64,000 nucleotides of DNA, from the NCBI RefSeq assembly GCF_030652235.1, contig NZ_JAUSBA010000026.1:1-64000 (forward strand), in the 5' to 3' direction. A program made the translations under genes and the position numbers. Position 1 is the stretch's first letter. The number at the start of each line of letters is the position of its first letter. Positions 1 to 64,000 of the stretch are shown here, piece after piece. The notes beneath the pieces are model-generated. The model ran no database searches. It had not been told where the DNA came from and saw only the letters and a list, made by a program, of their open reading frames with translations. The stretch comes from Cypionkella sp. GTDB lineage: Bacteria > Pseudomonadota > Alphaproteobacteria > Rhodobacterales > Rhodobacteraceae.

Positions 1-187
1 GCAGGCTGCCTTCGGGGATATCCAGCAGGTGTCGGCGCAGATCCCGCATGACCCTGCCGGTGTCGCCCTTCAGCTTTTTCAATGCCTTGCGCATGCGCTT
101 GAACTGCTTGGCATGGGCATAGCGGCCAACCTGCAGCGCCATTCGAGGTGCAAGGCGGGCATAGGATTGCCGCAGTTCCACCCCGGC
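1..187 (-). pseudogene. Transposase fragment (IS5-like), truncated
   Basis: The minus strand reads about 60 residues with the look of the C-terminal half of an IS5-type transposase, including LRQSYARLAPRM, RYAHAKQFKR and TGRVMRDLRRHLLDIPEG. An in-frame TAA (188-190) precedes it with no room for the catalytic N-terminal part, so the gene has lost its 5' end. The fragment continues past the left edge, so the 3' end and inverted repeats cannot be judged. It sits about 90 nt from a tRNA gene, a common integration neighbourhood. The family assignment is from memory of the motif pattern. Confidence 0.55.
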
Positions 188-226
188 TTACTTACGCAAT
201 ACTTATGGGTGGTTCACCAACGACAA

Positions 227-244
227 CAGCCCCCGAAGGGGCTG
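227..244 (-). terminator. UUCG hairpin downstream of tRNA-Ala
   Basis: A perfect 7-bp stem CAGCCCC/GGGGCTG closes on a TTCG tetraloop in the minus-strand transcript, about 30 nt past the tRNA 3' end, followed by the T-rich TTGTCGTTGG. It is a plausible terminator for the tRNA transcript. A run of nine T on the plus strand (255-263) is too far from the stem to act with it. Confidence 0.45.
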
Positions 245-274
245 CTTGTAACCGTTTTTTTTTACTATGAATTT

Positions 275-350
<76 letters not shown>

Positions 351-454
351 ATCTTTTGCACAACGTTGGGCGCGTCGTGATAGGCGGTGTTTAGGCGAGG
401 GCGCGGCGGGGTGCAAGAGGAAAATGCACGCACCCCACGCCCCGCTTAGATCAC

Positions 455-793
455 TTAAACGTCTTCCTCGTCGCCGGCCACGTCGGTCAGATCATCCAGC
501 GACACGGTGTCGTCGGCGTCATCTTCCAGCAGCTCATCATCGAGTTCGGCATCATCGGCGACGCCTGCGACCAGCAGATCATCGTCTGCTTCCAGATCAT
601 CGACCAGCACCGCATCATCGTCTTTTTCAGGCTGTACGCGCGCGATCACGGCGGCGGCCATTTTACGGCGCGCCGATTCGATGTCCACGACCTCGCCCGT
701 GTAGGGGCTGACGATCGGGCTGCGGTTCAGGTCGTAAAAGCGCTTGCCGGTGGTCGGGCATACGCGCTTGGTGCCCCATTCTGCCAATGGCAT
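455..793 (-). CDS. TIGR02300 / FYDLN acid-domain protein
   Basis: A 112-residue protein whose N-terminus carries the conserved block GTKRVCPTTGKRFYDLNR followed by PIVSPYTGE, the signature of the alphaproteobacterial FYDLN acid family (TIGR02300). Residues from about 58 to the end are a run of Asp/Glu, as is typical. The CxxTGKxFYDLN pattern suggests a small zinc-ribbon-like head with one visible cysteine. No biochemical role is established for the family. It is a single gene transcribed toward the tRNA, with no operon partner visible. Start at the conserved MPLAEWGTKR. Confidence 0.9.
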   Translation of the reverse strand: MPLAEWGTKRVCPTTGKRFYDLNRSPIVSPYTGEVVDIESARRKMAAAVIARVQPEKDDDAVLVDDLEADDDLLVAGVADDAELDDELLEDDADDTVSLDDLTDVAGDEEDV

Positions 794-951
794 GGTTTTC
801 CCTTTGTTCAGGCTGGCCCTTGCGGGCTGTCAATTCGGAATGTAGCCGCTTGCCACAGGCTTGGGCGACTGTCAAAGGCTTTTGTTAGTGTTACCCCAGT
901 TGCGGCTGTGGGTTCAGATAGGTATCCTGCCGCCCCATGTCCAGAGGTGCA

Positions 952-1656
952 ATGTTGCTGCTTCCCGGCCCACCCCCGATAGAGATCACTCTGCGCCGGA
1001 GCGCCCGTGCGCGGCGGTTTTCTTTGCGGGTGTCGCATGCGAATGGCGCGGTGACGCTATCGTTGCCAATGCGGGCGCGCGAGGCCGATGCGATGGCCTT
1101 TGTCCGCGCGCAAGAGGGTTGGATCCGGGACGCGGTGGCGCGGATGCCGCAGGTGGTCAGCGTTGGTTTAGGCTCAGTGCTACCGTTTGAAGGCAAGGCC
1201 TTGCAACTGGAAAGCGGGGCGGGCCGGTCGGTGCGGGTGGAGGGTTGCTCGCTGATCGTGCCGGGCGATCCGGATCGGGCGCCGGCGCGGGTATCGGCCT
1301 TTCTGCGGGTGCAGGCGCGCAATCGGTTGGTCACGGCGTCGGATCATTACGCCGGGCTGATCGGGCGCAAGGTAACGCAGGTGACGCTGCGCGATACGCG
1401 GTCGCGCTGGGGCTCTTGCACCTCGGAGGGCGCGCTGATGTATTCATGGCGGCTGATCATGGCGCCGCCGCGCGTGCTGGATTACGTGGCCGCGCATGAG
1501 GTCGCGCATATGTTGGAGATGAACCATTCGGATCGATTCTGGGCGGTGGTGCAGCGGCTGTTTCCGGGCTGGCAGGCAGAACGCGCGTGGCTGAAGCGCG
1601 AAGGTGGGGCACTTCAGGCGATCCGGTTTGACAGCGGCGATCTTGATGTCGCTTGA
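952..1656 (+). CDS. YgjP/SprT-like zinc metalloprotease (DUF45, M48-type fold)
   Basis: About 234 residues. The zinc site HEVAH lies at about residue 182-186 with the third ligand in the following MNHSDRFW, and the conserved block RDTRSRWGSC precedes it, the classic pattern of the DUF45/YgjP family of small soluble metallopeptidases. The N-terminal part holds the usual ITLRRSARARRFSLRV strand-rich segment. An upstream ATG at 937 is in frame, but an AGAGG just before 952 favours the shorter start. The substrate is unknown for the family. The next gene begins 31 nt downstream on the same strand. Confidence 0.85.
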   Translation: MLLLPGPPPIEITLRRSARARRFSLRVSHANGAVTLSLPMRAREADAMAFVRAQEGWIRDAVARMPQVVSVGLGSVLPFEGKALQLESGAGRSVRVEGCSLIVPGDPDRAPARVSAFLRVQARNRLVTASDHYAGLIGRKVTQVTLRDTRSRWGSCTSEGALMYSWRLIMAPPRVLDYVAAHEVAHMLEMNHSDRFWAVVQRLFPGWQAERAWLKREGGALQAIRFDSGDLDVA

Positions 1657-1687
1657 CCACAGCACGCTCGGGGTGCTTGGCTAGGAC

Positions 1688-2350
1688 ATGATCTCACCCT
1701 ATCCCATACCGCCGCGACTGGCCGACCCCAATGCCGCCGCCCATGAGCGGGTGTATCGCAGCCTGCGCCAGCAGGTGTTGCATGGCGAGCTCGCGCCCGG
1801 TCAGGCGATGACCCTGCGTGGCATTGCCGAACAATTTGGCGTCTCGATGACCCCGGCGCGTGAGGCGGCACGGCGGTTGGTGGCGGAGGGGGCGTTTACG
1901 ATGTCGTCGTCAGGGCGGATTTCGACACCAGAGCTGACGCCGGAACGCATTGAGGAGTTGGCGGCGATCCGCGCGATGCTGGAGCCGGAGATGGCATCAC
2001 GTGCACTCCCGCGCGCGCACTTCGCGCTGATCGACCGTCTGGCTGCGATCAATGCACTGAACCAAGAGGCGGTGATGAACCAAGATGCGGTGGGCTATGT
2101 GCGCACCAATCTCGAATTCCACCGCACGCTGTATCTGCGCGCCCAGACCCCGGCGATGCTTGCCTTGTGCGAAACGGTTTGGCTGCAACTGGGGCCAACC
2201 ATGCGCGCGCTTTACCAAAAGCTGCGCCGCCGCGATATGCCGCAGCACCATCGGATGATCTTAGCCGCCTTGCGGGCAGGAGATGAGCCGGGGCTGCGCC
2301 TGGCGGTGCGCACGGACGTCACGCAAGGGTTGCGGCATCTGGCATCGTAA
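1688..2350 (+). CDS. GntR family regulator, FCD subfamily
   Basis: 220 residues. The N-terminal winged helix-turn-helix (about residues 18-75: RVYRSLRQQVLHGELAPG, LRGIAEQFGVSMTPAREA) is followed by an all-helical FCD ligand domain with the usual histidine/aspartate-rich positions (NLEFHRTLY, HHRMILAALRAGD). FCD members generally sense small carboxylic acids and bind metal. There is no adjacent catabolic gene that would suggest the ligand. The upstream protease gene may be cotranscribed. After it, 229 nt to lpd contain no convincing gene. Confidence 0.9.
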   Translation: MISPYPIPPRLADPNAAAHERVYRSLRQQVLHGELAPGQAMTLRGIAEQFGVSMTPAREAARRLVAEGAFTMSSSGRISTPELTPERIEELAAIRAMLEPEMASRALPRAHFALIDRLAAINALNQEAVMNQDAVGYVRTNLEFHRTLYLRAQTPAMLALCETVWLQLGPTMRALYQKLRRRDMPQHHRMILAALRAGDEPGLRLAVRTDVTQGLRHLAS

Positions 2351-2579
2351 GCAGTTCAGGTTATTATTGAATCGGAAATCGCTTCCTCTCGCTTCACTCT
2401 AACGCGTTTTCCGCGGCTTCCATTTTGACGGCAACCTGAACTGATGTGGTGGGTTTCCGAGGCTGCTTTGGTAGTGGGGATGCGCCCGGTCGGCGGCTTC
2501 GCCGGGCTGCTCCGCTTGATTGGCTGTGAAAAAGGCCTGAGGCGGCGCTCGTCGCGCCCTATCGGGCGGATGAGCGTGC

Positions 2580-3968
2580 TTAGGCGTGGATCGCACCGTC
2601 CCCACAAGCCAGCGCCGCTTCACGCACCGCCTCGCTACAGGTCGGGTGGGCGTGGCAGGTCATTGCCAGATCTTGGGCCGACGCGCCAAATTCCATCGCC
2701 ACGCAAACCTCGTGGATCAAATCGCCCGCACCCGGCCCGATGATATGGCAGCCCAAGATGCGGTCAGTGGTCGCATCCGCGAGCATTTTCACGAAACCCT
2801 CGGCCTGAAACATCGCTTTGGCCCGCGCATTGCCCATGAAAGGGAATTTACCGACCTTGTAGGCGCGGCCCTGTTCTTTCAGCTGTTCTTCGGTTGCCCC
2901 CACCGAGGCCACTTCTGGGCTAGTGTAGACTACACCGGGGATGACCGCATAGTTCACATGGCCGGCTTTCCCCGCCATGATCTCGGCCAAAGCCATGCCT
3001 TCATCTTCGGCTTTATGCGCCAGCATCGGGCCGATAATCGCATCACCAATCGCATACAAGCCATTGATATTGGTGGCGTAATGCGCATCGGTCTTGACCT
3101 GGCCGCGCGGCAGCATTTCAACCCCCAAAGCCTCTAGCCCCAGGCCTTTGAGATAGGGTTTGCGTCCCGTGGCGACCAGAACCACTTCGGCCTCAAGGCT
3201 GGCTTCGGTGTTATTTTTGCGCAGTTTGTAGCTGACCTTCGCCACGCCAGCTTTGGTTTCAACGTCCTGCACGGCGGCACCCAGAATGAACTTGACGCCT
3301 TGCTTTGTCAGAATGCGTTGGAAAGACTTCGCCACTTCAGCATCCATGCCGGGGGTGATCGCATCCAAATATTCCACCACCGTCACTTCGGTGCCAAGCC
3401 GCGCATAGACCGAGCCCATCTCCAGCCCGATCACGCCCGCGCCGATCACCACCATGGTTTTCGGGATCGACGGCAGCGCTAAAGCCCCGGTCGAGGTCAC
3501 CACAATCGTCTCATCCACCGTCACACCCGGCAGGCTCGACGGCTCGGACCCCGTTGCAATCACGATGTTTTTCGCCTCATGCACCTCGTCACCGATCTGC
3601 ACTTTGCCGGGGCTTGGGATGCTCGCCCAGCCTTTCAGCCAAGTGATCTTGTTCTTCTTGAACAGAAACTCGATGCCCTTGGTGTTGCCGTTCACCACAT
3701 CGGTTTTATAGGCCTGCATTTTCAGCCAATCGACCGTGGGCGCACCCCCCATAAGACCCATTTTTTCAAAGTTTTCATGCACTTCATGCAAGCTGTGCGT
3801 CGCATGCAGCAAAGCTTTGGACGGGATGCAGCCGATGTTCAGGCAGGTGCCGCCAAGGGTATCGCGGCCCTCAACCACCGCCACGTTCAGGCCCAGTTGC
3901 GCGGCCCGGATGGCGCAAACATAGCCGCCGGGGCCAGCACCGATGATGATTGCGTCAAAACTTGCCAT
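2580..3968 (-). CDS. lpd: Dihydrolipoyl dehydrogenase (E3)
   Basis: 462 residues. It reoxidises the dihydrolipoyl group of the 2-oxoglutarate dehydrogenase complex with NAD+. It shows the FAD-binding GAGPGG near the N-terminus, the redox-active disulfide in [17 protein letters not shown], a second Rossmann motif [14 protein letters not shown], and the C-terminal catalytic [13 protein letters not shown]. Start at [12 protein letters not shown], preceded by AAGGAAAC. The longer frame would add 18 residues before that site. It is the last gene of the suc operon, separated from sucB by a glycosyltransferase and a MAPEG gene. A GC-rich stem with a U5 run follows and may terminate the operon. Confidence 0.96.
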
Positions 3969-4025
3969 AGGGTTTCCTTCGTAGGGTTGGCGTTTGGGTC
4001 CCGTACAGGTGTACGGACGCATGTG

Positions 4026-4421
4026 TCAGATCAAAGCCGCCACGATCAAGGTGAGTGTGGCGAAAAAACCCACGGCCCAGATGGCTGAGCGCCACGGCCG
4101 CAGCCCAAAGGCATAGGCCGGGACATAAAGCACGCGGGCGGCGAGGTAGATGTAGGCGGCGTATTGTGTCACGGCTGTCGATTGGTTGCCCAAGGTGACA
4201 ACGACAACGGCAAGGGTGAACAGGATCAACCCTTCAAAATGATTGGTCAGCGCGCGTTGCAACCGGGCGGTGCGCAGCGACAACTGCCGCGAAGGTGGGC
4301 GGTCGCGTGGGCCAGAGGTGTAGCCGGTGCCCAGTTGCAGATTGGCTGGGATGGCAAACAGCGCGAATTGCCCGGCTTGCAGCAGGCCAGCGAGCGCGAG
4401 GGCGGTGAGTTCGGATGTCAT
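4026..4421 (-). CDS. MAPEG family membrane protein
   Basis: 131 residues with four hydrophobic segments and the MAPEG-type motif TARLQRALTNHFEGLILFTLAVV (central Arg, Asn, His, Glu). The family covers small integral membrane glutathione/eicosanoid-type enzymes and many bacterial members without assigned substrates. The start ATG overlaps the stop of the upstream glycosyltransferase (ATGA, 4418-4421), so translation is coupled. A longer in-frame start reads through the upstream gene and is less likely. It lies between sucB and lpd in the TCA operon, with no known link to the TCA cycle. Confidence 0.85.
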   Translation of the reverse strand: MTSELTALALAGLLQAGQFALFAIPANLQLGTGYTSGPRDRPPSRQLSLRTARLQRALTNHFEGLILFTLAVVVVTLGNQSTAVTQYAAYIYLAARVLYVPAYAFGLRPWRSAIWAVGFFATLTLIVAALI

Positions 4422-5461
4422 ACGGGCGCTACTTTCTTTGGACGTTTGCGGCGCTGATCCCACAGCTTGCGGTTCTCAGGCGTCAGGTGAGTGTCGCGCT
4501 GCTGCGCCAGCCAAGCCAGCGCAGTTTTGTGCAAATCGTACAACTGCGGATCGGCGTCATAGGCGGCCAGACGCGCGTTCAGGCTGGGAAGATGGCGTTG
4601 AATCGAGCGATCTTCGCCAGTAGAACGTTCGGCAATGGTCCACATCTTCGAGCCGAGCACATGGTTGGCGTGCTGTTTCGCCATACCATCGCCGCGGATG
4701 TTTTTCAGCAGAAACACGTCTTCCGAGCGCACGAAATAGTGGTTGATATCGGCATTTGCCCAAGTCAGGTCTTCATCCTTGATGCCGCGATAATTGGCGG
4801 CAGTGGGGTGCGACAACCCGCGATTGGGAATTTTCGCGCCCGCGCTGTTGCGCACAATCACATCGGGGTCCAGCGGGTCTTTCGGCATATGGTCGATCGC
4901 ACGTGCAAAGCGGTTGGGCCGGAACAAGGATTTGTGGAACACCAGTTGTTCTTCGATCTGGGCGGAGCATTGGGTTTGCTCGGCCAGCAAACTGCCACCA
5001 TTCCACACCTGCCGCCCCCCGCTGGCGATAAACCGCCACGCGATAGCGACAGTGTCGCAGCGGCCAACGGCTTGCAGCAGATCGCCCACCATGCCCGCGC
5101 CAGTGGTGACGTTGAGAAATTCATCCGCATCGATGTGCAACAGCCATTCCACCTCCGCCATCGCTGGATGCGCTAAGGCGCGGGCGAGGCCTATGACCTG
5201 CGGTGCCTCACCGGGGGCGACTTCGTTGCGGATGTGAACGACGGGTTCCATTTCCGCCAGCCTGTCCGCCATCATAGCGGTGCCGTCTTGGCAATTGTTG
5301 GTGACAAGGAAGATGCGGTCAAAGCCGATGCCAAGGTGATAGGCCACCCATTCCAGCACAAACACCGCCTCGTTGCGCATACAGACCACAACGGCGCGCT
5401 TGGTGCGGGCTGGGGCAGCGGTATACAGGTGAGGCGGGTTCACGAAAGTCACTTTCAGCAA
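4418..5461 (-). CDS. Glycosyltransferase family 2-like (Glyco_tranf_2_4 type)
   Basis: 347 residues, predicted cytosolic. An N-terminal nucleotide-sugar fold carries VVVCMRNEAVFVLEWVAYH, a segment LVTNNCQDGT and the metal-binding LLHIDADEFLNV, which together match the family that handles capsule or surface glycans. It lies inside the suc operon 40 nt after sucB and overlaps the MAPEG gene. A divergent relative sits at the other end of the operon at 13270. The substrate is unknown. The operon position suggests cotranscription, not a TCA role. Confidence 0.85.
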   Translation of the reverse strand: MLKVTFVNPPHLYTAAPARTKRAVVVCMRNEAVFVLEWVAYHLGIGFDRIFLVTNNCQDGTAMMADRLAEMEPVVHIRNEVAPGEAPQVIGLARALAHPAMAEVEWLLHIDADEFLNVTTGAGMVGDLLQAVGRCDTVAIAWRFIASGGRQVWNGGSLLAEQTQCSAQIEEQLVFHKSLFRPNRFARAIDHMPKDPLDPDVIVRNSAGAKIPNRGLSHPTAANYRGIKDEDLTWANADINHYFVRSEDVFLLKNIRGDGMAKQHANHVLGSKMWTIAERSTGEDRSIQRHLPSLNARLAAYDADPQLYDLHKTALAWLAQQRDTHLTPENRKLWDQRRKRPKKVAPV

Positions 5462-5501
5462 AGCGAGGCGGGCAGCCAGAGGCTTGGCTGCCCGCCGCTG
5501 G

Positions 5502-6713
5502 TTACAAATCCATCAACAACCGACGCGGATCTTCCAATGCTTCTTTCACCCGCACCAGGAACGTCACCGCGCCCTTACCATCCACAACCCGGTGATCGTA
5601 GGACAAAGCCAGATACATCATCGGGCGGATGACGATTTGGCCGCTAACCACAACGGGGCGGTCTTGGATCTTATGCATCCCCAAAATACCCGATTGCGGC
5701 GGGTTCAGGATCGGCGAGGACATCAGCGAGCCGTAAACCCCACCGTTCGATATGGTGAACGAGCCGCCCTGCATTTCGGCCATCGACAGCTTGCCATCGC
5801 GGGCGCGCAGGCCGAGTTCCGAGATTTTCTTCTCAATCGCGGCAAAGCCCATCTGATCAGCATCACGCACCACCGGCACCACAAGGCCGTTTGGGGTGCC
5901 GACGGCGACGCCCATGTGGACGTAGTTTTTGTAAACCACATCTTGGCCGTCAATCTCGGCGTTCACTTCCGGGATTTCTTTCAAAGCATGGGTGCAGGCT
6001 TTGACGAAGAACGACATGAACCCAAGTTTGACGCCGTGCTTTTTCTCAAAGATGTCTTTGTATTCATTGCGCAAAGACATGATACTGGACATGTCCACCT
6101 CGTTATAGGTGGTCAGCATGGCTGCGGTGTTTTGCGCGTCTTTCAGGCGACGCGCGATGGTGGCGCGCAGCCGGGTCATCTTGACGCGTTCCTCGCGGGC
6201 AGCATCATCCGCCGGCACTGGGGCGCGCGGGATCGCGGCCACAGCAGGGGCGGCGGCGATCGGGGCGGCGCTGGCGGCACGCGCCACATCTTCCTTCATC
6301 ACCCGGCCATCGCGGCCAGTGCCTTGGACTTGATCCGCCGATAGGCCCGCTTCAGCCATGGCTTTCTTGGCGGAAGGCGCGTTTTCCACGTCTTTCGCGG
6401 CGGCCACGGCAGGGGCTGGGGCCGCAGCTTCGGCCACCACAGCAGCGGCGGCTTTCGGCGCGGCCAACGCACCAGCCGCGCCTTCGGTCACAATCGCCAG
6501 CCGCGCATTGGCGGCCACGGTTGTACCTTCAGGGGCGAGGATTTCCGTCAGAACACCCGCCACGGGGGAGGGCACTTCGACGGAAACTTTATCGGTTTCC
6601 AACTCGCACAGCATCTCGTCCAGTTTCACCACATCTCCGGGCTTTTTGAACCAAGTCGATACGGTGGCTTCCGAGACGCTTTCGCCCAAAGAGGGCACCA
6701 TTACATCCGTCAT
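5502..6713 (-). CDS. sucB: Dihydrolipoyllysine succinyltransferase, 2-oxoglutarate dehydrogenase E2
   Basis: 403 residues. It transfers the succinyl group to CoA in the 2-oxoglutarate dehydrogenase complex. It has one N-terminal lipoyl domain with the lipoylated lysine in [12 protein letters not shown], an Ala/Pro-rich linker, the E1/E3-binding domain ([20 protein letters not shown]) and the C-terminal catalytic domain with [16 protein letters not shown]. The start at [12 protein letters not shown] lies 1 nt from the sucA stop, so the two genes are tightly coupled. The longer frame adds 17 non-homologous residues and is rejected. Confidence 0.97.
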
Positions 6714-6714
6714 A

Positions 6715-9699
6715 TCATTCTCCTGCGCGGGCGGTGGTTGGGGACGGGCCGCCGAGCGCCTCATTCACCAGGGTTTGCTGTTCATATTTGTGTTTTGACG
6801 CAAGGCCCGTGGCCGGCGAGGCTGAAGCCGCACGGCCAGCATAGCGGGGCCGGGTGTTGGTTGCACCGATATTGGTCAAAAGCGCTTCTAGTTCCGGCTC
6901 GATGTGCGACCAAGCTCCCATGTTCTTCGGCTCTTCTTGGCACCAAACCCATTCCGCGCCCTTGAACCGCGAAAGTTCAGCGGTGAGAGATTGCTTGGGC
7001 ACCGGATACAGTTGTTCAACCCGCAAAAGATAGGTGTCGGTCAACCCGCGCGCGTCACGCTCAGCCAACAGATCGTAGTAGACCTTGCCGGAACATAGCA
7101 CGACGCGCTTGATGCCATCATCGGCGTTCAGCTTGGTTTCCGAATGGCCCTTTTGCGCATCATCCCACAAAACGCGGTGGAAATAGCTGCCTTCGGTGAA
7201 ATCCGACGCATCCGACACTGCCATCGGGTGCCGCAGCAACGATTTAGGCGTCATCAAAATCAAAGGCTTGCGGAAATCGCGGTGCATCTGGCGTCGCAGG
7301 ATGTGGAAATAGTTCGACGGTGTGGTGCAGTTGGCCACGATCCAGTTGTCATGCGCCGACATCTGCAAGAAGCGTTCCAGACGCGCCGAGGAGTGTTCCG
7401 GCCCCTGTCCTTCATAGCCATGCGGCAACAAGCACACGAGGCCCGACATCCGCAGCCATTTGCTCTCAGCCGAGTTGATGAACTGATCAAACATGATCTG
7501 CGCGCCGTTGGCGAAATCACCAAACTGCGCTTCCCACATCGTCAAAGCATTGGGTTCAGACAGCGAATAGCCGTATTCAAAGCCCAAAACCGCATATTCC
7601 GACAACATCGAATCGATGACTTCATAACGCGCTTGGCCGGGGCGAATGTGGTTCAGTGGATAGTGACGTTCCTCGGTGGTCTGATCGACAAAGGCCGAAT
7701 GACGCTGGCTGAAGGTGCCTCGGGTGCAATCCTGACCTGACAGCCGCACTGGGAAGCCTTCGACTTGCAAGCTGCCAAAAGCCAAAGCTTCTGCCGTCGA
7801 CCAATCGAAACCTTGCCCGGATTCGAACATCTTCTTCTTGGCTTCCAGTTGACGCGCGACGGTTTTGTGAATGTCAAAACCTTCGGGAATCCGCGTCAAA
7901 GCGGCACCCACTTCGGCCAGTGTCTCGGGCTTGATCCAAGTATCGCCGCGTTGGTAATTGTCCAAGTCTTTGGTTTTCATCGACTTCCAGCGGCCATCCA
8001 GCCAATCGGCTTTGTTGGGCTTATAGTCTTTGCCGACCTCAAACTCCTCATTCAGGCGGGCCTGGAACGCCGCCTTCATGTCCTCGATCTCGCCTTCCGG
8101 GATCAAGCCATCGGCAACCAGTCGGTCGGTATAAAGCTGCAAAGTGGTCTTTTGCTTGCGAATGGTGGTGTACATCGCCGGGTTGGTGAACATCGGCTCG
8201 TCGCCTTCGTTGTGACCAAAGCGGCGGTAGCAGAAGATGTCCAGCACCACATCCTTGTGAAAGGTCTGGCGGAATTCGGTGGCAACTTTGGCGGCATGCA
8301 CAACGGCTTCAGGATCGTCGCCGTTGACATGGAAGATCGGCGCTTCGACCATCAAAGCGATGTCCGTAGGGTAGGGGCTGGAACGGCTATAGGCCGGGGC
8401 GGTGGTGAAGCCGATCTGGTTGTTGACGATGATATGGATGGTGCCACCCGTGCGATGGCCCTTCAGACCCGACAGACCAAAGCATTCGGCGATAACGCCC
8501 TGACCCGCGAAGGCCGCGTCGCCGTGCAGCAGCACGGGCAGCACTTGGCTGCGCTCTGTATCGCCGAATTGGTCCTGCTTGGCGCGGACTTTGCCCAGCA
8601 CGACCGGGTTCACCGCCTCGAGGTGGCTTGGGTTGGCGGTGAGGGAAAGGTGAACCGTGTTGCCGTCAAAGGTGCGGTCGCTTGAGGCACCAAGGTGATA
8701 TTTCACATCACCCGAGCCATCGACATCTTCCGGCTTATAGCTGCCGCCTTGGAATTCGTTGAATATCGCGCGGTAGGGCTTTTGCAGAACGTTCGAGAGC
8801 ACGTTCAACCGACCCCGGTGCGGCATCCCAAAAATCACCTCGCGCACGCCCATAGCGCCACCGCGCTTTATGATCGCCTCCATCGCCGGGATCAGCGCTT
8901 CGGCGCCGTCCAGACCAAAGCGCTTGGTGCCCATGTATTTGACATGGAGGAATTTCTCATAACCTTCAGCCTCGACCAGCTTGTTCAGGATCGCCTTGCG
9001 GCCTTCGCGGGTGAAGGCGATTTCCTTGCCGTAGCCTTCGATGCGTTCCTTCAGCCAAGCCGCCTGCTCGGGGTCGGAAATATGCATGTATTGCAGCGCG
9101 AACGTGCCGCAATAGGTGCGTTTGACGATGTCGATGATCTGCCGCATCGAGGCAAATTCCAGCCCCAACACATTGTCGATGAAGATCGGGCGATCCATAT
9201 CAGCCTCGGCGAAACCGTAAGACACCGGCTCCAACTCGGGGTGGTTGCCGCGATCGGTCATCCCCAGCGGGTCAAGATCGGCAGCAAGATGGCCGCGAAT
9301 ACGGTAGGCGCGGATGATCATAATCGCGCGGATGCTATCCAGCACCGCACGCTGCACCTGCGCATCGGTCAGCGACAGACCCTTTTCCGCCGCTTTCTCA
9401 GTGATCTTCTTGCCCGCAGCCTTCGGTTCCGCCGTCACAGGCCATTCGCCCGTCATCGCCCCCGTCACATCATCTGAAGGCGTCGGCGGCCAATCGGCGC
9501 GGCCCCACGACGGCCCGGTGGCCTGCCGCTTGGCGTCCATCTCGGGTTCTGCCAACGAGCGGAAAAAGTCCGCCCATTGCGCATCGACCGAAGCCGGATC
9601 AGCGGCATAGTTTGCCGCCAGCTGGTCAATATAATCCGCATTCGCGCCTTGCAGAAAGCTGGAGGCGTGGAATTGGCTGTTGGGGGATTGTTCGGTCAT
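6715..9699 (-). CDS. sucA: 2-oxoglutarate dehydrogenase E1
   Basis: 994 residues, full length for the family. It decarboxylates 2-oxoglutarate with thiamine diphosphate. The N-terminus has the E2-contact segment ([17 protein letters not shown]), followed by the ThDP/Mg domain with [22 protein letters not shown] and [13 protein letters not shown], and the C-terminal transketolase-like part with [19 protein letters not shown]. It is preceded by an exported protein gene 72 nt upstream and followed at 1 nt by sucB. A GC-rich imperfect hairpin lies in the 72-nt gap. Confidence 0.97.
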
Positions 9700-9771
9700 T
9701 TGGATGCCTCAAGTGGGTTGGCCGGGTGGCCTTAGTGGCGGGGTTTCCCCCACCGCCAGCTAGATTGTTGG

Positions 9772-10440
9772 TTATGGGCTTACGGCCCATGCTGGGTATT
9801 GGATTGAGCCATAGTACACGGCTGTAATGTCAGTCTTTATGCCAAAGCTTCGCTCAACGGCAACTGGGTCAACCGAGACTGTCTGGGCAAGTATTCTTGT
9901 GCGTGTGGTGGTGAAGTCCGTTGATTCAAACTTGCCTTCAAAAAGCGCAGGCGGAGAAGGGGCGGCCAATTTGGGGCTAAATTCCTGTGGCTTCGTGGCA
10001 GCTTCAGGCACGCCAAGAAAGCACTGATTTAGAATCATGGCATTGGCCTTGGATGTAATCAGTAAGATCGCACCTGTGTCATGCTTTAGAACTACAACAG
10101 GATTTTTTGGGGCTGGACCCAAGATATTAGCCGCCATGGTTTGCGCCCGTGGCCAGAATTTTAACTGCGTATCTGATTTCTTCTTTATCGGGTCATTGGG
10201 ATAGCCAGAGCCAAGTGTCGCAGAAAGTATCAGTGCCACACTTTCTTTAAGCATTGCCTTGTCAGTCTCGGCAACGTCCGCCCAGCCGTTCGCATAGAAA
10301 TAAGCCAACAGATCCTTGGGATCTTTGGGCGTGGTCAGACAAACCGTCAACACGTCTTGCGCCGACAATGTGCGGGCGGACACTGGCGCGGGAAGCGCCA
10401 GTGTCGCAAGAACTGCCAAAAGGATGCCCAGCTTGCCCAT
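9772..10440 (-). CDS. Exported protein of unknown function in the suc operon
   Basis: 222 residues that I do not recognise. A clear Sec signal peptide (MGKLGILLAVLATLALPAPVSA) gives a periplasmic product. The mature part has two cysteines (TVCLTT and NQCFLG) and no transmembrane helix. The start lies 2 nt after the sucD stop, so it is part of the operon. It sits between sucD and sucA. Another signal-peptide protein occupies the sucC-sucD junction. Nothing in the sequence suggests an enzymatic function. Confidence 0.75.
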   Translation of the reverse strand: MGKLGILLAVLATLALPAPVSARTLSAQDVLTVCLTTPKDPKDLLAYFYANGWADVAETDKAMLKESVALILSATLGSGYPNDPIKKKSDTQLKFWPRAQTMAANILGPAPKNPVVVLKHDTGAILLITSKANAMILNQCFLGVPEAATKPQEFSPKLAAPSPPALFEGKFESTDFTTTRTRILAQTVSVDPVAVERSFGIKTDITAVYYGSIQYPAWAVSP

Positions 10441-10442
10441 GT

Positions 10443-11327
10443 TCAGCCCTTGATCGCTTTCAGCACGGCCTCGCCCAAGGTCGCCGGGCTGTCGGCCACA
10501 ATGATCCCGGCCATTTTCATCGCCTCGATCTTCGATTGCGCATCGCCTTTGCCGCCTGCCACAATGGCACCGGCATGGCCCATGCGGCGGCCTTCGGGGG
10601 CGGTGCGGCCGGCGATAAAGCCTGCGGTGGGTTTCCAGCGGCCACGCTTTTTCTCATCGGCAAGAAATTGGGCTGCATCTTCTTCGGCCGCGCCACCGAT
10701 TTCACCGATCATGATGATCGAATGGGTGTCGGGGTCGGCGAGGAACATTTCAAGGATATCAATGTGCTCGCTGCCCTTGATCGGATCACCCCCAATGCCG
10801 ACAGCCGAGGTCTGACCCAAGCCCACGTCGGTGGTCTGCTTGACGGCCTCATAGGTCAGCGTGCCAGAACGCGACACAACCCCGACCGAACCCTTCGAGA
10901 AAATGCTGCCCGGCATGATGCCGATTTTGCACTCGCCGGGGGTCATCACGCCGGGGCAGTTTGGCCCGATCAGGCGCGACTTGGAATTGATCAGCGCGCG
11001 CTTGACCTTCATCATATCCAGCACCGGGATGCCTTCGGTGATGCAAACGATCAGCTCCATCTCGGCATCAATCGCTTCAAGGATGCTGTCAGCCGCAAAC
11101 GGCGGCGGCACATAGATCACCGATGCATTGGCCCCGGTGACCGCGCGGGCCTCATGCACAGAATCAAACACCGGCAGGTTCAGGTGGCTGGAGCCACCCT
11201 TGCCGGGCGTGACGCCGCCGACCATTTTGGTGCCGTAAGCGATGGCCTGTTCCGAATGGAACGTGCCTTGGCTGCCAGTGAAGCCTTGGCAGATGACGCG
11301 GGTGTTAGCGTTTACGAGTACGGCCAT
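10443..11327 (-). CDS. sucD: Succinyl-CoA ligase, alpha subunit
   Basis: 294 residues. It catalyses substrate-level phosphorylation from succinyl-CoA together with SucC. It shows the CoA-binding Rossmann start ([19 protein letters not shown]), the conserved [20 protein letters not shown] and the phosphohistidine loop in [13 protein letters not shown]. The length matches the family. It is preceded by an exported-protein gene and a 55-nt gap after sucC, and followed at 2 nt by a second exported-protein gene. Confidence 0.97.
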
Positions 11328-11382
11328 GTTCGGCGTCTCCTGATTTTCAGCTTCGGGACAGGCCGGATCCCCGGCCCGCAGT

Positions 11383-11859
11383 TCATTCTATTGGTGTCGC
11401 CTCAAAGCGTACGCCGCTATCGGTGTCAGAGCCGCAGGTCGGATCATTACCAGCCGAGGTGACGGTGGCGCTGACCCCTGTGTCGAAATCAAGCCGGGTG
11501 CAGCCCATGCCATCCTTCGAATAGACAAACGGCGCACCGTCTTCGCCGCCAAGTGCTGCGGCAAGGATTTCCGATGCGGTGGAACTGTCTACGCTGGTGC
11601 TTTCAACATGGCAGAAGGATCCCTCGGCCATGTAAACAATCGTATCGTCGCCGACACCGGGGTAGAAATAGATCAAACCCTCTTCGCCGTCGTCATTACG
11701 CGTCCAGTATAGGCTGGTGAGCATGGCTTCGGTCAGATCAACCTGATTGCCGCCCGACAGGCACGCCATATACCCTTCAACCAATTGGTTGCGCGGTTCG
11801 GCGTCCTGTGCCGCAGCCGCGCTTGCCAATAGCGTAAAAATGGCGGCTTGGCGGATCAT
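11383..11859 (-). CDS. Exported protein of unknown function between sucC and sucD
   Basis: 158 residues. The N-terminus ([22 protein letters not shown]) is a Sec signal peptide. The mature protein is acidic with four cysteines (ACLSGG, SFCHVE, MGCTRL, PTCGSD), consistent with periplasmic disulfides. Its ATG overlaps the sucC stop (ATGA, 11856-11859), which indicates translational coupling. I do not recognise the family. Confidence 0.75.
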
Positions 11860-13049
11860 CCCTTCACCGCTTTAACGATCTTCTGCGCGGCGTCTGACAG
11901 GTTATCCGCGGCGATCACGTTCAGGCCGGAATTGCGGATGATGTCTTTGCCCAGTTCCACATTGGTGCCTTCAAGGCGCACCACCAGCGGCACTTTCAGC
12001 CCGACCTCTTTCACCGCCGCAATCACGCCCTCGGCGATGATGTCACAGCGCATGATGCCGCCGAAAATGTTGACGAGGATGCCTTTGACCTGCGGGTCAG
12101 AGGTGATGATCTTGAACGCCTCGGTGACCTTTTCCTTGGTCGCACCACCGCCGACGTCAAGGAAGTTGGCAGGCTCGGCACCATAAAGCTTGATGATGTC
12201 CATCGTCGCCATCGCAAGGCCAGCGCCGTTGACCATACAACCGATTTCGCCATCCAAGGCGATGTAGTTCAGATCAAACTTGGAGGCTGCGAGTTCTTTC
12301 GGGTCTTCTTCCGTCTCATCACGCAGCGCCGCAATATCGGGGTGGCGATACATCGCGTTGCCGTCAAAGCTCATCTTGGCATCCAAGAGCTTCATGTTGC
12401 CGTCTTTCATCACGACAAGCGGGTTGATTTCCAGCATGTCCATGTCTTTTTCGACGAACATCTTATACAGGTTCTTCACGATGCCGACGCATTGCTTGAC
12501 CTGATTGCCGGTTAGCCCCAACGAGAAGGCAACGCGGCGACCGTGGAAATCGGAATAGCCGGTGGCCGGATCGACGCTGAATGACAAGATCTTTTCCGGC
12601 GTGTCATGGGCAACGTCTTCAATCGACATGCCGCCTTCGGTAGAACACACGATCGAGATCCGGCTGGTCTGGCGATCAATCAGCAGGGCGAGATATAACT
12701 CCCGCTCAATATCGCTGCCGTCTTCGATGTAGATGCGGTTGACCTGCTTGCCCGCAGGCCCGGTCTGCACGGTAACCAACGTGCGACCCAGCATTTGGCG
12801 GGCAAACTCCGCCGCCTCACCGACCGAGCGCGCCAGCCGCACGCCGCCTTTTTCACCTGCTTCGGGTTCCTTGAAATGACCCTTGCCGCGGCCGCCCGCG
12901 TGGATTTGCGCCTTGACCACCCAGAGCGGGCCATCGAGTTCGCCTGCCGCAGACTTGGCTTCTTCCGCCTTGGTCACGGCGCGGCCATCGGACACCGGGA
13001 TGCCATAGCTGCGCAGCAGAGCCTTGGCCTGATATTCATGGATATTCAT
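11856..13049 (-). CDS. sucC: Succinyl-CoA ligase, beta subunit
   Basis: 397 residues, the usual length. An N-terminal ATP-grasp fold starts [19 protein letters not shown], with [11 protein letters not shown], and the C-terminal ligase domain has [17 protein letters not shown] and [15 protein letters not shown]. It binds nucleotide and succinate and pairs with SucD. It is the first gene of the minus-strand TCA operon that runs to lpd. The 190 nt upstream hold two TGTGATCACA palindromes and a GCGC-centred dyad. Confidence 0.97.
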
Positions 13050-13145
13050 GGATGTGTCCCATCAGCTTTGATTTGAAGGCGGTGTGGCATAAATTTGGCC
13101 AATAGGAAAACCAGAATTACGGGGCATTGGTGGAAAACCGACATT

Positions 13146-13176
13146 TGTGATCACACAAAAAAAAATTGTGATCACA
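13146..13176. promoter_or_regulatory. Two TGTGATCACA operators upstream of sucC
   Basis: Perfect 10-bp palindromes TGTGATCACA lie at 13146-13155 and 13167-13176, with centres 21 bp apart (two helical turns) and an A-rich linker. The same pair with the same spacing lies upstream of sdhC. They are about 100 nt from the sucC start. The matching architecture at two TCA promoters implies a shared regulator. An RpiR-family activator (AkgR) is known to control TCA genes in Rhodobacter, but whether this is its motif is my inference. Confidence 0.7.
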
Positions 13177-13208
13177 TGAGGGGATTCCTTAAGTTTATCA
13201 GGGCTTGC

Positions 13209-13222
13209 TGTTCGCGCTAACG
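13209..13222. promoter_or_regulatory. GCGC-centred dyad between sucC and glycosyltransferase
   Basis: TGTTCGCGCTAACG has the dyad core GTTnGCGCnAAC, typical of LacI-family operators. It resembles what I recall for CceR, the central-carbon regulator of Rhodobacter. A similar core TTTGCGCTAA stands upstream of mdh. It lies in the divergent interval and could serve either gene. Confidence 0.4.
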
Positions 13223-13269
13223 CCCGGCATTGTTCCTGCATGGGTGTAAAACGGGATGGCAGCAGTTCG

Positions 13270-14343
13270 ATGAAACCAACTTGGGCAGTGGTGGCCACGC
13301 TGGACGAGCCGGCAGCACTGGTGGCGGCTTTTGTGGCCCATCATCTGGCGCAGGGGGCCGCGAAGGTGCATCTTTTTCTTGATCAGCCGGATGCAGAAGC
13401 GCAGGCCATGCTGGCAGATCTGCCCGGCTGCGAGGTTACGGTCTGCGACGCCAGCTATTGGGCGGCATCGGCTCACGGCAAGCGTCCGGCGTTGCACACC
13501 AGCCGCCAAGTCAAAAACGCGCGGCAGGTTTACGCCCGCTGCGGCGCCGACTGGCTGTTGCACTGCGACGGCGACGAATTCCTGCGCGACGGCGTCATGC
13601 TGCGGGCCGAACTGGCTCGCGCCCCTGCCAAAGCGATGTATATGCGGCTTTTGGTGGCCGAGCGCGCCTATCCCAGGGGGGCTGTTGGGGCACAGATTTT
13701 CTCTGGCGTGTTTCGGCATGAGCTTCCCGACTATCCGCACCATGGCCCCGAGGTTTATGGCGAGATGCAGGCGTATTTTCATTATGGCCTGACGGGGCAT
13801 CGGGCGGGCAAGGCCTTGGTGCGGGTGGGGGCGGGGATGCAGATGGGGCTACACGCGCCGCTGGGTAAGCCCGCACACAAGGCCATCCAGTCGACCCGGC
13901 TTTTACATTTTGACGGGCTGACCCGGCTGCATTTCACCTTGAAACTGCTGCGCCGCGCGCATGAGCCCCCCAGCCACGCCAGCAATCGGCATGGTGCCGC
14001 GCGCAGCACGCAGTTTTTGTCGATGTGCGAGGCGATGGCCGCGCCAGAGATGCGCACGGCCTTGGTGGCGGTGCTGAAAGAGTTGGAACCTGATCAGATT
14101 CGGCAGTTGCGGCGCTTGGGTGCTTTGGACGAGACAGGCTTTGATCCACGCCCGGTTTTGGCCGCAGCGGGCCTTGCGCCGGATCTGTCAGAGGCGGCGT
14201 TTGATGCCAGTTTGCGCCAGCGCTATGCTGGATTTTTGCAGAAACACGCGCCGGATTTGGCCAGAGTTAGTTCAAATAGAACGACAGCATCATCGCCTCG
14301 CCACCCATCATCTGCTCAAACGCGCTCCAGTTCTGGTCGCTGA
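13270..14343 (+). CDS. Glycosyltransferase family 2-like protein (Glyco_tranf_2_4 type)
   Basis: About 357 residues, divergent from sucC. The N-terminus WAVVATLDEPAALVAAFVAHH and the motif WLLHCDGDEFLRDG (metal-binding D-G-D) match the family of the gene at 4418. The middle contains MYMRLLVAERAYPRG, and a His-rich segment lies near residue 170. Start at MKPTWAVV; an in-frame ATG at 13240 adds ten residues without a better ribosome site. The last 25 or so residues are a Ser/Thr/Arg-rich tail encoded opposite the 3' end of the convergent neighbour and look like read-through after loss of an original stop. Confidence 0.8.
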   Translation: MKPTWAVVATLDEPAALVAAFVAHHLAQGAAKVHLFLDQPDAEAQAMLADLPGCEVTVCDASYWAASAHGKRPALHTSRQVKNARQVYARCGADWLLHCDGDEFLRDGVMLRAELARAPAKAMYMRLLVAERAYPRGAVGAQIFSGVFRHELPDYPHHGPEVYGEMQAYFHYGLTGHRAGKALVRVGAGMQMGLHAPLGKPAHKAIQSTRLLHFDGLTRLHFTLKLLRRAHEPPSHASNRHGAARSTQFLSMCEAMAAPEMRTALVAVLKELEPDQIRQLRRLGALDETGFDPRPVLAAAGLAPDLSEAAFDASLRQRYAGFLQKHAPDLARVSSNRTTASSPRHPSSAQTRSSSGR

Positions 14344-15466
14344 CAAGCTGGCCCTGTTCCAAGTAGGGTGCGGCAGCCCAGCCTTGAATCCAGCCAGCCA
14401 GATCAGCAGGGCGTGGATCGGTAAAGACCTTGGCGAGGTTCACGCCCGCTGCCCCCTCTTGCCGCCAATAGGGAGCGAGTTTGCTACCCTTCAGCAGCGC
14501 TTCGGCATCGTCTAGCACTGATAGCCACACCGCTTTGGTGCCCGGCGGCAGGGTTACGCCCAAGGCTGATTGCTGGTTGTCATTTGGCAACCATTCGGCG
14601 GCATTATCGGTTTCTTGCGCCACTTCGGCCCAGAAGCGGCGGTTGTCGGCGATCATGCTTAGGAAATGCTGCTGCGCACTGGTCATCCGCGCGGCATCGG
14701 GGGCCCGTTGCAGCGTGGCGATCAGGATGGCGATCAGATCGACCTCGTCCAGTCCACCCTGCGCATCGCTGAGAAAGCTGGGAGCGGTGCCGCCAAGGCT
14801 GACCATTTTATCATGCGCAGCCATAATGCGGGTGATTGGCTCGGTCGGATCATAGGCCAAAACCAAATCGCTGACGCCCTGCAACAGATGGGTATAGGCC
14901 GAAAGCCAGGCCACGTCGGCGGCATCGAATTTCACCACCGGGGCCGGGGTGGCGGGGTCGCGGCTGTCCCATTGCCAACCCAGCAGCATTGGCCCCAGCA
15001 CCGCCATCGCATCCTCGCCGATGTCGCGGGTATGGTTGGCGTTGATGTCAAACCACAGGTCGGCGAAGTTGATTTCCAACATTAAATCAGAGTGTTCTGC
15101 AATTTCGGCCAATGGTGCGCGGGCCTGAGCCAGTTTTTCATCCACGGTGCGGAACAGATCGGAAATCATCGCCGGCTGAAAGGCGGCAGGGCTGGGGTTA
15201 TCTTCCAGCGGCAGACGCAGGAACGGCAGCATCCCGGTGCGATCGATCATTCCTGCCGCGTAACGCAGTTGCAAGGCGGCTTCAACTGCGCCGAGAAACC
15301 GCACGCCGCCAAGCGCAAAACGGTCGGCATCTGTCGGCGCAGGCAGTGCGGCCAGCCGCGTCTCGGTGGTGCTCAGCCCCTTGCTGCCAATCTCGGCGGA
15401 AAGGGTTTCGGCGTGCAGCGGGGCCGCAAGGCACAAAAGCGGCAATAGGGATGGCAGAATACGCAT
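14267..15466 (-). CDS. Exported protein of unknown function, about 400 residues
   Basis: 399 residues with a signal peptide (MRILPSLLPLLCLAAPLHA). The mature part is mostly helical and acidic, with one cysteine-free globular domain, for example LPLEDNPSPAAFQPAMISDL and DAQGGLDEVDLIAILI. I do not recognise the family; it could be a roseobacter-type periplasmic protein. The start at MRILPS is chosen over an ATG 54 nt upstream because of the signal peptide. It overlaps the convergent glycosyltransferase by 77 nt at the 3' end. The methyltransferase gene ends 72 nt upstream on the same strand. Confidence 0.7.
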   Translation of the reverse strand: MRILPSLLPLLCLAAPLHAETLSAEIGSKGLSTTETRLAALPAPTDADRFALGGVRFLGAVEAALQLRYAAGMIDRTGMLPFLRLPLEDNPSPAAFQPAMISDLFRTVDEKLAQARAPLAEIAEHSDLMLEINFADLWFDINANHTRDIGEDAMAVLGPMLLGWQWDSRDPATPAPVVKFDAADVAWLSAYTHLLQGVSDLVLAYDPTEPITRIMAAHDKMVSLGGTAPSFLSDAQGGLDEVDLIAILIATLQRAPDAARMTSAQQHFLSMIADNRRFWAEVAQETDNAAEWLPNDNQQSALGVTLPPGTKAVWLSVLDDAEALLKGSKLAPYWRQEGAAGVNLAKVFTDPRPADLAGWIQGWAAAPYLEQGQLVSDQNWSAFEQMMGGEAMMLSFYLN

Positions 15467-15537
15467 GGCAATCTCCACTGGAATTTGGCGCAGGGTGCGC
15501 CAGGCGGTCTGCGATGGCAACTGTGGGATTCCAGACC

Positions 15538-16209
15538 CTAGGCTGGGGTGGCCACGAACAACACCTGCCCGCGCGGTAGGCGGGTTTGGTGTTGATCCAC
15601 TGCAAAACCCGAAGCGCGGGTCAGCTGCAGCACGTCCTCGGTCAGCATATGATAGGGCGCGCGGGTATCATGGGTGACCACGCCGTCGGGTTGTTTGACC
15701 GGAAGCAGGCTGGCGCTGGCATCGGGGGCAAGAAAGGCGGTGAACAGCAGCTTTTGCAAGGCGGGAAAGCGGCCGCGGATCTGAATCAACGCCCGGCGCA
15801 GGTGGTTGGCGGGCAGATGGGTGAACACCGCAAAGGCGATGGCATGGGTGATATTGTCGGGCACGCCGGGGAAGTTGAAATTGGCATCCTCAATCAGCTG
15901 CGCGGGCGAGAGGCGGGATTTATCCGCGATTTCCGTCTCATAGCCGCGTTTGAGCAGCGTGCCGGACAGATCTGTCGCCCAATAGTGGCCGGAGGTCAGG
16001 TATGGCACCGCCTTGCAGCCTAGGCGCAGCGATCCCGCGCCAATATCGAGTAGGTGGTGGTCCGGTTGCAAATCTGCCCCGAGCAGCAGTTCCATCTGGA
16101 TCTTGCCCGTCTCCTCCCACCGTCCGCCAACGATGTCACGGTGCCGCCCTTTCGCGAGGGCATCAGCGTAGAAATTCGGAGCATGATAGGGCGAGATGTG
16201 CTGGGCCAT
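15538..16209 (-). CDS. SAM-dependent class I methyltransferase
   Basis: 223 residues. Motif I HHLLDIGAGSLRLG, an acidic position in YWATDLSGTLLKRGYE and AIAFAVFTHLP in the motif II/post-II region show a Rossmann methyltransferase. The substrate is unknown. Start at MAQHISPYHAPNFYADAL; a further upstream start would run through a GC-rich repeat (16231-16285) and adds 59 implausible residues. pepT ends 82 nt upstream on the same strand, with the repeat between. Confidence 0.8.
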   Translation of the reverse strand: MAQHISPYHAPNFYADALAKGRHRDIVGGRWEETGKIQMELLLGADLQPDHHLLDIGAGSLRLGCKAVPYLTSGHYWATDLSGTLLKRGYETEIADKSRLSPAQLIEDANFNFPGVPDNITHAIAFAVFTHLPANHLRRALIQIRGRFPALQKLLFTAFLAPDASASLLPVKQPDGVVTHDTRAPYHMLTEDVLQLTRASGFAVDQHQTRLPRGQVLFVATPA

Positions 16210-16230
16210 GGGATTTCTTGCCACAAACGC

Positions 16231-16285
16231 CGGGGGTTTCCCACCCCCGGACCCCCTCGGGATATTTGCGCGCAGAGGATCAAAA
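16231..16285 (+). repeat. Dispersed repeat: C/G hairpin plus ATATTTGCGCGCAGAGGAT core
   Basis: An inverted repeat CGGGGG-TTTCCCA-CCCCCG is followed by GGACCCCCTCGGGATATTTGCGCGCAGAGGAT. The same layout (hairpin, run of C, then TATTT and GCGCA-AGGAT) is seen at 31406-31460. Relatives with the GGAGTATTT core lie at 41177, 43661 and 59421. The copy separates pepT and the methyltransferase and is not part of either gene. It may act as an RNA processing or stabilising element. Confidence 0.6.
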
Positions 16286-16291
16286 CTTGAT

Positions 16292-17533
16292 TCAAGCTGC
16301 AGGCTTTGCGGCGTGTTGGACGAGGGCGAGACAGAACGCGGTGGCTTGGCCCATATCCTGCACCGAAATCCACTCCAGTGGGCCATGAATATCCTGCATC
16401 CCGGTGAACAGGTTGGGGCAGGGCACGCCCATCTCGGTCAAGCGCGAGCCGTCGGTGCCGCCGCGGATCGGAACGGATACTGGCTCAATCCCCAGACTGC
16501 GGGCGGCGTCGCGCGCCAGATCGACCGGGGTCATGTCTTTTTCCAGCCAATAGCGCATGTTGCGGTATTGCGGCTTGATCACGCAGGTGATTTCAGCGCG
16601 CGGTTCGGTGGCGGCGACGGCAGCGCAGACCTGTTGCAGCAGTGCGCCTTTGGCAGCGAGGCCATCGCGTTCAAAGTCGCGCAGGATGAACTTGAGGATC
16701 ATTTCCGAGGAGCCGCCGGTCATATCTGTGGCGTGGATGAAGCCGCCGCGGTCTGAGGTGGTTTCCGGGGTGAGCGTGGCGTGCGGCAGGGTCTGGATGA
16801 TCTTGGCGGCAAGGTGGATGGCGTTGACGAGTTTATCCTTGGCCAAGCCGGGGTGGATCGACACACCTTTGATGGTCACGACGGCCCCGTCGGCCGAGAA
16901 GCTTTCGTATTCGATCTCGCCCACCGCACCGCCGTCAAAGGTATAGGCGAAATCGGCTTTCAGATCGGCGGGAAGGTTGGAATGGACACCGCGACCGATT
17001 TCCTCATCCGGGGTGAAGGCGAGGCGCAGGGTGGGGTGCGAGATCTCGGGGTTGGCGAGCAGATGGCGGGCGGCGGTCATCAGGATCGCGACGCCAGCCT
17101 TATCGTCCGCGCCCAGCAGGGTGAGACCCGAGGCGGTGATGATGTCGTGGCCTTGTTTGGTGCCGAGGTAGGGGTTGTGCTCGGGGGTAAGCGTGAGGGT
17201 GGGGTTGTCGGGGAAGCTGATCGTGCCGCCGTTGTAGCCTCGGATCACCCGGGGTTTGACGCCTGTCGCGTTGAACTGCGGGGCGGTGTCGATATGGGCA
17301 AGCAGGCCTATGGTGGGGCCGGGGACGTTGCCGGGGATGGTGGCTATGACGGTGCCATAGGGGGTGAGTTGGACATCTGCGGCGCCGATTTCGCGCAGTT
17401 CGGTTTCCAGCAGGCGCAGGATGGTCAGCTGGATTTCGGTGGAGGGCGAGGCGGTGCCGCCGTCGTTGGATTGGCTGTCGATGCTGGCGTAGCGGATCAG
17501 GCGGGATTCAAGCTCGGCGTGGAAATCGGTCAT
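16292..17533 (-). CDS. pepT: Peptidase T (tripeptide aminopeptidase)
   Basis: 413 residues, M20 family, cytosolic. It removes the N-terminal residue of tripeptides with two zinc ions. The ligand set is visible in order: LLAHIDTAP (His, Asp), LGADDKAGVA (Asp), TPDEEIGRG (Glu pair) and the late DIHGPLEWISVQDM (His). The dimerisation domain lies between (GVSIHPGLAKDKLVNAIH). Start at MTDFHAELESRL, since the longer frame adds a proline-rich leader from non-coding DNA. It is single or weakly linked to mdh. Confidence 0.93.
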   Translation of the reverse strand: MTDFHAELESRLIRYASIDSQSNDGGTASPSTEIQLTILRLLETELREIGAADVQLTPYGTVIATIPGNVPGPTIGLLAHIDTAPQFNATGVKPRVIRGYNGGTISFPDNPTLTLTPEHNPYLGTKQGHDIITASGLTLLGADDKAGVAILMTAARHLLANPEISHPTLRLAFTPDEEIGRGVHSNLPADLKADFAYTFDGGAVGEIEYESFSADGAVVTIKGVSIHPGLAKDKLVNAIHLAAKIIQTLPHATLTPETTSDRGGFIHATDMTGGSSEMILKFILRDFERDGLAAKGALLQQVCAAVAATEPRAEITCVIKPQYRNMRYWLEKDMTPVDLARDAARSLGIEPVSVPIRGGTDGSRLTEMGVPCPNLFTGMQDIHGPLEWISVQDMGQATAFCLALVQHAAKPAA

Positions 17534-17599
17534 TCTGGCCTCCGGAGGTTTGGGCGGAGTTGGGCGGAGCCAGAGGGGGGTGTCAAGGGGGGTGGGGGC

Positions 17600-17683
17600 G
17601 GTCCCAACTCGGGACCATTTTAGTGTCTTTATAATCAATGGGTTGAGGTGGTGGATTTAAGAGTTTGTTAAGGATTTGCGCCG
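17600..17683 (+). repeat. Dispersed hairpin repeat with TTAA-N7-TTAA box, copy 1
   Basis: In the 334-nt gap between mdh and pepT. The hairpin GGTCCC-AACTC-GGGACC (17600-17616) is followed by ATTTT, then TCAATGGGTTG and TTAAGAGTTTGTTAA (17657-17671). The last is TTAA-N7-TTAA, the consensus of CtrA boxes. A second copy with the same order lies at 59314-59396. Here both flanking genes are on the minus strand, so the plus-strand T run does not terminate any annotated gene. The rest of the gap (17684-17790) shows nothing recognisable. Confidence 0.6.
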
Positions 17684-17790
17684 GCGAAGATGTGGGTTTC
17701 ACACTTCCACGCTCTTGACGAAGGGCCTATGTGATCATCCGGGATAAAACAACGAGCCAGTTTCGATTTGAACCCAAATGGCAAAACGCA

Positions 17791-17819
17791 AAATGCGCAC
17801 CCTTTTCGGGCGCGCATTT
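17791..17819 (-). terminator. Terminator after mdh
   Basis: Minus-strand stem AAATGCGCGCCC / GGGTGCGCATTT (one G-U pair) with a GAAAA loop, followed by T residues, about 50 nt past the mdh stop. It has the form of an intrinsic terminator. Confidence 0.7.
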
Positions 17820-17825
17820 ATAGGC

Positions 17826-17845
17826 GGTGCGTGAAATCACGCACC
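17826..17845 (+). repeat. GGTGCGTGA hairpin, member of a small dispersed family
   Basis: Inverted repeat GGTGCGTGA/TCACGCACC followed by CTACC. A second member at 21670-21688 keeps the layout GCGGTG...CACCCTAC but changes both arms together (GGTGGGGT/ACCCCACC), so the stem is conserved though the bases differ. It is placed 22 nt after the mdh stop. Confidence 0.5.
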
Positions 17846-17867
17846 CTACCCGATTGCCGATTGTGGC

Positions 17868-18947
<1,080 letters not shown>

Positions 18948-19051
18948 GGGCGCTGGCAGCTTTAGGCTTCGGCGATAAGCTTGCGATTCAGGGGCCGCCG
19001 GGATCGGCAACGCGGTGATCATGGGTGATTCCGCTGGCAGGGGAAAGAGCC

Positions 19052-19807
19052 ATGATGGGTGGATTTGCGTTTTGGGCGCTTGCGAGCTTAGCCTCGGTGC
19101 TGGTCGGCATGGGCAAGGGCGGTTTGCCGGTGGTGGGGATGCTGTCGGTGCCGGTGCTGGCGCTTGTGCCGGGAATTTCTCCGGTGACTGCGGCGGGGTT
19201 GCTTTTGCCACTGTATGTGGTGTCGGATATGTTCGGGCTTTACGCCTATCGCCATGCGTTTGATCGCAGGGTGCTGGCGCTTATGATTCCGGCTGGCACC
19301 TTAGGGGTGGCGATTGGCTATTTCACCGCAACTGTGGTGTCGGAAGCTTGGGTCACGGTGCTGATCGGGGTGATCGGTGTGGTGTTCGCGCTGAACCTGC
19401 TGATCCGGCGGCAGGTGATCGTGGCACCTGCGCGGGCCAAGGTGGCATCGGGGGTGTTTTGGGGGACGGTGACCGGGTTTACCAGTTTTGTCAGCCATTC
19501 CGGCGGGCCGCCCTATCAGGTCTACACCATGCCGTTGGGCCTAAGCAAAGCGGTGTTTGCCGGCACCTCGACGATCGCCTTTGCCTATATCAATGCGATC
19601 AAGCTGATCCCGTATTACATGCTGGGGCAGATCAATCTCGCCAGTCTAGAGAAGGTCTTGGTGTTGATGCCGATTGCAGCGATATCCGTTTTTGCCGGGG
19701 TGCGGCTGGTGAAATGGCTGCCCGAGCGATTGTTTTTTCAGCTGGTGACTTGGGCGCTGCTGTTGGTGTCGATCAAACTGATGTGGGATGGGTATAAGGC
19801 CATCTGA
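19052..19807 (+). CDS. TauE/SafE (TSUP) family membrane transporter
   Basis: 251 residues with about eight hydrophobic segments and the TSUP repeats GMGKGGLPVVGMLSVPVLA and FTSFVSHSGGPPYQVYTMP. Members export organosulfur or sulfite anions; the substrate here is unknown. The double ATG at 19052/19055 follows a GGGAAAGAG ribosome site; the earlier in-frame ATG at 19025 has none. It diverges from mdh. Its 3' end overlaps a small exported-protein ORF on the opposite strand. Confidence 0.85.
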   Translation: MMGGFAFWALASLASVLVGMGKGGLPVVGMLSVPVLALVPGISPVTAAGLLLPLYVVSDMFGLYAYRHAFDRRVLALMIPAGTLGVAIGYFTATVVSEAWVTVLIGVIGVVFALNLLIRRQVIVAPARAKVASGVFWGTVTGFTSFVSHSGGPPYQVYTMPLGLSKAVFAGTSTIAFAYINAIKLIPYYMLGQINLASLEKVLVLMPIAAISVFAGVRLVKWLPERLFFQLVTWALLLVSIKLMWDGYKAI

Positions 19808-19887
19808 ACCGGGGCGGCTTGGGCTGCGTGCACCGCAAGGATCAGGCCTGCGAAGCCGAGCGACAGGGCGAATAAGGTCTTTTCCAT
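19738..19887 (-). CDS. Small exported protein, possibly truncated
   Basis: 49 residues. MEKTLFALSLGFAGLILAVH ends in an AQA-type cleavage site, an excellent Sec signal peptide, with GGAGA before the ATG. The family I recall from Rhodobacteraceae continues as about 100 residues with cysteines. Here only about 20 unrelated residues follow, antisense to the TauE gene end. It is either a degenerate copy cut by the neighbour or a genuine tiny exported peptide. Confidence 0.4.
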   Translation of the reverse strand: MEKTLFALSLGFAGLILAVHAAQAAPVQMALYPSHISLIDTNSSAQVTS

Positions 19888-20043
19888 TGCGGTCTCCGGG
19901 TTGGGGTTTGCGCTTAGGCTGCGCGGAAGATGCGAGGAAAGTGTTAAGGCCGCGTGCGGGTTTTTCTGCGCTGCGGCATTTCTGGACTTGCTGAAAGTGG
20001 CGAAATGAGGCCTTTTGGCGCAATATTGTTGCTGGAGAGAATC

Positions 20044-20892
20044 ATGACCGCTCGCCCCTTCCGATCTGTGCTGTATATTCCGGGCTCGAAAGCGCGGGCG
20101 CTGGAGAAGGCGCGCAGCCTTGCGGCGGATGCGATCATCTTCGATCTGGAGGATGCGGTGGCGCCCGAGGAGAAGGCGCTCGCGCGGGAGGTGCTGGCGC
20201 AGGCTTTGGCTGAGGGCGGCTATGGCAACCGGGCGCGCATTGTGCGGATCAACGGGTTGGATACCCCATGGGGGGGCGAAGACTTGGCGGCGTTTGGCGC
20301 GCATCCTGGGGTGGAGGCGGTGCTGATCCCCAAGGTGAACCGGGCGTCTGATCTGGACGCGGTGGCGGCCGTGACGGCCAAGCCCTTGTGGGCGATGATG
20401 GAAACGGCGCTGGGCATGTTGAACGCCGCCGAGATTGCGGCGCATCCGAAGCTGGCGGGCATGGTGATGGGCACCAATGATCTGGCCAAGGAATTGGGCG
20501 CTCGCGATCGGGCGGACCGGTTGCCACTGCAGGCGGGGTTGGGCTTGTGTCTGCTGGCGGCACGGGCTTATGGCCGGGTGATCGTCGATGGCGTCTATAA
20601 CGCGTTCAAGGATGATGCGGGGCTGCTGGCGCAATCTGTACAGGGCCGCGACATGGGATTTGACGGCAAAACCCTGATCCATCCGGCGCAGTTGCAGATT
20701 GCCAATGCGGCCTTTGCGCCATCGGCGGCGGAATTGGACCTCGCGCATCGTCAGATCGCGGCGTTCAATGCAGCGGTGGCGGCGGGGCAGGGTGTGGCGG
20801 TTGTGGATGGAAAGATCGTCGAAAACCTGCATATCGTCACCGCACAGGCGGTTCTAGGGAAGGCCCAGATGATAGCCGCGCTGTCTGCATGA
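20044..20892 (+). CDS. mcl2: HpcH/HpaI-type CoA lyase, probable (3S)-malyl-CoA thioesterase
   Basis: 282 residues, CitE-like TIM barrel. Conserved blocks are RSVLYIPGSKARALEKA, AIIFDLEDAVAPEEK (Mg-binding acidic pair), MMETALGMLNAAEIA and MGTNDLAKELGAR. Length and N-terminus resemble the Rhodobacter malyl-CoA thioesterase Mcl2 more than the longer Mcl1 lyase, so it would release malate from malyl-CoA in the ethylmalonyl-CoA pathway. The downstream mesaconyl-CoA hydratase supports this. Start at MTARPFRS after GGAGAG. The lyase alternative cannot be excluded without alignment. Confidence 0.82.
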   Translation: MTARPFRSVLYIPGSKARALEKARSLAADAIIFDLEDAVAPEEKALAREVLAQALAEGGYGNRARIVRINGLDTPWGGEDLAAFGAHPGVEAVLIPKVNRASDLDAVAAVTAKPLWAMMETALGMLNAAEIAAHPKLAGMVMGTNDLAKELGARDRADRLPLQAGLGLCLLAARAYGRVIVDGVYNAFKDDAGLLAQSVQGRDMGFDGKTLIHPAQLQIANAAFAPSAAELDLAHRQIAAFNAAVAAGQGVAVVDGKIVENLHIVTAQAVLGKAQMIAALSA

Positions 20893-20902
20893 GGTTTTGG
20901 CG

Positions 20903-21460
20903 ATGATCTGGCTGATTTTGGGACTGGCCCTTTGGGTGGGCGCGCATTTTTTCAAACGTGTGGCCCCGGACGTGCGGGCGGGCATGGGCGACCGGGGCAA
21001 GCTGGTGGTGACAGGGCTGTTGCTGCTGGCGGTGGTGCTGATGGTGGTGGGATATCGCGCGGCGGACTGGGTTTCGGTTTACACGCCGCTGCCGGGGATG
21101 GGGCATTTGAATAACACCTTGATGTTGGTGTCTTTGTTCCTGTTTGGGGTCGGCGGCACCAAGGGCACTTTATATCCCAAAATGCGGCACCCGATGCTGT
21201 GGGGGGCTGTGGTGTGGGCGGTGGCGCATTTGTTGGTGAATGGCGATCAGGCATCCATAGTGCTGTTTGGCGGTATCGGGATTTGGGCCTTGGCCGAGAT
21301 GGTGCTGATCAATCGGTCTGCAGTTTGGGTGGCCCCTGTCAATGGCCGCGGCATCAAGGGTGATGCGATGAATTTGGTCGGCACTGTGGTGCTGATGGGG
21401 ATTATCGCGTTGATCCACGCATGGCTGGGGCATCCGGTGTTTTTGGGAACGTATTCCTGA
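20903..21460 (+). CDS. nnrU: NnrU family membrane protein
   Basis: 185 residues with four or more hydrophobic helices and the NnrU-type features GMGHLNNTLMLVSLFLFGVGG, MRHPMLWGAVVWAVAHLL and the C-terminal segment GRGIKGDAMNLVG. NnrU was named from nitrite/nitric oxide reduction loci, but many members lie elsewhere and the biochemical function is open. ATG at 20903; a TTG six nucleotides earlier is also in frame. It is cotranscribed with mcl2 (10-nt gap) and a DUF1737 gene (overlap). Confidence 0.85.
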   Translation: MIWLILGLALWVGAHFFKRVAPDVRAGMGDRGKLVVTGLLLLAVVLMVVGYRAADWVSVYTPLPGMGHLNNTLMLVSLFLFGVGGTKGTLYPKMRHPMLWGAVVWAVAHLLVNGDQASIVLFGGIGIWALAEMVLINRSAVWVAPVNGRGIKGDAMNLVGTVVLMGIIALIHAWLGHPVFLGTYS

Positions 21461-21663
21461 TGCAGCTGTATCGGTTTTTGTCCGACGACGACACATCTGC
21501 GTTTTGCCACAAGGTGTCTTTGGCGCTGAGCAAAGGCTGGGTGCTGCATGGCACGCCGACTTACGGGTTTGACGCCAGCCGGGGCGTGATGCGCTGCGGG
21601 CAGGCGGTGTTGAAGGATGTGCCGGGGATTTACGACCCCGAGATGAAGCTGGGTGAGGCTTAA
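21460..21663 (+). CDS. DUF1737 domain protein
   Basis: 67 residues. MQLYRFLSDDDTSAFCHKV and LSKGWVLHGTPTYGFD match DUF1737, a small domain of unknown function. ATG overlaps the nnrU stop (TGATG, 21458-21462), so the pair is translationally coupled. It is followed by a hairpin repeat and the mch gene. Confidence 0.8.
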   Translation: MQLYRFLSDDDTSAFCHKVSLALSKGWVLHGTPTYGFDASRGVMRCGQAVLKDVPGIYDPEMKLGEA

Positions 21664-21669
21664 AGAAGC

Positions 21670-21688
21670 GGTGGGGTGAAACCCCACC
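21670..21688 (+). repeat. GGTGGGGT hairpin, second member of the small family
   Basis: Stem GGTGGGGT/ACCCCACC with loop GAA, followed by CTAC, between the DUF1737 gene and mch. It is related to 17826-17845 with compensating changes in both arms. No T run follows, so termination is unlikely and mch probably remains in the operon. Confidence 0.5.
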
Positions 21689-21706
21689 CTACGGGGTGAA
21701 AACGTG

Positions 21707-22732
21707 ATGAAAACCAATGCGGGGCGGTTCTTTGAGGATTACCGGGTGGGCGATGTCATCACCCATGCGGTGCCCCGGACAGTGAAAATGGGCGAGCGCG
21801 CGCTGTATCACGCGCTGTATCCGGCGCGGCATGCTCTGTATTCCTCGGATATTTTTGCCCAAGAGTGTGGCCTGCCGTTCAGCCCCTTGGATGATCTGAT
21901 CAGTTTTCACGTGGTGTTCGGCAAGACCGTGCCGGATGTGTCTTTGAACGCGGTGGCGAATTTGGGTTATGCCGAGGGGCGCTGGCTGCGGCCGGTGTGG
22001 TCGGGCGATACGTTGCGCTCTGAAAGCACGGTGATCGGGGTTAAGCAAAATTCGAACGCGCAATCGGGCGTGGTCTATGTGCGCACGGTCGGGCTGAACC
22101 AGCATCACGAAGCGGTGCTGGAATATGTGCGCTGGGTGATGGTGAAGAAACGCGATTTTTCGGCGCTGGCTCCGCTGACGGTGGTTCCGGAACTGGCTAA
22201 GGTGGTGGAGCCTGCGGCGTTGGTGATCCCGCAGGGGCTTGATTTCTCGCGCTATAACTTTGCGCTGGCCGGCGAGCCGCATCGGATGCGCGATTATGCG
22301 GTGGGTGAGGTGATCGACCATGTCGATGGTGTGACCATCGAGGAAGCCGAGCATATGCTGGCGACAAGGCTGTGGCAGAACACGGCCAAGGTGCATTTTG
22401 ATGCCACGCAGCGCCCGGATGGCAAGCGGCTGATTTACGGCGGGCATGTGATTTCCTTGGCGCGGGCGTTGTCGTTCAATGGGCTGGCCAATGCGCAAAT
22501 GTTGGTGGCGCTGAACGCGGGTGCGCATGCCAATCCGTGCTTTGCCGGTGATACGGTGCGGGCGTGGTCGGAAGTGTTGGATATGGTTGAAACCGATGCA
22601 AAGGGTGTGGGCGCGATCCGGTTGCGGCTGGTGGCGACCAAGGGTGCTGCGGGGGCGCTTCGGGGATCGGATGGTAAATATCTGCCCGAGGTGCTGCTGG
22701 ATCTGGATGTTTGGGCGTTGATGCCGGTTTAG
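21707..22732 (+). CDS. mch: Mesaconyl-CoA hydratase (double MaoC)
   Basis: 341 residues, two hot-dog domains. The N-terminus MKTNAGRFFEDYRVGDVITH and the segment ALYHALYPARHALYSSD match the Rhodobacter mesaconyl-CoA hydratase, which converts mesaconyl-C1-CoA to beta-methylmalyl-CoA in the ethylmalonyl-CoA pathway. The C-terminal domain carries RLIYGGHVISLARALSF and NPCFAGDTVRAWSEVLD. It is the last gene of the mcl2-nnrU-DUF1737-mch set. A GTG 3 nt upstream is also possible as start. Confidence 0.92.
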   Translation: MKTNAGRFFEDYRVGDVITHAVPRTVKMGERALYHALYPARHALYSSDIFAQECGLPFSPLDDLISFHVVFGKTVPDVSLNAVANLGYAEGRWLRPVWSGDTLRSESTVIGVKQNSNAQSGVVYVRTVGLNQHHEAVLEYVRWVMVKKRDFSALAPLTVVPELAKVVEPAALVIPQGLDFSRYNFALAGEPHRMRDYAVGEVIDHVDGVTIEEAEHMLATRLWQNTAKVHFDATQRPDGKRLIYGGHVISLARALSFNGLANAQMLVALNAGAHANPCFAGDTVRAWSEVLDMVETDAKGVGAIRLRLVATKGAAGALRGSDGKYLPEVLLDLDVWALMPV

Positions 22733-22798
22733 TGTTTGTCTGCTGGCGGTTGCCTGAACGAGCAGGCCGTGACAGGGTGATCCAAAATCGGGGGTATC

Positions 22799-23560
22799 AT
22801 GCGGCAATTTCTATGGGCGGCGGCTTTGTGCGCAGCGGCCACTGGTGCCACAGCACAAACGGTATTTCAGTTTCCCGAGGATGAAGAAGAATCCGCTTTC
22901 ATCGCCAACGAGGTGATCGCGACCTTCTATCACGAACTGGGCCACGCGATGATCGACGTGCTGCAACTGCCGGTTTTGGGCAAGGAAGAAGACGCGGCGG
23001 ACCATCTTTCGGTGATCTTGATGAACGACATCTGGGAGGAAGAAGCGGCGGCGAATATCCTTGCCAGCGATGCCACGGCCTATGCATTGCAGGCTGATCA
23101 GCGCGAAGCGGGCGGTGAGGCGCCGTCCTATTCCGATGAGCATAGCATGGATATGCAGCGCTATTACTCGGTGGTGTGCCTGTTCTATGGGGCAAATCCC
23201 GAGGCCCGGCAGGGCCTTGCGGATGAGCTTGGCTTGCCGCCAGAACGGGCCGAGCGCTGCCCCGAGGAATGGCAGGCGGCGGCTGGATCTTGGGATGCGG
23301 TGTTGGCGGATGCGACTCCGGGCGGGGATAATGTCGGGCTGGTGATGCAGCCGGGGCAGGAAGGCCAGCCGCTTGCCGATCTGATCGCCGAAGAGGTTAC
23401 GAGCATCAACGCGCGCTTCGGTCTGCCGCTGCAGGTCAGCGTTGTGGTGGCCGATTGCGGCGAGGCGAACGCCTATTACAGCCCGAGTGAGCAGACCATC
23501 ACGATTTGCAACGAATATGCCCAGAACCTGCAAGCGATGTGGGAAGCTTCGCCAGATTGA
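22799..23560 (+). CDS. DUF4344 exported metallopeptidase-like protein
   Basis: 253 residues with a signal peptide (MRQFLWAAALCAAATGATAQ). The zinc motif FYHELGHAMIDVL sits at about residue 44-56, and a downstream acidic helix EEDAADHLSVILM supplies a likely third ligand. This is the DUF4344 pattern. Four cysteines lie in the C-terminal half (VVCLFY, AERCPEE, VADCGEA, ITICNEY), suggesting two disulfides. It is exported to the periplasm. The substrate is unknown. A palindrome pair of the sdhC promoter begins right after its stop. Confidence 0.8.
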   Translation: MRQFLWAAALCAAATGATAQTVFQFPEDEEESAFIANEVIATFYHELGHAMIDVLQLPVLGKEEDAADHLSVILMNDIWEEEAAANILASDATAYALQADQREAGGEAPSYSDEHSMDMQRYYSVVCLFYGANPEARQGLADELGLPPERAERCPEEWQAAAGSWDAVLADATPGGDNVGLVMQPGQEGQPLADLIAEEVTSINARFGLPLQVSVVVADCGEANAYYSPSEQTITICNEYAQNLQAMWEASPD

Positions 23561-23565
23561 TAAAT

Positions 23566-23600
23566 TTTGTGATCACATGAATTTTTCATGTGATCACAAA
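23566..23600. promoter_or_regulatory. Paired TGTGATCACA operators upstream of sdhC
   Basis: TGTGATCACA at 23568-23577 and 23589-23598, centres 21 bp apart, within a larger perfect inverted repeat whose 16-nt arms start TTTGTGATCACATGAA. Sequence and spacing equal those of the sucC promoter. The site overlaps the end of the upstream gene and lies about 170 nt before sdhC. Confidence 0.7.
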
Positions 23601-23667
23601 TCTGAAAAACTGCACCTGATAGCGAAACATTGTGCAGTTGCGGCGTAGGTTGGGGTGACATGCGTGA

Positions 23668-23681
23668 TATAAGCGCTATTA
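23668..23681. promoter_or_regulatory. AGCGCT dyad upstream of sdhC
   Basis: TATAAGCGCTATTA contains the perfect core AGCGCT with partly symmetric flanks, a weaker relative of the sites before sucC and mdh. It is about 85 nt from the sdhC start. Confidence 0.35.
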
Positions 23682-23765
23682 ATGAGCCAAGCTATGAAGC
23701 CGCCATTATAAATGTTTTGGGCGGCCCCATGCGGATCAAGAGAGATCAAGAGAAAGGCAACAGGT

Positions 23766-24158
23766 ATGGCCGAGAACAAACGGGTCGTCGAACGCCCACT
23801 TTCGCCATTTATGATCGGCCCCTATTACCGGGTGCAACTGACCTCGGTGACGTCGATCCTGACGCGGATCACGGGCAACGGGCTGATCGTCGGCGTGATG
23901 CTTGCGGTGTGGTGGTTGTTTGCGGCGGCGGTATCGCTCGCATATTTCGCGGTGGCGAACCGCGTGGCGACAAGCTGGTTTGGCGATCTGGTGTTCACCT
24001 GCTCGGCTTGGGCGGTGTGGTATCACTATTTGTCTGGTCTGCGGCATCTGTATTTCGATGCAGGTCACGGGCTGGAGATTGCCACCGCTGAAAAGCTGGG
24101 CTGGGGCATCATCGCGGGGTCGTTCATTCTGACCGCGCTTACCATTCTGATCGTGTAA
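23766..24158 (+). CDS. sdhC: Succinate dehydrogenase cytochrome b556 subunit
   Basis: 130 residues with three transmembrane helices. The conserved RPLSPFMIGPYYRVQLTSVTS start (quinone-site Ser/Arg region) and the heme-ligand segment HYLSGLRHLYFDAGHG identify SdhC, the membrane anchor of complex II. Start at MAENKRVVERPLSP, since the longer frame upstream is promoter DNA. It is first of the sdhCDA-...-sdhB operon. Confidence 0.95.
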   Translation: MAENKRVVERPLSPFMIGPYYRVQLTSVTSILTRITGNGLIVGVMLAVWWLFAAAVSLAYFAVANRVATSWFGDLVFTCSAWAVWYHYLSGLRHLYFDAGHGLEIATAEKLGWGIIAGSFILTALTILIV

Positions 24159-24168
24159 GGGGCTGAAC

Positions 24169-24540
24169 ATGCGTTATCTTACCGCGCGCAAACGGGCTGA
24201 GGGCAACGGTGCCTCGCATACCGGGACGGCGCATCATTGGTCGATGACCCTCTCTTCGGTCGCATTGGCTTTCCTTGTGCCAACTTGGGTCTACATCGTG
24301 GGTCATGCGCTGGGCCAAGATTACGAGGCGGTGCGGGCGACGTTTGCGCGCCCCTTCACTTCGATTCTGACGGCTTTGGTTTTGGTGATCGGGATGCGGC
24401 ATTTCGCGATGGGGGCCACGATGATGATCGAAGATTACGCGCAGGGCACCGCGCGCAAGATCGCGATCATGTTTGTGATCTCGCTTTCCACCGTGATCGC
24501 GGCGACGGGGCTCTATGCCCTTGTGCGCATTGCACTTTAA
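24169..24540 (+). CDS. sdhD: Succinate dehydrogenase membrane anchor subunit
   Basis: 123 residues with three hydrophobic helices. MRYLTARKRAEGNGASHTGT is the usual N-terminal extension, and the segment YIVGHALGQDYEAVRATFA includes a histidine expected near heme b and the quinone pocket. It starts 10 nt after sdhC and is followed at 9 nt by sdhA. Confidence 0.94.
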   Translation: MRYLTARKRAEGNGASHTGTAHHWSMTLSSVALAFLVPTWVYIVGHALGQDYEAVRATFARPFTSILTALVLVIGMRHFAMGATMMIEDYAQGTARKIAIMFVISLSTVIAATGLYALVRIAL

Positions 24541-24549
24541 GGGGCTGAT

Positions 24550-26352
24550 ATGACTGCTTATCCGTATGAAGTGCACGACTATGATGTGGTCGTGGTGGGG
24601 GCTGGCGGCGCGGGTCTTCGCGCGACTTTGGGCATGGCCGAACAGGGTTTGCGCACGGCTTGCGTGACGAAAGTATTCCCGACCCGCTCGCACACTGTCG
24701 CCGCACAGGGCGGCATTGCCGCGTCTTTGGGCAATATGGGGCCGGATAGCTGGCAGTGGCATATGTATGACACGGTCAAGGGCAGCGACTGGCTGGGCGA
24801 CACCGATGCAATGGAATACCTCGCGCGTGAGGCCCCGAAAGCGGTCTATGAACTGGAGCACTACGGTGTTCCGTTTTCGCGCACCGAAGAGGGCAAGATT
24901 TATCAGCGGCCTTTCGGCGGTCATACCACCGAATACGGTGAAGGCCCGCCGGTGCAACGCACTTGTGCGGCGGCAGACCGGACGGGGCATGCGATTTTGC
25001 ACACTTTGTATGGGCAATCGCTTAAGAATAATGCCGAGTTTTTTATCGAATATTTCGCGATTGATCTGATCATGACCGATGGCCGCTGCACCGGCGTGGT
25101 GGCGTGGAAGCTGGACGATGGCACGATCCATGTGTTCAACGCCAAGATGGTGGTGCTGGCGACGGGCGGTTACGGGCGGGCGTATTTCAGCGCAACTTCG
25201 GCGCATACCTGCACCGGCGACGGCGGCGGTATGGTGGCGCGCGCGGGGCTGCCGTTGCAGGATATGGAGTTCGTGCAGTTTCACCCGACTGGTATCTATG
25301 GCTCGGGCTGTCTGATCACCGAGGGCGCGCGTGGCGAGGGCGGCTATCTGACCAACTCGGAAGGTGAGCGGTTCATGGAGCGTTATGCGCCGCATTACAA
25401 AGACTTGGCTCCGCGGGATTATGTGTCGCGCTGCATGACGATTGAAATTCGCGAAGGCCGTGGGGTGGGGGCCAATAAGGACCATATCCATTTGCACCTG
25501 AACCATTTGCCACCGGAAACTTTGGCTTTGCGGCTGCCGGGGATCTCGGAATCGGCGCGGATTTTTGCGGGCGTCGATCTGCACAAAGAACCGATCCCGG
25601 TGCTGCCGACGGTGCATTATAATATGGGCGGGATTCCAACCAACTACTTCGGCGAAGTGCTGAACCCGACCCATGACAACCCCGACGCCACCGTGCCGGG
25701 GCTGATGGCGGTGGGCGAGGCGGGCTGTGCAAGCGTGCATGGCGCGAACCGTTTGGGCTCGAATTCGCTGATCGACCTGGTGGTGTTTGGCCGGGCGGCG
25801 GCGATCCGTGCGGGCGAGATTGTGAAGCCGAAAGAGCGGGCTGCAGAGGTGAACCGGGCGGAAGTCGACCGCGCTTTGGGGCGGTTTGATGCGACGCGGC
25901 ACGCCAATGGTTCGCTGCCGACTGCGGATTTGCGGCTTGAGATGCAAAAGACCATGCAGGCCGATGCGGCGGTGTTCCGCACCGACAAGACCCTTGGCGA
26001 AGGGGTTGCCAAGATGACGGCGATTGCGGGCAAGATGGCTGATATCAAGGTGACGGATCGCTCCATGGTTTGGAACAGCGATCTGATGGAAACGCTGGAA
26101 CTTCAGAACCTTATGCCGAATGCACTGGCGACGATTGTGGGCGCTCATGCCCGCACCGAAAGCCGCGGCGCGCATGCGCATGAAGATTACGCCACGCGCA
26201 ATGACGCCGATTGGCGCAAGCACACGCTGGCTTGGGTTGACGGCAATTCCGTGCGGCTAGACTATCGCCCAGTGCATACGGCACCGCTGACATCAGAAGC
26301 CGATGGTGGGATTTCGTTGAAGAAGATTGCGCCTGCTGAAAGGAAGTTCTGA
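24550..26352 (+). CDS. sdhA: Succinate dehydrogenase flavoprotein subunit
   Basis: 600 residues, normal length. FAD-binding [20 protein letters not shown], the covalent FAD histidine in [12 protein letters not shown], the substrate-site [15 protein letters not shown], and catalytic HNMGG-like loop [12 protein letters not shown] are all present. It oxidises succinate to fumarate in complex II. The stop overlaps the start of a lipoprotein gene (26352), so the three genes that separate it from sdhB appear part of the operon. A 694-codon antisense frame is a shadow of this gene. Confidence 0.97.
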
Positions 26353-26771
26353 TGCGGGCAGCGGCGCTTCTGGTGGTTTTGGCACTGGCGGCCTGCGTGC
26401 CGGTGGGATCAGTTGACCCGGTTGTGGCCAAAGATGTCGAGCAATGCAGCGCAGAGTCTGGCTTTACCGCGCGGGCGGCGGCGGCTCATGCCTCTGGTGT
26501 GCAGGGCGATATTCCCGGCACGCCTAAAGAAATGGCGGCGATCAACGCCTGCCTGAAGGCACGGGCACCAGAGATGCGGTCTGTTGGCGGTATTCCGCAG
26601 ACGATGCAGACGCAGGTGCAAGGCGGAACTGTCACGAAAACATATACTTACGGAACGCCACCGCCTGCGACAGCAGCGGGCAAACCTGCGGCGTTGGCCA
26701 TCCCAACGGGACCCCGCGCTTGCCGTAATACGTTTACCGGAGGAGATGGCTATGCCTGTTTGCCGATTTAG
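26352..26771 (+). CDS. Small lipoprotein in the sdh operon, first
   Basis: 139 residues. Lipobox ALAAC after a short hydrophobic stretch ([15 protein letters not shown]) marks a lipoprotein. The mature part has Pro/Thr-rich spacers and five cysteines (CVP, QCSAES, NACLKA, ACRNT, ACLPI). The ATG overlaps the last base of the sdhA stop. I do not recognise the family. It belongs to a run of three lipoproteins lying between sdhA and sdhB. Confidence 0.7.
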   Translation: MRAAALLVVLALAACVPVGSVDPVVAKDVEQCSAESGFTARAAAAHASGVQGDIPGTPKEMAAINACLKARAPEMRSVGGIPQTMQTQVQGGTVTKTYTYGTPPPATAAGKPAALAIPTGPRACRNTFTGGDGYACLPI

Positions 26772-27084
26772 TGCACTGAGCGCGCTGATTGCCGTAAGCC
26801 TGCTTGCCGCCTGCGATCCGCAGGTTTTGGCCGACAAGGCGATGCGGCGGACGGCGGAAACTGTGGTGCGCCCAGTGTTGGCGCGCGAATTGCCGGGCAC
26901 TGTCGCCGAGGCTGCGACGCAATGCGTGTTGGATGCGGCAGGGACGGACGAAATCCGGGCCTTAGCGCGGGATGTGGGCGTTGAGGCGGGCACGTTGACA
27001 GTGCAGAATATCCGCAATCTTGCCACCCGGCCCAGTGCCACGGCCTGTTTCGCACGCAATGGCGTGCCGCCGTTGAAGGGCTAA
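26752..27084 (+). CDS. Small lipoprotein in the sdh operon, second
   Basis: 110 residues. MPVCRFSALSALIAVSLLAAC is a lipoprotein signal with lipobox. The remainder is helical, with two cysteines (TQCVLDA, TACFARN). GGAGGA eight bases before the ATG at 26752 decides the start. The frame overlaps the end of the preceding lipoprotein by 20 nt. Function unknown. Confidence 0.7.
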   Translation: MPVCRFSALSALIAVSLLAACDPQVLADKAMRRTAETVVRPVLARELPGTVAEAATQCVLDAAGTDEIRALARDVGVEAGTLTVQNIRNLATRPSATACFARNGVPPLKG

Positions 27085-27087
27085 GTC

Positions 27088-27384
27088 ATGCGCAAGAGCC
27101 TTGCCTTGCTTGCGCTGTTGCCGCTGATCGCCTGCGGGCCGATCCCGGTTGCGCAGGCCGAGCGCGAATGTTTCCAGCGTGCCCGTCTGGCAGAGCAGCC
27201 GCGCGGTGAGGTTGGGGTGGGGATCGGGTCGGACGGGCGTAAAACCACGTTCGGCGAGATCACCTTCAGCAGCGATTATCTTCAGGGCAAAGACCCTGAT
27301 CAAGTTTACCAAAATTGCGTCTATCACCGCTCGGGTGAGATGCCGACGCGTCCCTACAGCAGCATTCCCGCCAGCCGATATTGA
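27088..27384 (+). CDS. Small lipoprotein in the sdh operon, third
   Basis: 98 residues. MRKSLALLALLPLIAC gives a lipobox; the mature part ERECFQRARLAEQ, EITFSSDYLQGKDPDQVY and NCVYHRSGEMPT is soluble. It starts 3 nt after the previous stop and ends 27 nt before sdhB. Together the three lipoproteins interrupt the sdhA-sdhB pair without breaking transcription. Function unknown. Confidence 0.72.
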   Translation: MRKSLALLALLPLIACGPIPVAQAERECFQRARLAEQPRGEVGVGIGSDGRKTTFGEITFSSDYLQGKDPDQVYQNCVYHRSGEMPTRPYSSIPASRY

Positions 27385-27411
27385 CGCGGAAGATAAGAAA
27401 AGGTCTGTCAG

Positions 27412-28188
27412 ATGGTTCAATTCACCCTGCCGAAAAACTCGAAAATCCGCACCGGCAAGACCTGGCCGAAGCCTGCGGGCGCGAATGTGCGCAAGTTCCA
27501 GATTTACCGCTGGACCCCGGATGACGGTGAAAACCCGCGGGTGGACAGCTATTTCGTCGATATGGACAGCTGCGGCCCGATGGTTCTGGACGCGCTGATC
27601 AAGATCAAGAATGAGATCGACCCGACGCTGACCTTCCGCCGTTCCTGCCGGGAAGGGATTTGCGGATCCTGTGCGATGAACATCGACGGCATCAACACCT
27701 TGGCCTGTATTTATGGACTGGATCAGGTGAAGGGCGATGTGAAGATTTATCCCTTGCCGCACATGCCGGTGATCAAGGATTTGATCCCCGATCTCACGCA
27801 TTTCTACGCACAGCACGCCAGCATCATGCCGTGGTTGGAGACCAAGACCAACAAGCCCGCGAAAGAATGGCGCCAATCGATCGAGGATCGCTCCAAGCTC
27901 GACGGGGTTTATGAATGCGTGATGTGCGCCTGTTGCAGCACGTCTTGCCCAAGCTATTGGTGGAATGGCGATAAATATCTGGGGCCTGCCGCCTTGCTGC
28001 ATGCTTACCGTTGGATCATCGACAGCCGCGATGAGGCGACCGGAGAGCGGCTCGATGATCTGGAAGACCCGTTCAAGCTCTATCGCTGCCACACCATCAT
28101 GAACTGCACCAAGACCTGCCCGAAGGGGCTGAACCCGGCCAAGGCGATTGCCGAGATCAAGAAGATGATGGTTGAGCGGGTGGTGTAA
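27412..28188 (+). CDS. sdhB: Succinate dehydrogenase iron-sulfur subunit
   Basis: 258 residues. Cluster ligands are visible: [2Fe-2S] in [16 protein letters not shown], [4Fe-4S] in [15 protein letters not shown], [3Fe-4S] in [17 protein letters not shown]. It passes electrons from SdhA to the quinone site. It is the last gene of the operon, with a terminator 25 nt downstream. Confidence 0.97.
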
Positions 28189-28212
28189 ACCACTGGCAAA
28201 ACGCAACCACGC

Positions 28213-28239
28213 AAGACGCGCCCCAATCGGCGCGTCTTT
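28213..28239 (+). terminator. Terminator after sdhB
   Basis: Perfect 10-bp stem AAGACGCGCC/GGCGCGTCTT, 6-nt loop, then TTT. It lies between convergent sdhB and the LuxR-domain gene and may serve both directions. Confidence 0.75.
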
Positions 28240-28260
28240 GAAATTCTGCGGATGACAGCA

Positions 28261-28740
28261 CTAAAGCGCCAGCAACGCCGCTTGGGTCTCGGGCGAGACG
28301 CTTTCAAACCCTTCGGTCAGATCATGCACCTCATTCACGATCTGGGAAATCTCGGCGCGCTCTGCCACGGTGAAATCCGGCCCGGTTTTGGTAATGCCTG
28401 CGATGGTGCGCGAGGTTTGCGGCCCCACCGCGTAGGTCCAGCCGTTGTGCAGCCCATGCGCCAACGCGTCACTTATGACGCCTTGTGGGTCTTGATCGGC
28501 GAGGTCGGCCCAGTTGACTGCACCTGTATGGGTCAGCCCCCAATGCACGACGGGGTCGCTAAGCATGAAGCCGCGCTCGCTGTAGTGATCAATCCACACC
28601 TGATCATAGGTTCTGTACAAGATCGTCGGGCGCGTGTAGCGGATGTGGGCTGCCAGAGCAAAACCGCTGTCGCAGAGCGCCCTCAACCGGGCTAACCGTT
28701 CTGAAACGGAGTCTGCCTTAGTCATATCCTTCACGATCAC
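28261..28740 (-). CDS. Ligand-binding-domain-only LuxR homologue
   Basis: 159 residues, the length of an autoinducer-binding domain alone. The pattern VWIDHYSERGFMLSDPVVHW keeps the Trp, Tyr, Asp-Pro and Trp positions that hold acyl-homoserine lactones in TraR/LasR. No HTH follows; the frame stops (TAG) and the next 72 nt to sdhB contain only a terminator. It diverges from a complete luxR with its synthase gene. Such a protein could sequester signal or form inactive heterodimers (compare TrlR of Ti plasmids); that role is inferred. A start at 28725 is also possible. Confidence 0.8.
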   Translation of the reverse strand: MIVKDMTKADSVSERLARLRALCDSGFALAAHIRYTRPTILYRTYDQVWIDHYSERGFMLSDPVVHWGLTHTGAVNWADLADQDPQGVISDALAHGLHNGWTYAVGPQTSRTIAGITKTGPDFTVAERAEISQIVNEVHDLTEGFESVSPETQAALLAL

Positions 28741-28842
28741 TCACCCTTTGGATGCTAGAGGTTGCGAATTGCACTTTATCCGCGCAATATCTGCTTGGCG
28801 AGATTATGACGTGGTAGAGACGTCGGCAACTGTTTTGAGCAT

Positions 28843-29454
28843 ATGACACTTCTGCAGGCAATGAAAAATCAGATCGAACATATAGCCCCGGCGGGTTCCT
28901 ATGTCGCTTTGCGGGTTGGATTCTCATTTCCTGAGGAAGAGATGAACAATCTGCCTGGCATCTGGGTGGAGTTTTACACAACCCATGGCTTAGTTGTGCA
29001 GGATCCGGCGATGCGCTGGGTGTATGGCAATGTCGGTGGTATTCGGTTCTCGGAAATGATCGCGACCGATCCGCATCAGGTGCGTGCCCATGCTGCAGTT
29101 TTCGGCTTGGGCCATGGCGCTGCGGTGTCGGTGATGACGCCACGGGACAAGGGCCGGCGCAGCTACGGGCTGTTTTTCCGCGATGACCGCGACTTTGAAG
29201 ATGCCGAGATGGAGGATCTGCTGCGAATCATGCAGCATCTGCACGCGGGCCCGGAGGATGAGAAAAGCCTCACAAATGCCGAGATTGAGGCGTTGAAACT
29301 GCAATCTGAAGGCTTGCGGCTGAAACAAATTGCAGCGCAGCTTGGAATTTCGGAAAGTGCTGTGAAAGCCCGGCTGAACAACGTTAAGCGAAAATTGGGC
29401 GCGCGAACACAATCCCAAGCGGCTTCGATCGCCGCCGCGCGGCGGATTCTTTAA
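28843..29454 (+). CDS. LuxR-type quorum-sensing regulator
   Basis: 203 residues. The N-terminal autoinducer domain has IWVEFYTTHGLVVQDPAMRW, the same Trp/Tyr/Asp-Pro/Trp pattern as its divergent neighbour. The C-terminal GerE-type HTH reads LTNAEIEALKLQSEGLRLKQ and IAAQLGISESAVKARLNN. It is followed after 129 nt by a luxI gene, so it is most likely the cognate receptor. It is somewhat shorter than TraR or LuxR. The divergent interval of about 100 nt contains both promoters. Confidence 0.9.
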   Translation: MTLLQAMKNQIEHIAPAGSYVALRVGFSFPEEEMNNLPGIWVEFYTTHGLVVQDPAMRWVYGNVGGIRFSEMIATDPHQVRAHAAVFGLGHGAAVSVMTPRDKGRRSYGLFFRDDRDFEDAEMEDLLRIMQHLHAGPEDEKSLTNAEIEALKLQSEGLRLKQIAAQLGISESAVKARLNNVKRKLGARTQSQAASIAAARRIL

Positions 29455-29583
29455 GCGCCGCTGATAATCCAGCAAATTTTAACTATTCCGACAGTCGCGT
29501 AAAATCTGTGGACTGTAGGTAAATACAACTTCCGGGGTATTGTCGCTTTATCAGAAACGATTCAGCATGTTTAGGAGTATCCT

Positions 29584-30258
29584 ATGGACAATATCCGGTT
29601 CGATTTTTCCGATTTCCATCGTTACGGTTCGGCATTTTACGACTTTTTGGCGTTGCGCAAACAGGTGTTTGTCGATCAGCTTGGCTGGGATGTGCCACAT
29701 AATGCCAAGGTCGAAATGGACCAGTATGACACACCGATGGCGCATTACTCGCTGGTTTTAAGACACGGCCAGGTTGTAGGTGGCGCGCGCGCCATGGCCA
29801 CGACCGCAACTTGGGGGGCGCATACCTATATGCTGCGCGATGCCTATTCCGGCAAGCTGCCGCATATCCCGTCGCATGTGATGTCGGTGGAAATTGCGAC
29901 GCCGCATGTCTGGGAATGTACGCGGTTGGTGATCTCGGATGCGCTTACCACGGCGGCAGAGCGCAGCGAATGTTTGACCCTGATTGTGGATGGTTTGGTC
30001 GAAATCACCCGCGCTGAGGGCGGTGAGGAGTTGATTTGTTTGTCGTCACTGACCCTGATGCGGGCTTTGCGCCAGATTGGCTACGAGGTGTCGCGGCTGG
30101 GGGACACTTACCGCAATGATGAGGACGGGCGGCAATATGCAGTGCTAAGGATGCCGGCCGAATTCTCGCGGGCGCGGCAGTTGCGGGTGGCTCCGATCCC
30201 GTTCCCGAGCCATCGGTTGCGCGCAGAGCCGAGCTTCTTGCAGGGGGCGACAGCTTAG
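29584..30258 (+). CDS. Acyl-homoserine-lactone synthase (LuxI family)
   Basis: 224 residues. Conserved positions are ALRKQVFVDQLGWDVP with following EMDQYDT, VVGGARAM, and ECTRLVIS, corresponding to the R-F-W-E-D-R-R set of LuxI enzymes. It makes an acyl-homoserine lactone from S-adenosylmethionine and acyl-ACP/CoA; the acyl chain cannot be read from sequence. It starts after AGGAGTATCCT. No classic CTGTCC-type lux box is obvious in the 129 nt upstream. Confidence 0.93.
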   Translation: MDNIRFDFSDFHRYGSAFYDFLALRKQVFVDQLGWDVPHNAKVEMDQYDTPMAHYSLVLRHGQVVGGARAMATTATWGAHTYMLRDAYSGKLPHIPSHVMSVEIATPHVWECTRLVISDALTTAAERSECLTLIVDGLVEITRAEGGEELICLSSLTLMRALRQIGYEVSRLGDTYRNDEDGRQYAVLRMPAEFSRARQLRVAPIPFPSHRLRAEPSFLQGATA

Positions 30259-30289
30259 GCCATGCTGGGAATGATGAAAAGGAACCCCT

Positions 30290-30490
30290 ATGCCGTTGTT
30301 ATTGCTGGTTTTGCTGGTGTCAGTGTTTGTCTATGCGTGGGCAGCACGCCGCAACTCCACCCTGACGCGCGACTGCCGCTGGCGTTTGGATCGCCGGGCA
30401 GGCCCCAGCAGCTATCACTGCGCCGCCTGTGGCGCGGTCTGTGATCCAGGGGCGGGCCGCGGGCCAAGGCAATGTTTGCGGGTGGCGTGA
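30290..30490 (+). CDS. Small membrane protein with cysteine motif
   Basis: 66 residues. An N-terminal transmembrane helix (MPLLLLVLLVSVFVYAWAAR) precedes STLTRDCRWRLDR and YHCAACGAVC, a pattern I recall from short Rhodobacteraceae proteins with CxxCG-like zinc-ribbon tails. AAAAGGAA before the ATG supports translation. A competing frame from 30262 lacks these features. Function unknown. It starts 31 nt after luxI. Confidence 0.6.
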   Translation: MPLLLLVLLVSVFVYAWAARRNSTLTRDCRWRLDRRAGPSSYHCAACGAVCDPGAGRGPRQCLRVA

Positions 30491-30532
30491 GCCCGGGAGA
30501 TTTGGTGTGCTGACACAATTTGGGAGAAAGCG

Positions 30533-31402
30533 ATGAAACCAGACCAGCCAGACCATGTTGGCCCCGCCGATGCACAGGCACGCAAAGCGGTGAAGCCGGT
30601 GATCTGCTACCCGGTCTCGGGCCTACCGCGGCCAGATCTGACGCCCTATCTTGCCGCAAGGGCTGGGTGGAGCAGGGTGGCCGAAGTGCTGGTGCCCGCA
30701 CGCGAGGCGCGGTGTTTTGACGTGCCCGCCGGGCATTTCTTTCGCATCACCAGCGTGGAAGGCCCGCAGGTCGGCGATCTCAATCTGTGGAACGCAGCTG
30801 ATCTGACAGAGCGGTTTTTCTCGGGCAAAACCCGAGCCTTGCATGGCACGCATCTGTCGGCGGGTGATCGGATGTGGTCGGCGCTGCCTTATTTGCGCGA
30901 GATGGCTTTGATCACCGAAGATACGCTTGATTGGTATGGCTTTGACGGCTTTGGCGGCAGCGTACATGATGTGATCGGCACCCGCTGCGACCCCTACACC
31001 AGCAATCTTTTGTCCGGCGGGCAGTATCATCATTGCTGCCATTCCAACCTGACGCGGGCACTGGCCGCGCGCACGGGTTTGCCGCTGTGGCAGGCCGAGG
31101 CGCATGTGCATGACGTGCTGAACGTGTTCATGTGTACCGGCTTCACCCGCGACACTGGGCAGTATTTCATGAAGGCCAGCCCCGTGCGGCCGGGGGATTT
31201 CATCGAGTTCTTTGCCGCGATGGATTTGATTGGTGGCTTGTCGGCTTGCCCCGGCGGCGATTGCTCTTCGGAACATTCCTCGGATCAGGCGGCGTGTTTT
31301 CCGTTGCTGGTTGAGGTGTTTAAGCCTTTGGCCTTGCCCGAAGGCTGGCATCCGGCACTGGCGAACGGCTATGACCGCAGCCACGGCATAGGTGTGGTGT
31401 AA
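30533..31402 (+). CDS. DUF1989 (urea carboxylase-associated) family protein
   Basis: 289 residues. Blocks EARCFDVPAGHFFRITSVEG, VGDLNLWNA, HLSAGDRMWSALPYLREM, DVIGTRCDPYT and FMKASPVRPGDFIEFFAAMD belong to the DUF1989 family, small beta-rich proteins often next to urea carboxylase or aminomethyl transferase genes. Three cysteine/histidine-rich sites (HHCCHSNL, CPGGDCSS) may bind metal. No urea genes are adjacent, so the role here is open. The next segment is a dispersed repeat. Confidence 0.85.
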   Translation: MKPDQPDHVGPADAQARKAVKPVICYPVSGLPRPDLTPYLAARAGWSRVAEVLVPAREARCFDVPAGHFFRITSVEGPQVGDLNLWNAADLTERFFSGKTRALHGTHLSAGDRMWSALPYLREMALITEDTLDWYGFDGFGGSVHDVIGTRCDPYTSNLLSGGQYHHCCHSNLTRALAARTGLPLWQAEAHVHDVLNVFMCTGFTRDTGQYFMKASPVRPGDFIEFFAAMDLIGGLSACPGGDCSSEHSSDQAACFPLLVEVFKPLALPEGWHPALANGYDRSHGIGVV

Positions 31403-31405
31403 GTC

Positions 31406-31460
31406 GGGGGGCTTGCGCCCCCCAAACCCCCTGACGCTATTTCCGCGCAAAGGATGATGC
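31406..31460 (+). repeat. Dispersed repeat: GGGGGG hairpin plus CTATTTCCGCGCAAAGGATG core
   Basis: Stem GGGGGGC-TTGC-GCCCCCC-like, then AAACCCCCTGACGCTATTT and CGCGCAAAGGATG. Same order as 16231-16285. It lies just after the DUF1989 gene, between convergent genes, where it may serve as transcript end or processing site. Confidence 0.6.
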
Positions 31461-31471
31461 TTGGAGCAAGC

Positions 31472-32446
31472 CTAGCAATACCGCTCCACTGCCAGCAGTT
31501 GCTGATCGCCGTAGCGGTCGCCCGCAGCAAAGCCGGGGGGCAGGATGCGGTCGATTTCGGCGTGATCTTCGGCGGTGAAGGTGATCTCGGTGGCTTGTGC
31601 CCATTGGCCAAGGTTTTCCGCCTTGCGGGTGCCGGGGATCGGGATCAGATGCTCGCCTTTCGCTAAAATCCAAGCCAGAGCCGTGGCGGCGGTGGTCCAG
31701 CCGCGCGTGGCACAGAAGGTGCGGAAGATATTGATCGCATTGGTATTTTCACTGAAGTTCGGTTCGGTGAAGCGGGGGTTCTGGCCCCGAAACCCGTCGG
31801 TGGGTTTGGCGAGCGCGATGTCGCCCAACATGCCGCGTGCCAGCGGCGAGAACGGGATAAATGCCACGCCAAGCGCTTTGCAGGCTTGGATCATGCCCAG
31901 TTCGGGCTGGCGGCTCCACAGTGAATATTCGTTTTGCACCGCCCTGCAGGGATGGATTTTGTGGGCGGCGCGCAAGGTGTCGGGGGCGATTTCGGACATG
32001 CCGTAGCCACCAATCTTGCCCTCTTCGATCAGGCGTGACAGTGTGCCTACCACCTCGGCCAAGGGGCGGGCGTGTTCGCGGCGGTGGATGTAGAACAATT
32101 CGACGTGGTCGCGGTTCAGCCGCTTCAGCGAGGCTTCCAACTCGGCGCGCAGATGGCGTTCCGAATTGTCGATGCGGCGCGGCGGGCCTGCGACAAAGCT
32201 GGCTTTGGTCGCGATGGTGACATTCGGGCGGCGCGTGGTCAGCCATTTGCCGATGATGGTTTCCGAAACTCCCATGCCGTAGATATTGGCGGTATCAATA
32301 AAATCAATACCTTGGTCTAGCATCGCATCAAGGCAATGCAGACTTTCGGCCTCATGGGTATCGCCGAAAATGCCACCGAAGGACATCGCGCCTAAGCCTA
32401 TGGCAGATACATTTGGGCCGTTTTGGCCAAGTTTGCGGGTCTTCAT
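31472..32446 (-). CDS. Aldo/keto reductase
   Basis: 324 residues. NADPH-dependent TIM-barrel oxidoreductase: start MKTRKLGQNGPNVSAIGLG, catalytic Asp/Tyr in FIDTANIYGMGVSE, Lys in IATKASF, His in ELFYIHRRE, and the NADPH-binding ILAKGEHLIPIPGTRK. Substrate unknown. The start at MKTRK follows GGAGACG; a start 27 nt upstream is less likely. It lies 50 nt from the SHMT-like gene on the same strand and may share transcription with it. Confidence 0.93.
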   Translation of the reverse strand: MKTRKLGQNGPNVSAIGLGAMSFGGIFGDTHEAESLHCLDAMLDQGIDFIDTANIYGMGVSETIIGKWLTTRRPNVTIATKASFVAGPPRRIDNSERHLRAELEASLKRLNRDHVELFYIHRREHARPLAEVVGTLSRLIEEGKIGGYGMSEIAPDTLRAAHKIHPCRAVQNEYSLWSRQPELGMIQACKALGVAFIPFSPLARGMLGDIALAKPTDGFRGQNPRFTEPNFSENTNAINIFRTFCATRGWTTAATALAWILAKGEHLIPIPGTRKAENLGQWAQATEITFTAEDHAEIDRILPPGFAAGDRYGDQQLLAVERYC

Positions 32447-32496
32447 GGGCGTCTCCTGCTGAAGGGGTCGCAATAGACGCCCACGAATCGGTTAGG

Positions 32497-33816
32497 TCAA
32501 GGGTGCAAGTAGTGCAGGCCTTGGAAACCTTGCCGCAGTGCAGCAGTGCGCGGGCCGAGCGTTTCGGGTGCGTTCGAGCGCAGGGCTTCGGCGATCAGGG
32601 CAGCAAGCGCCGGGGCGTCATTCGGGGTGACGCCGCGCCGCACCATCTCTGGCGTGCCGATGCGCAAGCCATTGAGGTCATTCGGAACCTCGGCGATCGG
32701 CAGGCCGATACCGCAGGCGAGGAAACCGGCTTTGCGCAGGGTCTTCGAGGCGGTCTGGCCACCGCCAAAGCCCGCAGCTTCAATGGCAAATTGGTGGCTT
32801 TGGGTGCCGCCCTTACCTGCGGCAAAGATCGGCAGGCCGAGGGCGCTGAGTTCTTGCGCCAAAGCCTGCGCCAGATCAACCATTGCTTGCGCATAGGCCG
32901 CGCCAAAGTCGCGCCAATCCAGCAGCGACAGCGCCAAAGCGGCAGATTTGGCGGCATCAAAGTTCGCGGTCATGCCGGGGTAGGCGATATGGTCCAGCCG
33001 TTCGGCAATCGTGGCATCATTGGTCACAATCAGGCCGCCCGCCGGGCCCCCAAGCGATTTATAGGTGCTCATCGTCATCAGATGCGCACCTTGGCTCAAC
33101 GGATTGGCCCAAAGCCCGCCCGCGATGATGCCGCATTGGTGAGCGGCGTCAAACAGCACTTTGGCTTCGACCTCATCGGCAATCGCACGAATTTCAACGA
33201 CCGGATGCGGGAACAGATTGAGGCTGCCACCGACGGTGATCAGCTTGGGTTTGACGCGATGGGCGAGGCTGCGAAGGTCTTCAAGATCAATGGTATAGCC
33301 GTCGGCATTGACTGGGGCGGGATAGGTGATCAGGCCGTAAAGACCCGCGCATCCAGCGGCGTGATGGGTAACATGGCCGCCGATGGTTGCGGGGGGTGCT
33401 ATGATCACATCGCCAGGTTTGGTCAGCGCCATGAAGCCATACAAGTTGGCCAAAGCGCCCGAGCCGACACGAATTTCGGCATATTTGGCTTGGAAAATCT
33501 CGGCGGCAAGTTCGGCGGCGATGACCTCGATTTCCTCAATCGCCTCTAACCCCATTTCGTATTTATCGCCCGGATAGCCCAAGGACGGGCGGCTGCCGAG
33601 ACCCCGCGACAGGGTGGCTTCGGCGCGGGGATTCATGATGTTGGTGGCGGGATTGAGGTTGAAGCAATCGCGGTCGTGGATTTGGGCATTGGCTTGGATC
33701 AGCGCTTCGATGCGGTTTGCAACCTGCGCTGACGGCGCGCCGGCATCAGAGGCAAGGCGTTGGATCAGGCTTTCACAGGCGGCGGGAACCCAATGGCGGC
33801 GGGTAAGATGGGGCAT
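32497..33816 (-). CDS. Serine hydroxymethyltransferase-like PLP enzyme
   Basis: 439 residues. The SHMT fold is clear: GSRPSLGYPGDKYEMGLEAI, GSGALANLYGFMAL, FDAAHQCGIIAGG and the PLP lysine in MSTYKSLGGPAGGLI. The sequence departs from housekeeping GlyA (extra N-terminal segment, altered tail), so it may act on another amino acid such as an alpha-methyl amino acid or threonine-type substrate. A LysR regulator diverges 121 nt away, suggesting substrate-induced expression. I assign no symbol because the housekeeping role is doubtful. Confidence 0.8.
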   Translation of the reverse strand: MPHLTRRHWVPAACESLIQRLASDAGAPSAQVANRIEALIQANAQIHDRDCFNLNPATNIMNPRAEATLSRGLGSRPSLGYPGDKYEMGLEAIEEIEVIAAELAAEIFQAKYAEIRVGSGALANLYGFMALTKPGDVIIAPPATIGGHVTHHAAGCAGLYGLITYPAPVNADGYTIDLEDLRSLAHRVKPKLITVGGSLNLFPHPVVEIRAIADEVEAKVLFDAAHQCGIIAGGLWANPLSQGAHLMTMSTYKSLGGPAGGLIVTNDATIAERLDHIAYPGMTANFDAAKSAALALSLLDWRDFGAAYAQAMVDLAQALAQELSALGLPIFAAGKGGTQSHQFAIEAAGFGGGQTASKTLRKAGFLACGIGLPIAEVPNDLNGLRIGTPEMVRRGVTPNDAPALAALIAEALRSNAPETLGPRTAALRQGFQGLHYLHP

Positions 33817-33937
33817 GGCGATCTCCTTTTATCAGAGCAAACCAGAGCGGGGGCTTGCGGGCAAATCAGAATTGCGGAAAACTAGGGTTAGAAAAACTAT
33901 GGTATAAAAAAACTAAGCGCAGAAAAATTGAGGTAAC

Positions 33938-34816
33938 ATGGCTGTTGCTCCGCCGCGCCCAAAAGATCTGGCCCTGTCTGCGTTGCGCGCCTTTGAGGCG
34001 GCGGCGCGGCTAGGTAGTTTTGCGTTGGCCGCTGCCGAATTGGGGGTGACGGCGGGGGCAGTGACAGCGCATGTGAAGGCACTGGAGGCGGCGTTGGGAT
34101 CGCCGTTGTTTCAACGTGCTGGGCGCGGCGTGGTGTTGACAGCGGCAGGGGCGCGGGCGTTGCCCGAGTTCACATTGGCCTTTGATGCGCTGGGGGCGGC
34201 AGTGCAGGTTCTGCGCGCCGAAGCAGCGCCCCGCGTGGTGCATATCGCGACTTTGCCGTCGATTGCGCAGCTTTGGCTGTCACCGCGTTTACCTGCTTTG
34301 CGCGCGGCGGCCCCCGAGATTGAAATCTCGATCACCGCGATGGAGGTCCCGCCGAACCTGAAGCGTTTGCCCTATGATCTGAGCCTGTTTTACGGTGAGG
34401 GTGATCAGATTATCGCGCCGGATGTTATTTTTCCTGTGTGTTCCCCGTCACTTGCGGAAAAGTTGCAGCGGCCCGAGGATTTGGCAGCAGTGACCTGCCT
34501 GACCGACGCCAGTTGGGCGCAGGATTGGCAAATCTGGGCAGATGCCGCAATGTCGGGGGTAAGTTTCACCCCACGTGGGCCGATGTTTTCGCTCTATGCG
34601 CTGGCGGTGGAGGAGGCTGCGGGCGGCGCGGGCGTGCTGATGGCGCATCAGGCTTTGGTCGCCTCGCATCTGGCGGCAGGGGCCTTGGTGGCACCGTTTG
34701 CGCAAAAGGTGACGTTGCCGGGCGGTTTGCGGTTGTGGTCGGCCCGGCCGATGCGGCCGGGCTGTGCCGTGCAGCGCGCGGCGCGGTTTTTGCAACTGGC
34801 AGGGGCGCGGGTCTAG
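33938..34816 (+). CDS. LysR family regulator
   Basis: 292 residues. N-terminal [41 protein letters not shown] and [12 protein letters not shown], with a C-terminal substrate domain of GcvA type ([20 protein letters not shown]). It probably controls the divergent SHMT-like gene. The 121-nt interval has three AAAACTA repeats at 15-16-nt steps (33878-33915) that could be operator sites. It overlaps the convergent deoD by 4 nt. Confidence 0.9.
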
Positions 34817-35517
34817 GCGAAAGCGGCTTCCAGAGCCACTTCGACCATGGCACCGAAACTGGTTTCGCGCTGGTCAGCGGGCAGGGCTTCATGGGTCAGG
34901 ATATGGTCGGAAATCGTCAGCACGGCGAGGGCACGGCGGTTGTAGCGGGCGGCGAGCATGTAAAGCTCGGCGGCCTCCATCTCGACGCAAAGCGTGCCGT
35001 GGCGCTGCAACTGATCCGACAAATCCTGCCGTTCATCATAGAAGGTGTCGGAGGAAAAAATTCCGCCGACATGCACTGGGACGCCAATTTTCAGCGCGGC
35101 TTTATGGGCGGCGGACAGCAGGGCAAAATCGGCGCAGGGGGCGAAATTCAACTCGCGGAACAGGCTTTGCGACGGGCTGCCGCAGGTGCTGGCGGTCTGC
35201 GCCAGAACCACGTCGCGGAGCTTGACATGCGTCTGCAACGCGCCTGCAGAGCCGATGCGGATCAGGGTTTGCGCGCCATAATCTTTCATCAATTCATTGG
35301 CATAGATCGACAGCGACGGCATCCCCATCCCCGAGCCGTGGATGGTGACCCGGTGGCCGTGCCATGTGCCGGTATAGCCCAGCATACCGCGCACCTCGTT
35401 CACCAAAACCGGGTTTTCAAGGTATTTCTGTGCCGCCCAACGGGCGCGGTAGGGGTCGCCCGGCAAAAGCACGGTTTCGGCAATCTCGCCTGGCTTGGCA
35501 CCGATATGAAAGGTCAT
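34813..35517 (-). CDS. deoD: Purine nucleoside phosphorylase
   Basis: 234 residues, hexameric DeoD type. Conserved [20 protein letters not shown] at the N-terminus, [36 protein letters not shown] and a late [19 protein letters not shown]. It cleaves purine nucleosides with phosphate. The start at MTFHIG removes a 60-codon non-homologous leader. It is a single gene, convergent with the LysR regulator. Confidence 0.95.
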
Positions 35518-35585
35518 CGCATTCTCCGTTTTTGGCGAAGCTATGACGTTTTGCGGGGCAGGGGAAGCCTTGGGCCAGGGTAGAC

Positions 35586-35936
35586 TTAGATCAATCCGGC
35601 CGTGAAGCTGGATTTGTTGAGGCAAAATTCGGCATCCGCGGGTTGCGCCAGCGCACCACGCTCCAGCACTTTGCCGCAATTCTTGCGGTCTTTGCACTGG
35701 CCGCAGGTGTGCAGCAATTCGTGGTAGCGGTCGTGATCAGCGCGGACCTGCGCTTCGGTCAGCCCAAAAATCTGCGCCATCGCCACAACGCGGTCGGGCA
35801 CATCCTGCGGCATCCGTACGAAAGCCTCGATCTGATCGCGGGTCATGCCCAGATCGTCCAAATCGCGTTGGTCAAGCTGTGCGATCTGTTTCAGATCTTG
35901 CCAGCGGTGCTTCAGTGCCTTGATCCGGTCAAACAT
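35586..35936 (-). CDS. DUF6455-like cysteine-containing protein
   Basis: 116 residues. An N-terminal DUF1127-like stretch ([20 protein letters not shown]) is joined to a C-terminal cysteine group [19 protein letters not shown] and [10 protein letters not shown]. The CxxC...C...C set suggests iron-sulfur or zinc. Family function unknown. Start at the ATG 8 nt after AGGAG; the ATG at 35942 is too near that site. It lies between deoD and ecm as its own unit. Confidence 0.7.
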
Positions 35937-36026
35937 GGGCATCTCCTGTGTTGTTCAAGAGATGCCATGGATGGGCTGGGGCGGATTTGATCTAGCGCAA
36001 GTCCTTCGCGGATTGACGACATTTCG

Positions 36027-38000
36027 TCATTCAGCCGCCAGTGTGGTTTTGTCGACCAGACCGACGATATCAAGCATGATGCGGTTTAACTCGAAGTCTT
36101 TCGGGGTGTAGACGGCGGCAACGCCCATGGTACGGAGGGCTTTTGCGTCGTCCTCGGGGATGATGCCGCCGACGATCAGCGGAATGCCCGACAGGCCCGC
36201 TTCGCGCATTTTCGCAAGGGTGTCGCGGATCAGGGGAATGTGACTGCCCGAGAGGATCGACAGGCCGATGACATGGGCGTTTTGTTCGACAGCGGCGGCA
36301 ACGATTTCGGCGGGAGTCAGGCGTATGCCTTCGTAATGGATGTCCATGCCGCAATCGCGGGCGCGGGCGGCGATTTGCTCGGCGCCGTTGGAATGGCCGT
36401 CAAGCCCCGGTTTTCCCATGAGAAATTTCAAGGGCCGCCCGAGTTTGGCCGCGAGGATTTGCACCGCTTCGCGGATCGGCTCCAACCCTTCGGTGCGGTT
36501 AGAGGGGTTGCGGGACACCCCGGTCGGCGCGCGGTATTCGCCGAAAGCCGCCCGCACCATCAGGCCCCATTCGCCGGTGGTGGCCCCGGCCTTTGCGGCG
36601 GCGATGGAGGCGGGCATGATGTTGATGCCGGAGGCTGCGGCGGCGCGCAAGGCGGTGAGGGCGGTTTGCACGGCGGCCTCATCGCGGGTTTCGCGCCATG
36701 CGGTCAGGCGTTCAATCTGATCAGCTTCGGCTTTCGGGTCCGACAGCATGATCGCGCCATCGCCAGCGGTCAGCGGGCTGGGGGTGGTCTCGACCCAACG
36801 GTTGACGCCGACCACTGTGGTTTCTTTGCTTTCAATTTTAGCGATGCGCTCGGCGTTCGCCTCGACCAAGCGGCCCTTCATATAGTCGATCGCAGCGACA
36901 GCGCCGCCCATCGCGTCGATCTGTGCCAGTTCCGCCCGCGCGCCGTCTTTCAGCGCCGTGACCTTGCGGTCAATCGCCGGGTTGCCGTCGAACAGATCGT
37001 CGTATTCCAGCAAGTCGGTTTCATAGGCGAGGATTTGCTGCATCCGCAAAGACCATTGCTGATCCCAAGGCCGCGGCAAGCCCAAAGCCTCGTTCCAGGC
37101 GGGCAGTTGCACGGCGCGGGCGCGGGCGTTTTTCGACAGGGTCACGGCCAGCATTTCGATCAGGATGCGGTAGACGTTGTTTTCCGGCTGCTGCTCGGTC
37201 AGGCCCAAAGAATTGACCTGAACGCCATAGCGGAAGCGGCGATATTTGGCCTCGGTGATGCCGTAGCGGGTCAGGCAAATCTCATCCCAGAGGTCCACGA
37301 AGGCGCGCATCTTGCACAGCTCGGTCACAAAGCGGATGCCAGCGTTGACAAAAAACGATATTCTGCCGACCATATTGGGGAAATCAGCCGATGATACTTT
37401 ACCTTTCAGATCATCCAGCACGGCACAGGCGGTGGCCAGCGCAAAAGCCAGTTCCTGTTCCGGCGTCGCCCCCGCTTCCTGCAAATGATAGGAACAGACG
37501 TTCATCGGATTCCACTTTGGCAGGTGCTTTTGGGTGTAGGCCGCGACATCGGTGATCATCCGCAGGCTGGGTTTCGGCGGCGCAATATAAGTGCCGCGCG
37601 ACAGATATTCCTTGATGATGTCGTTCTGCACGGTGCCTTGCAGGGCGGTCACATCGGCGCCCTGTTCTTCGGCGACGGCGATGTAAAGCGCCAGCAGCCA
37701 CGGCGCAGTCGCGTTGATCGTCATCGACGTATTCATCTGCTCCAAGGGGATATCCTTGAACAAGGCCCGCATGTCGCCCAGATGGTTGACCGGCACACCG
37801 ACTTTGCCGACCTCACCCCGCGCCAATTCATGATCAGAATCGTAGCCGGTTTGGGTGGGCAGATCGAAGGCCACCGACAGCCCGGTCTGGCCTTTCGCGA
37901 GATTGCTGCGATAGAGCGCGTTTGAGGCCGCGGCGGTGGAATGCCCGGCATAGGTGCGGAACAACCACGGGGTTTCTTTGCTGGATGCTGGCGTCGCCAT
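36027..38000 (-). CDS. ecm: Ethylmalonyl-CoA mutase
   Basis: 657 residues. B12-dependent radical mutase converting ethylmalonyl-CoA to methylsuccinyl-CoA. The N-terminal barrel carries the Rhodobacter Ecm block PWLFRTYAGHSTAAASNALY, NLAKGQTGLSVAFDLPTQTG and QMNTSMTINATAPW. The C-terminal cobalamin domain has the base-off histidine in MGKPGLDGHSNGAEQI and LSILSGSH. Overall likeness is to Ecm rather than methylmalonyl-CoA mutase. It diverges from the acyltransferase and ccr, 232 nt away, completing the ethylmalonyl-CoA pair. Confidence 0.93.
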   Translation of the reverse strand: MATPASSKETPWLFRTYAGHSTAAASNALYRSNLAKGQTGLSVAFDLPTQTGYDSDHELARGEVGKVGVPVNHLGDMRALFKDIPLEQMNTSMTINATAPWLLALYIAVAEEQGADVTALQGTVQNDIIKEYLSRGTYIAPPKPSLRMITDVAAYTQKHLPKWNPMNVCSYHLQEAGATPEQELAFALATACAVLDDLKGKVSSADFPNMVGRISFFVNAGIRFVTELCKMRAFVDLWDEICLTRYGITEAKYRRFRYGVQVNSLGLTEQQPENNVYRILIEMLAVTLSKNARARAVQLPAWNEALGLPRPWDQQWSLRMQQILAYETDLLEYDDLFDGNPAIDRKVTALKDGARAELAQIDAMGGAVAAIDYMKGRLVEANAERIAKIESKETTVVGVNRWVETTPSPLTAGDGAIMLSDPKAEADQIERLTAWRETRDEAAVQTALTALRAAAASGINIMPASIAAAKAGATTGEWGLMVRAAFGEYRAPTGVSRNPSNRTEGLEPIREAVQILAAKLGRPLKFLMGKPGLDGHSNGAEQIAARARDCGMDIHYEGIRLTPAEIVAAAVEQNAHVIGLSILSGSHIPLIRDTLAKMREAGLSGIPLIVGGIIPEDDAKALRTMGVAAVYTPKDFELNRIMLDIVGLVDKTTLAAE

Positions 38001-38030
38001 CTCGGCCTCCTGAAGCGTATCGGCAATATT

Positions 38031-38068
38031 CTTGCGTCAGTGCAGCACTAAGCGCAATTTAACGCAAG
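38031..38068. promoter_or_regulatory. TTGCGT/ACGCAA dyad upstream of ecm
   Basis: Inverted repeat CTTGCGT (38031-38037) / ACGCAAG (38062-38068), with a further AGCGCAATTT between. The similar TTGCGCA occurs upstream of ccr. It lies 30-70 nt from the ecm start. A role for an ScfR/RamB-type short-chain acyl-CoA regulator is possible but inferred. Confidence 0.35.
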
Positions 38069-38231
38069 TGTCAATTCGCTGCGTTGCGGCGTAGGATGGG
38101 AATTGAGGTGTCACAAACATGACGGCCCTTATCATTGTACAAACGCGGTGCGGTTCTGGCAAACCGCAGCCCGTGCCATCCAGCCAAAGACGACGCTTTT
38201 CAAGACGGCGGCGGGCTGCCAATATTGCGGG

Positions 38232-39587
38232 ATGACAGAACCCGTCGCGGTCCCTTTTTGGTTGTTGTTGCTGATTCTTGCTTTTGCGGCGATCACTTTT
38301 GCCTCGCATTTCCTGTTCCCCTCGGTGCGCTGGTTTTTCCGCAAACGCGCCGAGAAGGCGCTGTCGCGGCTGAACCGCCGCTTGGATCGCCCGATTGAGT
38401 TTTTCAAACTGGCGCGGCGTCAGGACATGATCGTGCGATTGTCCTATGATCCGCGTGTGTTAGAGGCGGTGGCCGATCATGCCGCCGAAACCGGGGTGCC
38501 GGGGTCGGTGGCGTTTGAAGAAGCCCGCCGCTATGCGAGGGAAATCGTGCCGGGATTTTCGGCGACGTTATATTTCGGCGTCGCTACCCGCTTGGCGCGC
38601 CGCTTGTCGCGTCTGGCCTACCGGGTGCGGATTGGCCGCGTTGACGCGGCTTTGGCGCATATCGACCCGAAAGCTACAGTGATTTTCGTGATGAATCATC
38701 GCTCTAACATGGATTATGTGCTGATCACCTGGCTGGTGGCGAACCGCTCGGCGATTTCCTATGCGGTGGGGGAATGGGCGCGGATTTGGCCGCTCAGTGC
38801 GCTGATCCGCTCGATGGGGGCGTATTTCATAAGGCGCGGCAGCCGCAACATTCTCTACCGCCGGGTGCTGGCGCGCTATGTGCAGATGGCGACCGCCGCT
38901 GGCACGACGCAGGCGATTTTCCCCGAGGGCGGGCTGAGTTTGGATGGTCGGGTGGGGGCCGCGAAGATGGGGCTGCTCAGCTATATCGTCTCCGCCTACG
39001 AGCCCGGCGGGCGTGATGTGGTGTTCGTGCCGGTGGGGCTGGCCTATGACCGGGTGCTAGAGGATCGGATTTTGACCGGAGCGGCCGAGGCGGGCACGCG
39101 CAGGTTTCGCGGCAAACCTATGGCGATCATCGGATTTCTGTTGCGCAACCTCTGGCGCAAATTCCGTGGCCGCTTCAAGGGGTTCGGCACCACAGCGGCT
39201 GGCTTTGGCCCGCCGGTGTCTCTGCGCGCCTTTCTGGCCGAGGCTCCGCATCGACCGACCGAGGAGTTGGGGGCTTACCTGATGGCTGAAATCACCAAAG
39301 TGGTGCCGGTGCTGCCGGTGCCTTTGGTCGCAGCGGCATTGTTGGAAAAACCCGCGGACAGGGCGGCACTCAGCGCCGCAATGACCGCGTTGCAGGCGCG
39401 GCTTTCGGCGCGGGGGGCTGTGCAAAAGCTGCCGCCGCAGGGGCTGGAGGCCACGTTGCAAGAGGGCCTGACGCCGCTGATCAACCGCGGCCTCATCGAC
39501 GCGAATCTGCAAATCACCCAAGGTTCCGCCGCGCTGATCGGGTTTTATGCCGCCCCCGTGGTGCAAAGGTTGGAAGCCGAGGTGTAG
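38232..39587 (+). CDS. 1-acyl-glycerol-3-phosphate acyltransferase-like membrane protein
   Basis: 451 residues. One N-terminal hydrophobic helix (VPFWLLLLILAFAAITFASH) is followed by a PlsC/PlsB-type acyltransferase domain with motif I NHRSNMDYVLI (His-x4-Asp), motif II IRSMGAYFIRRGSR and motif III IFPEGGLSLDG. It would esterify glycerol-3-phosphate or lysophosphatidate at the membrane. Start at MTEPVAVP; the longer frame overlaps the ecm promoter. It is not obviously linked to ccr except by direction. Confidence 0.85.
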   Translation: MTEPVAVPFWLLLLILAFAAITFASHFLFPSVRWFFRKRAEKALSRLNRRLDRPIEFFKLARRQDMIVRLSYDPRVLEAVADHAAETGVPGSVAFEEARRYAREIVPGFSATLYFGVATRLARRLSRLAYRVRIGRVDAALAHIDPKATVIFVMNHRSNMDYVLITWLVANRSAISYAVGEWARIWPLSALIRSMGAYFIRRGSRNILYRRVLARYVQMATAAGTTQAIFPEGGLSLDGRVGAAKMGLLSYIVSAYEPGGRDVVFVPVGLAYDRVLEDRILTGAAEAGTRRFRGKPMAIIGFLLRNLWRKFRGRFKGFGTTAAGFGPPVSLRAFLAEAPHRPTEELGAYLMAEITKVVPVLPVPLVAAALLEKPADRAALSAAMTALQARLSARGAVQKLPPQGLEATLQEGLTPLINRGLIDANLQITQGSAALIGFYAAPVVQRLEAEV

Positions 39588-39616
39588 AATTGCCGCAACG
39601 CGGCAGACATAAAATT

Positions 39617-39650
39617 ACAAAATTTGCATCAAGACTATTGCAAAGTTGCG
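39617..39650. promoter_or_regulatory. TTGCAAA-type motifs upstream of ccr
   Basis: ATTTGCATC and ATTGCAAAGTTGCG lie at 39622-39630 and 39637-39650, about 70-95 nt before the ccr start. They resemble the TTTGCAAA half-sites bound by RamB/PccR (ScfR) regulators that control ethylmalonyl-CoA and propionyl-CoA genes. Assignment is by resemblance only. Confidence 0.4.
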
Positions 39651-39716
39651 CAGTGGCCCGCTATCACTACCGCAACCCGCCCCGATTCTGCGGCGCGGCA
39701 TTAGTTGGAGGCAAGC

Positions 39717-41009
39717 ATGGCGTTGGATATCAGCTCGGCAATCACCCCCTATGAGGCTCCGGTGAAGGACCTTTATGAGATTGGCGAAATGCCCCCCTTG
39801 GGCCATGTTCCGGCGAAAATGTATGCGTGGTCGATCCGCCAAGCCCGGCACGGCGAACCCGATACCGCGATGCAGGTAGAGGTGGTCGACACTTGGAAGC
39901 TCGACAGCCAAGACGTGCTGGTCATGGTGATGGCGGCGGGCGTCAATTACAACGGCGTCTGGGCGGCTTTGGGCGTGCCGATCAGCCCGTTTGATGGCCA
40001 TAAGCAGCCGTTCCATATCGCAGGCAGCGATGCTTCTGGCATCGTCTGGGCGGTGGGCGACAAGGTGAAGCGCTGGAAGGTCGGTGACGAGGTCGTGGTG
40101 CATTGCAACCAAGACGACGGCGACGATGAAGAATGCAACGGCGGCGATCCGATGTTTTCGCCCAGCCAGCGGATTTGGGGCTATGAGACGCCGGACGGCT
40201 CTTTCGCACAGTTCACCCGGGTGCAGGCACAGCAGTTGATGCCACGCCCGAAGCATCTGACGTGGGAGGAATCTGCCTGCTATACCCTGACCCTAGCCAC
40301 CGCCTACCGGATGCTGTTCGGGCACGAGCCGCATGATCTGAAACCGGGGCAGAATGTGCTGGTTTGGGGTGCGTCGGGCGGGCTTGGCTCTTACGCGATC
40401 CAGCTGATCAACACCGCAGGCGCGAATGCGATTGGTGTGATCTCGGAAGAAGACAAGCGCCCGTTTGTCATGGGGTTGGGCGCGAAAGGCGTGATCAACC
40501 GCAAGGATTTCAAATGCTGGGGCCAATTGCCCACGGTGAATACGCCCGAATATAACGACTGGCTGAAGGAAGCCCGGCGTTTTGGCAAAGCAATCTGGGA
40601 CATCACCGGCAAGGGCGTCAGCGTCGATATGGTGTTTGAACATCCGGGTGAGGCGACGTTTCCGGTCAGTTCACTGGTGTGCAAAAAGGGCGGCATGGTG
40701 GTGATCTGCGCCGGAACCTCGGGTTTCAACTGCACCTTTGACGTCCGCTACATGTGGATGCATCAAAAGCGCCTGCAAGGCAGCCATTTTGCGCATTTGA
40801 AACAAGCGGCAGCGGCGAACAAGCTGATGATCGAACGCCGCCTTGATCCCTGCATGTCGGAAGTTTTCCCTTGGGCAGAAATCCCTGCGGCGCACATGCT
40901 GATGCGCAGCAACAAGCACAAACCGGGCAATATGGCGGTGCTGGTGCAAGCCACGCGCACCGGCTTGCGCACCTTTGAAGACACGCTTGACGCCAGCCTG
41001 AACCGCTGA
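39717..41009 (+). CDS. ccr: Crotonyl-CoA carboxylase/reductase
   Basis: 430 residues. It makes ethylmalonyl-CoA from crotonyl-CoA, CO2 and NADPH, the key step of the pathway. Signature blocks include PAKMYAWSIRQARHGEPDTA, MVMAAGVNYNGVWAALG, GYETPDGSFAQFTRVQA and NADPH-binding VLVWGASGGLGSYAIQL, with MWMHQKRLQGSHFAHL near the end. The Asn/Phe/Glu/His positions expected for CO2 placement can be located in these blocks. Start at MALDISSAIT after GGAG. A stem-loop follows the gene. Confidence 0.96.
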   Translation: MALDISSAITPYEAPVKDLYEIGEMPPLGHVPAKMYAWSIRQARHGEPDTAMQVEVVDTWKLDSQDVLVMVMAAGVNYNGVWAALGVPISPFDGHKQPFHIAGSDASGIVWAVGDKVKRWKVGDEVVVHCNQDDGDDEECNGGDPMFSPSQRIWGYETPDGSFAQFTRVQAQQLMPRPKHLTWEESACYTLTLATAYRMLFGHEPHDLKPGQNVLVWGASGGLGSYAIQLINTAGANAIGVISEEDKRPFVMGLGAKGVINRKDFKCWGQLPTVNTPEYNDWLKEARRFGKAIWDITGKGVSVDMVFEHPGEATFPVSSLVCKKGGMVVICAGTSGFNCTFDVRYMWMHQKRLQGSHFAHLKQAAAANKLMIERRLDPCMSEVFPWAEIPAAHMLMRSNKHKPGNMAVLVQATRTGLRTFEDTLDASLNR

Positions 41010-41056
41010 TTTAGCAGCATTCTTCGGTTAAAGCTGGCGTGTAGCCACTACATATG

Positions 41057-41089
41057 GTGGAAAATGGCAAACAACTTGCCATTTTCCAC
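41057..41089 (+). terminator. Long perfect hairpin after ccr
   Basis: A 14-bp perfect stem (GTGGAAAATGGCAA / TTGCCATTTTCCAC) with loop ACAAC, about 50 nt past the ccr stop. No T run follows, so it may stabilise the 3' end. The 352-nt gap to the helicase also holds the palindrome TTCCCCGCGGGGAA (41096-41109), a GCCAAT/ATTGGC pair (41156-41174) and the next repeat; no further gene is visible. Confidence 0.5.
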
Positions 41090-41176
41090 AAGTCATTCCC
41101 CGCGGGGAAAACCGCATCGCCAGAATTCTCCCCGCCGCGTTAAGAGATGATGCCAATAGCCATTTCACATTGGCAT

Positions 41177-41212
41177 AAATACTCCGGGGGCGGCGCAAGC
41201 GGGGGGCTGGCC
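41177..41212 (-). repeat. Dispersed GGAGTATTT repeat with G/C hairpin
   Basis: On the minus strand: GGGGGG-CCAG-CCCCCC hairpin, then CGCTTGCGCCGCCCCCGG and AGTATTTATG. It is a member of the family seen at 16231, 31406, 43661 and 59421. Confidence 0.55.
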
Positions 41213-41361
41213 CCCCTCCCGAACATGCAACCGATGCGACGCCTCAGACTGTGTCCTGGCAGCGCCGTTTCAAGGGGCTCGATGCCCCGCAAAACGGCAC
41301 TTGGTGTCAGGTTTGGGCTTCAGGTCTGGCCCTTGGTCCCAACCTTGGATATGGTCGCCAA

Positions 41362-42900
41362 ATGACCGAACTCGCCCCCGTAAAGCTGACATTTTCTGAT
41401 GATCAGGCCGAAGCCTATGACCGTGTTGCGGCGGAATTGTTCAGCATGGGCGTTGATCTGGACAAGGGCGGGTTAGAGCCTCGGCCAGAGGACAAATCAT
41501 CGGTGCTGGCGGTTGTGGGCAAAGCGGGTTCGGGCAAGACCATGCTGCTTGCCAGCCTATATAAAGCCTTGGTCGCGGCGGGTGTTGATCTGGTTTCCGG
41601 CGATTACGAGCCGAAAAAGCGTAAAGAACGCCGCACTCTGGCGATTTTGGCGCCAACCAACAAGGCCGCATCTGTGCTGCGGATGCGCGGCGTGCCCGCA
41701 ACCACGATTCACCGGATTCTCTACACGCCGGTCTATGATCCACAGTATGAGAAGATCGCTGAATGGCTGACCGGGCAAGGCCAGCGCCCTGTTGTCGAAG
41801 GGCTCACTGAACTGGCGCTCGACCGCGCGCATGCGTTCTACCAGAATGTTGCCTCGATTCCCGGGGCGCTGGCGGCGGCAGGTTTGCGGGGATCAGATTT
41901 CATCAAGGGCTGGAAACGGCGCGAAGAACCGCTTGATATTGGCTTTGTCGATGAATCCTCGATGCTGGACGAACGCGCGCTGAGCGATCTGCGCGAGATT
42001 TTCTCGACTTTGGTGCTGTTCGGCGATCCGGCGCAGTTGGCCCCGGTCGGGCTGTCGGGTGAGATGGTGTTTGACCGACTGGGCGATGGCCGCAAGTTGG
42101 TGCTTAGCCGCATCCACCGTCAGGCGCAGGACAATCCGATCTTGGATCTGGCGCATGCTTTGGGCGATCCAAATCTGGGGTTCGATGAGTTTGAGCGCAT
42201 GGTGGAGGCGGCTTCGAAAAAGGATGAGCGGGTGGTCTGGGCCGAGCGGGTCGATGCCGATCTGATGGCGCGCAGTCCGGTTCTGGTCTGGCGCAATGCG
42301 ACGCGGATCCGGCTGATCACGGCGTTTCGGGCCGCACATGGCGCGCCGGATGATCAGTTGCTGCCGGGCGAGCCGCTGATTTGTGATGGTATCGAATTGC
42401 CGTTGAAGCACCGCAAGAAACGGATTGACCTAGAGGCACGCGGGCTGATCAAGGGCGCGCAGGTGATCTTTCTGGGGCCGGGCAATCGTCCGGGGTTTGC
42501 GAAGATTCATGTGGTGGGGGCGGAAGATCCGCAGGTCTCGGCCGCCTCGATCATCAAGATAGAGCGGCCGGATGAGGATGAGCCGTTTATTGCCTCGGCG
42601 GCCACGATGGGGGCGGCGTTTCTGCATGGCGCGGCGGTGACGATCCATAAGGCGCAGGGCTCGCAATGGGAAACCGTGCAGGTGTTCGCGCCGGATCTCT
42701 ATGCGGCGGCGGCGGCGGGGCGATCTGAGGCGGGGGTGGCGCTGTGGAAACGGCTGGCTTATGTCGCGATCACGCGGGCGCAGCATCGCTTGATGTGGGT
42801 GGTGCGGCCTAGGCTTGCACGGCCATTGCAGGGGTTGACTGTCGGGGATTTGCGGCCGGCTTCGGTGCCGCTGACATTGAGCGCGCAGGGCGATGACTAG
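41362..42900 (+). CDS. RecD-like ATP-dependent DNA helicase
   Basis: 512 residues, superfamily 1. Walker A VVGKAGSGKTMLLASLYK (about residue 51), Walker B/DExx IGFVDESSMLDERAL, GDPAQLAPVG, and the C-terminal motifs AAVTIHKAQGSQWETVQVF and RLAYVAITRAQHRLMW give a full helicase core. It is shorter than RecD2 and lacks RecBC neighbours, so it is a stand-alone 5'-3' type helicase of unknown duty. Start at MTELAPVKLTF. The preceding reading frame is out of the protein. Confidence 0.9.
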   Translation: MTELAPVKLTFSDDQAEAYDRVAAELFSMGVDLDKGGLEPRPEDKSSVLAVVGKAGSGKTMLLASLYKALVAAGVDLVSGDYEPKKRKERRTLAILAPTNKAASVLRMRGVPATTIHRILYTPVYDPQYEKIAEWLTGQGQRPVVEGLTELALDRAHAFYQNVASIPGALAAAGLRGSDFIKGWKRREEPLDIGFVDESSMLDERALSDLREIFSTLVLFGDPAQLAPVGLSGEMVFDRLGDGRKLVLSRIHRQAQDNPILDLAHALGDPNLGFDEFERMVEAASKKDERVVWAERVDADLMARSPVLVWRNATRIRLITAFRAAHGAPDDQLLPGEPLICDGIELPLKHRKKRIDLEARGLIKGAQVIFLGPGNRPGFAKIHVVGAEDPQVSAASIIKIERPDEDEPFIASAATMGAAFLHGAAVTIHKAQGSQWETVQVFAPDLYAAAAAGRSEAGVALWKRLAYVAITRAQHRLMWVVRPRLARPLQGLTVGDLRPASVPLTLSAQGDD

Positions 42901-42946
42901 ACTCTGGCGGCGCTTGGGCTAGGGTGGGAAAAACTTGTGAGGCATC

Positions 42947-43183
42947 ATGATCTGCGTGTTCGTTCAATTTCGCTGCACCCCCGGCAAGACCTATGAGGTT
43001 GCCACTGCGATTTATGATCGCGAAGTGGTTTCGGAATTGTATTCGACCTCGGGCGAATATGATCTGATCGCGAAGATTTACATCCCCGAGGATGCCGATG
43101 TGGGGCATTATTTGTCGGAAAAGCTGTTTGATATTCCGGGGATCGTGCGGACTTTGACGACGATGACATTCAAGGCGTTCTAG
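42947..43183 (+). CDS. Stand-alone Lrp/AsnC ligand-binding (RAM) domain protein
   Basis: 78 residues. MICVFVQFRCTPGKTYEVAT, SGEYDLIAKIYIPED and VGHYLSEKLFDIPGIVRTL match the C-terminal ligand domain of Lrp, with no DNA-binding half. Such RAM-only proteins form dimers/octamers and bind amino acids; their targets are mostly unknown. It lies 46 nt after the helicase and may be cotranscribed. Confidence 0.88.
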   Translation: MICVFVQFRCTPGKTYEVATAIYDREVVSELYSTSGEYDLIAKIYIPEDADVGHYLSEKLFDIPGIVRTLTTMTFKAF

Positions 43184-43265
43184 GTTTTTTTGAGTGTGTC
43201 CACGCGTGGACATGGCTGCCGTCTTATATGAATAAAAGGCTTAGTATGGCCTTGGTCATCTGGCG

Positions 43266-43652
43266 TTAGCCTTCAAACATCACTGAGAGTTTGTTGCCGC
43301 TGGGGTCGCGCAGGTAGGCTGCATACCATGTTGGGCTGTAAATCGCGCGGATGCCGGGGGCGCCTTCGTCTTTTGCGCCTACGGCTATGGCTGTGGCGTG
43401 AAAGGCATCGACTTCGGCGCGGCTGCGGGCGGGCAGGCAGAGCATTTGGCCATTGCCGGGGGTGGCGGGTTCCTCATCGAACGGCGGGCAGACCCAGAAT
43501 TTGAAGCCCATACCGCTCCCGCTTTCTGAGTAACATTTCCATCCGCCCGGAAAGTCGTCATGCGCTGACCAGCCGATGGTTTTCAGCACGGCATCGTAGA
43601 AGGCGTGGGATTGCGCGGGGTCATTTGCGCCAAGCGTGATGTAGGCGGACAT
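43266..43652 (-). CDS. Glyoxalase/bleomycin-resistance (VOC) family protein
   Basis: 128 residues. One beta-alpha-beta repeat pair: MSAYITLGANDPAQSHAFYD at the start, and the C-terminal RDPSGNKLSVMFEG with metal-type Glu. VOC members bind metal and act on varied small molecules; substrate unknown. Start at MSAYITL; the longer frame is a shadow of trpF. A dispersed repeat sits directly upstream. Confidence 0.85.
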   Translation of the reverse strand: MSAYITLGANDPAQSHAFYDAVLKTIGWSAHDDFPGGWKCYSESGSGMGFKFWVCPPFDEEPATPGNGQMLCLPARSRAEVDAFHATAIAVGAKDEGAPGIRAIYSPTWYAAYLRDPSGNKLSVMFEG

Positions 43653-43660
43653 GGGGGGTG

Positions 43661-43690
43661 CCTCCGGCGGGAGTATTTTGAAAAGAGCAA
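43661..43690 (+). repeat. Dispersed repeat with GGGAGTATTTTGAAAAGAG core
   Basis: CCTCCGGCGGGAGTATTTTG followed by AAAAGAGCAA. A 22-nt block from 43669 is identical to one at 59428. It lies between the VOC gene and trpF. Confidence 0.65.
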
Positions 43691-43723
43691 ATGCTTTAAG
43701 TGTGCGCGCTTGGCGGGTGGCTG

Positions 43724-44386
43724 TCAGCGCAGGATGGGTGGGCCGTCTTGGGTGGCCGCTTGGACGAAGGCGGTGATTTTGCTGGGGTCTTTGACGCCGT
43801 GACTGGATTCGACGCCAGAGGAGACATCGACTTGGCGGGCGTTGGTCAGGCGGATGGCTTCGGCCACGTTGTCGGGGGTCAGGCCGCCTGCCAGCATCCA
43901 CGGTTTGAGCCAACGGCGTTGGGCTACCAGCCTCCAATCAAACGACAGGCCATTGCCGCCGGGAAGGGCGGAGTTTTGGGGGGGCTTGGCATCGACCAGA
44001 ATTTGATCGGCGGCGAGAGAGTATTCCAGCAGGGCGCTCAGATCGCCTTCATCGGCGACGCCGATGGCTTTCATCACCGGCAGACCGTAGCGCGCGCGGA
44101 TTTCGGCAACGCGTTCTGGGGTTTCGTGGCCGTGGAGTTGCAGCATATCCAAGGGCATCGCTTCGGTTATGGCATCGAGCAGGGCATCGTCAGCATCTAC
44201 GACAAGGGCAACTTTCGCCAGACCCACGGGGGCGGCGAGGGTGAGGGTGCGGGCTTGCGGGATGGTCAGATGGCGCGGGCTTTTGGGGAAGAACACGAAC
44301 CCCGCGTAGGCGGCTTTGGTCGCGGCAACGGCGGCCAAATCTTCCAAGCTGCGCAACCCGCAGATTTTGACACGAATCTCGGGCAT
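43724..44386 (-). CDS. trpF: Phosphoribosylanthranilate isomerase
   Basis: 220 residues. Third step of tryptophan synthesis. Conserved catalytic [11 protein letters not shown] (Cys), [34 protein letters not shown] (Asp), [14 protein letters not shown] and [15 protein letters not shown]. It follows the lapA-like gene directly (stop and start adjacent), in the alphaproteobacterial order rpsA-ihfB-lapA-trpF. trpB is not present downstream. Confidence 0.96.
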
Positions 44387-44749
44387 TCACTTGGCCTTAG
44401 GGCGGTCGAGCAAAGCGAGGATATCGTCTTGTTGCGGCACCGACGTGGCATCGCGCATGGTGGCGAGTTCACGCTCAAGTCTGCTGACTTCGCGGGTTTT
44501 GGTCGAGGCGGTGCTGCGATGCTTGTGCTCGCGCGCCCATTCCCACAGGAAACCCACCAGCACGCCCGCAACGATGCCCGCGAACAGCAGCACGAATACG
44601 GGGAGTTCAAGCTGCCATGTCACGCCCAAGAACGCCGCCAGATCATCCGGCATTGCCTTGACCAGCACAGGGGTTCGGTTGGCCAGAGCCACGATCAGCA
44701 GGGCCAAACCAACGGCCGCCAAAGTCAGATAGCGCAGGTAACGAAACAT
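44387..44749 (-). CDS. LapA-domain membrane protein
   Basis: 120 residues. Two transmembrane helices (LTLAAVGLALLIVALA and ELPVFVLLFAGIVAGVLVGF) and a charged C-terminal tail (SRLERELATMRDA) match the LapA/DUF1049 family linked to lipopolysaccharide assembly factors and membrane scaffolds. Start at MFRYLRYL after AAGGCGG. It ends where trpF begins. Function is not proven in this group. Confidence 0.85.
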   Translation of the reverse strand: MFRYLRYLTLAAVGLALLIVALANRTPVLVKAMPDDLAAFLGVTWQLELPVFVLLFAGIVAGVLVGFLWEWAREHKHRSTASTKTREVSRLERELATMRDATSVPQQDDILALLDRPKAK

Positions 44750-44812
44750 CGAACCGCCTTTTTGCAGGTGCTGACCCACTATCGGGGCGATATCGCTGAT
44801 GCGCAATGCGAC

Positions 44813-45094
44813 TTATTTGGCGTTGAGCCGATCGCGCAGCAGTTTGCCAGTTTTGAAGAACGGCACCTTCTTATCCTCGACGCTGACCGCTTCGCCGGTG
44901 CGCGGGTTGCGACCGACACGGGCATCGCGGGCTTTCACCGAGAACGCGCCGAAGCCGCGCAATTCGACCCGGTCGCCTTTGGCGAGGGCTTCGATGATTT
45001 CTTCAAACACCGTGTTGACGATGCGTTCAACATGGCGCTGCGTCAGATGCGGATTCTCATCCGCGATTTTTTGGATCAGTTCAGACCGGATCAT
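44813..45094 (-). CDS. ihfB: Integration host factor beta subunit
   Basis: 93 residues. [40 protein letters not shown] and [20 protein letters not shown] are diagnostic for IHF-beta, a DNA-bending nucleoid protein. Start at MIRSEL; an upstream in-frame ATG adds 42 residues with no homology. The gene follows rpsA after a terminator and precedes lapA. Confidence 0.96.
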
Positions 45095-45223
45095 CCGCGA
45101 TATCCCCCTAGTGGTGCCGCGCCCCAGTTTTGGGATTCTCGGCCGTGCTATCCTGTTACGCATTGGACTATAGGCATAATTTCCAAAGGCACAAACAAAA
45201 TTCCAAGCTAAAGCTGCCAAAGC

Positions 45224-45253
45224 AAAGGGCCCCGTGTTGCCACGGGACCCCTT
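45224..45253 (-). terminator. Terminator after rpsA
   Basis: On the minus strand a stem of about 13 pairs (AAAGGGGTCCCGTG / CACGGGGCCCTTT with G-U pairs) and a GCAA loop, 22 nt after the rpsA stop. It is followed by a modest T-rich stretch. Confidence 0.7.
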
Positions 45254-45275
45254 TTGTCTTCCGCTAACGGAAAGA

Positions 45276-46991
45276 TCAGTTTTTGTCGCCCTTCAGAGCT
45301 GCACCGAGGATGTCGCCCAAGCTGGCGCCCGAATCGGACGAACCATATTGCTCGACAGCTTCTTTCTCTTCAGCGATCTCACGCGCCTTGATCGACAGAC
45401 CCATACGGCGGGTTTTCGGATCAATGTTGGTGACGCGCACGTCGATCTTGTCGCCAACGCTGAAACGCTCGGGGCGTTGATCGCTGCGTTCCCGCGACAG
45501 GTCTGACCGGCGAATGAAGGATTTCGCGCCGTTGTATTCAACCTCAACGCCGCCTTCTTCGATCGCGGTCACGACGACGGTGATGATACCGCCACGTTTC
45601 ACGCCATCAACCGCATCGGTGAAGGTGTCTTCGCCCAAGGCTTTGATCGAGAGCGAAATACGCTCTTTTTCGACGTCAACTTCGGTGACCGAAGCGGTGA
45701 CGGTGTCGCCCTTGCGGTAGTTCGCAATCGCGTCTTCGCCGCGCTGATCCCATGACAGGTCAGAGAGGTGAACCATGCCGTCGATGTCGTTGTCGAGGCC
45801 AACGAACAGACCGAATTCGGTGATGTTCTTAACTTCGCCTTCGATGTTGGTGCCGATCGGATGGGTTTCGGCAAACACTTCCCACGGGTTGCGCTGGGTC
45901 TGTTTGAGGCCCAGGGACACGCGGCGTTTGGTGCTGTCGATTTCCAGAACCATAACTTCCACTTCCTGGCTCGTCGAAACGATCTTGCCGGGGTGGACGT
46001 TTTTCTTGGTCCAGGACATTTCCGAGACGTGGACGAGGCCTTCAACACCGGCTTCCAGCTCTACGAAGGCGCCATAATCGGTGATGTTGGTGACACGGCC
46101 TTTGTGCACGGTGCCGATGGCGTAAAGTTTTTCAACAGCATCCCACGGATCGGATTGCAGTTGCTTCATGCCAAGGCTGATGCGGTGGGTTTCTTTATTG
46201 ATCTTGATGACTTGCACCTTGATCGTCTCGCCAATCGCCAGAATTTCCGACGGATGGTTGACGCGACGCCACGCCATATCGGTGACGTGCAGCAGGCCGT
46301 CAACGCCGCCCAGATCGACGAACGCGCCATATTCGGTGATGTTTTTCACAACGCCGTCGATGGTTTGGCCTTCGGTCAGGTTGCCGATGACTTCAGCACG
46401 CTGTTCTGCACGCGACTCTTCGAGGATGGCGCGACGCGACACCACGATATTGCCACGACGACGATCCATTTTCAGGATCTGGAACGGCTGCTTCATGCCC
46501 ATCAGCGGGCCAGCATCGCGCACGGGGCGCACATCGACTTGGCTGCCCGGCAGGAAGGCGACAGCGCCGCCCAGATCCACCGTGAAGCCGCCTTTGACAC
46601 GGCCAAAGATCGCGCCATCGACGCGGGTCTCGGTCGCATAGGCTTTTTCCAGACGATCCCAAGCTTCTTCGCGGCGGGCTTTCTCGCGCGAGATTTGGGC
46701 TTCGCCGCGGGCATTTTCCACGCGGTCGAGGTAGACTTCCACGGTGTCGCCGACGTTGATATTCGGCAGTTCACCGGGGTTCGCGAATTCTTTCAGATCG
46801 ATGCGGCCTTCCATCTTGTAGCCGACGTCGATGATGGCCTGGCCCGCTTCGATTGCGATAACCTTGCCTTTGACAACTGTTCCCTCTTCGGGGGTGTCAA
46901 TTTCGAAGCTTTCTTTCAAGAGCGCTTCAAATTCGTCCATAGCTTTGGAGTTCATGTAGTTTGGGTCCTTTTCGTTTATGTCACTGGCCAT
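45276..46991 (-). CDS. rpsA: 30S ribosomal protein S1
   Basis: 571 residues with six S1 RNA-binding domains. Repeats such as [40 protein letters not shown] and [20 protein letters not shown] are plain. It helps start translation of most mRNAs. Start at [13 protein letters not shown]; the next ATG at MNSKAMDEF is an alternative. The C-terminal tail ends [11 protein letters not shown]. ihfB follows beyond the terminator. A 434-codon frame on the opposite strand is a shadow. Confidence 0.96.
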
Positions 46992-47161
46992 GCGGTTGGC
47001 TCCGCCGGTCTTGCCTGCAATAACCACAGGGCCGTGGCTTGTGCCCGACCCTGCAATCGTTGGCGTCTCTAGGGGGAAAAGCGGGATTCTGCAAGCGTTT
47101 TAGGGCTGTAGGCGGGCTTTGCCGCCGATAAATCCACTTGGTTGGTATGCTCTACAGCCTG

Positions 47162-47581
47162 CTACTTCATTGTCGCCAGATAGGCCGCCATATCCTCGGC
47201 TCCACTGGCCATTTTGAAGGCCATTTTGGCGGTGAGGGCGGGGTCGCCGGATTCCTCTTTCACCCATGCGGTCGGATTGGTGATATAGGCGGCAAGTTTG
47301 GCTTCGTCCCAGACATCGCCCTTGGCATTCAGGGCCAGCAAACCGGTGCCGTATTTGAAATCCGGGTAGCTGCCGATCGGGCGACCGATCACTCCAAACA
47401 GATTGGGGCCGGTTTTGCCGCCCACCTGCACCTTGGTGCCGTCCGCCGCGATGATCGCATGGCAGGCTTTGCAGCGGTTGAACAGTTTTTCGCCTTTGCC
47501 TGCGTCACCTTCGGCGAGGGCGGGGGTGGCTGCAAGCAGGCTGAGGGCGAGAAGGGCAAATTTTGTTGTGGCGGCTTTCAT
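47162..47581 (-). CDS. Class I c-type cytochrome (c2/c550-like)
   Basis: 139 residues. Signal peptide MKAATTKFALLALSLLAATP, heme site FNRCKACHAII near residue 37, GKTGPNLFGVIGRPIGSYPD and C-terminal methionine ligand in AKMAFKMASG. The arrangement matches periplasmic cytochrome c2/c550 carriers that shuttle electrons between the bc1 complex and oxidases or reaction centre. Start at MKAATTK, since upstream residues precede the signal peptide. Single gene. Confidence 0.92.
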   Translation of the reverse strand: MKAATTKFALLALSLLAATPALAEGDAGKGEKLFNRCKACHAIIAADGTKVQVGGKTGPNLFGVIGRPIGSYPDFKYGTGLLALNAKGDVWDEAKLAAYITNPTAWVKEESGDPALTAKMAFKMASGAEDMAAYLATMK

Positions 47582-47666
47582 CGGGGCGGGCTCCTGTAAG
47601 GGCTGGCAAGCAGGGCTGTTACTATACCCTATTGGCGGAACATAGCGCGAGCGGCGTTGATTCACA

Positions 47667-49289
47667 TCAACTTATGCAGAGTGCTTCAAACAGTCGCGCC
47701 ACGGCTTCGGCTCCGGGGTCGATATGGCCGCTGAGGTTGCCTGCGTTGACGTAAGCGGCGCGGCCAGCCTGGGCGGTGAGCATGGTGGCGGTGTGGTTAG
47801 CCCCGGTGCGGGCGGCTTTTGCGGCGGCTGGCAGGCCATCATCAAGCGCGTCGAGCGCAGGTTGCAGCGCGTCGATCATGGTGCGGTCGCCAAGTTTTGC
47901 GCCACCGATTTGCTGCATCCGCTCTAGCCCAGCACGCAGGGCGTCGCGCATGGTCAATCCCGATGATGCGGCATCGCCTGCGGCGGCGAAGAAGATCGCC
48001 AAGAGCACGCCCGACGAGCCGCCCATGGTTTGGCTGAGTTCCAGACCGATGGCACGGTAAAGCTGGGTGTGATCGGACAGCGGCAGCTGGTCGACGGCGT
48101 CGATCAGGGCGTGGGCGGCCCCGGAAAGCGTGGACCCAGTGTCACCGTCGCCGGATTTGGCATCGAGCGCGTTCAGATCAGATTCTAAGGAAATCATGAT
48201 TTGACAGCATTTGATCAGGAAATCTTTCGTGGGTTTGTGTTGCGATGGAATCGGGCGGATCGGGGTGAGACCGTCTGGCAAAGCACGGGTTTTGACGGCG
48301 GTGGTGGGGTGACAACCGGGCCAAGCGGCAAGGGGTAAATGGCAGGTCAGCGCGGCTTCATCCTCGGGTGTCAGTGGGCAAAGCGAGATTGAGACCCCGC
48401 GCATATCCAGCGAGGTCATCATCGCGGCAGGGCCGATGATGTATTTGATCTGCGCGGCAAGCGGGGAGCGGAGGAGTTCGTAGGCCAGAACCGACATTTC
48501 CAGAACCGAAGCACCGCCGAGGTTGTTCAACAGGGCGACATATTGGCCGCTGCCCGCTGCAATCGACAGCTTGTCAATCATCGCGGCCATCGCTTGCGCG
48601 GCCCCGTTGAAATCAATCTGCTCGACGCCGGGTTCGCCGTGGATGCCAAGGCCAAGCTCGGCCATACCGGCGGCGATGCGGTTTTCCTTGTGCGAGCCGG
48701 GGACGGTGCAGGTGTCCAGCGACATGCCGATGGATTTTGTCCCGGCGATCACCCGTTCGGCGGCTTCGGTGACGGCTGTCAGATCATGACCATGCTCGGC
48801 CAAATGCCCCGCGACTTTATGCACGAACAGGGTGCCCGCAAGGCCGCGCGATTGCGGCAAGTTGGGCAAGGCTATGTCGTCATCGACGATCACAATGCTG
48901 ACTTTCAGGCCAAAGGCGCGGGCGCGCTCGGCGGCGAGGCCGAAGTTGAGGCGATCTCCGGTGTAGTTTTTCACGATCAGCAGGCAGCCCGCGGGGCCAG
49001 TGACGGCAAGGATGCCTGCGAGTACCGCGTCAACAGACGGGCTGGCGAAAACGTCACCACAAACGGCGGCTGTCAGCATACCGGGGCCGACGAACCCGGC
49101 ATGGGCGGGCTCGTGGCCAGAACCGCCGCCCGAGACGAGGGCGACGCGGGTTTTGTCCCAATCGGCGCGCAGCACGACGCGGATATGGGGGTAGCCGTCG
49201 AGCCGCAAAAGCCGCCCGCCCGAGGCCATCAGCAGGCCGTCAATCGCCTCGGTCACGATGTTTTCGCGTTTGTTCATGAATTGGGTCAT
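47667..49289 (-). CDS. Dihydroxyacetone kinase (DhaK-DhaL fusion)
   Basis: 540 residues. N-terminal DhaK domain: LVSGGGSGHEPAHAGFVGPG, ADWDKTR, and the substrate histidine in GLGIHGEPGVEQIDF. C-terminal DhaL nucleotide domain: LDAKSGDGDTGSTLSGAAHA (metal-binding aspartates) and QTMGGSSGVLLAIFF. ATP-dependent form, since DhaL is fused and no PTS subunit is nearby. The substrate may be dihydroxyacetone or a related ketotetrose such as erythrulose. It is the last gene of the ABC transporter operon, 10 nt after the second ATPase gene. A start 12 nt downstream is also possible. Confidence 0.92.
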   Translation of the reverse strand: MTQFMNKRENIVTEAIDGLLMASGGRLLRLDGYPHIRVVLRADWDKTRVALVSGGGSGHEPAHAGFVGPGMLTAAVCGDVFASPSVDAVLAGILAVTGPAGCLLIVKNYTGDRLNFGLAAERARAFGLKVSIVIVDDDIALPNLPQSRGLAGTLFVHKVAGHLAEHGHDLTAVTEAAERVIAGTKSIGMSLDTCTVPGSHKENRIAAGMAELGLGIHGEPGVEQIDFNGAAQAMAAMIDKLSIAAGSGQYVALLNNLGGASVLEMSVLAYELLRSPLAAQIKYIIGPAAMMTSLDMRGVSISLCPLTPEDEAALTCHLPLAAWPGCHPTTAVKTRALPDGLTPIRPIPSQHKPTKDFLIKCCQIMISLESDLNALDAKSGDGDTGSTLSGAAHALIDAVDQLPLSDHTQLYRAIGLELSQTMGGSSGVLLAIFFAAAGDAASSGLTMRDALRAGLERMQQIGGAKLGDRTMIDALQPALDALDDGLPAAAKAARTGANHTATMLTAQAGRAAYVNAGNLSGHIDPGAEAVARLFEALCIS

Positions 49290-49299
49290 CGTGGTCTCC

Positions 49300-50292
49300 T
49301 TAAATGCGGGTGCCGCTGGCGTCGAAATAGAACGGGCGCTGCGGCTGGATTTTCAGGATATCGCCGCTGCGCAGAGGGGTGTGGGCCTCGGTCACGGTGG
49401 TCAGATCGTGGTTTTTGAACGTGAGATGCAGGCGGGTTTGATCGCCGAGGTGTTCGATACGTTTCACCAGCGCGTCTTGGCCCACACCTTGCTGGATGTG
49501 TTCGGGGCGCAGGCCTATACGACTGGCATTGGCCGGGGCATGGCCGAACAGATCGGCGGGCAGGATGTTGATATGCGGCTGGCCCAATCGGCCTGCGGCA
49601 TAGATGCTGACGGGCTGTTCGTAGATCTCGCGCGGGGTGCCAAATTGCACGAGGCGGCCGCAGTCAAGGACGCCGACATGGGTGGCCATGGTCATCGCTT
49701 CGATCTGGTCATGGGTGACATAGAGGAAGGTCGCACCAAGGTTGGCTTGGATGTTCTTGAGTTCAACGCGCAGGTCGGCGCGAAGTTTGGCGTCGAGGGA
49801 ACTGAGGGGTTCGTCCATCAGATAGACGGCGGGATTTCTGACAAGGGCGCGGCCGATCGAGACGCGCTGCATCTCGCCACCTGACAGGGCTGTCGCCTTG
49901 TTGTCCAGTTTGTGGGAGATTTGCAGGATTTCTGCGACTTCGGCGACTTTGCGGGTGATTTCCGCGCGGGGCGTGCGCAGAAGCGGCGATTTCAGCGGAA
50001 ATTCCATATTTTCGCGCACTGTCAGGTGGGGGTAAAGCGAGTATTGCTGGAACACCATTGCGACATTGCGCTGGGCGGGGGTAAGGCCTTTTGTGCTTTG
50101 GCCGTTGATGAGGATGTCGCCCGTGGTGGGGGTGTCTAGGCCTGAGACGAGGCGGAGGGTGGTGGTTTTGCCTGCGCCTGTGGGGCCTAAAAGCACCACG
50201 AACGCGCCATCGGGGATGGTCATGCTGACGCCGTTTAGCGCGCTTTGGACCCCGTAGGATTTTGAGACGTTGTGTAAGATCACTTCAGCCAT
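49300..50292 (-). CDS. ABC transporter ATPase, MalK/UgpC type (second)
   Basis: 330 residues. Walker A LLGPTGAGKTTTLRLVSG, Q-loop, signature LSGGEMQRVSIGRALV, Walker B YLMDEPLSSLDAK, and a C-terminal TOBE-like region (IGLRPEHIQQG). It overlaps the first ATPase by 8 nt. Two ATPase genes for one permease pair suggests a heterodimer, as in glycerol-type systems (GlpST) of Rhizobium. Confidence 0.93.
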   Translation of the reverse strand: MAEVILHNVSKSYGVQSALNGVSMTIPDGAFVVLLGPTGAGKTTTLRLVSGLDTPTTGDILINGQSTKGLTPAQRNVAMVFQQYSLYPHLTVRENMEFPLKSPLLRTPRAEITRKVAEVAEILQISHKLDNKATALSGGEMQRVSIGRALVRNPAVYLMDEPLSSLDAKLRADLRVELKNIQANLGATFLYVTHDQIEAMTMATHVGVLDCGRLVQFGTPREIYEQPVSIYAAGRLGQPHINILPADLFGHAPANASRIGLRPEHIQQGVGQDALVKRIEHLGDQTRLHLTFKNHDLTTVTEAHTPLRSGDILKIQPQRPFYFDASGTRI

Positions 50293-51379
50293 GGGACAGA
50301 ACCTTTTGATTTGCCTCAGAGATCAGCGCGTGGCCGGTGGGGTCGAACAGGGTGATGGATCGGGGGTCGAAGGCCAGCCCGGTGGTGTCGCCGATGGTGG
50401 CGGGCTGATCTGAGGCGATGCGGGCTTTGACGGGGCCGTGGGGGGTGTCGAGCGTGATGATCTGGGTGGTGCCGAGGTATTCGGCGGCTTTGATGCGGGC
50501 CTTCAGCGGGGCTGCGTCGTCAAGCCGGATGTGTTCGGGGCGCACGCCGAGGGTGAGGGGGCCGCTGGCACCGCTGATCATCGGCGGGATTTTTATCGCG
50601 GCGTCGGAGAGGGTGACTTGGGTGCTGCCATTGCCGACCATGCCGTCGAAATTCAGCAGGTTCATCGCAGGCGAGCCGATGAAACGGGCGACGAAGGTGG
50701 TGGCGGGCCAGTCGTAGATTTCCTGCGGGCGGCCGAATTGCTCGACCACGCCATGGTTCATCACAACGATTTTGTCGCCCATTTGCATGGCTTCGAGTTG
50801 GTCGTGCGTGACGTAGACTGTGGTGGCGCGCATGCGGTCGTGCAGGGCACGCAGTTCCAGCGCCATATGTTCGCGGAATTCGGCGTCCAGCGCGCCCAAG
50901 GGTTCGTCCATCAGGAAACAAGCGGGGTCGCGGACGATGGCGCGACCTAGGGCGACGCGCTGGCGGTCACCGCCAGAGAGGCCGCCGACGGGCTTTTCGA
51001 GGATCGAGGTGATGCCGAGGATTTCGGCGACTTCGTTGACTTTGGCGCGCACCTGATCGCGCTTCATGCCTTGGCTGACCAGCGGGTAAGAGATGTTTTT
51101 GCGAACGTTCATATGCGGATAAAGCGCGAACATCTGGAACACGAAGGCGATGTCGCGCTGGCTGGCGGGCTTTTGGCTAACCTCGGTCCCGTCGATAAAA
51201 ATCTCGCCTGCGGTCGGCAATTCCAGCCCGGCGATCATCCGCAGGGTGGTGGTTTTGCCGCAGCCGGATGGCCCCAGCAGCATGAAAAACTCGCCGTCCT
51301 CGATGGTGAAGCTGGACGATTGCACCGCCGTGAACGCGCCGAACTCTTTGCGCAGGCTTTTGATGACGATTTGGGCCAT
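50285..51379 (-). CDS. ABC transporter ATPase, MalK/UgpC type (first)
   Basis: 364 residues. Walker A GPSGCGKTTTLRMIAG, signature LSGGDRQRVALGRAIV, Walker B CFLMDEPLGALDAEF, H-loop VTHDQLEAMQMGDKI and TOBE-type C-terminal part (LGVRPEHIRLDD). It is energy-coupling for the carbohydrate permease. It precedes the second ATPase with overlap and follows the 62-residue membrane protein by 3 nt. Confidence 0.94.
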   Translation of the reverse strand: MAQIVIKSLRKEFGAFTAVQSSSFTIEDGEFFMLLGPSGCGKTTTLRMIAGLELPTAGEIFIDGTEVSQKPASQRDIAFVFQMFALYPHMNVRKNISYPLVSQGMKRDQVRAKVNEVAEILGITSILEKPVGGLSGGDRQRVALGRAIVRDPACFLMDEPLGALDAEFREHMALELRALHDRMRATTVYVTHDQLEAMQMGDKIVVMNHGVVEQFGRPQEIYDWPATTFVARFIGSPAMNLLNFDGMVGNGSTQVTLSDAAIKIPPMISGASGPLTLGVRPEHIRLDDAAPLKARIKAAEYLGTTQIITLDTPHGPVKARIASDQPATIGDTTGLAFDPRSITLFDPTGHALISEANQKVLSHG

Positions 51380-51382
51380 CGG

Positions 51383-51571
51383 TTACTCCGGGAAATGGCT
51401 GGTGATGATGAACATCACCGTGCCGATAAGCGTCACCAAGAAGGAATAGGTGAACAAGATCAAAGCGAAGGGCTGCATCAGCATGAACACGCCTAGGGCT
51501 ATCAGGATGGTGGCAAGCATCTCCCACGGGCCACGGCGCAGGTGCAGGATGCCGTTGAGAAAGTTTTTCAT
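51383..51571 (-). CDS. Small membrane protein coupled to the permease
   Basis: 62 residues. MKNFLNGILHLRRGPWEMLA leads into two hydrophobic helices (ILIALGVFMLMQPFALILF and FLVTLIGTVMFIITSHF). Its ATG overlaps the permease stop (ATGA, 51568-51571) and the first ATPase begins 3 nt later, so it is made with the transporter. It reminds me of the small GlpU/DUF2160 protein of glycerol ABC operons by position, but the sequence does not match what I recall of that family. Role unknown. Confidence 0.7.
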   Translation of the reverse strand: MKNFLNGILHLRRGPWEMLATILIALGVFMLMQPFALILFTYSFLVTLIGTVMFIITSHFPE

Positions 51572-52506
51572 TTGCGTACTGCCCCGAAGGTGATGCCGCG
51601 CAGCAGGTGTTTGCGCAAAAGGATGGTGAAGACCATGATCGGCAGCAGGAACAGCGTGGCGCCTGCGGCGACGGCGGGCCAGTCTTTGCCGCCTGCGCCA
51701 ATGATGGTGGGGATGAAGGGCGGGGCAGTTTGGGCGGTGCCAGAGGTGAGAAGGACGGCGAAGGCGTATTCGTTCCACGCAAAGATCAGACAGAAAATGG
51801 CGGTCGAGGCGATGCCGGTGGCGGCTTGCGGCAGCACCACTTTGTAGAAGGCCTGAAAGCGGGTGTAGCCGTCGATCAGGGCGGCTTCTTCGTATTCGAT
51901 GGGGATTTCGTCGATGAAACCTTTGAGCAGCCAGACTGAGAGTGACAGGTTAACGGCGGTGTAAAGCAGGATCATGCCGAGATGGGTGTCGCTGAGGCCA
52001 AGCTGGCGATACATCAGGAAAATCGGGATCGCGACAGCGATGGGGGGCATCATTCTTGTGGAGAGGATGAAGAATAAGAGGTCATCTTTCAGTGGCACTT
52101 TGAAGCGGCTGAAGGCGTAAGCCGCGATGGTGCCTAGAAAAACCGACAGAAAGGTTGATCCGAAACCGATGATGACCGAGTTCAGGAAACGCTCGCCGTA
52201 GCGCGAGGCCCCGGTGATCACCATGTCGTATTGGCGCACGATGCTGTCATACCATGTGGTCGGTGGGCCGAGGGCTGCGAGGTCTTCGGGCGTGACGCGC
52301 GAGCGGCTGGTGAACAGGTTGACGTAGCCTTCGAGGGACGGGGTGAACAGCACTTTCGGCGGGTAGGCGATGGCGTCGGCGGGGGTTTTGAACCCGGTGG
52401 CGATGATCCATGCAAGCGGCAGCAGGGTGAGGATGGCGTAGGCTATGACTAAGCCACCGGCGATCCATTTTTGGCGGGATGAGGGTTCTGTGATGGAATA
52501 GCTCAT
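51568..52506 (-). CDS. ABC sugar permease, second (MalG-like)
   Basis: 312 residues, about six transmembrane helices, with the coupling motif EYEEAALIDGYTRFQAFYKV and a C-terminal region typical of CUT1 MalG-type permeases. Its ATG overlaps the stop of the first permease (ATGA, 52503-52506). Long N-terminal alternative starts are unconvincing. Confidence 0.93.
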   Translation of the reverse strand: MSYSITEPSSRQKWIAGGLVIAYAILTLLPLAWIIATGFKTPADAIAYPPKVLFTPSLEGYVNLFTSRSRVTPEDLAALGPPTTWYDSIVRQYDMVITGASRYGERFLNSVIIGFGSTFLSVFLGTIAAYAFSRFKVPLKDDLLFFILSTRMMPPIAVAIPIFLMYRQLGLSDTHLGMILLYTAVNLSLSVWLLKGFIDEIPIEYEEAALIDGYTRFQAFYKVVLPQAATGIASTAIFCLIFAWNEYAFAVLLTSGTAQTAPPFIPTIIGAGGKDWPAVAAGATLFLLPIMVFTILLRKHLLRGITFGAVRK

Positions 52507-53447
52507 CTGTCTTTCACCTTGTTCAGGGCTTTGACGTAGATCGAGGCGAGGCCGAAGACGGTGACAAACAGGATTACCGCATAGGCGCTGGCGTATCCGG
52601 TGCGCCATTTCTCAAAGGCTTCGCGCTTGAGGTCGATGGAGGTCAGCTGGGTTGTGGCCCCCGGCCCGCCGCCTGTCAGTTGCACAACGAGGTCGAACAT
52701 TTTGAAGTTCTCGATGCCGCGGAACAGCACGGCCAGCATCAGGAAGGGCAGGGCCATCGGCAAGGTGATGGTCCAGAACTGCCGCCATTTCGAGGCGCGG
52801 TCACATTCGGCGGCCTCGTAGATGCTTGGCGGGATGGAGCGCAGGCCAGCAAGGCAGATCAGCATGACGAAGGGCGTCCACATCCAAGTGTCAACGATGA
52901 TGATGGCCCAGGGGGCGAGGGCGACTTCGCCGATCATTGAAAAGCTGGCGGGGTCGGCACCGGTCAGGAAGGCAATGAAATAGTTGAACAATCCAATTTG
53001 CGGTTGGTAGAGGAAGGTCCAGAAATTGCCGACCACGGCGGGGGACAGCATCATCGGCAGCACGATCAAAGTGGTCCAGAGGTCATTGCTGCGGAACTTT
53101 TTGTTGATGAGGTAAGCGAGGGAAAAGCCGATCAGAACTTGCAGCGTGATGGTCCAGACCAGAAAATGTGCGGTGGCTTGCAGCGAGGCCCAAGTGTCGG
53201 GGTTGGTCAGGATTTTGCGGTAATTTTCAATCCCGACCCATTCCACCGCATTGTTCGGACGGTTGGTGCGGAAGTTGGTGAGGGAAAGGCGAATGGTCCA
53301 GATCAGCGGGAAGATGTTGACGGCGAGCAGCAGGAAAATCGTCGGGGCGACGAACAGCCACGCAATGGTGCGGTCGGAGAGGCCGCGAATTTGGTGTGCA
53401 AGTTTCGGCGGCGTGGCGAGTGCAGCGCGCTGGAAGGGATCGGGCAT
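52503..53447 (-). CDS. ABC sugar permease, first (MalF-like)
   Basis: 314 residues, six predicted helices. Coupling motif IYEAAECDRASKWRQFWTIT. Start at MPDPFQRAAL; the region before it is hairpin-rich and non-coding. It follows the binding-protein gene by 106 nt with two stem-loops between, which may lower permease expression relative to the binding protein. Confidence 0.92.
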   Translation of the reverse strand: MPDPFQRAALATPPKLAHQIRGLSDRTIAWLFVAPTIFLLLAVNIFPLIWTIRLSLTNFRTNRPNNAVEWVGIENYRKILTNPDTWASLQATAHFLVWTITLQVLIGFSLAYLINKKFRSNDLWTTLIVLPMMLSPAVVGNFWTFLYQPQIGLFNYFIAFLTGADPASFSMIGEVALAPWAIIIVDTWMWTPFVMLICLAGLRSIPPSIYEAAECDRASKWRQFWTITLPMALPFLMLAVLFRGIENFKMFDLVVQLTGGGPGATTQLTSIDLKREAFEKWRTGYASAYAVILFVTVFGLASIYVKALNKVKDR

Positions 53448-53483
53448 GGGATTGGCTTTCCTGAGGGCCGCTTTGGGTATCAT

Positions 53484-53545
53484 GCGCGAGGCTCTGTTGG
53501 CCCTCAAGAGCCTCGCGCGAACCCCCCGCTTTTGATCGCGGGGGG
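53484..53545 (-). promoter_or_regulatory. Two stem-loops between binding protein and permease genes
   Basis: Stem-loop 1: GCGCGAGGCTCT/AGAGCCTCGCGC (12 bp; 53484-53495 with 53507-53518). Stem-loop 2: CCCCCCGC/GCGGGGGG (8 bp; 53522-53529 with 53538-53545). Neither is followed by a T run on the minus strand. Such structures commonly protect the binding-protein mRNA. Confidence 0.55.
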
Positions 53546-53553
53546 AGTTTGGC

Positions 53554-54870
53554 TTAGTATTTGCCTTCTTCCTCAAAGGTCGCGTGCCAATCGACGACGA
53601 GACCGTCGAGGGCTTCTTTCGCGGTGCCATTGCCTGCCACCACATAGTCATGGAACCACTTCTGCGAGCTCTGCATCAGGGTGGCGTAGCTGGGTTCGGC
53701 CCAGAAATCTTTCACGATCGCCATGCTGTCAAGGAAGGTCTGCGCATAGGGCTGGCTGGTGGCGAAACCGGGGTCTTCGACCACGGCGCGCAGGGCGGAA
53801 TAGCCGCCGAGTTTCCACCATTTCGCCTGAACCTCGGGCTGGGCGAACCATTTGATATAGGTCAGCGCCGCGTCTTGTTTGTCGGAAGCGGCAACCACCG
53901 AGATGCCCTGACCGCCAAGTTGGGCGAATTTATCGCCGTTCGGGCCAGCTGGGTTGGCGAAATAGCCGGTCTTGTCGCCGCCGACATTGGCGTCGGTGTT
54001 AAAGCCAGGCCATGTGAAAGCAAAGTTCATCTGCAGGGCAACCTGGCCGGATTTATAGGCATCAACGCCTTCGCCCATATAGCCGTTGGAAGACCCCGGC
54101 GGGACGCAGCAATCGTAGAGGGATTTGTAGAATTCAAGCCCCTTGACGGCGCTTTCGGAATTCACAAAGCCTTCCATATCATAAGGTTTTTCAGGGTTGT
54201 CGTATTTGAAGCCGAAGGAATACAGCACATCCATGACACCCATGGTGATGCCTTCCGAGCCGCGCTCGGTATAGATTGAGGCACCGTAAACGGTTTTGCC
54301 GTCAATCTGGCGGTTCTGGAAGAATTCGGCGATCTGCTTCAGCTCGTCAAAGGTTGCGGGTGGGGCGAGGTCACGGGCGTATTTCTCTTTGAATTCGGCT
54401 TGCAGTTCAGGCCGCGCGAACCAGTCCTTGCGGTAGGTCCAGCCGACCACATCGCCAAAGGCCGGCAGCGCCCAGTAGTTTGGCGTGCCTTTCGGCCATT
54501 CGGCGTAGCCGGTGACGGTGGCGGGGATGAAATCATCCATCTTGATGCCATTGGCGTCGAAGAAGTCGTTCAGCTTGATATATTGGCCGTTTTCAGCGGC
54601 ACCGCCGATCCATTGGCTGTCCCCGATCATCAGATCGCAGAGTTTGCCGCCCGAGTTCAACTCGTTCAGCATACGGTCGGCAAAGCTGGTCCATGGCACG
54701 AATTCGAAGTGCATGGTGTTGCCGGATTGGGCCTCATATTCCTTCGACAACTCGATCAGGGCGTTGGCTGGGTCCCATGCGGCCCAGCACAGGGTCAGAT
54801 CTTCGGCTTTTGCGGCGCTCATGGCCATGATGGCGACGGACGCCGTGGTCAGCAGCAGTTTCGCGTTCAT
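53554..54870 (-). CDS. ABC transporter extracellular sugar-binding protein
   Basis: 438 residues, CUT1 family. Signal peptide MNAKLLLTTASVAIMAMSAA. Mature region starts EDLTLCWAAWDPANALIELS, with WRKDWF-type WTYRKDWFARPELQAEFKEK and a disulfide-prone CCVPPGSSNGYMGEG. It captures a sugar or polyol in the periplasm; the ligand is not readable. It is first gene of the operon. Upstream are two operator palindromes shared with the LacI regulator that diverges. Confidence 0.92.
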   Translation of the reverse strand: MNAKLLLTTASVAIMAMSAAKAEDLTLCWAAWDPANALIELSKEYEAQSGNTMHFEFVPWTSFADRMLNELNSGGKLCDLMIGDSQWIGGAAENGQYIKLNDFFDANGIKMDDFIPATVTGYAEWPKGTPNYWALPAFGDVVGWTYRKDWFARPELQAEFKEKYARDLAPPATFDELKQIAEFFQNRQIDGKTVYGASIYTERGSEGITMGVMDVLYSFGFKYDNPEKPYDMEGFVNSESAVKGLEFYKSLYDCCVPPGSSNGYMGEGVDAYKSGQVALQMNFAFTWPGFNTDANVGGDKTGYFANPAGPNGDKFAQLGGQGISVVAASDKQDAALTYIKWFAQPEVQAKWWKLGGYSALRAVVEDPGFATSQPYAQTFLDSMAIVKDFWAEPSYATLMQSSQKWFHDYVVAGNGTAKEALDGLVVDWHATFEEEGKY

Positions 54871-54934
54871 TTTATTCCTCCCGGTTGCAGGCCACGGCCT
54901 CCTCGCCACGACTCTTTGCTAAGAGAAGGCTAAA

Positions 54935-54980
54935 TGAGGTACGTACCTCATAGCAAGCGATTTTTGAGGTGCGTACCTCA
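54935..54980. promoter_or_regulatory. Pair of LacI-type operators
   Basis: Palindromes TGAGGTACGTACCTCA (54935-54950) and TGAGGTGCGTACCTCA (54965-54980), centres 30 bp apart. They lie in the interval between the binding-protein gene and the LacI gene, and their central CG and size fit LacI-family operators, so they likely bind the adjacent regulator and control both promoters. Confidence 0.75.
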
Positions 54981-55041
54981 ATTTGATTGCAAGCTGCGGA
55001 AATATCGAACAAAAGAATCGAAGGAGAGGGGTTCAAATCCG

Positions 55042-56058
55042 ATGCGACCGACGACGAAAGATCTTGCGATTGCCGCAGGGGTCAGCTTGGCCACGGTGGA
55101 CCGCGTGTTGAACGACCGATCCGGCGTGCGCAAAGATACTGTCGAACGAGTCAATCAAGCTATTGAAAAGTTAGGATTTATTCGAAATTTGGTTGCGGCC
55201 AATCTGGCGCGCGGCAAGGATTATCGGTTTTTGTTTCTGCTGCCGCGCGGCGGGGATCAGTTTCTCGCTGGGGTGGTGGCGCGAATCACGGAAGCCAATC
55301 TGGCTTTTGCGCCCGAGATGATGCGCGCCGAGGTACGGCATATCCACGACAGCGATCCGCATCAAATTGCGAACCTCTTGGGCAGGCTTGATGCCGAGCA
55401 AGTCGATGGCGTGGCGATCATGGCCCCAGAGTTTCCGCAGGTGCGCGACGCGATGGCGCGACTGGCCGAGCGCGGCATTGCCACGGTCAGTTTTATCTCG
55501 GGTCAGATCAGTTCTGCGCCGGAAGATTTCGTCGGCATCGACAACCGCGCGGCGGGGGCGACGGCGGGGCGGTTGATGGGGCGGTTTGCGCCCAGCGTTG
55601 CGGGAAAAATTCTGGTGGTGGCCGAAACCATGCACGCCCGTGACAGCCTAGAGCGCCGCTTGGGCTTTGATGAAGTGATCCATGCCGATTATCCGCATCT
55701 GACCGTGCTGCCGTCGTTGGAAACTTACGGCGACCCCGAGCGTTCGGCCCGGATCATCCGCGCCAGTTTTGCCAGCCATGCCGGGATTGCCGGGGTTTAT
55801 GTGCTGGGGCCGGAAGCGCGGGTGCCGTTGGAGATTGTGACGGCGCAGCCGACCCGTGCCGCCATCATTGCACATGAGCGCACGCCGTTCACCGAGGCGG
55901 CCCTGCTGTCGGGCCAGATCGATGCGCTGATCACGCAAGACCCCGGCCATCTGGTGCGCTCGGTGATGCGGATTTTGCGGGCGCGCTGTGATCGGCGCGA
56001 GATTTTAGCCTCGCAAGAAAAGATCAGGATTGAGATTTTCATTAAGGAAAACCTGTAA
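55042..56058 (+). CDS. LacI family transcriptional regulator
   Basis: 338 residues. N-terminal HTH TTKDLAIAAGVSLATVDRVL and hinge NDRSGVRKDTVERVNQAIEK, followed by a periplasmic-binding-protein-like sensor domain (VGIDNRAAGATAGRLMGRF). It probably represses the divergent transporter/kinase operon until its substrate is present. Start at MRPTTKDL after AAGGAGAGG; the longer frame would cover the operators. Confidence 0.93.
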   Translation: MRPTTKDLAIAAGVSLATVDRVLNDRSGVRKDTVERVNQAIEKLGFIRNLVAANLARGKDYRFLFLLPRGGDQFLAGVVARITEANLAFAPEMMRAEVRHIHDSDPHQIANLLGRLDAEQVDGVAIMAPEFPQVRDAMARLAERGIATVSFISGQISSAPEDFVGIDNRAAGATAGRLMGRFAPSVAGKILVVAETMHARDSLERRLGFDEVIHADYPHLTVLPSLETYGDPERSARIIRASFASHAGIAGVYVLGPEARVPLEIVTAQPTRAAIIAHERTPFTEAALLSGQIDALITQDPGHLVRSVMRILRARCDRREILASQEKIRIEIFIKENL

Positions 56059-56112
56059 GCTTGGGCTTGGCTGCTGGCGTTACAGAGCGCTTTGCAGAGG
56101 TTGGAGGGTCTG

Positions 56113-56598
56113 ATGCTGAAGCATGTATCGCAGATTGGCGGGATGCTGGTGCTGGGTGTCGCTGCAAGCTTGGAGGTTGGTGCGACGACAGCGCAACCTG
56201 TGCCGCAGTATGGAGAGCAGGGGATTGTTATGGTGAAACAACGGGCTCCGGTCTGGTTACAGTGTCAGTTTGGGGCGGGGCAAATTGGGGCTGGGCAAAG
56301 CCCCGAAATGCCGGGGTTTTGCGCGCGGCTGCGGGCGGATTTTACCCGTCAGTCGAGCCGCGTGCTCAGTACCGAAGCCACAACCCCGGAGGGGGCACAG
56401 GTGCTGATTGTCACGGTAGCGCCGCGCGATGCGCATCGTGCCATGGTGATGCTAACGGTCGGGCGGCAGGTGCAGGGGCAGTTCGTGGCCTTTACCACGC
56501 AACAGATGCGGTTGGGGAGCGTGGATTCACCGTTGCAGGCCAGTTCGGCGGCGGCTTTGGTCTGTCCGCTGGTCAGCCTGCTGGAAACATTGGGCTGA
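56113..56598 (+). CDS. Exported protein of unknown function
   Basis: 161 residues. Signal-like N-terminus MLKHVSQIGGMLVLGVAASL. The mature part has GQSPEMPGFCARLRADFTRQ and VLIVTVAPRDAHRAMVMLTV, one beta-rich domain. GGAGGG precedes the ATG at 56113; an ATG at 56092 is less likely. Its 3' end includes a 17-nt repeat (GGAAACATTGGGC-GAG at 56583 and 56615). No family recognised. Confidence 0.6.
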   Translation: MLKHVSQIGGMLVLGVAASLEVGATTAQPVPQYGEQGIVMVKQRAPVWLQCQFGAGQIGAGQSPEMPGFCARLRADFTRQSSRVLSTEATTPEGAQVLIVTVAPRDAHRAMVMLTVGRQVQGQFVAFTTQQMRLGSVDSPLQASSAAALVCPLVSLLETLG

Positions 56599-56794
56599 GG
56601 AAATACTGCTCTGAGGAAACATTGGGCCGAGTTTGTGCCGGATGGCGGCATAGACAGAATGTTTGCCAAATGTTAAAATTTTCATGACGTGCAAAATAAT
56701 CCCGTTTGGGACCATGCTGCTGTTTGCAACCCAATTCGATTGACCGCGCATTTTATAAATACCGCATATTTTGCAATGAAGTAAGGAGATTAAA

Positions 56795-59266
56795 ATGCCA
56801 TACTCCAACACAAACACAGAGTCGATCAATGCTCTGCCTTTGCCGCTGGTGGATGTCGCGGCAAACACTGCGACCACCGCGCGAGTTATCCTTGGCACCA
56901 GCACTTATGGTTCGGTGGGTGTCGCGGAGGATCATGACTGGTTTGCCGTCACGCTGGTCGCCGGGCAAAGCTATGATTTCCGCCTGTTAGGGGTGGGGCG
57001 CACGCCGGTCTCGGATCCGTTTCTGGCTTTGCGCAATGCTTCAGGGTCGATTCTGGTGTCAAATGACGATGCTGGCGCTGCGTTGGCGCTGAATTCCCTT
57101 GTGACGTTTACCGCTACGACGACAGGGACATATTTTGTCGATGCCAGCGGTTTTGGCACAAATACCGGCGATTTCGTGATCTCGGCTGTTCGGCATGAAG
57201 CCGCGGGCATGATGTTGACGGCGGATGAGGTGGCGTGGCAGCTGACCAATAATTTTGAGCGCTTTTTCGGGGCGGATACGTCAGAGAACGTTCCCGCCAC
57301 CGCCTATGATCTGTCGGGCGGGCGCACCATCACCTATAATGTGACCCAGTTGACCGCGGCCGGGGCGGCCATGGCGCTGCAGGCGCTGCACATGTGGTCG
57401 GATGTCAGCGGCATCACCTTTACCGCCACGGCGGGCGCGGCGCAGATCAGCTTTGATGACAGCGAGGCGGGGGTGAACGCCTATAACAACAATGTCACTT
57501 TGGCGGATGGCACGATTACCAGTTCTGCGCTGATGATCACGACGGGGTGGCTGACCGAGTTTGGCACGACGCTGGACAGTTACGCCTTTGAGACCACCAT
57601 CCACGAATTGGGTCACGCGCTTGGCTTGGGCCATGGCGGCAATTACAATGGCTCGGCGACTTACGGCACCAGCAATTACTATCTGAACGATTCTCAGCAT
57701 CTGTCGATCATGTCCTATATGCAGTCGATGCATGACGAATTCTCGCGCGATGGCACTGATTACAATACCTTCGTTAACGCGCAATTTCGCTGGGTGCTGA
57801 CGCCGATGATCGCGGATATTCTGGCGATCGGCAATCTCTATGGGCTGTCCACCACCACCCGCACCGGCAACACCACCTACGGTTTCAACTCTAATACAGG
57901 CAATGCGGCGCTGGATGCTGCGGTGAGTTTGAATGATCCAGCGAATGACAATTATGTCGCCTTCACCATCTTCGACAATGGCGGCACCGATACGGTGGAT
58001 ATGTCGGGATTCGCGGGCGCGCAACGGATTGCTTTGCAGCAGGGCGCCTCGTCGGATGTGCTGGGCGGGCGGCTGAATATGGGCATCGCTTATGGCACGG
58101 TGGTGGAGCAGGCGTTTGGCGGCAGCGGCAATGATGTGATCTCTGGTAACCCGAGTGCCAATTCACTGCGCGGCAACAATGGCAGTGATATGCTGATCGG
58201 CGGCAGCGGCAACGATACAATTGAGGGGGGGGCAGGTGCAGATACGCTGAATGGAGGCGTGGACCGGGACGTGATGACGGGCGGCAGCGCCAATGATACT
58301 TACATCGTGGACAACGCCTTGGATCACATCAACGAGGTGGGCGGCGCTGGCACGGCGGATCACGTCGCGACGTCGGTTAGCTTCAGCCTTGCTTTGGATG
58401 ATGATATCGAATTTCTCACCACCACCAATGTTGCTGTGACGCAGGCGCTTAATCTGACCGGCAATGATTTGGCGCAGACGATCACGGGCAATGCGGGGGG
58501 GAATATTTTGGCGGGTTCCGGCGGAAATGATGTGCTGTACGGGCTTGGCGGGGCGGACCAACTTTACGGCGGCATCGGCAATGATACGCTGGACGGCGGT
58601 GGCGGCGACGATTGGTATTATGTCAACACCCAGCAAGACAGCATTGTCGAGATCGCCGGACATGGCACTGCAGACCGCGTCTGGGCCTTGGCGAGCTATG
58701 TGTTGGCGGCGGATGATGACATTGAGATTTTGACAACGATTGACGCGGCGCTGAGCACGGTGATCCATCTGACCGGCAATGGTTTGACGCAGACGATTGT
58801 GGGCAATAAGGCGGCGAACCAGATGATCGGGCTGGGCGGCAATGATACGCTGAGTGGTCTGGAGGGGGCCGATACGCTGAACGGTGGCACCGGCAATGAT
58901 GTGCTGAACGGCGGGTTGGGCAAGGATCTGCTGATTGGCGGGGCGGGGTTGGATGTATTCGTGTTTAACGCCGCCGCTGGGGTTGCGAGTTCGGATACGA
59001 TCAGCGGTTATGTTTCGGCAGATGATCGGATCAGGCTGGATGATGCGATGTTTGGGGCGCTGTCGGTGGGGGCGTTGGCGGCGGCAAATTTTGTCGCTAA
59101 TTTGACCGGGTTGGCGGTGCGGACTACGGATCGGATCATTTATGAGACTGATACCGGCAATATGTTTTATGATGCGGACGGATTTGGCGGGGCGGCGGGG
59201 TTGGAGTTTGGCAATGTCGGCGTGAATATGCCGGGCTTTGGGGTGGGCGAGTTTTCGGTTTTCTGA
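56795..59266 (+). CDS. RTX M10-type metalloprotease (serralysin-like), secreted
   Basis: 823 residues. N-terminal pre-peptidase-like domain (about residues 20-130, DHDWFAVTLVAGQSYDFRLL). Metzincin zinc motif HELGHALGLGHGGNY at about 270 with the Met-turn SIMSYMQ at about 303. From about residue 442 to 715 come calcium-binding nonapeptides (GGSGNDVISG, GGAGADTLNGG, GGTGNDVLNGG). No Sec signal; the C-terminus ending in a hydrophobic FSVF suits type I secretion. No HlyB/D-type genes lie beside it. Start at MPYSNTNTE after AAGGAG. Confidence 0.9.
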   Translation: MPYSNTNTESINALPLPLVDVAANTATTARVILGTSTYGSVGVAEDHDWFAVTLVAGQSYDFRLLGVGRTPVSDPFLALRNASGSILVSNDDAGAALALNSLVTFTATTTGTYFVDASGFGTNTGDFVISAVRHEAAGMMLTADEVAWQLTNNFERFFGADTSENVPATAYDLSGGRTITYNVTQLTAAGAAMALQALHMWSDVSGITFTATAGAAQISFDDSEAGVNAYNNNVTLADGTITSSALMITTGWLTEFGTTLDSYAFETTIHELGHALGLGHGGNYNGSATYGTSNYYLNDSQHLSIMSYMQSMHDEFSRDGTDYNTFVNAQFRWVLTPMIADILAIGNLYGLSTTTRTGNTTYGFNSNTGNAALDAAVSLNDPANDNYVAFTIFDNGGTDTVDMSGFAGAQRIALQQGASSDVLGGRLNMGIAYGTVVEQAFGGSGNDVISGNPSANSLRGNNGSDMLIGGSGNDTIEGGAGADTLNGGVDRDVMTGGSANDTYIVDNALDHINEVGGAGTADHVATSVSFSLALDDDIEFLTTTNVAVTQALNLTGNDLAQTITGNAGGNILAGSGGNDVLYGLGGADQLYGGIGNDTLDGGGGDDWYYVNTQQDSIVEIAGHGTADRVWALASYVLAADDDIEILTTIDAALSTVIHLTGNGLTQTIVGNKAANQMIGLGGNDTLSGLEGADTLNGGTGNDVLNGGLGKDLLIGGAGLDVFVFNAAAGVASSDTISGYVSADDRIRLDDAMFGALSVGALAAANFVANLTGLAVRTTDRIIYETDTGNMFYDADGFGGAAGLEFGNVGVNMPGFGVGEFSVF

Positions 59267-59313
59267 TTGGGGCTGTTTGGGGGGCTGGCCTTTGGGACTG
59301 GCCCTGTTTAGGT

Positions 59314-59396
59314 GGTCCCAACTCGGGACCATTTTTTTATGGAGATGGGTCAATGGGTTGGAAGGCGGGCTTAAGGGTTTGTTAATGCTTTGGCGG
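59314..59396 (+). repeat. Dispersed hairpin repeat with TTAA-N7-TTAA box, copy 2; also protease terminator
   Basis: GGTCCC-AACTC-GGGACC followed by A and seven T (59314-59338), a good intrinsic terminator for the protease gene. It continues with TCAATGGGTTG and TTAAGGGTTTGTTAA (59371-59385), a TTAA-N7-TTAA box. Order and sequence match 17600-17683. An AGTATTT repeat follows at once. Confidence 0.7.
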
Positions 59397-59420
59397 AGCG
59401 GTGGTGGCGGGTGTTGGATG

Positions 59421-59449
59421 CTCCGCAGGGAGTATTTTGAAAAGAGCAA
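59421..59449 (+). repeat. Dispersed repeat with GGGAGTATTTTGAAAAGAG core
   Basis: CTCCGCAGGGAGTATTTTGA then AAAGAGCAA. The 22 nt from 59428 are identical to those from 43669. It lies between the protease and the ROK gene, which converge. Nothing else is visible in this 226-nt gap. Confidence 0.65.
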
Positions 59450-59492
59450 TTTGCGGGGGCGGTGATTTATCCGCGGCGTTGGTAGCTTAGTC

Positions 59493-60884
59493 TTAGCGCC
59501 AGAGTTGTGCCAGCCAGTCGGTCATGGGTTTGGCGCTGATGGCCTTTGTCGTGTCGACCTCGATGCGCGGGGCGAGACCTGTGGGCTTTGCGGCTGCCGC
59601 GAGGCTGATCAGTTCGGGGACATATTGCGCACCGGGGTGGCCAGCGGGGCGTTGGCCCAAGCGCGCGGCGTAGCGGCTACCAATCACCTCGGGCGGGGCG
59701 TGGCACCAGAGTTCGGCGATCTCGGTGAGGCCTGCGCGGTTGATATGGGCTTGCAGAGTCTCGATGGGTTGGAAGCCGAACCATGCGTCGATGATCACGG
59801 TGGTATTGGCGGGGGCGTCGGCGATCAGATCGAAGATCGCGGCGTAAGAGGCACGGCCTAAGGTGCGGTTGAACAGGCGGTCGCCGGGCGGCAGGATGGT
59901 CAGGAACGGGTTTTTGATGGTGTCGAGTGCGAGGATCGGCCAGCCTGTCGCATCGGACAATGCACGCGCGACGCCGGATTTGCCAGAAGCGGGGACGCCG
60001 TTGACGAAGACCGCGCGTTTGTGGGGGCGGTTTTTGAGCGCGGTGGTGGCGGCACCGATCACGCCTGCGTCGTCGCCTAAGCTGGCGGCAAGGACGGCGG
60101 CGTTGAACCATGAGGGGGCGGCGGGGAATTGGGCGAGGGCGGCGTGGGCGGCGGTTCCGGCCCCACCGCCGATCAGCACGCAATCGGGGTTGAGGGTGGC
60201 GATCAAGCTGTCGATGGCGGCGCGCAGGGGGGCGGCCCAAGCGTGGATCACGGCGCGGGCGTTGGGATCTTGGCGGCTGAGCAGGTCTTCCGCGCGGGTG
60301 TCGGGCGCAAAGCCCGCTTCGCCCAGATGCACGCCAAAGGCGGTGCCGGAAGAGGTGGTTTCGACGCAGCCAATTTTGCCGCAGACGCAGGGGCGCCCCT
60401 GCGGATCAATGCCGATATGGCCCAACTGGCCCGCCGCGCCGCGCCCGCGCAGGACTTGGCCTTGATCCAAGATCGCGCCGCCGATGCCGGTGCCGATGGT
60501 GAGCATGACGACGTTCTGTTGGCCTTGGGCGGCCCCGTAAGCGGCCTCACCCAATAGGGCCATGGTGGCGTCGTTTTCCAGCGTGACGGGCAGAGCGGTG
60601 GCGGCTTCGATCTGCCCGGCGAAGTCGAAACCCGAGAGATCGACATAGCCGCCGGATAGGACTTGCCGGGTGGTGGCGTGGACTTGGCCGGGAACACCGA
60701 TGCCGAGGGCGGTGACAGCCTCGTTGCGCACCTTTTCCACAAGTTCCAGCACACGGGCGGTGACTTCAGCCGGATCACGGGCGCTTTCAGTGCTGGCGCG
60801 GGCTTCAATCACGCCCTCCGTGACGCGGGCGGCGCGCAGGCGAGTGCCGCCAATGTCGATGCCAATGGCGGTGCCCGTTGTCAC
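59493..60884 (-). CDS. ROK sugar kinase fused to a P-loop domain
   Basis: 463 residues. Residues 1-285: ROK fold with AIGIDIGGTRLRAARVTEG, catalytic Asp in LENDATMALLGEAAYG, the zinc site AAGQLGHIGIDPQGR followed by PCVCGKIGCVE. No HTH, so it is a kinase, not a NagC/Mlc-type repressor. Residues 290-463: Walker A VFVNGVPASGKSGVARALSD and VIIDAWFGF, a small AAA/kinase-like P-loop domain. The fusion is unusual. It is second in a short operon with the LacD-like aldolase, 2 nt after its stop, which suggests sugar phosphorylation before cleavage. Confidence 0.85.
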   Translation of the reverse strand: MTTGTAIGIDIGGTRLRAARVTEGVIEARASTESARDPAEVTARVLELVEKVRNEAVTALGIGVPGQVHATTRQVLSGGYVDLSGFDFAGQIEAATALPVTLENDATMALLGEAAYGAAQGQQNVVMLTIGTGIGGAILDQGQVLRGRGAAGQLGHIGIDPQGRPCVCGKIGCVETTSSGTAFGVHLGEAGFAPDTRAEDLLSRQDPNARAVIHAWAAPLRAAIDSLIATLNPDCVLIGGGAGTAAHAALAQFPAAPSWFNAAVLAASLGDDAGVIGAATTALKNRPHKRAVFVNGVPASGKSGVARALSDATGWPILALDTIKNPFLTILPPGDRLFNRTLGRASYAAIFDLIADAPANTTVIIDAWFGFQPIETLQAHINRAGLTEIAELWCHAPPEVIGSRYAARLGQRPAGHPGAQYVPELISLAAAAKPTGLAPRIEVDTTKAISAKPMTDWLAQLWR

Positions 60885-60886
60885 GC

Positions 60887-61798
60887 CTAGGCCTTGAAAT
60901 GTTTGGCGATAACCGCCTGAATTTCGCGCAGGCGGGGGACGGCGATGGTCTTAAGCCGGCTCTGGGTGACAGCGCGGTCCAGCGAGATGCAGTCTTTCCA
61001 CAGCGAGCGGCCTGCGATGACACCAGAGGCGCCGTTGGCCATGGAGATTTCGACTTGGCCGAGGAAGGTGGCATGATCGACGCCTGCCGACAGAACGGCC
61101 CACGGCACGGTGCCGCACATCTTGGTGATGTTGGCGCAGGCCTCGGGCGTGCCCGGATAAGGGATTTTCAGCACTTTCGAGCCTGCACCAAGGCAGAGTT
61201 TCGAGCCGCCTTCGATCAGTTCGGGGATCTTGGCTGCATAGGCCTCGGGGGCCTCGCCGGGCAGGGCATAGGTCAGGAATTCGACCACCAGCAGCAGATC
61301 TTCGGCGGCGAAATCTTTGATCGACGCGCGCAGTGTTTCTATGTTGGCGGTGTTCGCCGCGGGGGTATCCGAGCGCAGGTAGATCATGATTTTCGCGCCC
61401 GTCCCACCCAGTTCGCGCACCCGGCGGGCGTTGATACCTTCGCACATGTTGGAAATCCGGTAGCCTTCGGGGGTGAGATCGAAGCCCGAGGCATCCAGGC
61501 CGATCAGCAATCCGGTAGAACGGTGGATCGCGCCTTCGTCGACCAAAGCAGGCACGGCGCAAAGCGGATCGACCAGCACGCAGCCAGCTTGGCGGGCGAG
61601 GTAGGCGGTGATGTCCATCTTGGTTTCGCCAAGCGTCATATTGGAAATTGCGGCCTGTTCTTCGGGCGATTTCGCCAGAAGCGCACGCATCCCACCGCGT
61701 TGATCGCAGGCGATCACCATCATCGCGCCATCGTCGCCACAGATTTGTTGATAGCCGCGGCGTTCGGCGGTTGTCATGCTAGACATCGGGGCAGCCAT
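60887..61798 (-). CDS. LacD-like class I aldolase
   Basis: 303 residues. Conserved MMVIACDQRGGMRALLAKSP, CVLVDPLCAVPALVDEGAIH, YLRSDTPAANTANI and KVLKIPYPGTPEACANI with catalytic-type lysines. The family cleaves or epimerises phosphorylated ketoses such as tagatose-bisphosphate. Start at MAAPMSSMTTAERRGYQQ after GGAGA; the 34-residue extension is a shadow. It diverges from the SorC regulator. Confidence 0.82.
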   Translation of the reverse strand: MAAPMSSMTTAERRGYQQICGDDGAMMVIACDQRGGMRALLAKSPEEQAAISNMTLGETKMDITAYLARQAGCVLVDPLCAVPALVDEGAIHRSTGLLIGLDASGFDLTPEGYRISNMCEGINARRVRELGGTGAKIMIYLRSDTPAANTANIETLRASIKDFAAEDLLLVVEFLTYALPGEAPEAYAAKIPELIEGGSKLCLGAGSKVLKIPYPGTPEACANITKMCGTVPWAVLSAGVDHATFLGQVEISMANGASGVIAGRSLWKDCISLDRAVTQSRLKTIAVPRLREIQAVIAKHFKA

Positions 61799-61963
61799 CG
61801 GAAGTCTCCAGAAATTTGGCGCGACGCAGGGGTGGCGAAGATGCCAGTTGCCTGAACGCGGATATTGCGGGATAAGCATCACATGTGGAACCTGTAACAC
61901 CTTGCAGAAAGGAATTGCAACCTGTCAATTTCCAGCGGAGCCGTCATCGGTGAAAACCGAGCC

Positions 61964-62872
61964 ATGCTGCACACCGTCGCCAAGCTGCATTACGAGGGGG
62001 ATCTGAGCCAAGTGCAGATCGCCAAGCAGTTGGGGCTGTCGACGGCCACAATCTCGCGCCTGTTGCAACGGGCACGGGCCGAGGGAATCGTGCGCATCGA
62101 GGTGCGCGATATCCACGCGCCGGATGCGTTGGGCGGGATGCTGGCGGAACGGTTGGGGTTGAAGACCGTAGTGGCGGTGGATGCGCCGGTGGCGGCGGGG
62201 GTGCAGGCGCTGGCGGGGCCGTTGTCGCGCATGGTTGGGGCGCAAGGGTTGGGGCAAGGTTCGGTGCTGATGGTGGGCTGGGGGCGGACGGTGTCGGCGA
62301 TTATCGACGGCGGTTTGCCGTCTTTGCCGGGGGTGTCGGTGGTGCCTTCGACGGGCGGGATGAGCCAGCACGCGCAGCATTTCCAGAGCAATGAGTTTTC
62401 GCGCAGGGCTGCCGAGGTGACGGGTGGGGTGCCGCATTTTATCCATGCGCCCTACTTGCCTGCGCCGGAAGCATTGGATTTCTTTCTGGCGGAACCTGCG
62501 GTGCAGGCTGCGGTGGCTTTGTGGGACCGGATTGACGTGGCGGTGGTGGGCGTGGGCCTGCCGTATGGCTTGGATCGCCCGACGCAAGGCGCGACGGATG
62601 TGGGTGACCCGGATCTGGCGGAGGCCGCGGGCGATGTGGTTCGGCATTACTTCGATGCGCAGGGCCAGATCGTGCAGTGGCGCGGCGAGGGCGCGATGAT
62701 TGCGGTGTCTTGCATGCAGTTGCGCCGCGCGGGGTTGGTGATTGGCGTCGCGGTGGGCGAGGCGAAAGTGCATTCGATCATCGGCGCGGCGCGGGCGGGG
62801 CTGATCTCGGGTCTGCTCACCGATACGCGGACGGCTGAGGCGGTTCTGGATGCTTTGGCGCGGCAGGGTTAG
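61964..62872 (+). CDS. SorC/DeoR-type sugar-binding regulator
   Basis: 302 residues. Short HTH (LSQVQIAKQLGLSTATISRL) followed by a sugar-phosphate-binding SorC domain (VLMVGWGRTVSAIIDGG and GLPYGLDRPTQGATDVGDPD). It diverges from the aldolase-kinase pair and precedes the CUT2 operon, so it likely controls both. The first ATG gives a shortened N-terminus; in-frame residues continue upstream without a standard start codon, so the real start is uncertain. The 165-nt interval has an imperfect GGAATTG/CAATTTCC dyad. Confidence 0.88.
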   Translation: MLHTVAKLHYEGDLSQVQIAKQLGLSTATISRLLQRARAEGIVRIEVRDIHAPDALGGMLAERLGLKTVVAVDAPVAAGVQALAGPLSRMVGAQGLGQGSVLMVGWGRTVSAIIDGGLPSLPGVSVVPSTGGMSQHAQHFQSNEFSRRAAEVTGGVPHFIHAPYLPAPEALDFFLAEPAVQAAVALWDRIDVAVVGVGLPYGLDRPTQGATDVGDPDLAEAAGDVVRHYFDAQGQIVQWRGEGAMIAVSCMQLRRAGLVIGVAVGEAKVHSIIGAARAGLISGLLTDTRTAEAVLDALARQG

Positions 62873-62931
62873 GCTGCGATTCGGTTTCGGGCTGAAAAGC
62901 CTAAGAAAATACTTGCAGCAAAATATTTCTC

Positions 62932-62960
62932 TTGACGAAGGCCGTTTCGCGACGTGTTAT
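62932..62960 (+). promoter_or_regulatory. Sigma-70-type promoter of the CUT2 operon
   Basis: TTGACG (62932-62937), 17-bp spacer, TGTTAT (62955-62960). The ribosome site GGGAGGAAT lies near 63040, just before the ATG at 63052. No other gene intervenes. Confidence 0.55.
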
Positions 62961-63051
62961 CACCGCACTGGACGCGCCCAAAACGGGTGACACAGCCATC
63001 CGCTTTGCCGCTTGAGGAGGGGGCAAGGACGGGTATTCAGGGAGGAATAAA

Positions 63052-64000
63052 ATGAAACGTCGTAGTTTTCTGGGCGCTGCTTCGGCACTGGCGCTGACAT
63101 TCTCGATCGCCACCTCGGCCGTGGCTCAAGACAAGAAATTCACCATCGCGCTGGTGCCCGGCCTGACCACCGATGCGTTCTACATCACCATGCAAAAGGG
63201 CGCTCAGGCGGCTGCGGATGCTTTGGGCGTCGAGCTGGTGTTTCAGGGCGCACCCGATTTCAACCCGGTGACGCAGGTTCCGGTGCTGGACGCGGTGATT
63301 GCGCGCGGCCCAGATGCGATTCTGATCGCGCCGACCGACACCACCCAGTTGATCGAGCCACTGCGTAAGGCGCATGATGCGGGTATCGCGGTGATCACCG
63401 TGGATACGTTCATCGGCACTGGGATTTACCAGACCGGCGCAGGCGATGCGGATTTCCCGTTGGCCTATATTGCGTCGGACAACGTGTTGGGCGGCCGGAT
63501 GGCGGCGCGGGCTTTGGCCAATGCCATCGGCGGCGAGGGCAAGGTTTTTGTATCGAACGTCAAGCCCGGCATTTCGACCACTGACCAGCGCGAAGCGGGC
63601 TTCAAGGCTGAAATGGCGGAGAATTTCCCGAAAGTCACCGTGTTGGAAACTCAATTCAACGACAATGATGCCAACAAAGCCGCCTCGCAACTGCAAGGCG
63701 TGTTTGCCCGCGATGCCGATCTGAAAGGCGTATTCGGGGCCAACCTGTTCTCGGCTTTGGGCGCGGGCACTGGCGTGCAGCAAGCGGGCCAGACCGGCAA
63801 TATCAAAGTTGTGGCGTTTGACGCACCGGGCTCGATTGTCGATAACATCAGCACTGGCCTTGTTGACGTGGCGATTGCGCAGCATCCGGCAGAGATTGGC
63901 TATTTCGGCGTGGTTGCGGCCTATGCCCACCTGACCGGAAACTCGATCCCGGTCAGCATCGGCACTGGCTTTACCATCATGGACAAGTCGAACATCGCCG
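63052..64000 (+). CDS. CUT2-type ABC sugar-binding protein, 3' end outside window
   Basis: At least 316 residues, running off the right edge. N-terminus MKRRSFLGAASALALTFSIA with RRSFLG, a Tat-like or Sec signal peptide. Mature region FTIALVPGLTTDAFYITMQK, DAILIAPTDTTQLIEPLRKA, VITVDTFIGTGIYQ and VVAFDAPGSIVDNISTGLVD is the ribose/autoinducer-2 (RbsB) fold of CUT2 systems. The regulator SorC stands upstream, and ATPase and permease genes presumably follow beyond the window. Confidence 0.92.
   Translation, partial: MKRRSFLGAASALALTFSIATSAVAQDKKFTIALVPGLTTDAFYITMQKGAQAAADALGVELVFQGAPDFNPVTQVPVLDAVIARGPDAILIAPTDTTQLIEPLRKAHDAGIAVITVDTFIGTGIYQTGAGDADFPLAYIASDNVLGGRMAARALANAIGGEGKVFVSNVKPGISTTDQREAGFKAEMAENFPKVTVLETQFNDNDANKAASQLQGVFARDADLKGVFGANLFSALGAGTGVQQAGQTGNIKVVAFDAPGSIVDNISTGLVDVAIAQHPAEIGYFGVVAAYAHLTGNSIPVSIGTGFTIMDKSNIA

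Follow-up and report, generated by a model that had tools for sequence, protein, structure and literature searches.

The paired palindromes that precede sucC and sdhC in a 64,000-nucleotide stretch of a Cypionkella sp. genome (contig NZ_JAUSBA010000026.1; hereinafter the window) are, with a probability of roughly 0.87, operators of AkgR, an activator of the GntR/FCD type, with a dimer on each palindrome activating both downstream gene runs. The identity of the regulator at the pairs as AkgR is itself very probable. A sequence-only reading had placed four exact copies of TGTGATCACA, two before each gene, and all their coordinates were confirmed. The predicted operator halves, to which no strand is assigned, lie at 13146..13155 (promoter-proximal, with the sucC start codon 96 bases on) and 13167..13176 (distal) for sucC, and at 23568..23577 (distal) and 23589..23598 (promoter-proximal) for sdhC. 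The start-to-start distance is 21 bp in both pairs, and the window holds no further exact copy, as also claimed then; a single copy with one mismatch is seen at 33400-33409. When up to one mismatch is allowed, the window contains five matches versus 1.58 expected from shuffling, with at least five being found in one out of 100 shuffles.

The first pair precedes a presumed operon on the reverse strand that begins with sucC (succinyl-CoA synthetase beta; 11856..13049) and continues with sucD (10443..11327) and sucA, coding for 2-oxoglutarate dehydrogenase E1 (6715..9699), all three being NCBIfam equivalog assignments. The run also includes two ORFs named by reading their translations, namely sucB (E2; 5502..6764), which adjoins sucA, and lpd (E3; 2580..4022). 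On the forward strand, the second pair precedes sdhC (23712..24158, NCBIfam TIGR02970, with the conserved start probably being the ATG at 23766), sdhD (24169..24540, TIGR02968), sdhA (24550..26352, TIGR01816) and sdhB (27412..28188, PRK05950). Adjoining lpd is the akgR ortholog (1688..2350, forward strand).

The full genome, comprising 4,799,893 bases in 76 contigs, contains nine exact copies of TGTGATCACA. Four of the five copies beyond the two pairs (L005, L006, L008 and L009) lie within ORFs and were rejected as additional targets; the fifth (L007) has an FCD-type GntR gene on one side and a divergently oriented ABC transporter gene on the other. With nine randomly placed sites, about 1.5e-5 chance pairs are expected at any one given spacing, as against the two observed. 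The genome scan proposed by the sequence-only reading, run here with the gap fixed at 11 bases and a tolerance of three mismatches across both sites, returned the sucC and sdhC pairs as its sole matches, and a reversed control pattern returned none. Likewise, its proposed survey of related Rhodobacteraceae revealed strong retention of the pair upstream of both genes. Defining a core pair as two occurrences of GTGATCAC 20 or 21 bp apart, we found it in 239 of 244 sampled genomes of the family, mostly twice per genome, and in just 2 of 380 sampled genomes from other families of the class. Across 80 named loci the pair precedes sucC in all 66 cases where that gene was found, 60 of them with a spacing of 21, and sdhC in all 74 cases (65 passing the first filter and nine lying outside it), 67 of them with a spacing of 21. 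In the same 80 loci it precedes mdh in 0/70, sucD in 0/61, sdhA in 0/70, sdhB in 0/68 and mch in 1/80 cases. In a set of 30 family loci, all pairs precede either sucC (27) or sdhC (3). Because the pair is rare genome-wide and strongly conserved before these two genes in relatives, neither of the objections foreseen by the earlier reading, frequent random occurrence and lack of conservation, holds.

The akgR ortholog of the window codes for a 220-residue protein with an N-terminal GntR domain (Pfam, E=1e-14) and an FCD domain (E=2.5e-18), and no other domain is detected at E 0.001. The RpiR family combines an RpiR HTH with a SIS sugar-phosphate domain. The earlier placement of AkgR in that family was mistaken, as it is of the GntR/FCD type and the window protein has no RpiR-type Pfam match at E 0.001. 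We take E. coli McbR to be likewise a GntR/FCD-type protein, with differing operators and targets; its structure (4p9f) is the best sequence match among solved structures (E=3.6e-21, residues 22-209). The AkgR regulon of Rhodobacter sphaeroides, reportedly delineated by Imam et al. 2015 (mBio), resembles the present system in its orthologous regulator, its targets and its GTGATCAC core, and differs in belonging to another genus and in having akgR by sdhB rather than by lpd. In a genome fitting R. sphaeroides, where both pairs are again present, a gntR gene lies five genes past sdhA; counting from sdh as RSP_0974-6 this is RSP_0981, which we take to be AkgR, and the window protein is 79% identical to its product, as expected of an ortholog. 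The GTGATCAC core that marks AkgR operators is present at both sucC and sdhC in the window. Available passages of the literature class RSP_0981 as a GntR-family regulator and predict that it controls sucCD, sdh and the 2-oxoglutarate dehydrogenase genes (PMC4344238), compare AkgR with a gntR-like protein and place GTGATCAC among the R. sphaeroides AkgR binding sites (PMC6365646), and describe AkgR as an activator. These passages, together with the ortholog in the window, support the proposal of the sequence-only reading that one regulator, with AkgR as candidate, serves the two TCA operons.

The distribution of the gene points in the same direction. At E 1e-50, akgR is detected in 268 of 295 genomes of the family, as one copy in each except for two in G193. 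Co-occurrence was computed for akgR as the sole GntR paralog used: 255 of the 262 akgR-bearing genomes tested have the pair, versus 6 of 27 without the gene (Fisher 7e-21). On a SucC tree with these six exceptions left out, there are two well-supported independent contrasts, too few for significance to be reachable, and both agree. The six pair-bearing genomes lacking akgR (G019, G096, G114, G256, G264 and G273) are split into 50-540 contigs and three are less than 80% complete, which makes a missed akgR likely, if unproved; one of them, G114, is rated 100% complete. Conversely, seven genomes have akgR and no exact core pair, two of which (G040 and G291) carry a degenerate pair in the expected position.

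An alternative is that other GntR/FCD paralogs bind the pairs, with AkgR being just one of their readers. The genome has 26 GntR-domain matches (22 above the Pfam cut-off), a copy of TGTGATCACA adjoins the gene of one FCD paralog (L030), and in a genome from another family (G625) a pair with 21-bp spacing precedes an FCD-type GntR gene whose product matches these proteins at 29-35%. Such paralogs may indeed read similar palindromes, as at L007 and in G625. We nevertheless regard this account of the sucC and sdhC pairs as improbable: it is akgR that tracks the pair across genomes, the next-best relatives of AkgR are at most 39% identical in the 11 genomes examined, and it is AkgR or RSP_0981 that available passages of the papers name. 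The possibility of a CRP/FNR-type regulator arises from the half-sites TGTGA and TCACA, which match the CRP consensus. In that consensus six bases lie between the two, whereas here the half-sites abut with no spacer at all. Moreover, the GTGATCAC core is almost unbroken in 60 aligned sucC and 47 aligned sdhC arrays, and the available part of PMC6365646 reports AkgR sites that contain this core, leaving a CRP/FNR-type protein highly improbable.

With AkgR as the favored regulator, the architecture of the sites bears on how it might bind. Each pair forms a single 31-bp dyad with tighter outer and looser inner ends, which fits two dimers on one face of the DNA, and from the sequence pattern we infer simultaneous binding by both. 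When the gap was left free from 0 to 30, the 75 pairs among the matches listed had a gap of 11 in 70, 10 in four and 21 in one case. In G136, a pair with a 21-base gap precedes an ORF that by eye resembles the cluster's TauE gene, and G125 has four exact pairs, only two of which are core pairs at 20-21 bp, the others being at neither 20 nor 21 bp. Third pairs occur in 11 genomes. In G135, where it is seen at sucC, and in G191, G421 and G424, the supposed third target proved to be a third tandem site adjoining an existing pair. Six third pairs are located inside open reading frames 233-577 codons long, not all of which need be genes in DNA of this kind, and that of G230 falls between genes, ahead of an ORF that resembles a transporter.

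The step from one dimer to two has its own rival, in which AkgR binds each palindrome on its own and the spacing of 21 bp reflects nothing beyond shared descent from a single ancestral pair. The spacing could have been passed down within the family, the pairs at sucC and at sdhC could stem from an old duplication, and a few spacings of 22 (L105), 24 (L132) and 26 (in a four-site array, L131) exist. Against this, linkers vary freely among genomes while the length mostly stays at 20-21, spacings of 20 bp turn up in several genera with different names, third copies, where added, mostly keep the 21-bp distance as well (G135, G191, G421, G424 and L106), and one pair has a spacing of 31 bp, close to three helical turns. 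We therefore consider shared descent an unlikely explanation of the spacing, and it leaves the assignment to AkgR untouched.

In the mechanism we propose, AkgR operators would stand before the sucC-sucD-sucA-sucB-lpd and sdhC-sdhD-sdhA-sdhB gene runs, with one AkgR dimer on each TGTGATCACA palindrome. The two dimers of a pair, two helical turns apart on one DNA face, would touch or aid one another and activate RNA polymerase at the downstream promoter, thereby boosting the TCA-cycle arm from 2-oxoglutarate to fumarate. Here, we infer the cooperativity, promoter geometry, operon structure and ligand of the FCD domain; a search for -35/-10 elements downstream of the sucC pairs revealed no promoter at a fixed position. 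More tentatively, and at somewhat worse than even odds, AkgR on the 31-bp dyad could be an obligate dimer of dimers, with weak inner half-sites, strict outer ones and a selected 21-bp phase yielding sharp switching of this arm, and with autorepression conferred, in some lineages, by a lone site that covers the akgR start codon.

The AkgR regulon is already known, whereas the paired 31-bp dyad with 21-bp spacing and looser inner ends goes beyond the available parts of the AkgR papers and may or may not be described in print. A literature search with TGTGATCACA found no relevant title, which is no proof that the paired arrangement has gone unpublished, and one with GTGATCAC and GntR found PMC6365646 as the sole relevant paper. 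The other AkgR-citing papers examined name AkgR, in the parts available, just in their reference lists. According to the accessible passage of PMC6365646, PS417_07240, the deoxyribonate-cluster regulator of Pseudomonas simiae, is a gntR-like protein with a stated 32% identity to AkgR and with GTGATCAC as its proposed target; unlike here, the palindrome is described at one place, ahead of a different catabolic cluster, and the passage mentions no pair. In Shewanellaceae, PdhR control of sdh has been reported, in passages that do not name AkgR (PMC5343134).

Taken together, the regulator, its two targets, the operator geometry and the lineages without both provide a rule that can be tested across a bacterial family, and with the pairs and akgR as markers the regulon can be readily annotated in most genomes of the Rhodobacteraceae. 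Since most studied GntR/FCD members are repressors, the near-strict geometry also offers a clean system for the study of cooperation between activators of this type.

We found that the four claimed palindromes are all exact copies of TGTGATCACA, as the sequence-only reading had it, with starts 21 bp apart within both pairs. One pair (13146-13155 and 13167-13176) lies 96 bases upstream of sucC, at the head of a minus-strand gene run ending in lpd, and also 63 bases upstream of the start codon of a divergent glycosyltransferase gene (13240-14343). The other (23568-23577 and 23589-23598) lies upstream of sdhC-sdhD-sdhA-sdhB. Gene order and mostly short gaps suggest that the sucC to lpd and sdhC to sdhB runs are operons; sucB and lpd were named from their translations and the remaining genes of both runs by NCBIfam matches. 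With the gap fixed at 11 bases and up to three mismatches allowed over both sites, the whole genome yields only these two pairs. It contains nine exact copies of TGTGATCACA, and four of the five outside the pairs are inside ORFs. The fifth is accompanied by a one-mismatch TTTGATCACA 15 bp away (locus L007, 1501-1525), in the interval that separates an FCD-type GntR gene from a divergent ABC transporter, and the two sites are probably the operator of that GntR paralogue. A partnerless TATGATCACA, one mismatch from TGTGATCACA, is seen at 33400-33409. Directly 3' of sdhB, a minus-strand ORF (28261-28740) with a LuxR-type autoinducer-binding domain and no GerE DNA-binding match adjoins the genes for a full LuxR (28843-29454) and for a LuxI-type synthase (29584-30258); this ORF ends some 70 bases short of sdhB, which leaves little space for a GerE domain.

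Exact pairs with a gap of 0 to 30 bases were recovered from 188 of 295 Rhodobacteraceae genomes, and from none with the reversed control. Among at least 75 pairs listed and counted manually, the gap is 11 in 70, 10 in four and 21 in one, and all 30 loci returned for exact pairs place them upstream of sucC (27) or sdhC (3). The core pair, GTGATCAC twice at 20 or 21 bp, occurs in 239/244 genomes of an order-level draw, all members of one family (control 0). A manual table count gives two core pairs in 212 of these genomes, one in 16, three in 11 and none in five, figures that record motif presence, the downstream gene having been examined for a minority of pairs. One genome, G125, has four exact TGTGATCACA pairs at gaps of 0-30, against just two core pairs with a spacing of 20-21 bp. 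In a class-level draw of 385 Alphaproteobacteria, the core pair is present in 5/5 family members versus 2/380 others, the reversed control matching in 1/380 non-family genomes (G552); in G680, one of the two non-family genomes with a core pair, it sits inside an open frame. In G625, from another family of the class, a GTGATCAC pair at 21 bp (L330, contig C189, 992-1020) is found upstream of an FCD-type GntR gene, suggesting that GntR/FCD paralogues may use the paired layout too. The 2.4-Mb genome G136 shows a 21-bp pair directly upstream of sucA (L320, contig C1, 1253-1281), with no sucC match within the 3-kb stretch, and an exact pair with a 21-base gap upstream of a TauE-like ORF (L319, contig C8, 1341-1381), 31 bp centre to centre and hence near three helical turns.

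The association with particular genes was examined in 80 named loci, mostly from Rhodobacteraceae, retrieved via the mesaconyl-CoA hydratase gene mch and thus confined to genomes with mch; within the stretch covered, a sucC match is missing from 14 loci and an sdhC match from six. Allowing at most two mismatches per site, an upstream pair is present in 66/66 loci with a sucC match, spaced by 21 bp in 60 and 20 in five, with one four-site array (L131) scored as 26. The same holds for 74/74 loci with an sdhC match, 67 of them at 21 bp: the first 65 have 21 in 60, 20 in four and 22 in one, and the nine in which the alignment starts late in the protein have 21 in seven, 20 in one and 24 in one (L132). 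Upstream of the other cluster genes, pairs were seen for mdh in 0/70, sucD in 0/61, sdhA in 0/70, sdhB in 0/68 and mch in 1/80.

Alignment of 60 sucC and 47 sdhC arrays, all with 21-bp spacing, revealed an 8-base core nearly without variation. Departures from TGTGATCACA concentrate at the inner ends of the two sites, which hold 25/27 at sucC (mostly A to G at base 10 of the promoter-distal site and T to C at base 1 of the proximal site) and 39/50 at sdhC, where the distal outer end has seven and the proximal outer end two. The two outer flanking bases at sucC favor T on the distal side (85 and 88%) and A on the proximal side (93 and 93%), with a similar preference at sdhC on the proximal side only; the middle of the sucC dyad is T-rich. 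The inner-end variation and flanking bases together define the whole as one 31-bp dyad, roughly TTTGTGATCAC(A/G)-N9-(T/C)GTGATCACAAA with flanks, an arrangement that would fit two dimers facing each other. Three or four copies, mostly 21 bp apart, are found at one place in L106, L131, G135, G191, G421 and G424.

The reader of these sites is very probably the product of akgR (1688-2350, plus strand, convergent with lpd), a 220-aa protein with GntR and FCD domains. Each of 11 genomes examined behind named loci has a single clear orthologue (67-86%), and no other protein there is more than 39% identical. N141, H145, H188 and D210 are kept across 43 distinct AkgR orthologues and look like an FCD ligand or metal site, the role we assume for them. 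We also take RSP_0981 of R. sphaeroides to be AkgR, which the abstract of the 2015 AkgR paper reportedly places in the GntR family. A genome from the genus of Cereibacter ovatus, carried under two handles with identical coordinates (G051 and G309), has the order sdhC, sdhD, sdhA, two small ORFs, sdhB, one ORF and then the akgR orthologue; because excerpts of PMC4344238 number sdh as RSP_0974-6, this orthologue counts to RSP_0981. The same excerpts assign RSP_0981 to the GntR regulators and list RSP_0967-6 (sucCD), sdh and RSP_0965-62 as its predicted targets (PMC4344238). According to excerpts of PMC6365646, AkgR is a transcriptional activator, with GTGATCAC identified among its binding sites.

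At an E-value of 1e-50, akgR was found in 268/295 family genomes; 20 of the 27 lacking it were listed and seven obtained by elimination. When exact pairs at gaps of 0-30 are pooled with core pairs spaced by 20-21 bp, 255/262 tested akgR-bearing genomes have a pair (184 from exact pairs, 24 + 47 from core pairs; 262 is six fewer than 268) versus 6/27 without akgR (Fisher 7e-21, the genomes not being independent); exact pairs alone give 184/268 versus 4/27. The six genomes with a pair and no akgR are in 50-540 contigs at 73-100% completeness. Of the seven with akgR and no exact core pair, G040 and G291 hold a pair that is degenerate but correctly placed and spaced, G201 has no upstream stretch, and the remaining four yielded no sucC that was both close and intact. 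Three akgR-lacking genomes (G017, G109 and G157) retain one damaged site whose distance from sucC is normal or nearly so, a pattern that resembles decay following loss. A SucC tree of 68 rows shows 12 changes of akgR status, or eight without the six exceptions; five and two contrasts, respectively, rest on well-supported branches, in none of which the pair runs opposite to akgR, and significance is not reached. The tree does not separate loss from gain.

Within -30 to +4 of the aligned akgR start, a single exact GTGATCAC is also present in 14/50 start regions, a sample biased towards near relatives of the window and excluding L221, which is truncated by the end of its contig. The remaining 36 have best matches at two or three mismatches, none at one, and in-gene control stretches gave no GTGATCAC match with fewer than two. 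This site is absent from the window's own akgR; one covering the start codon would suit autorepression.

AkgR and the sucC and sdhC pairs are very probably a known regulator with known targets, in another genus. What is added here is a family-wide rule, namely that sucC and sdhC each have a pair spaced by about 21 bp, together with the composite dyad, the co-occurrence of akgR and the pair, and a lineage-specific site at akgR.
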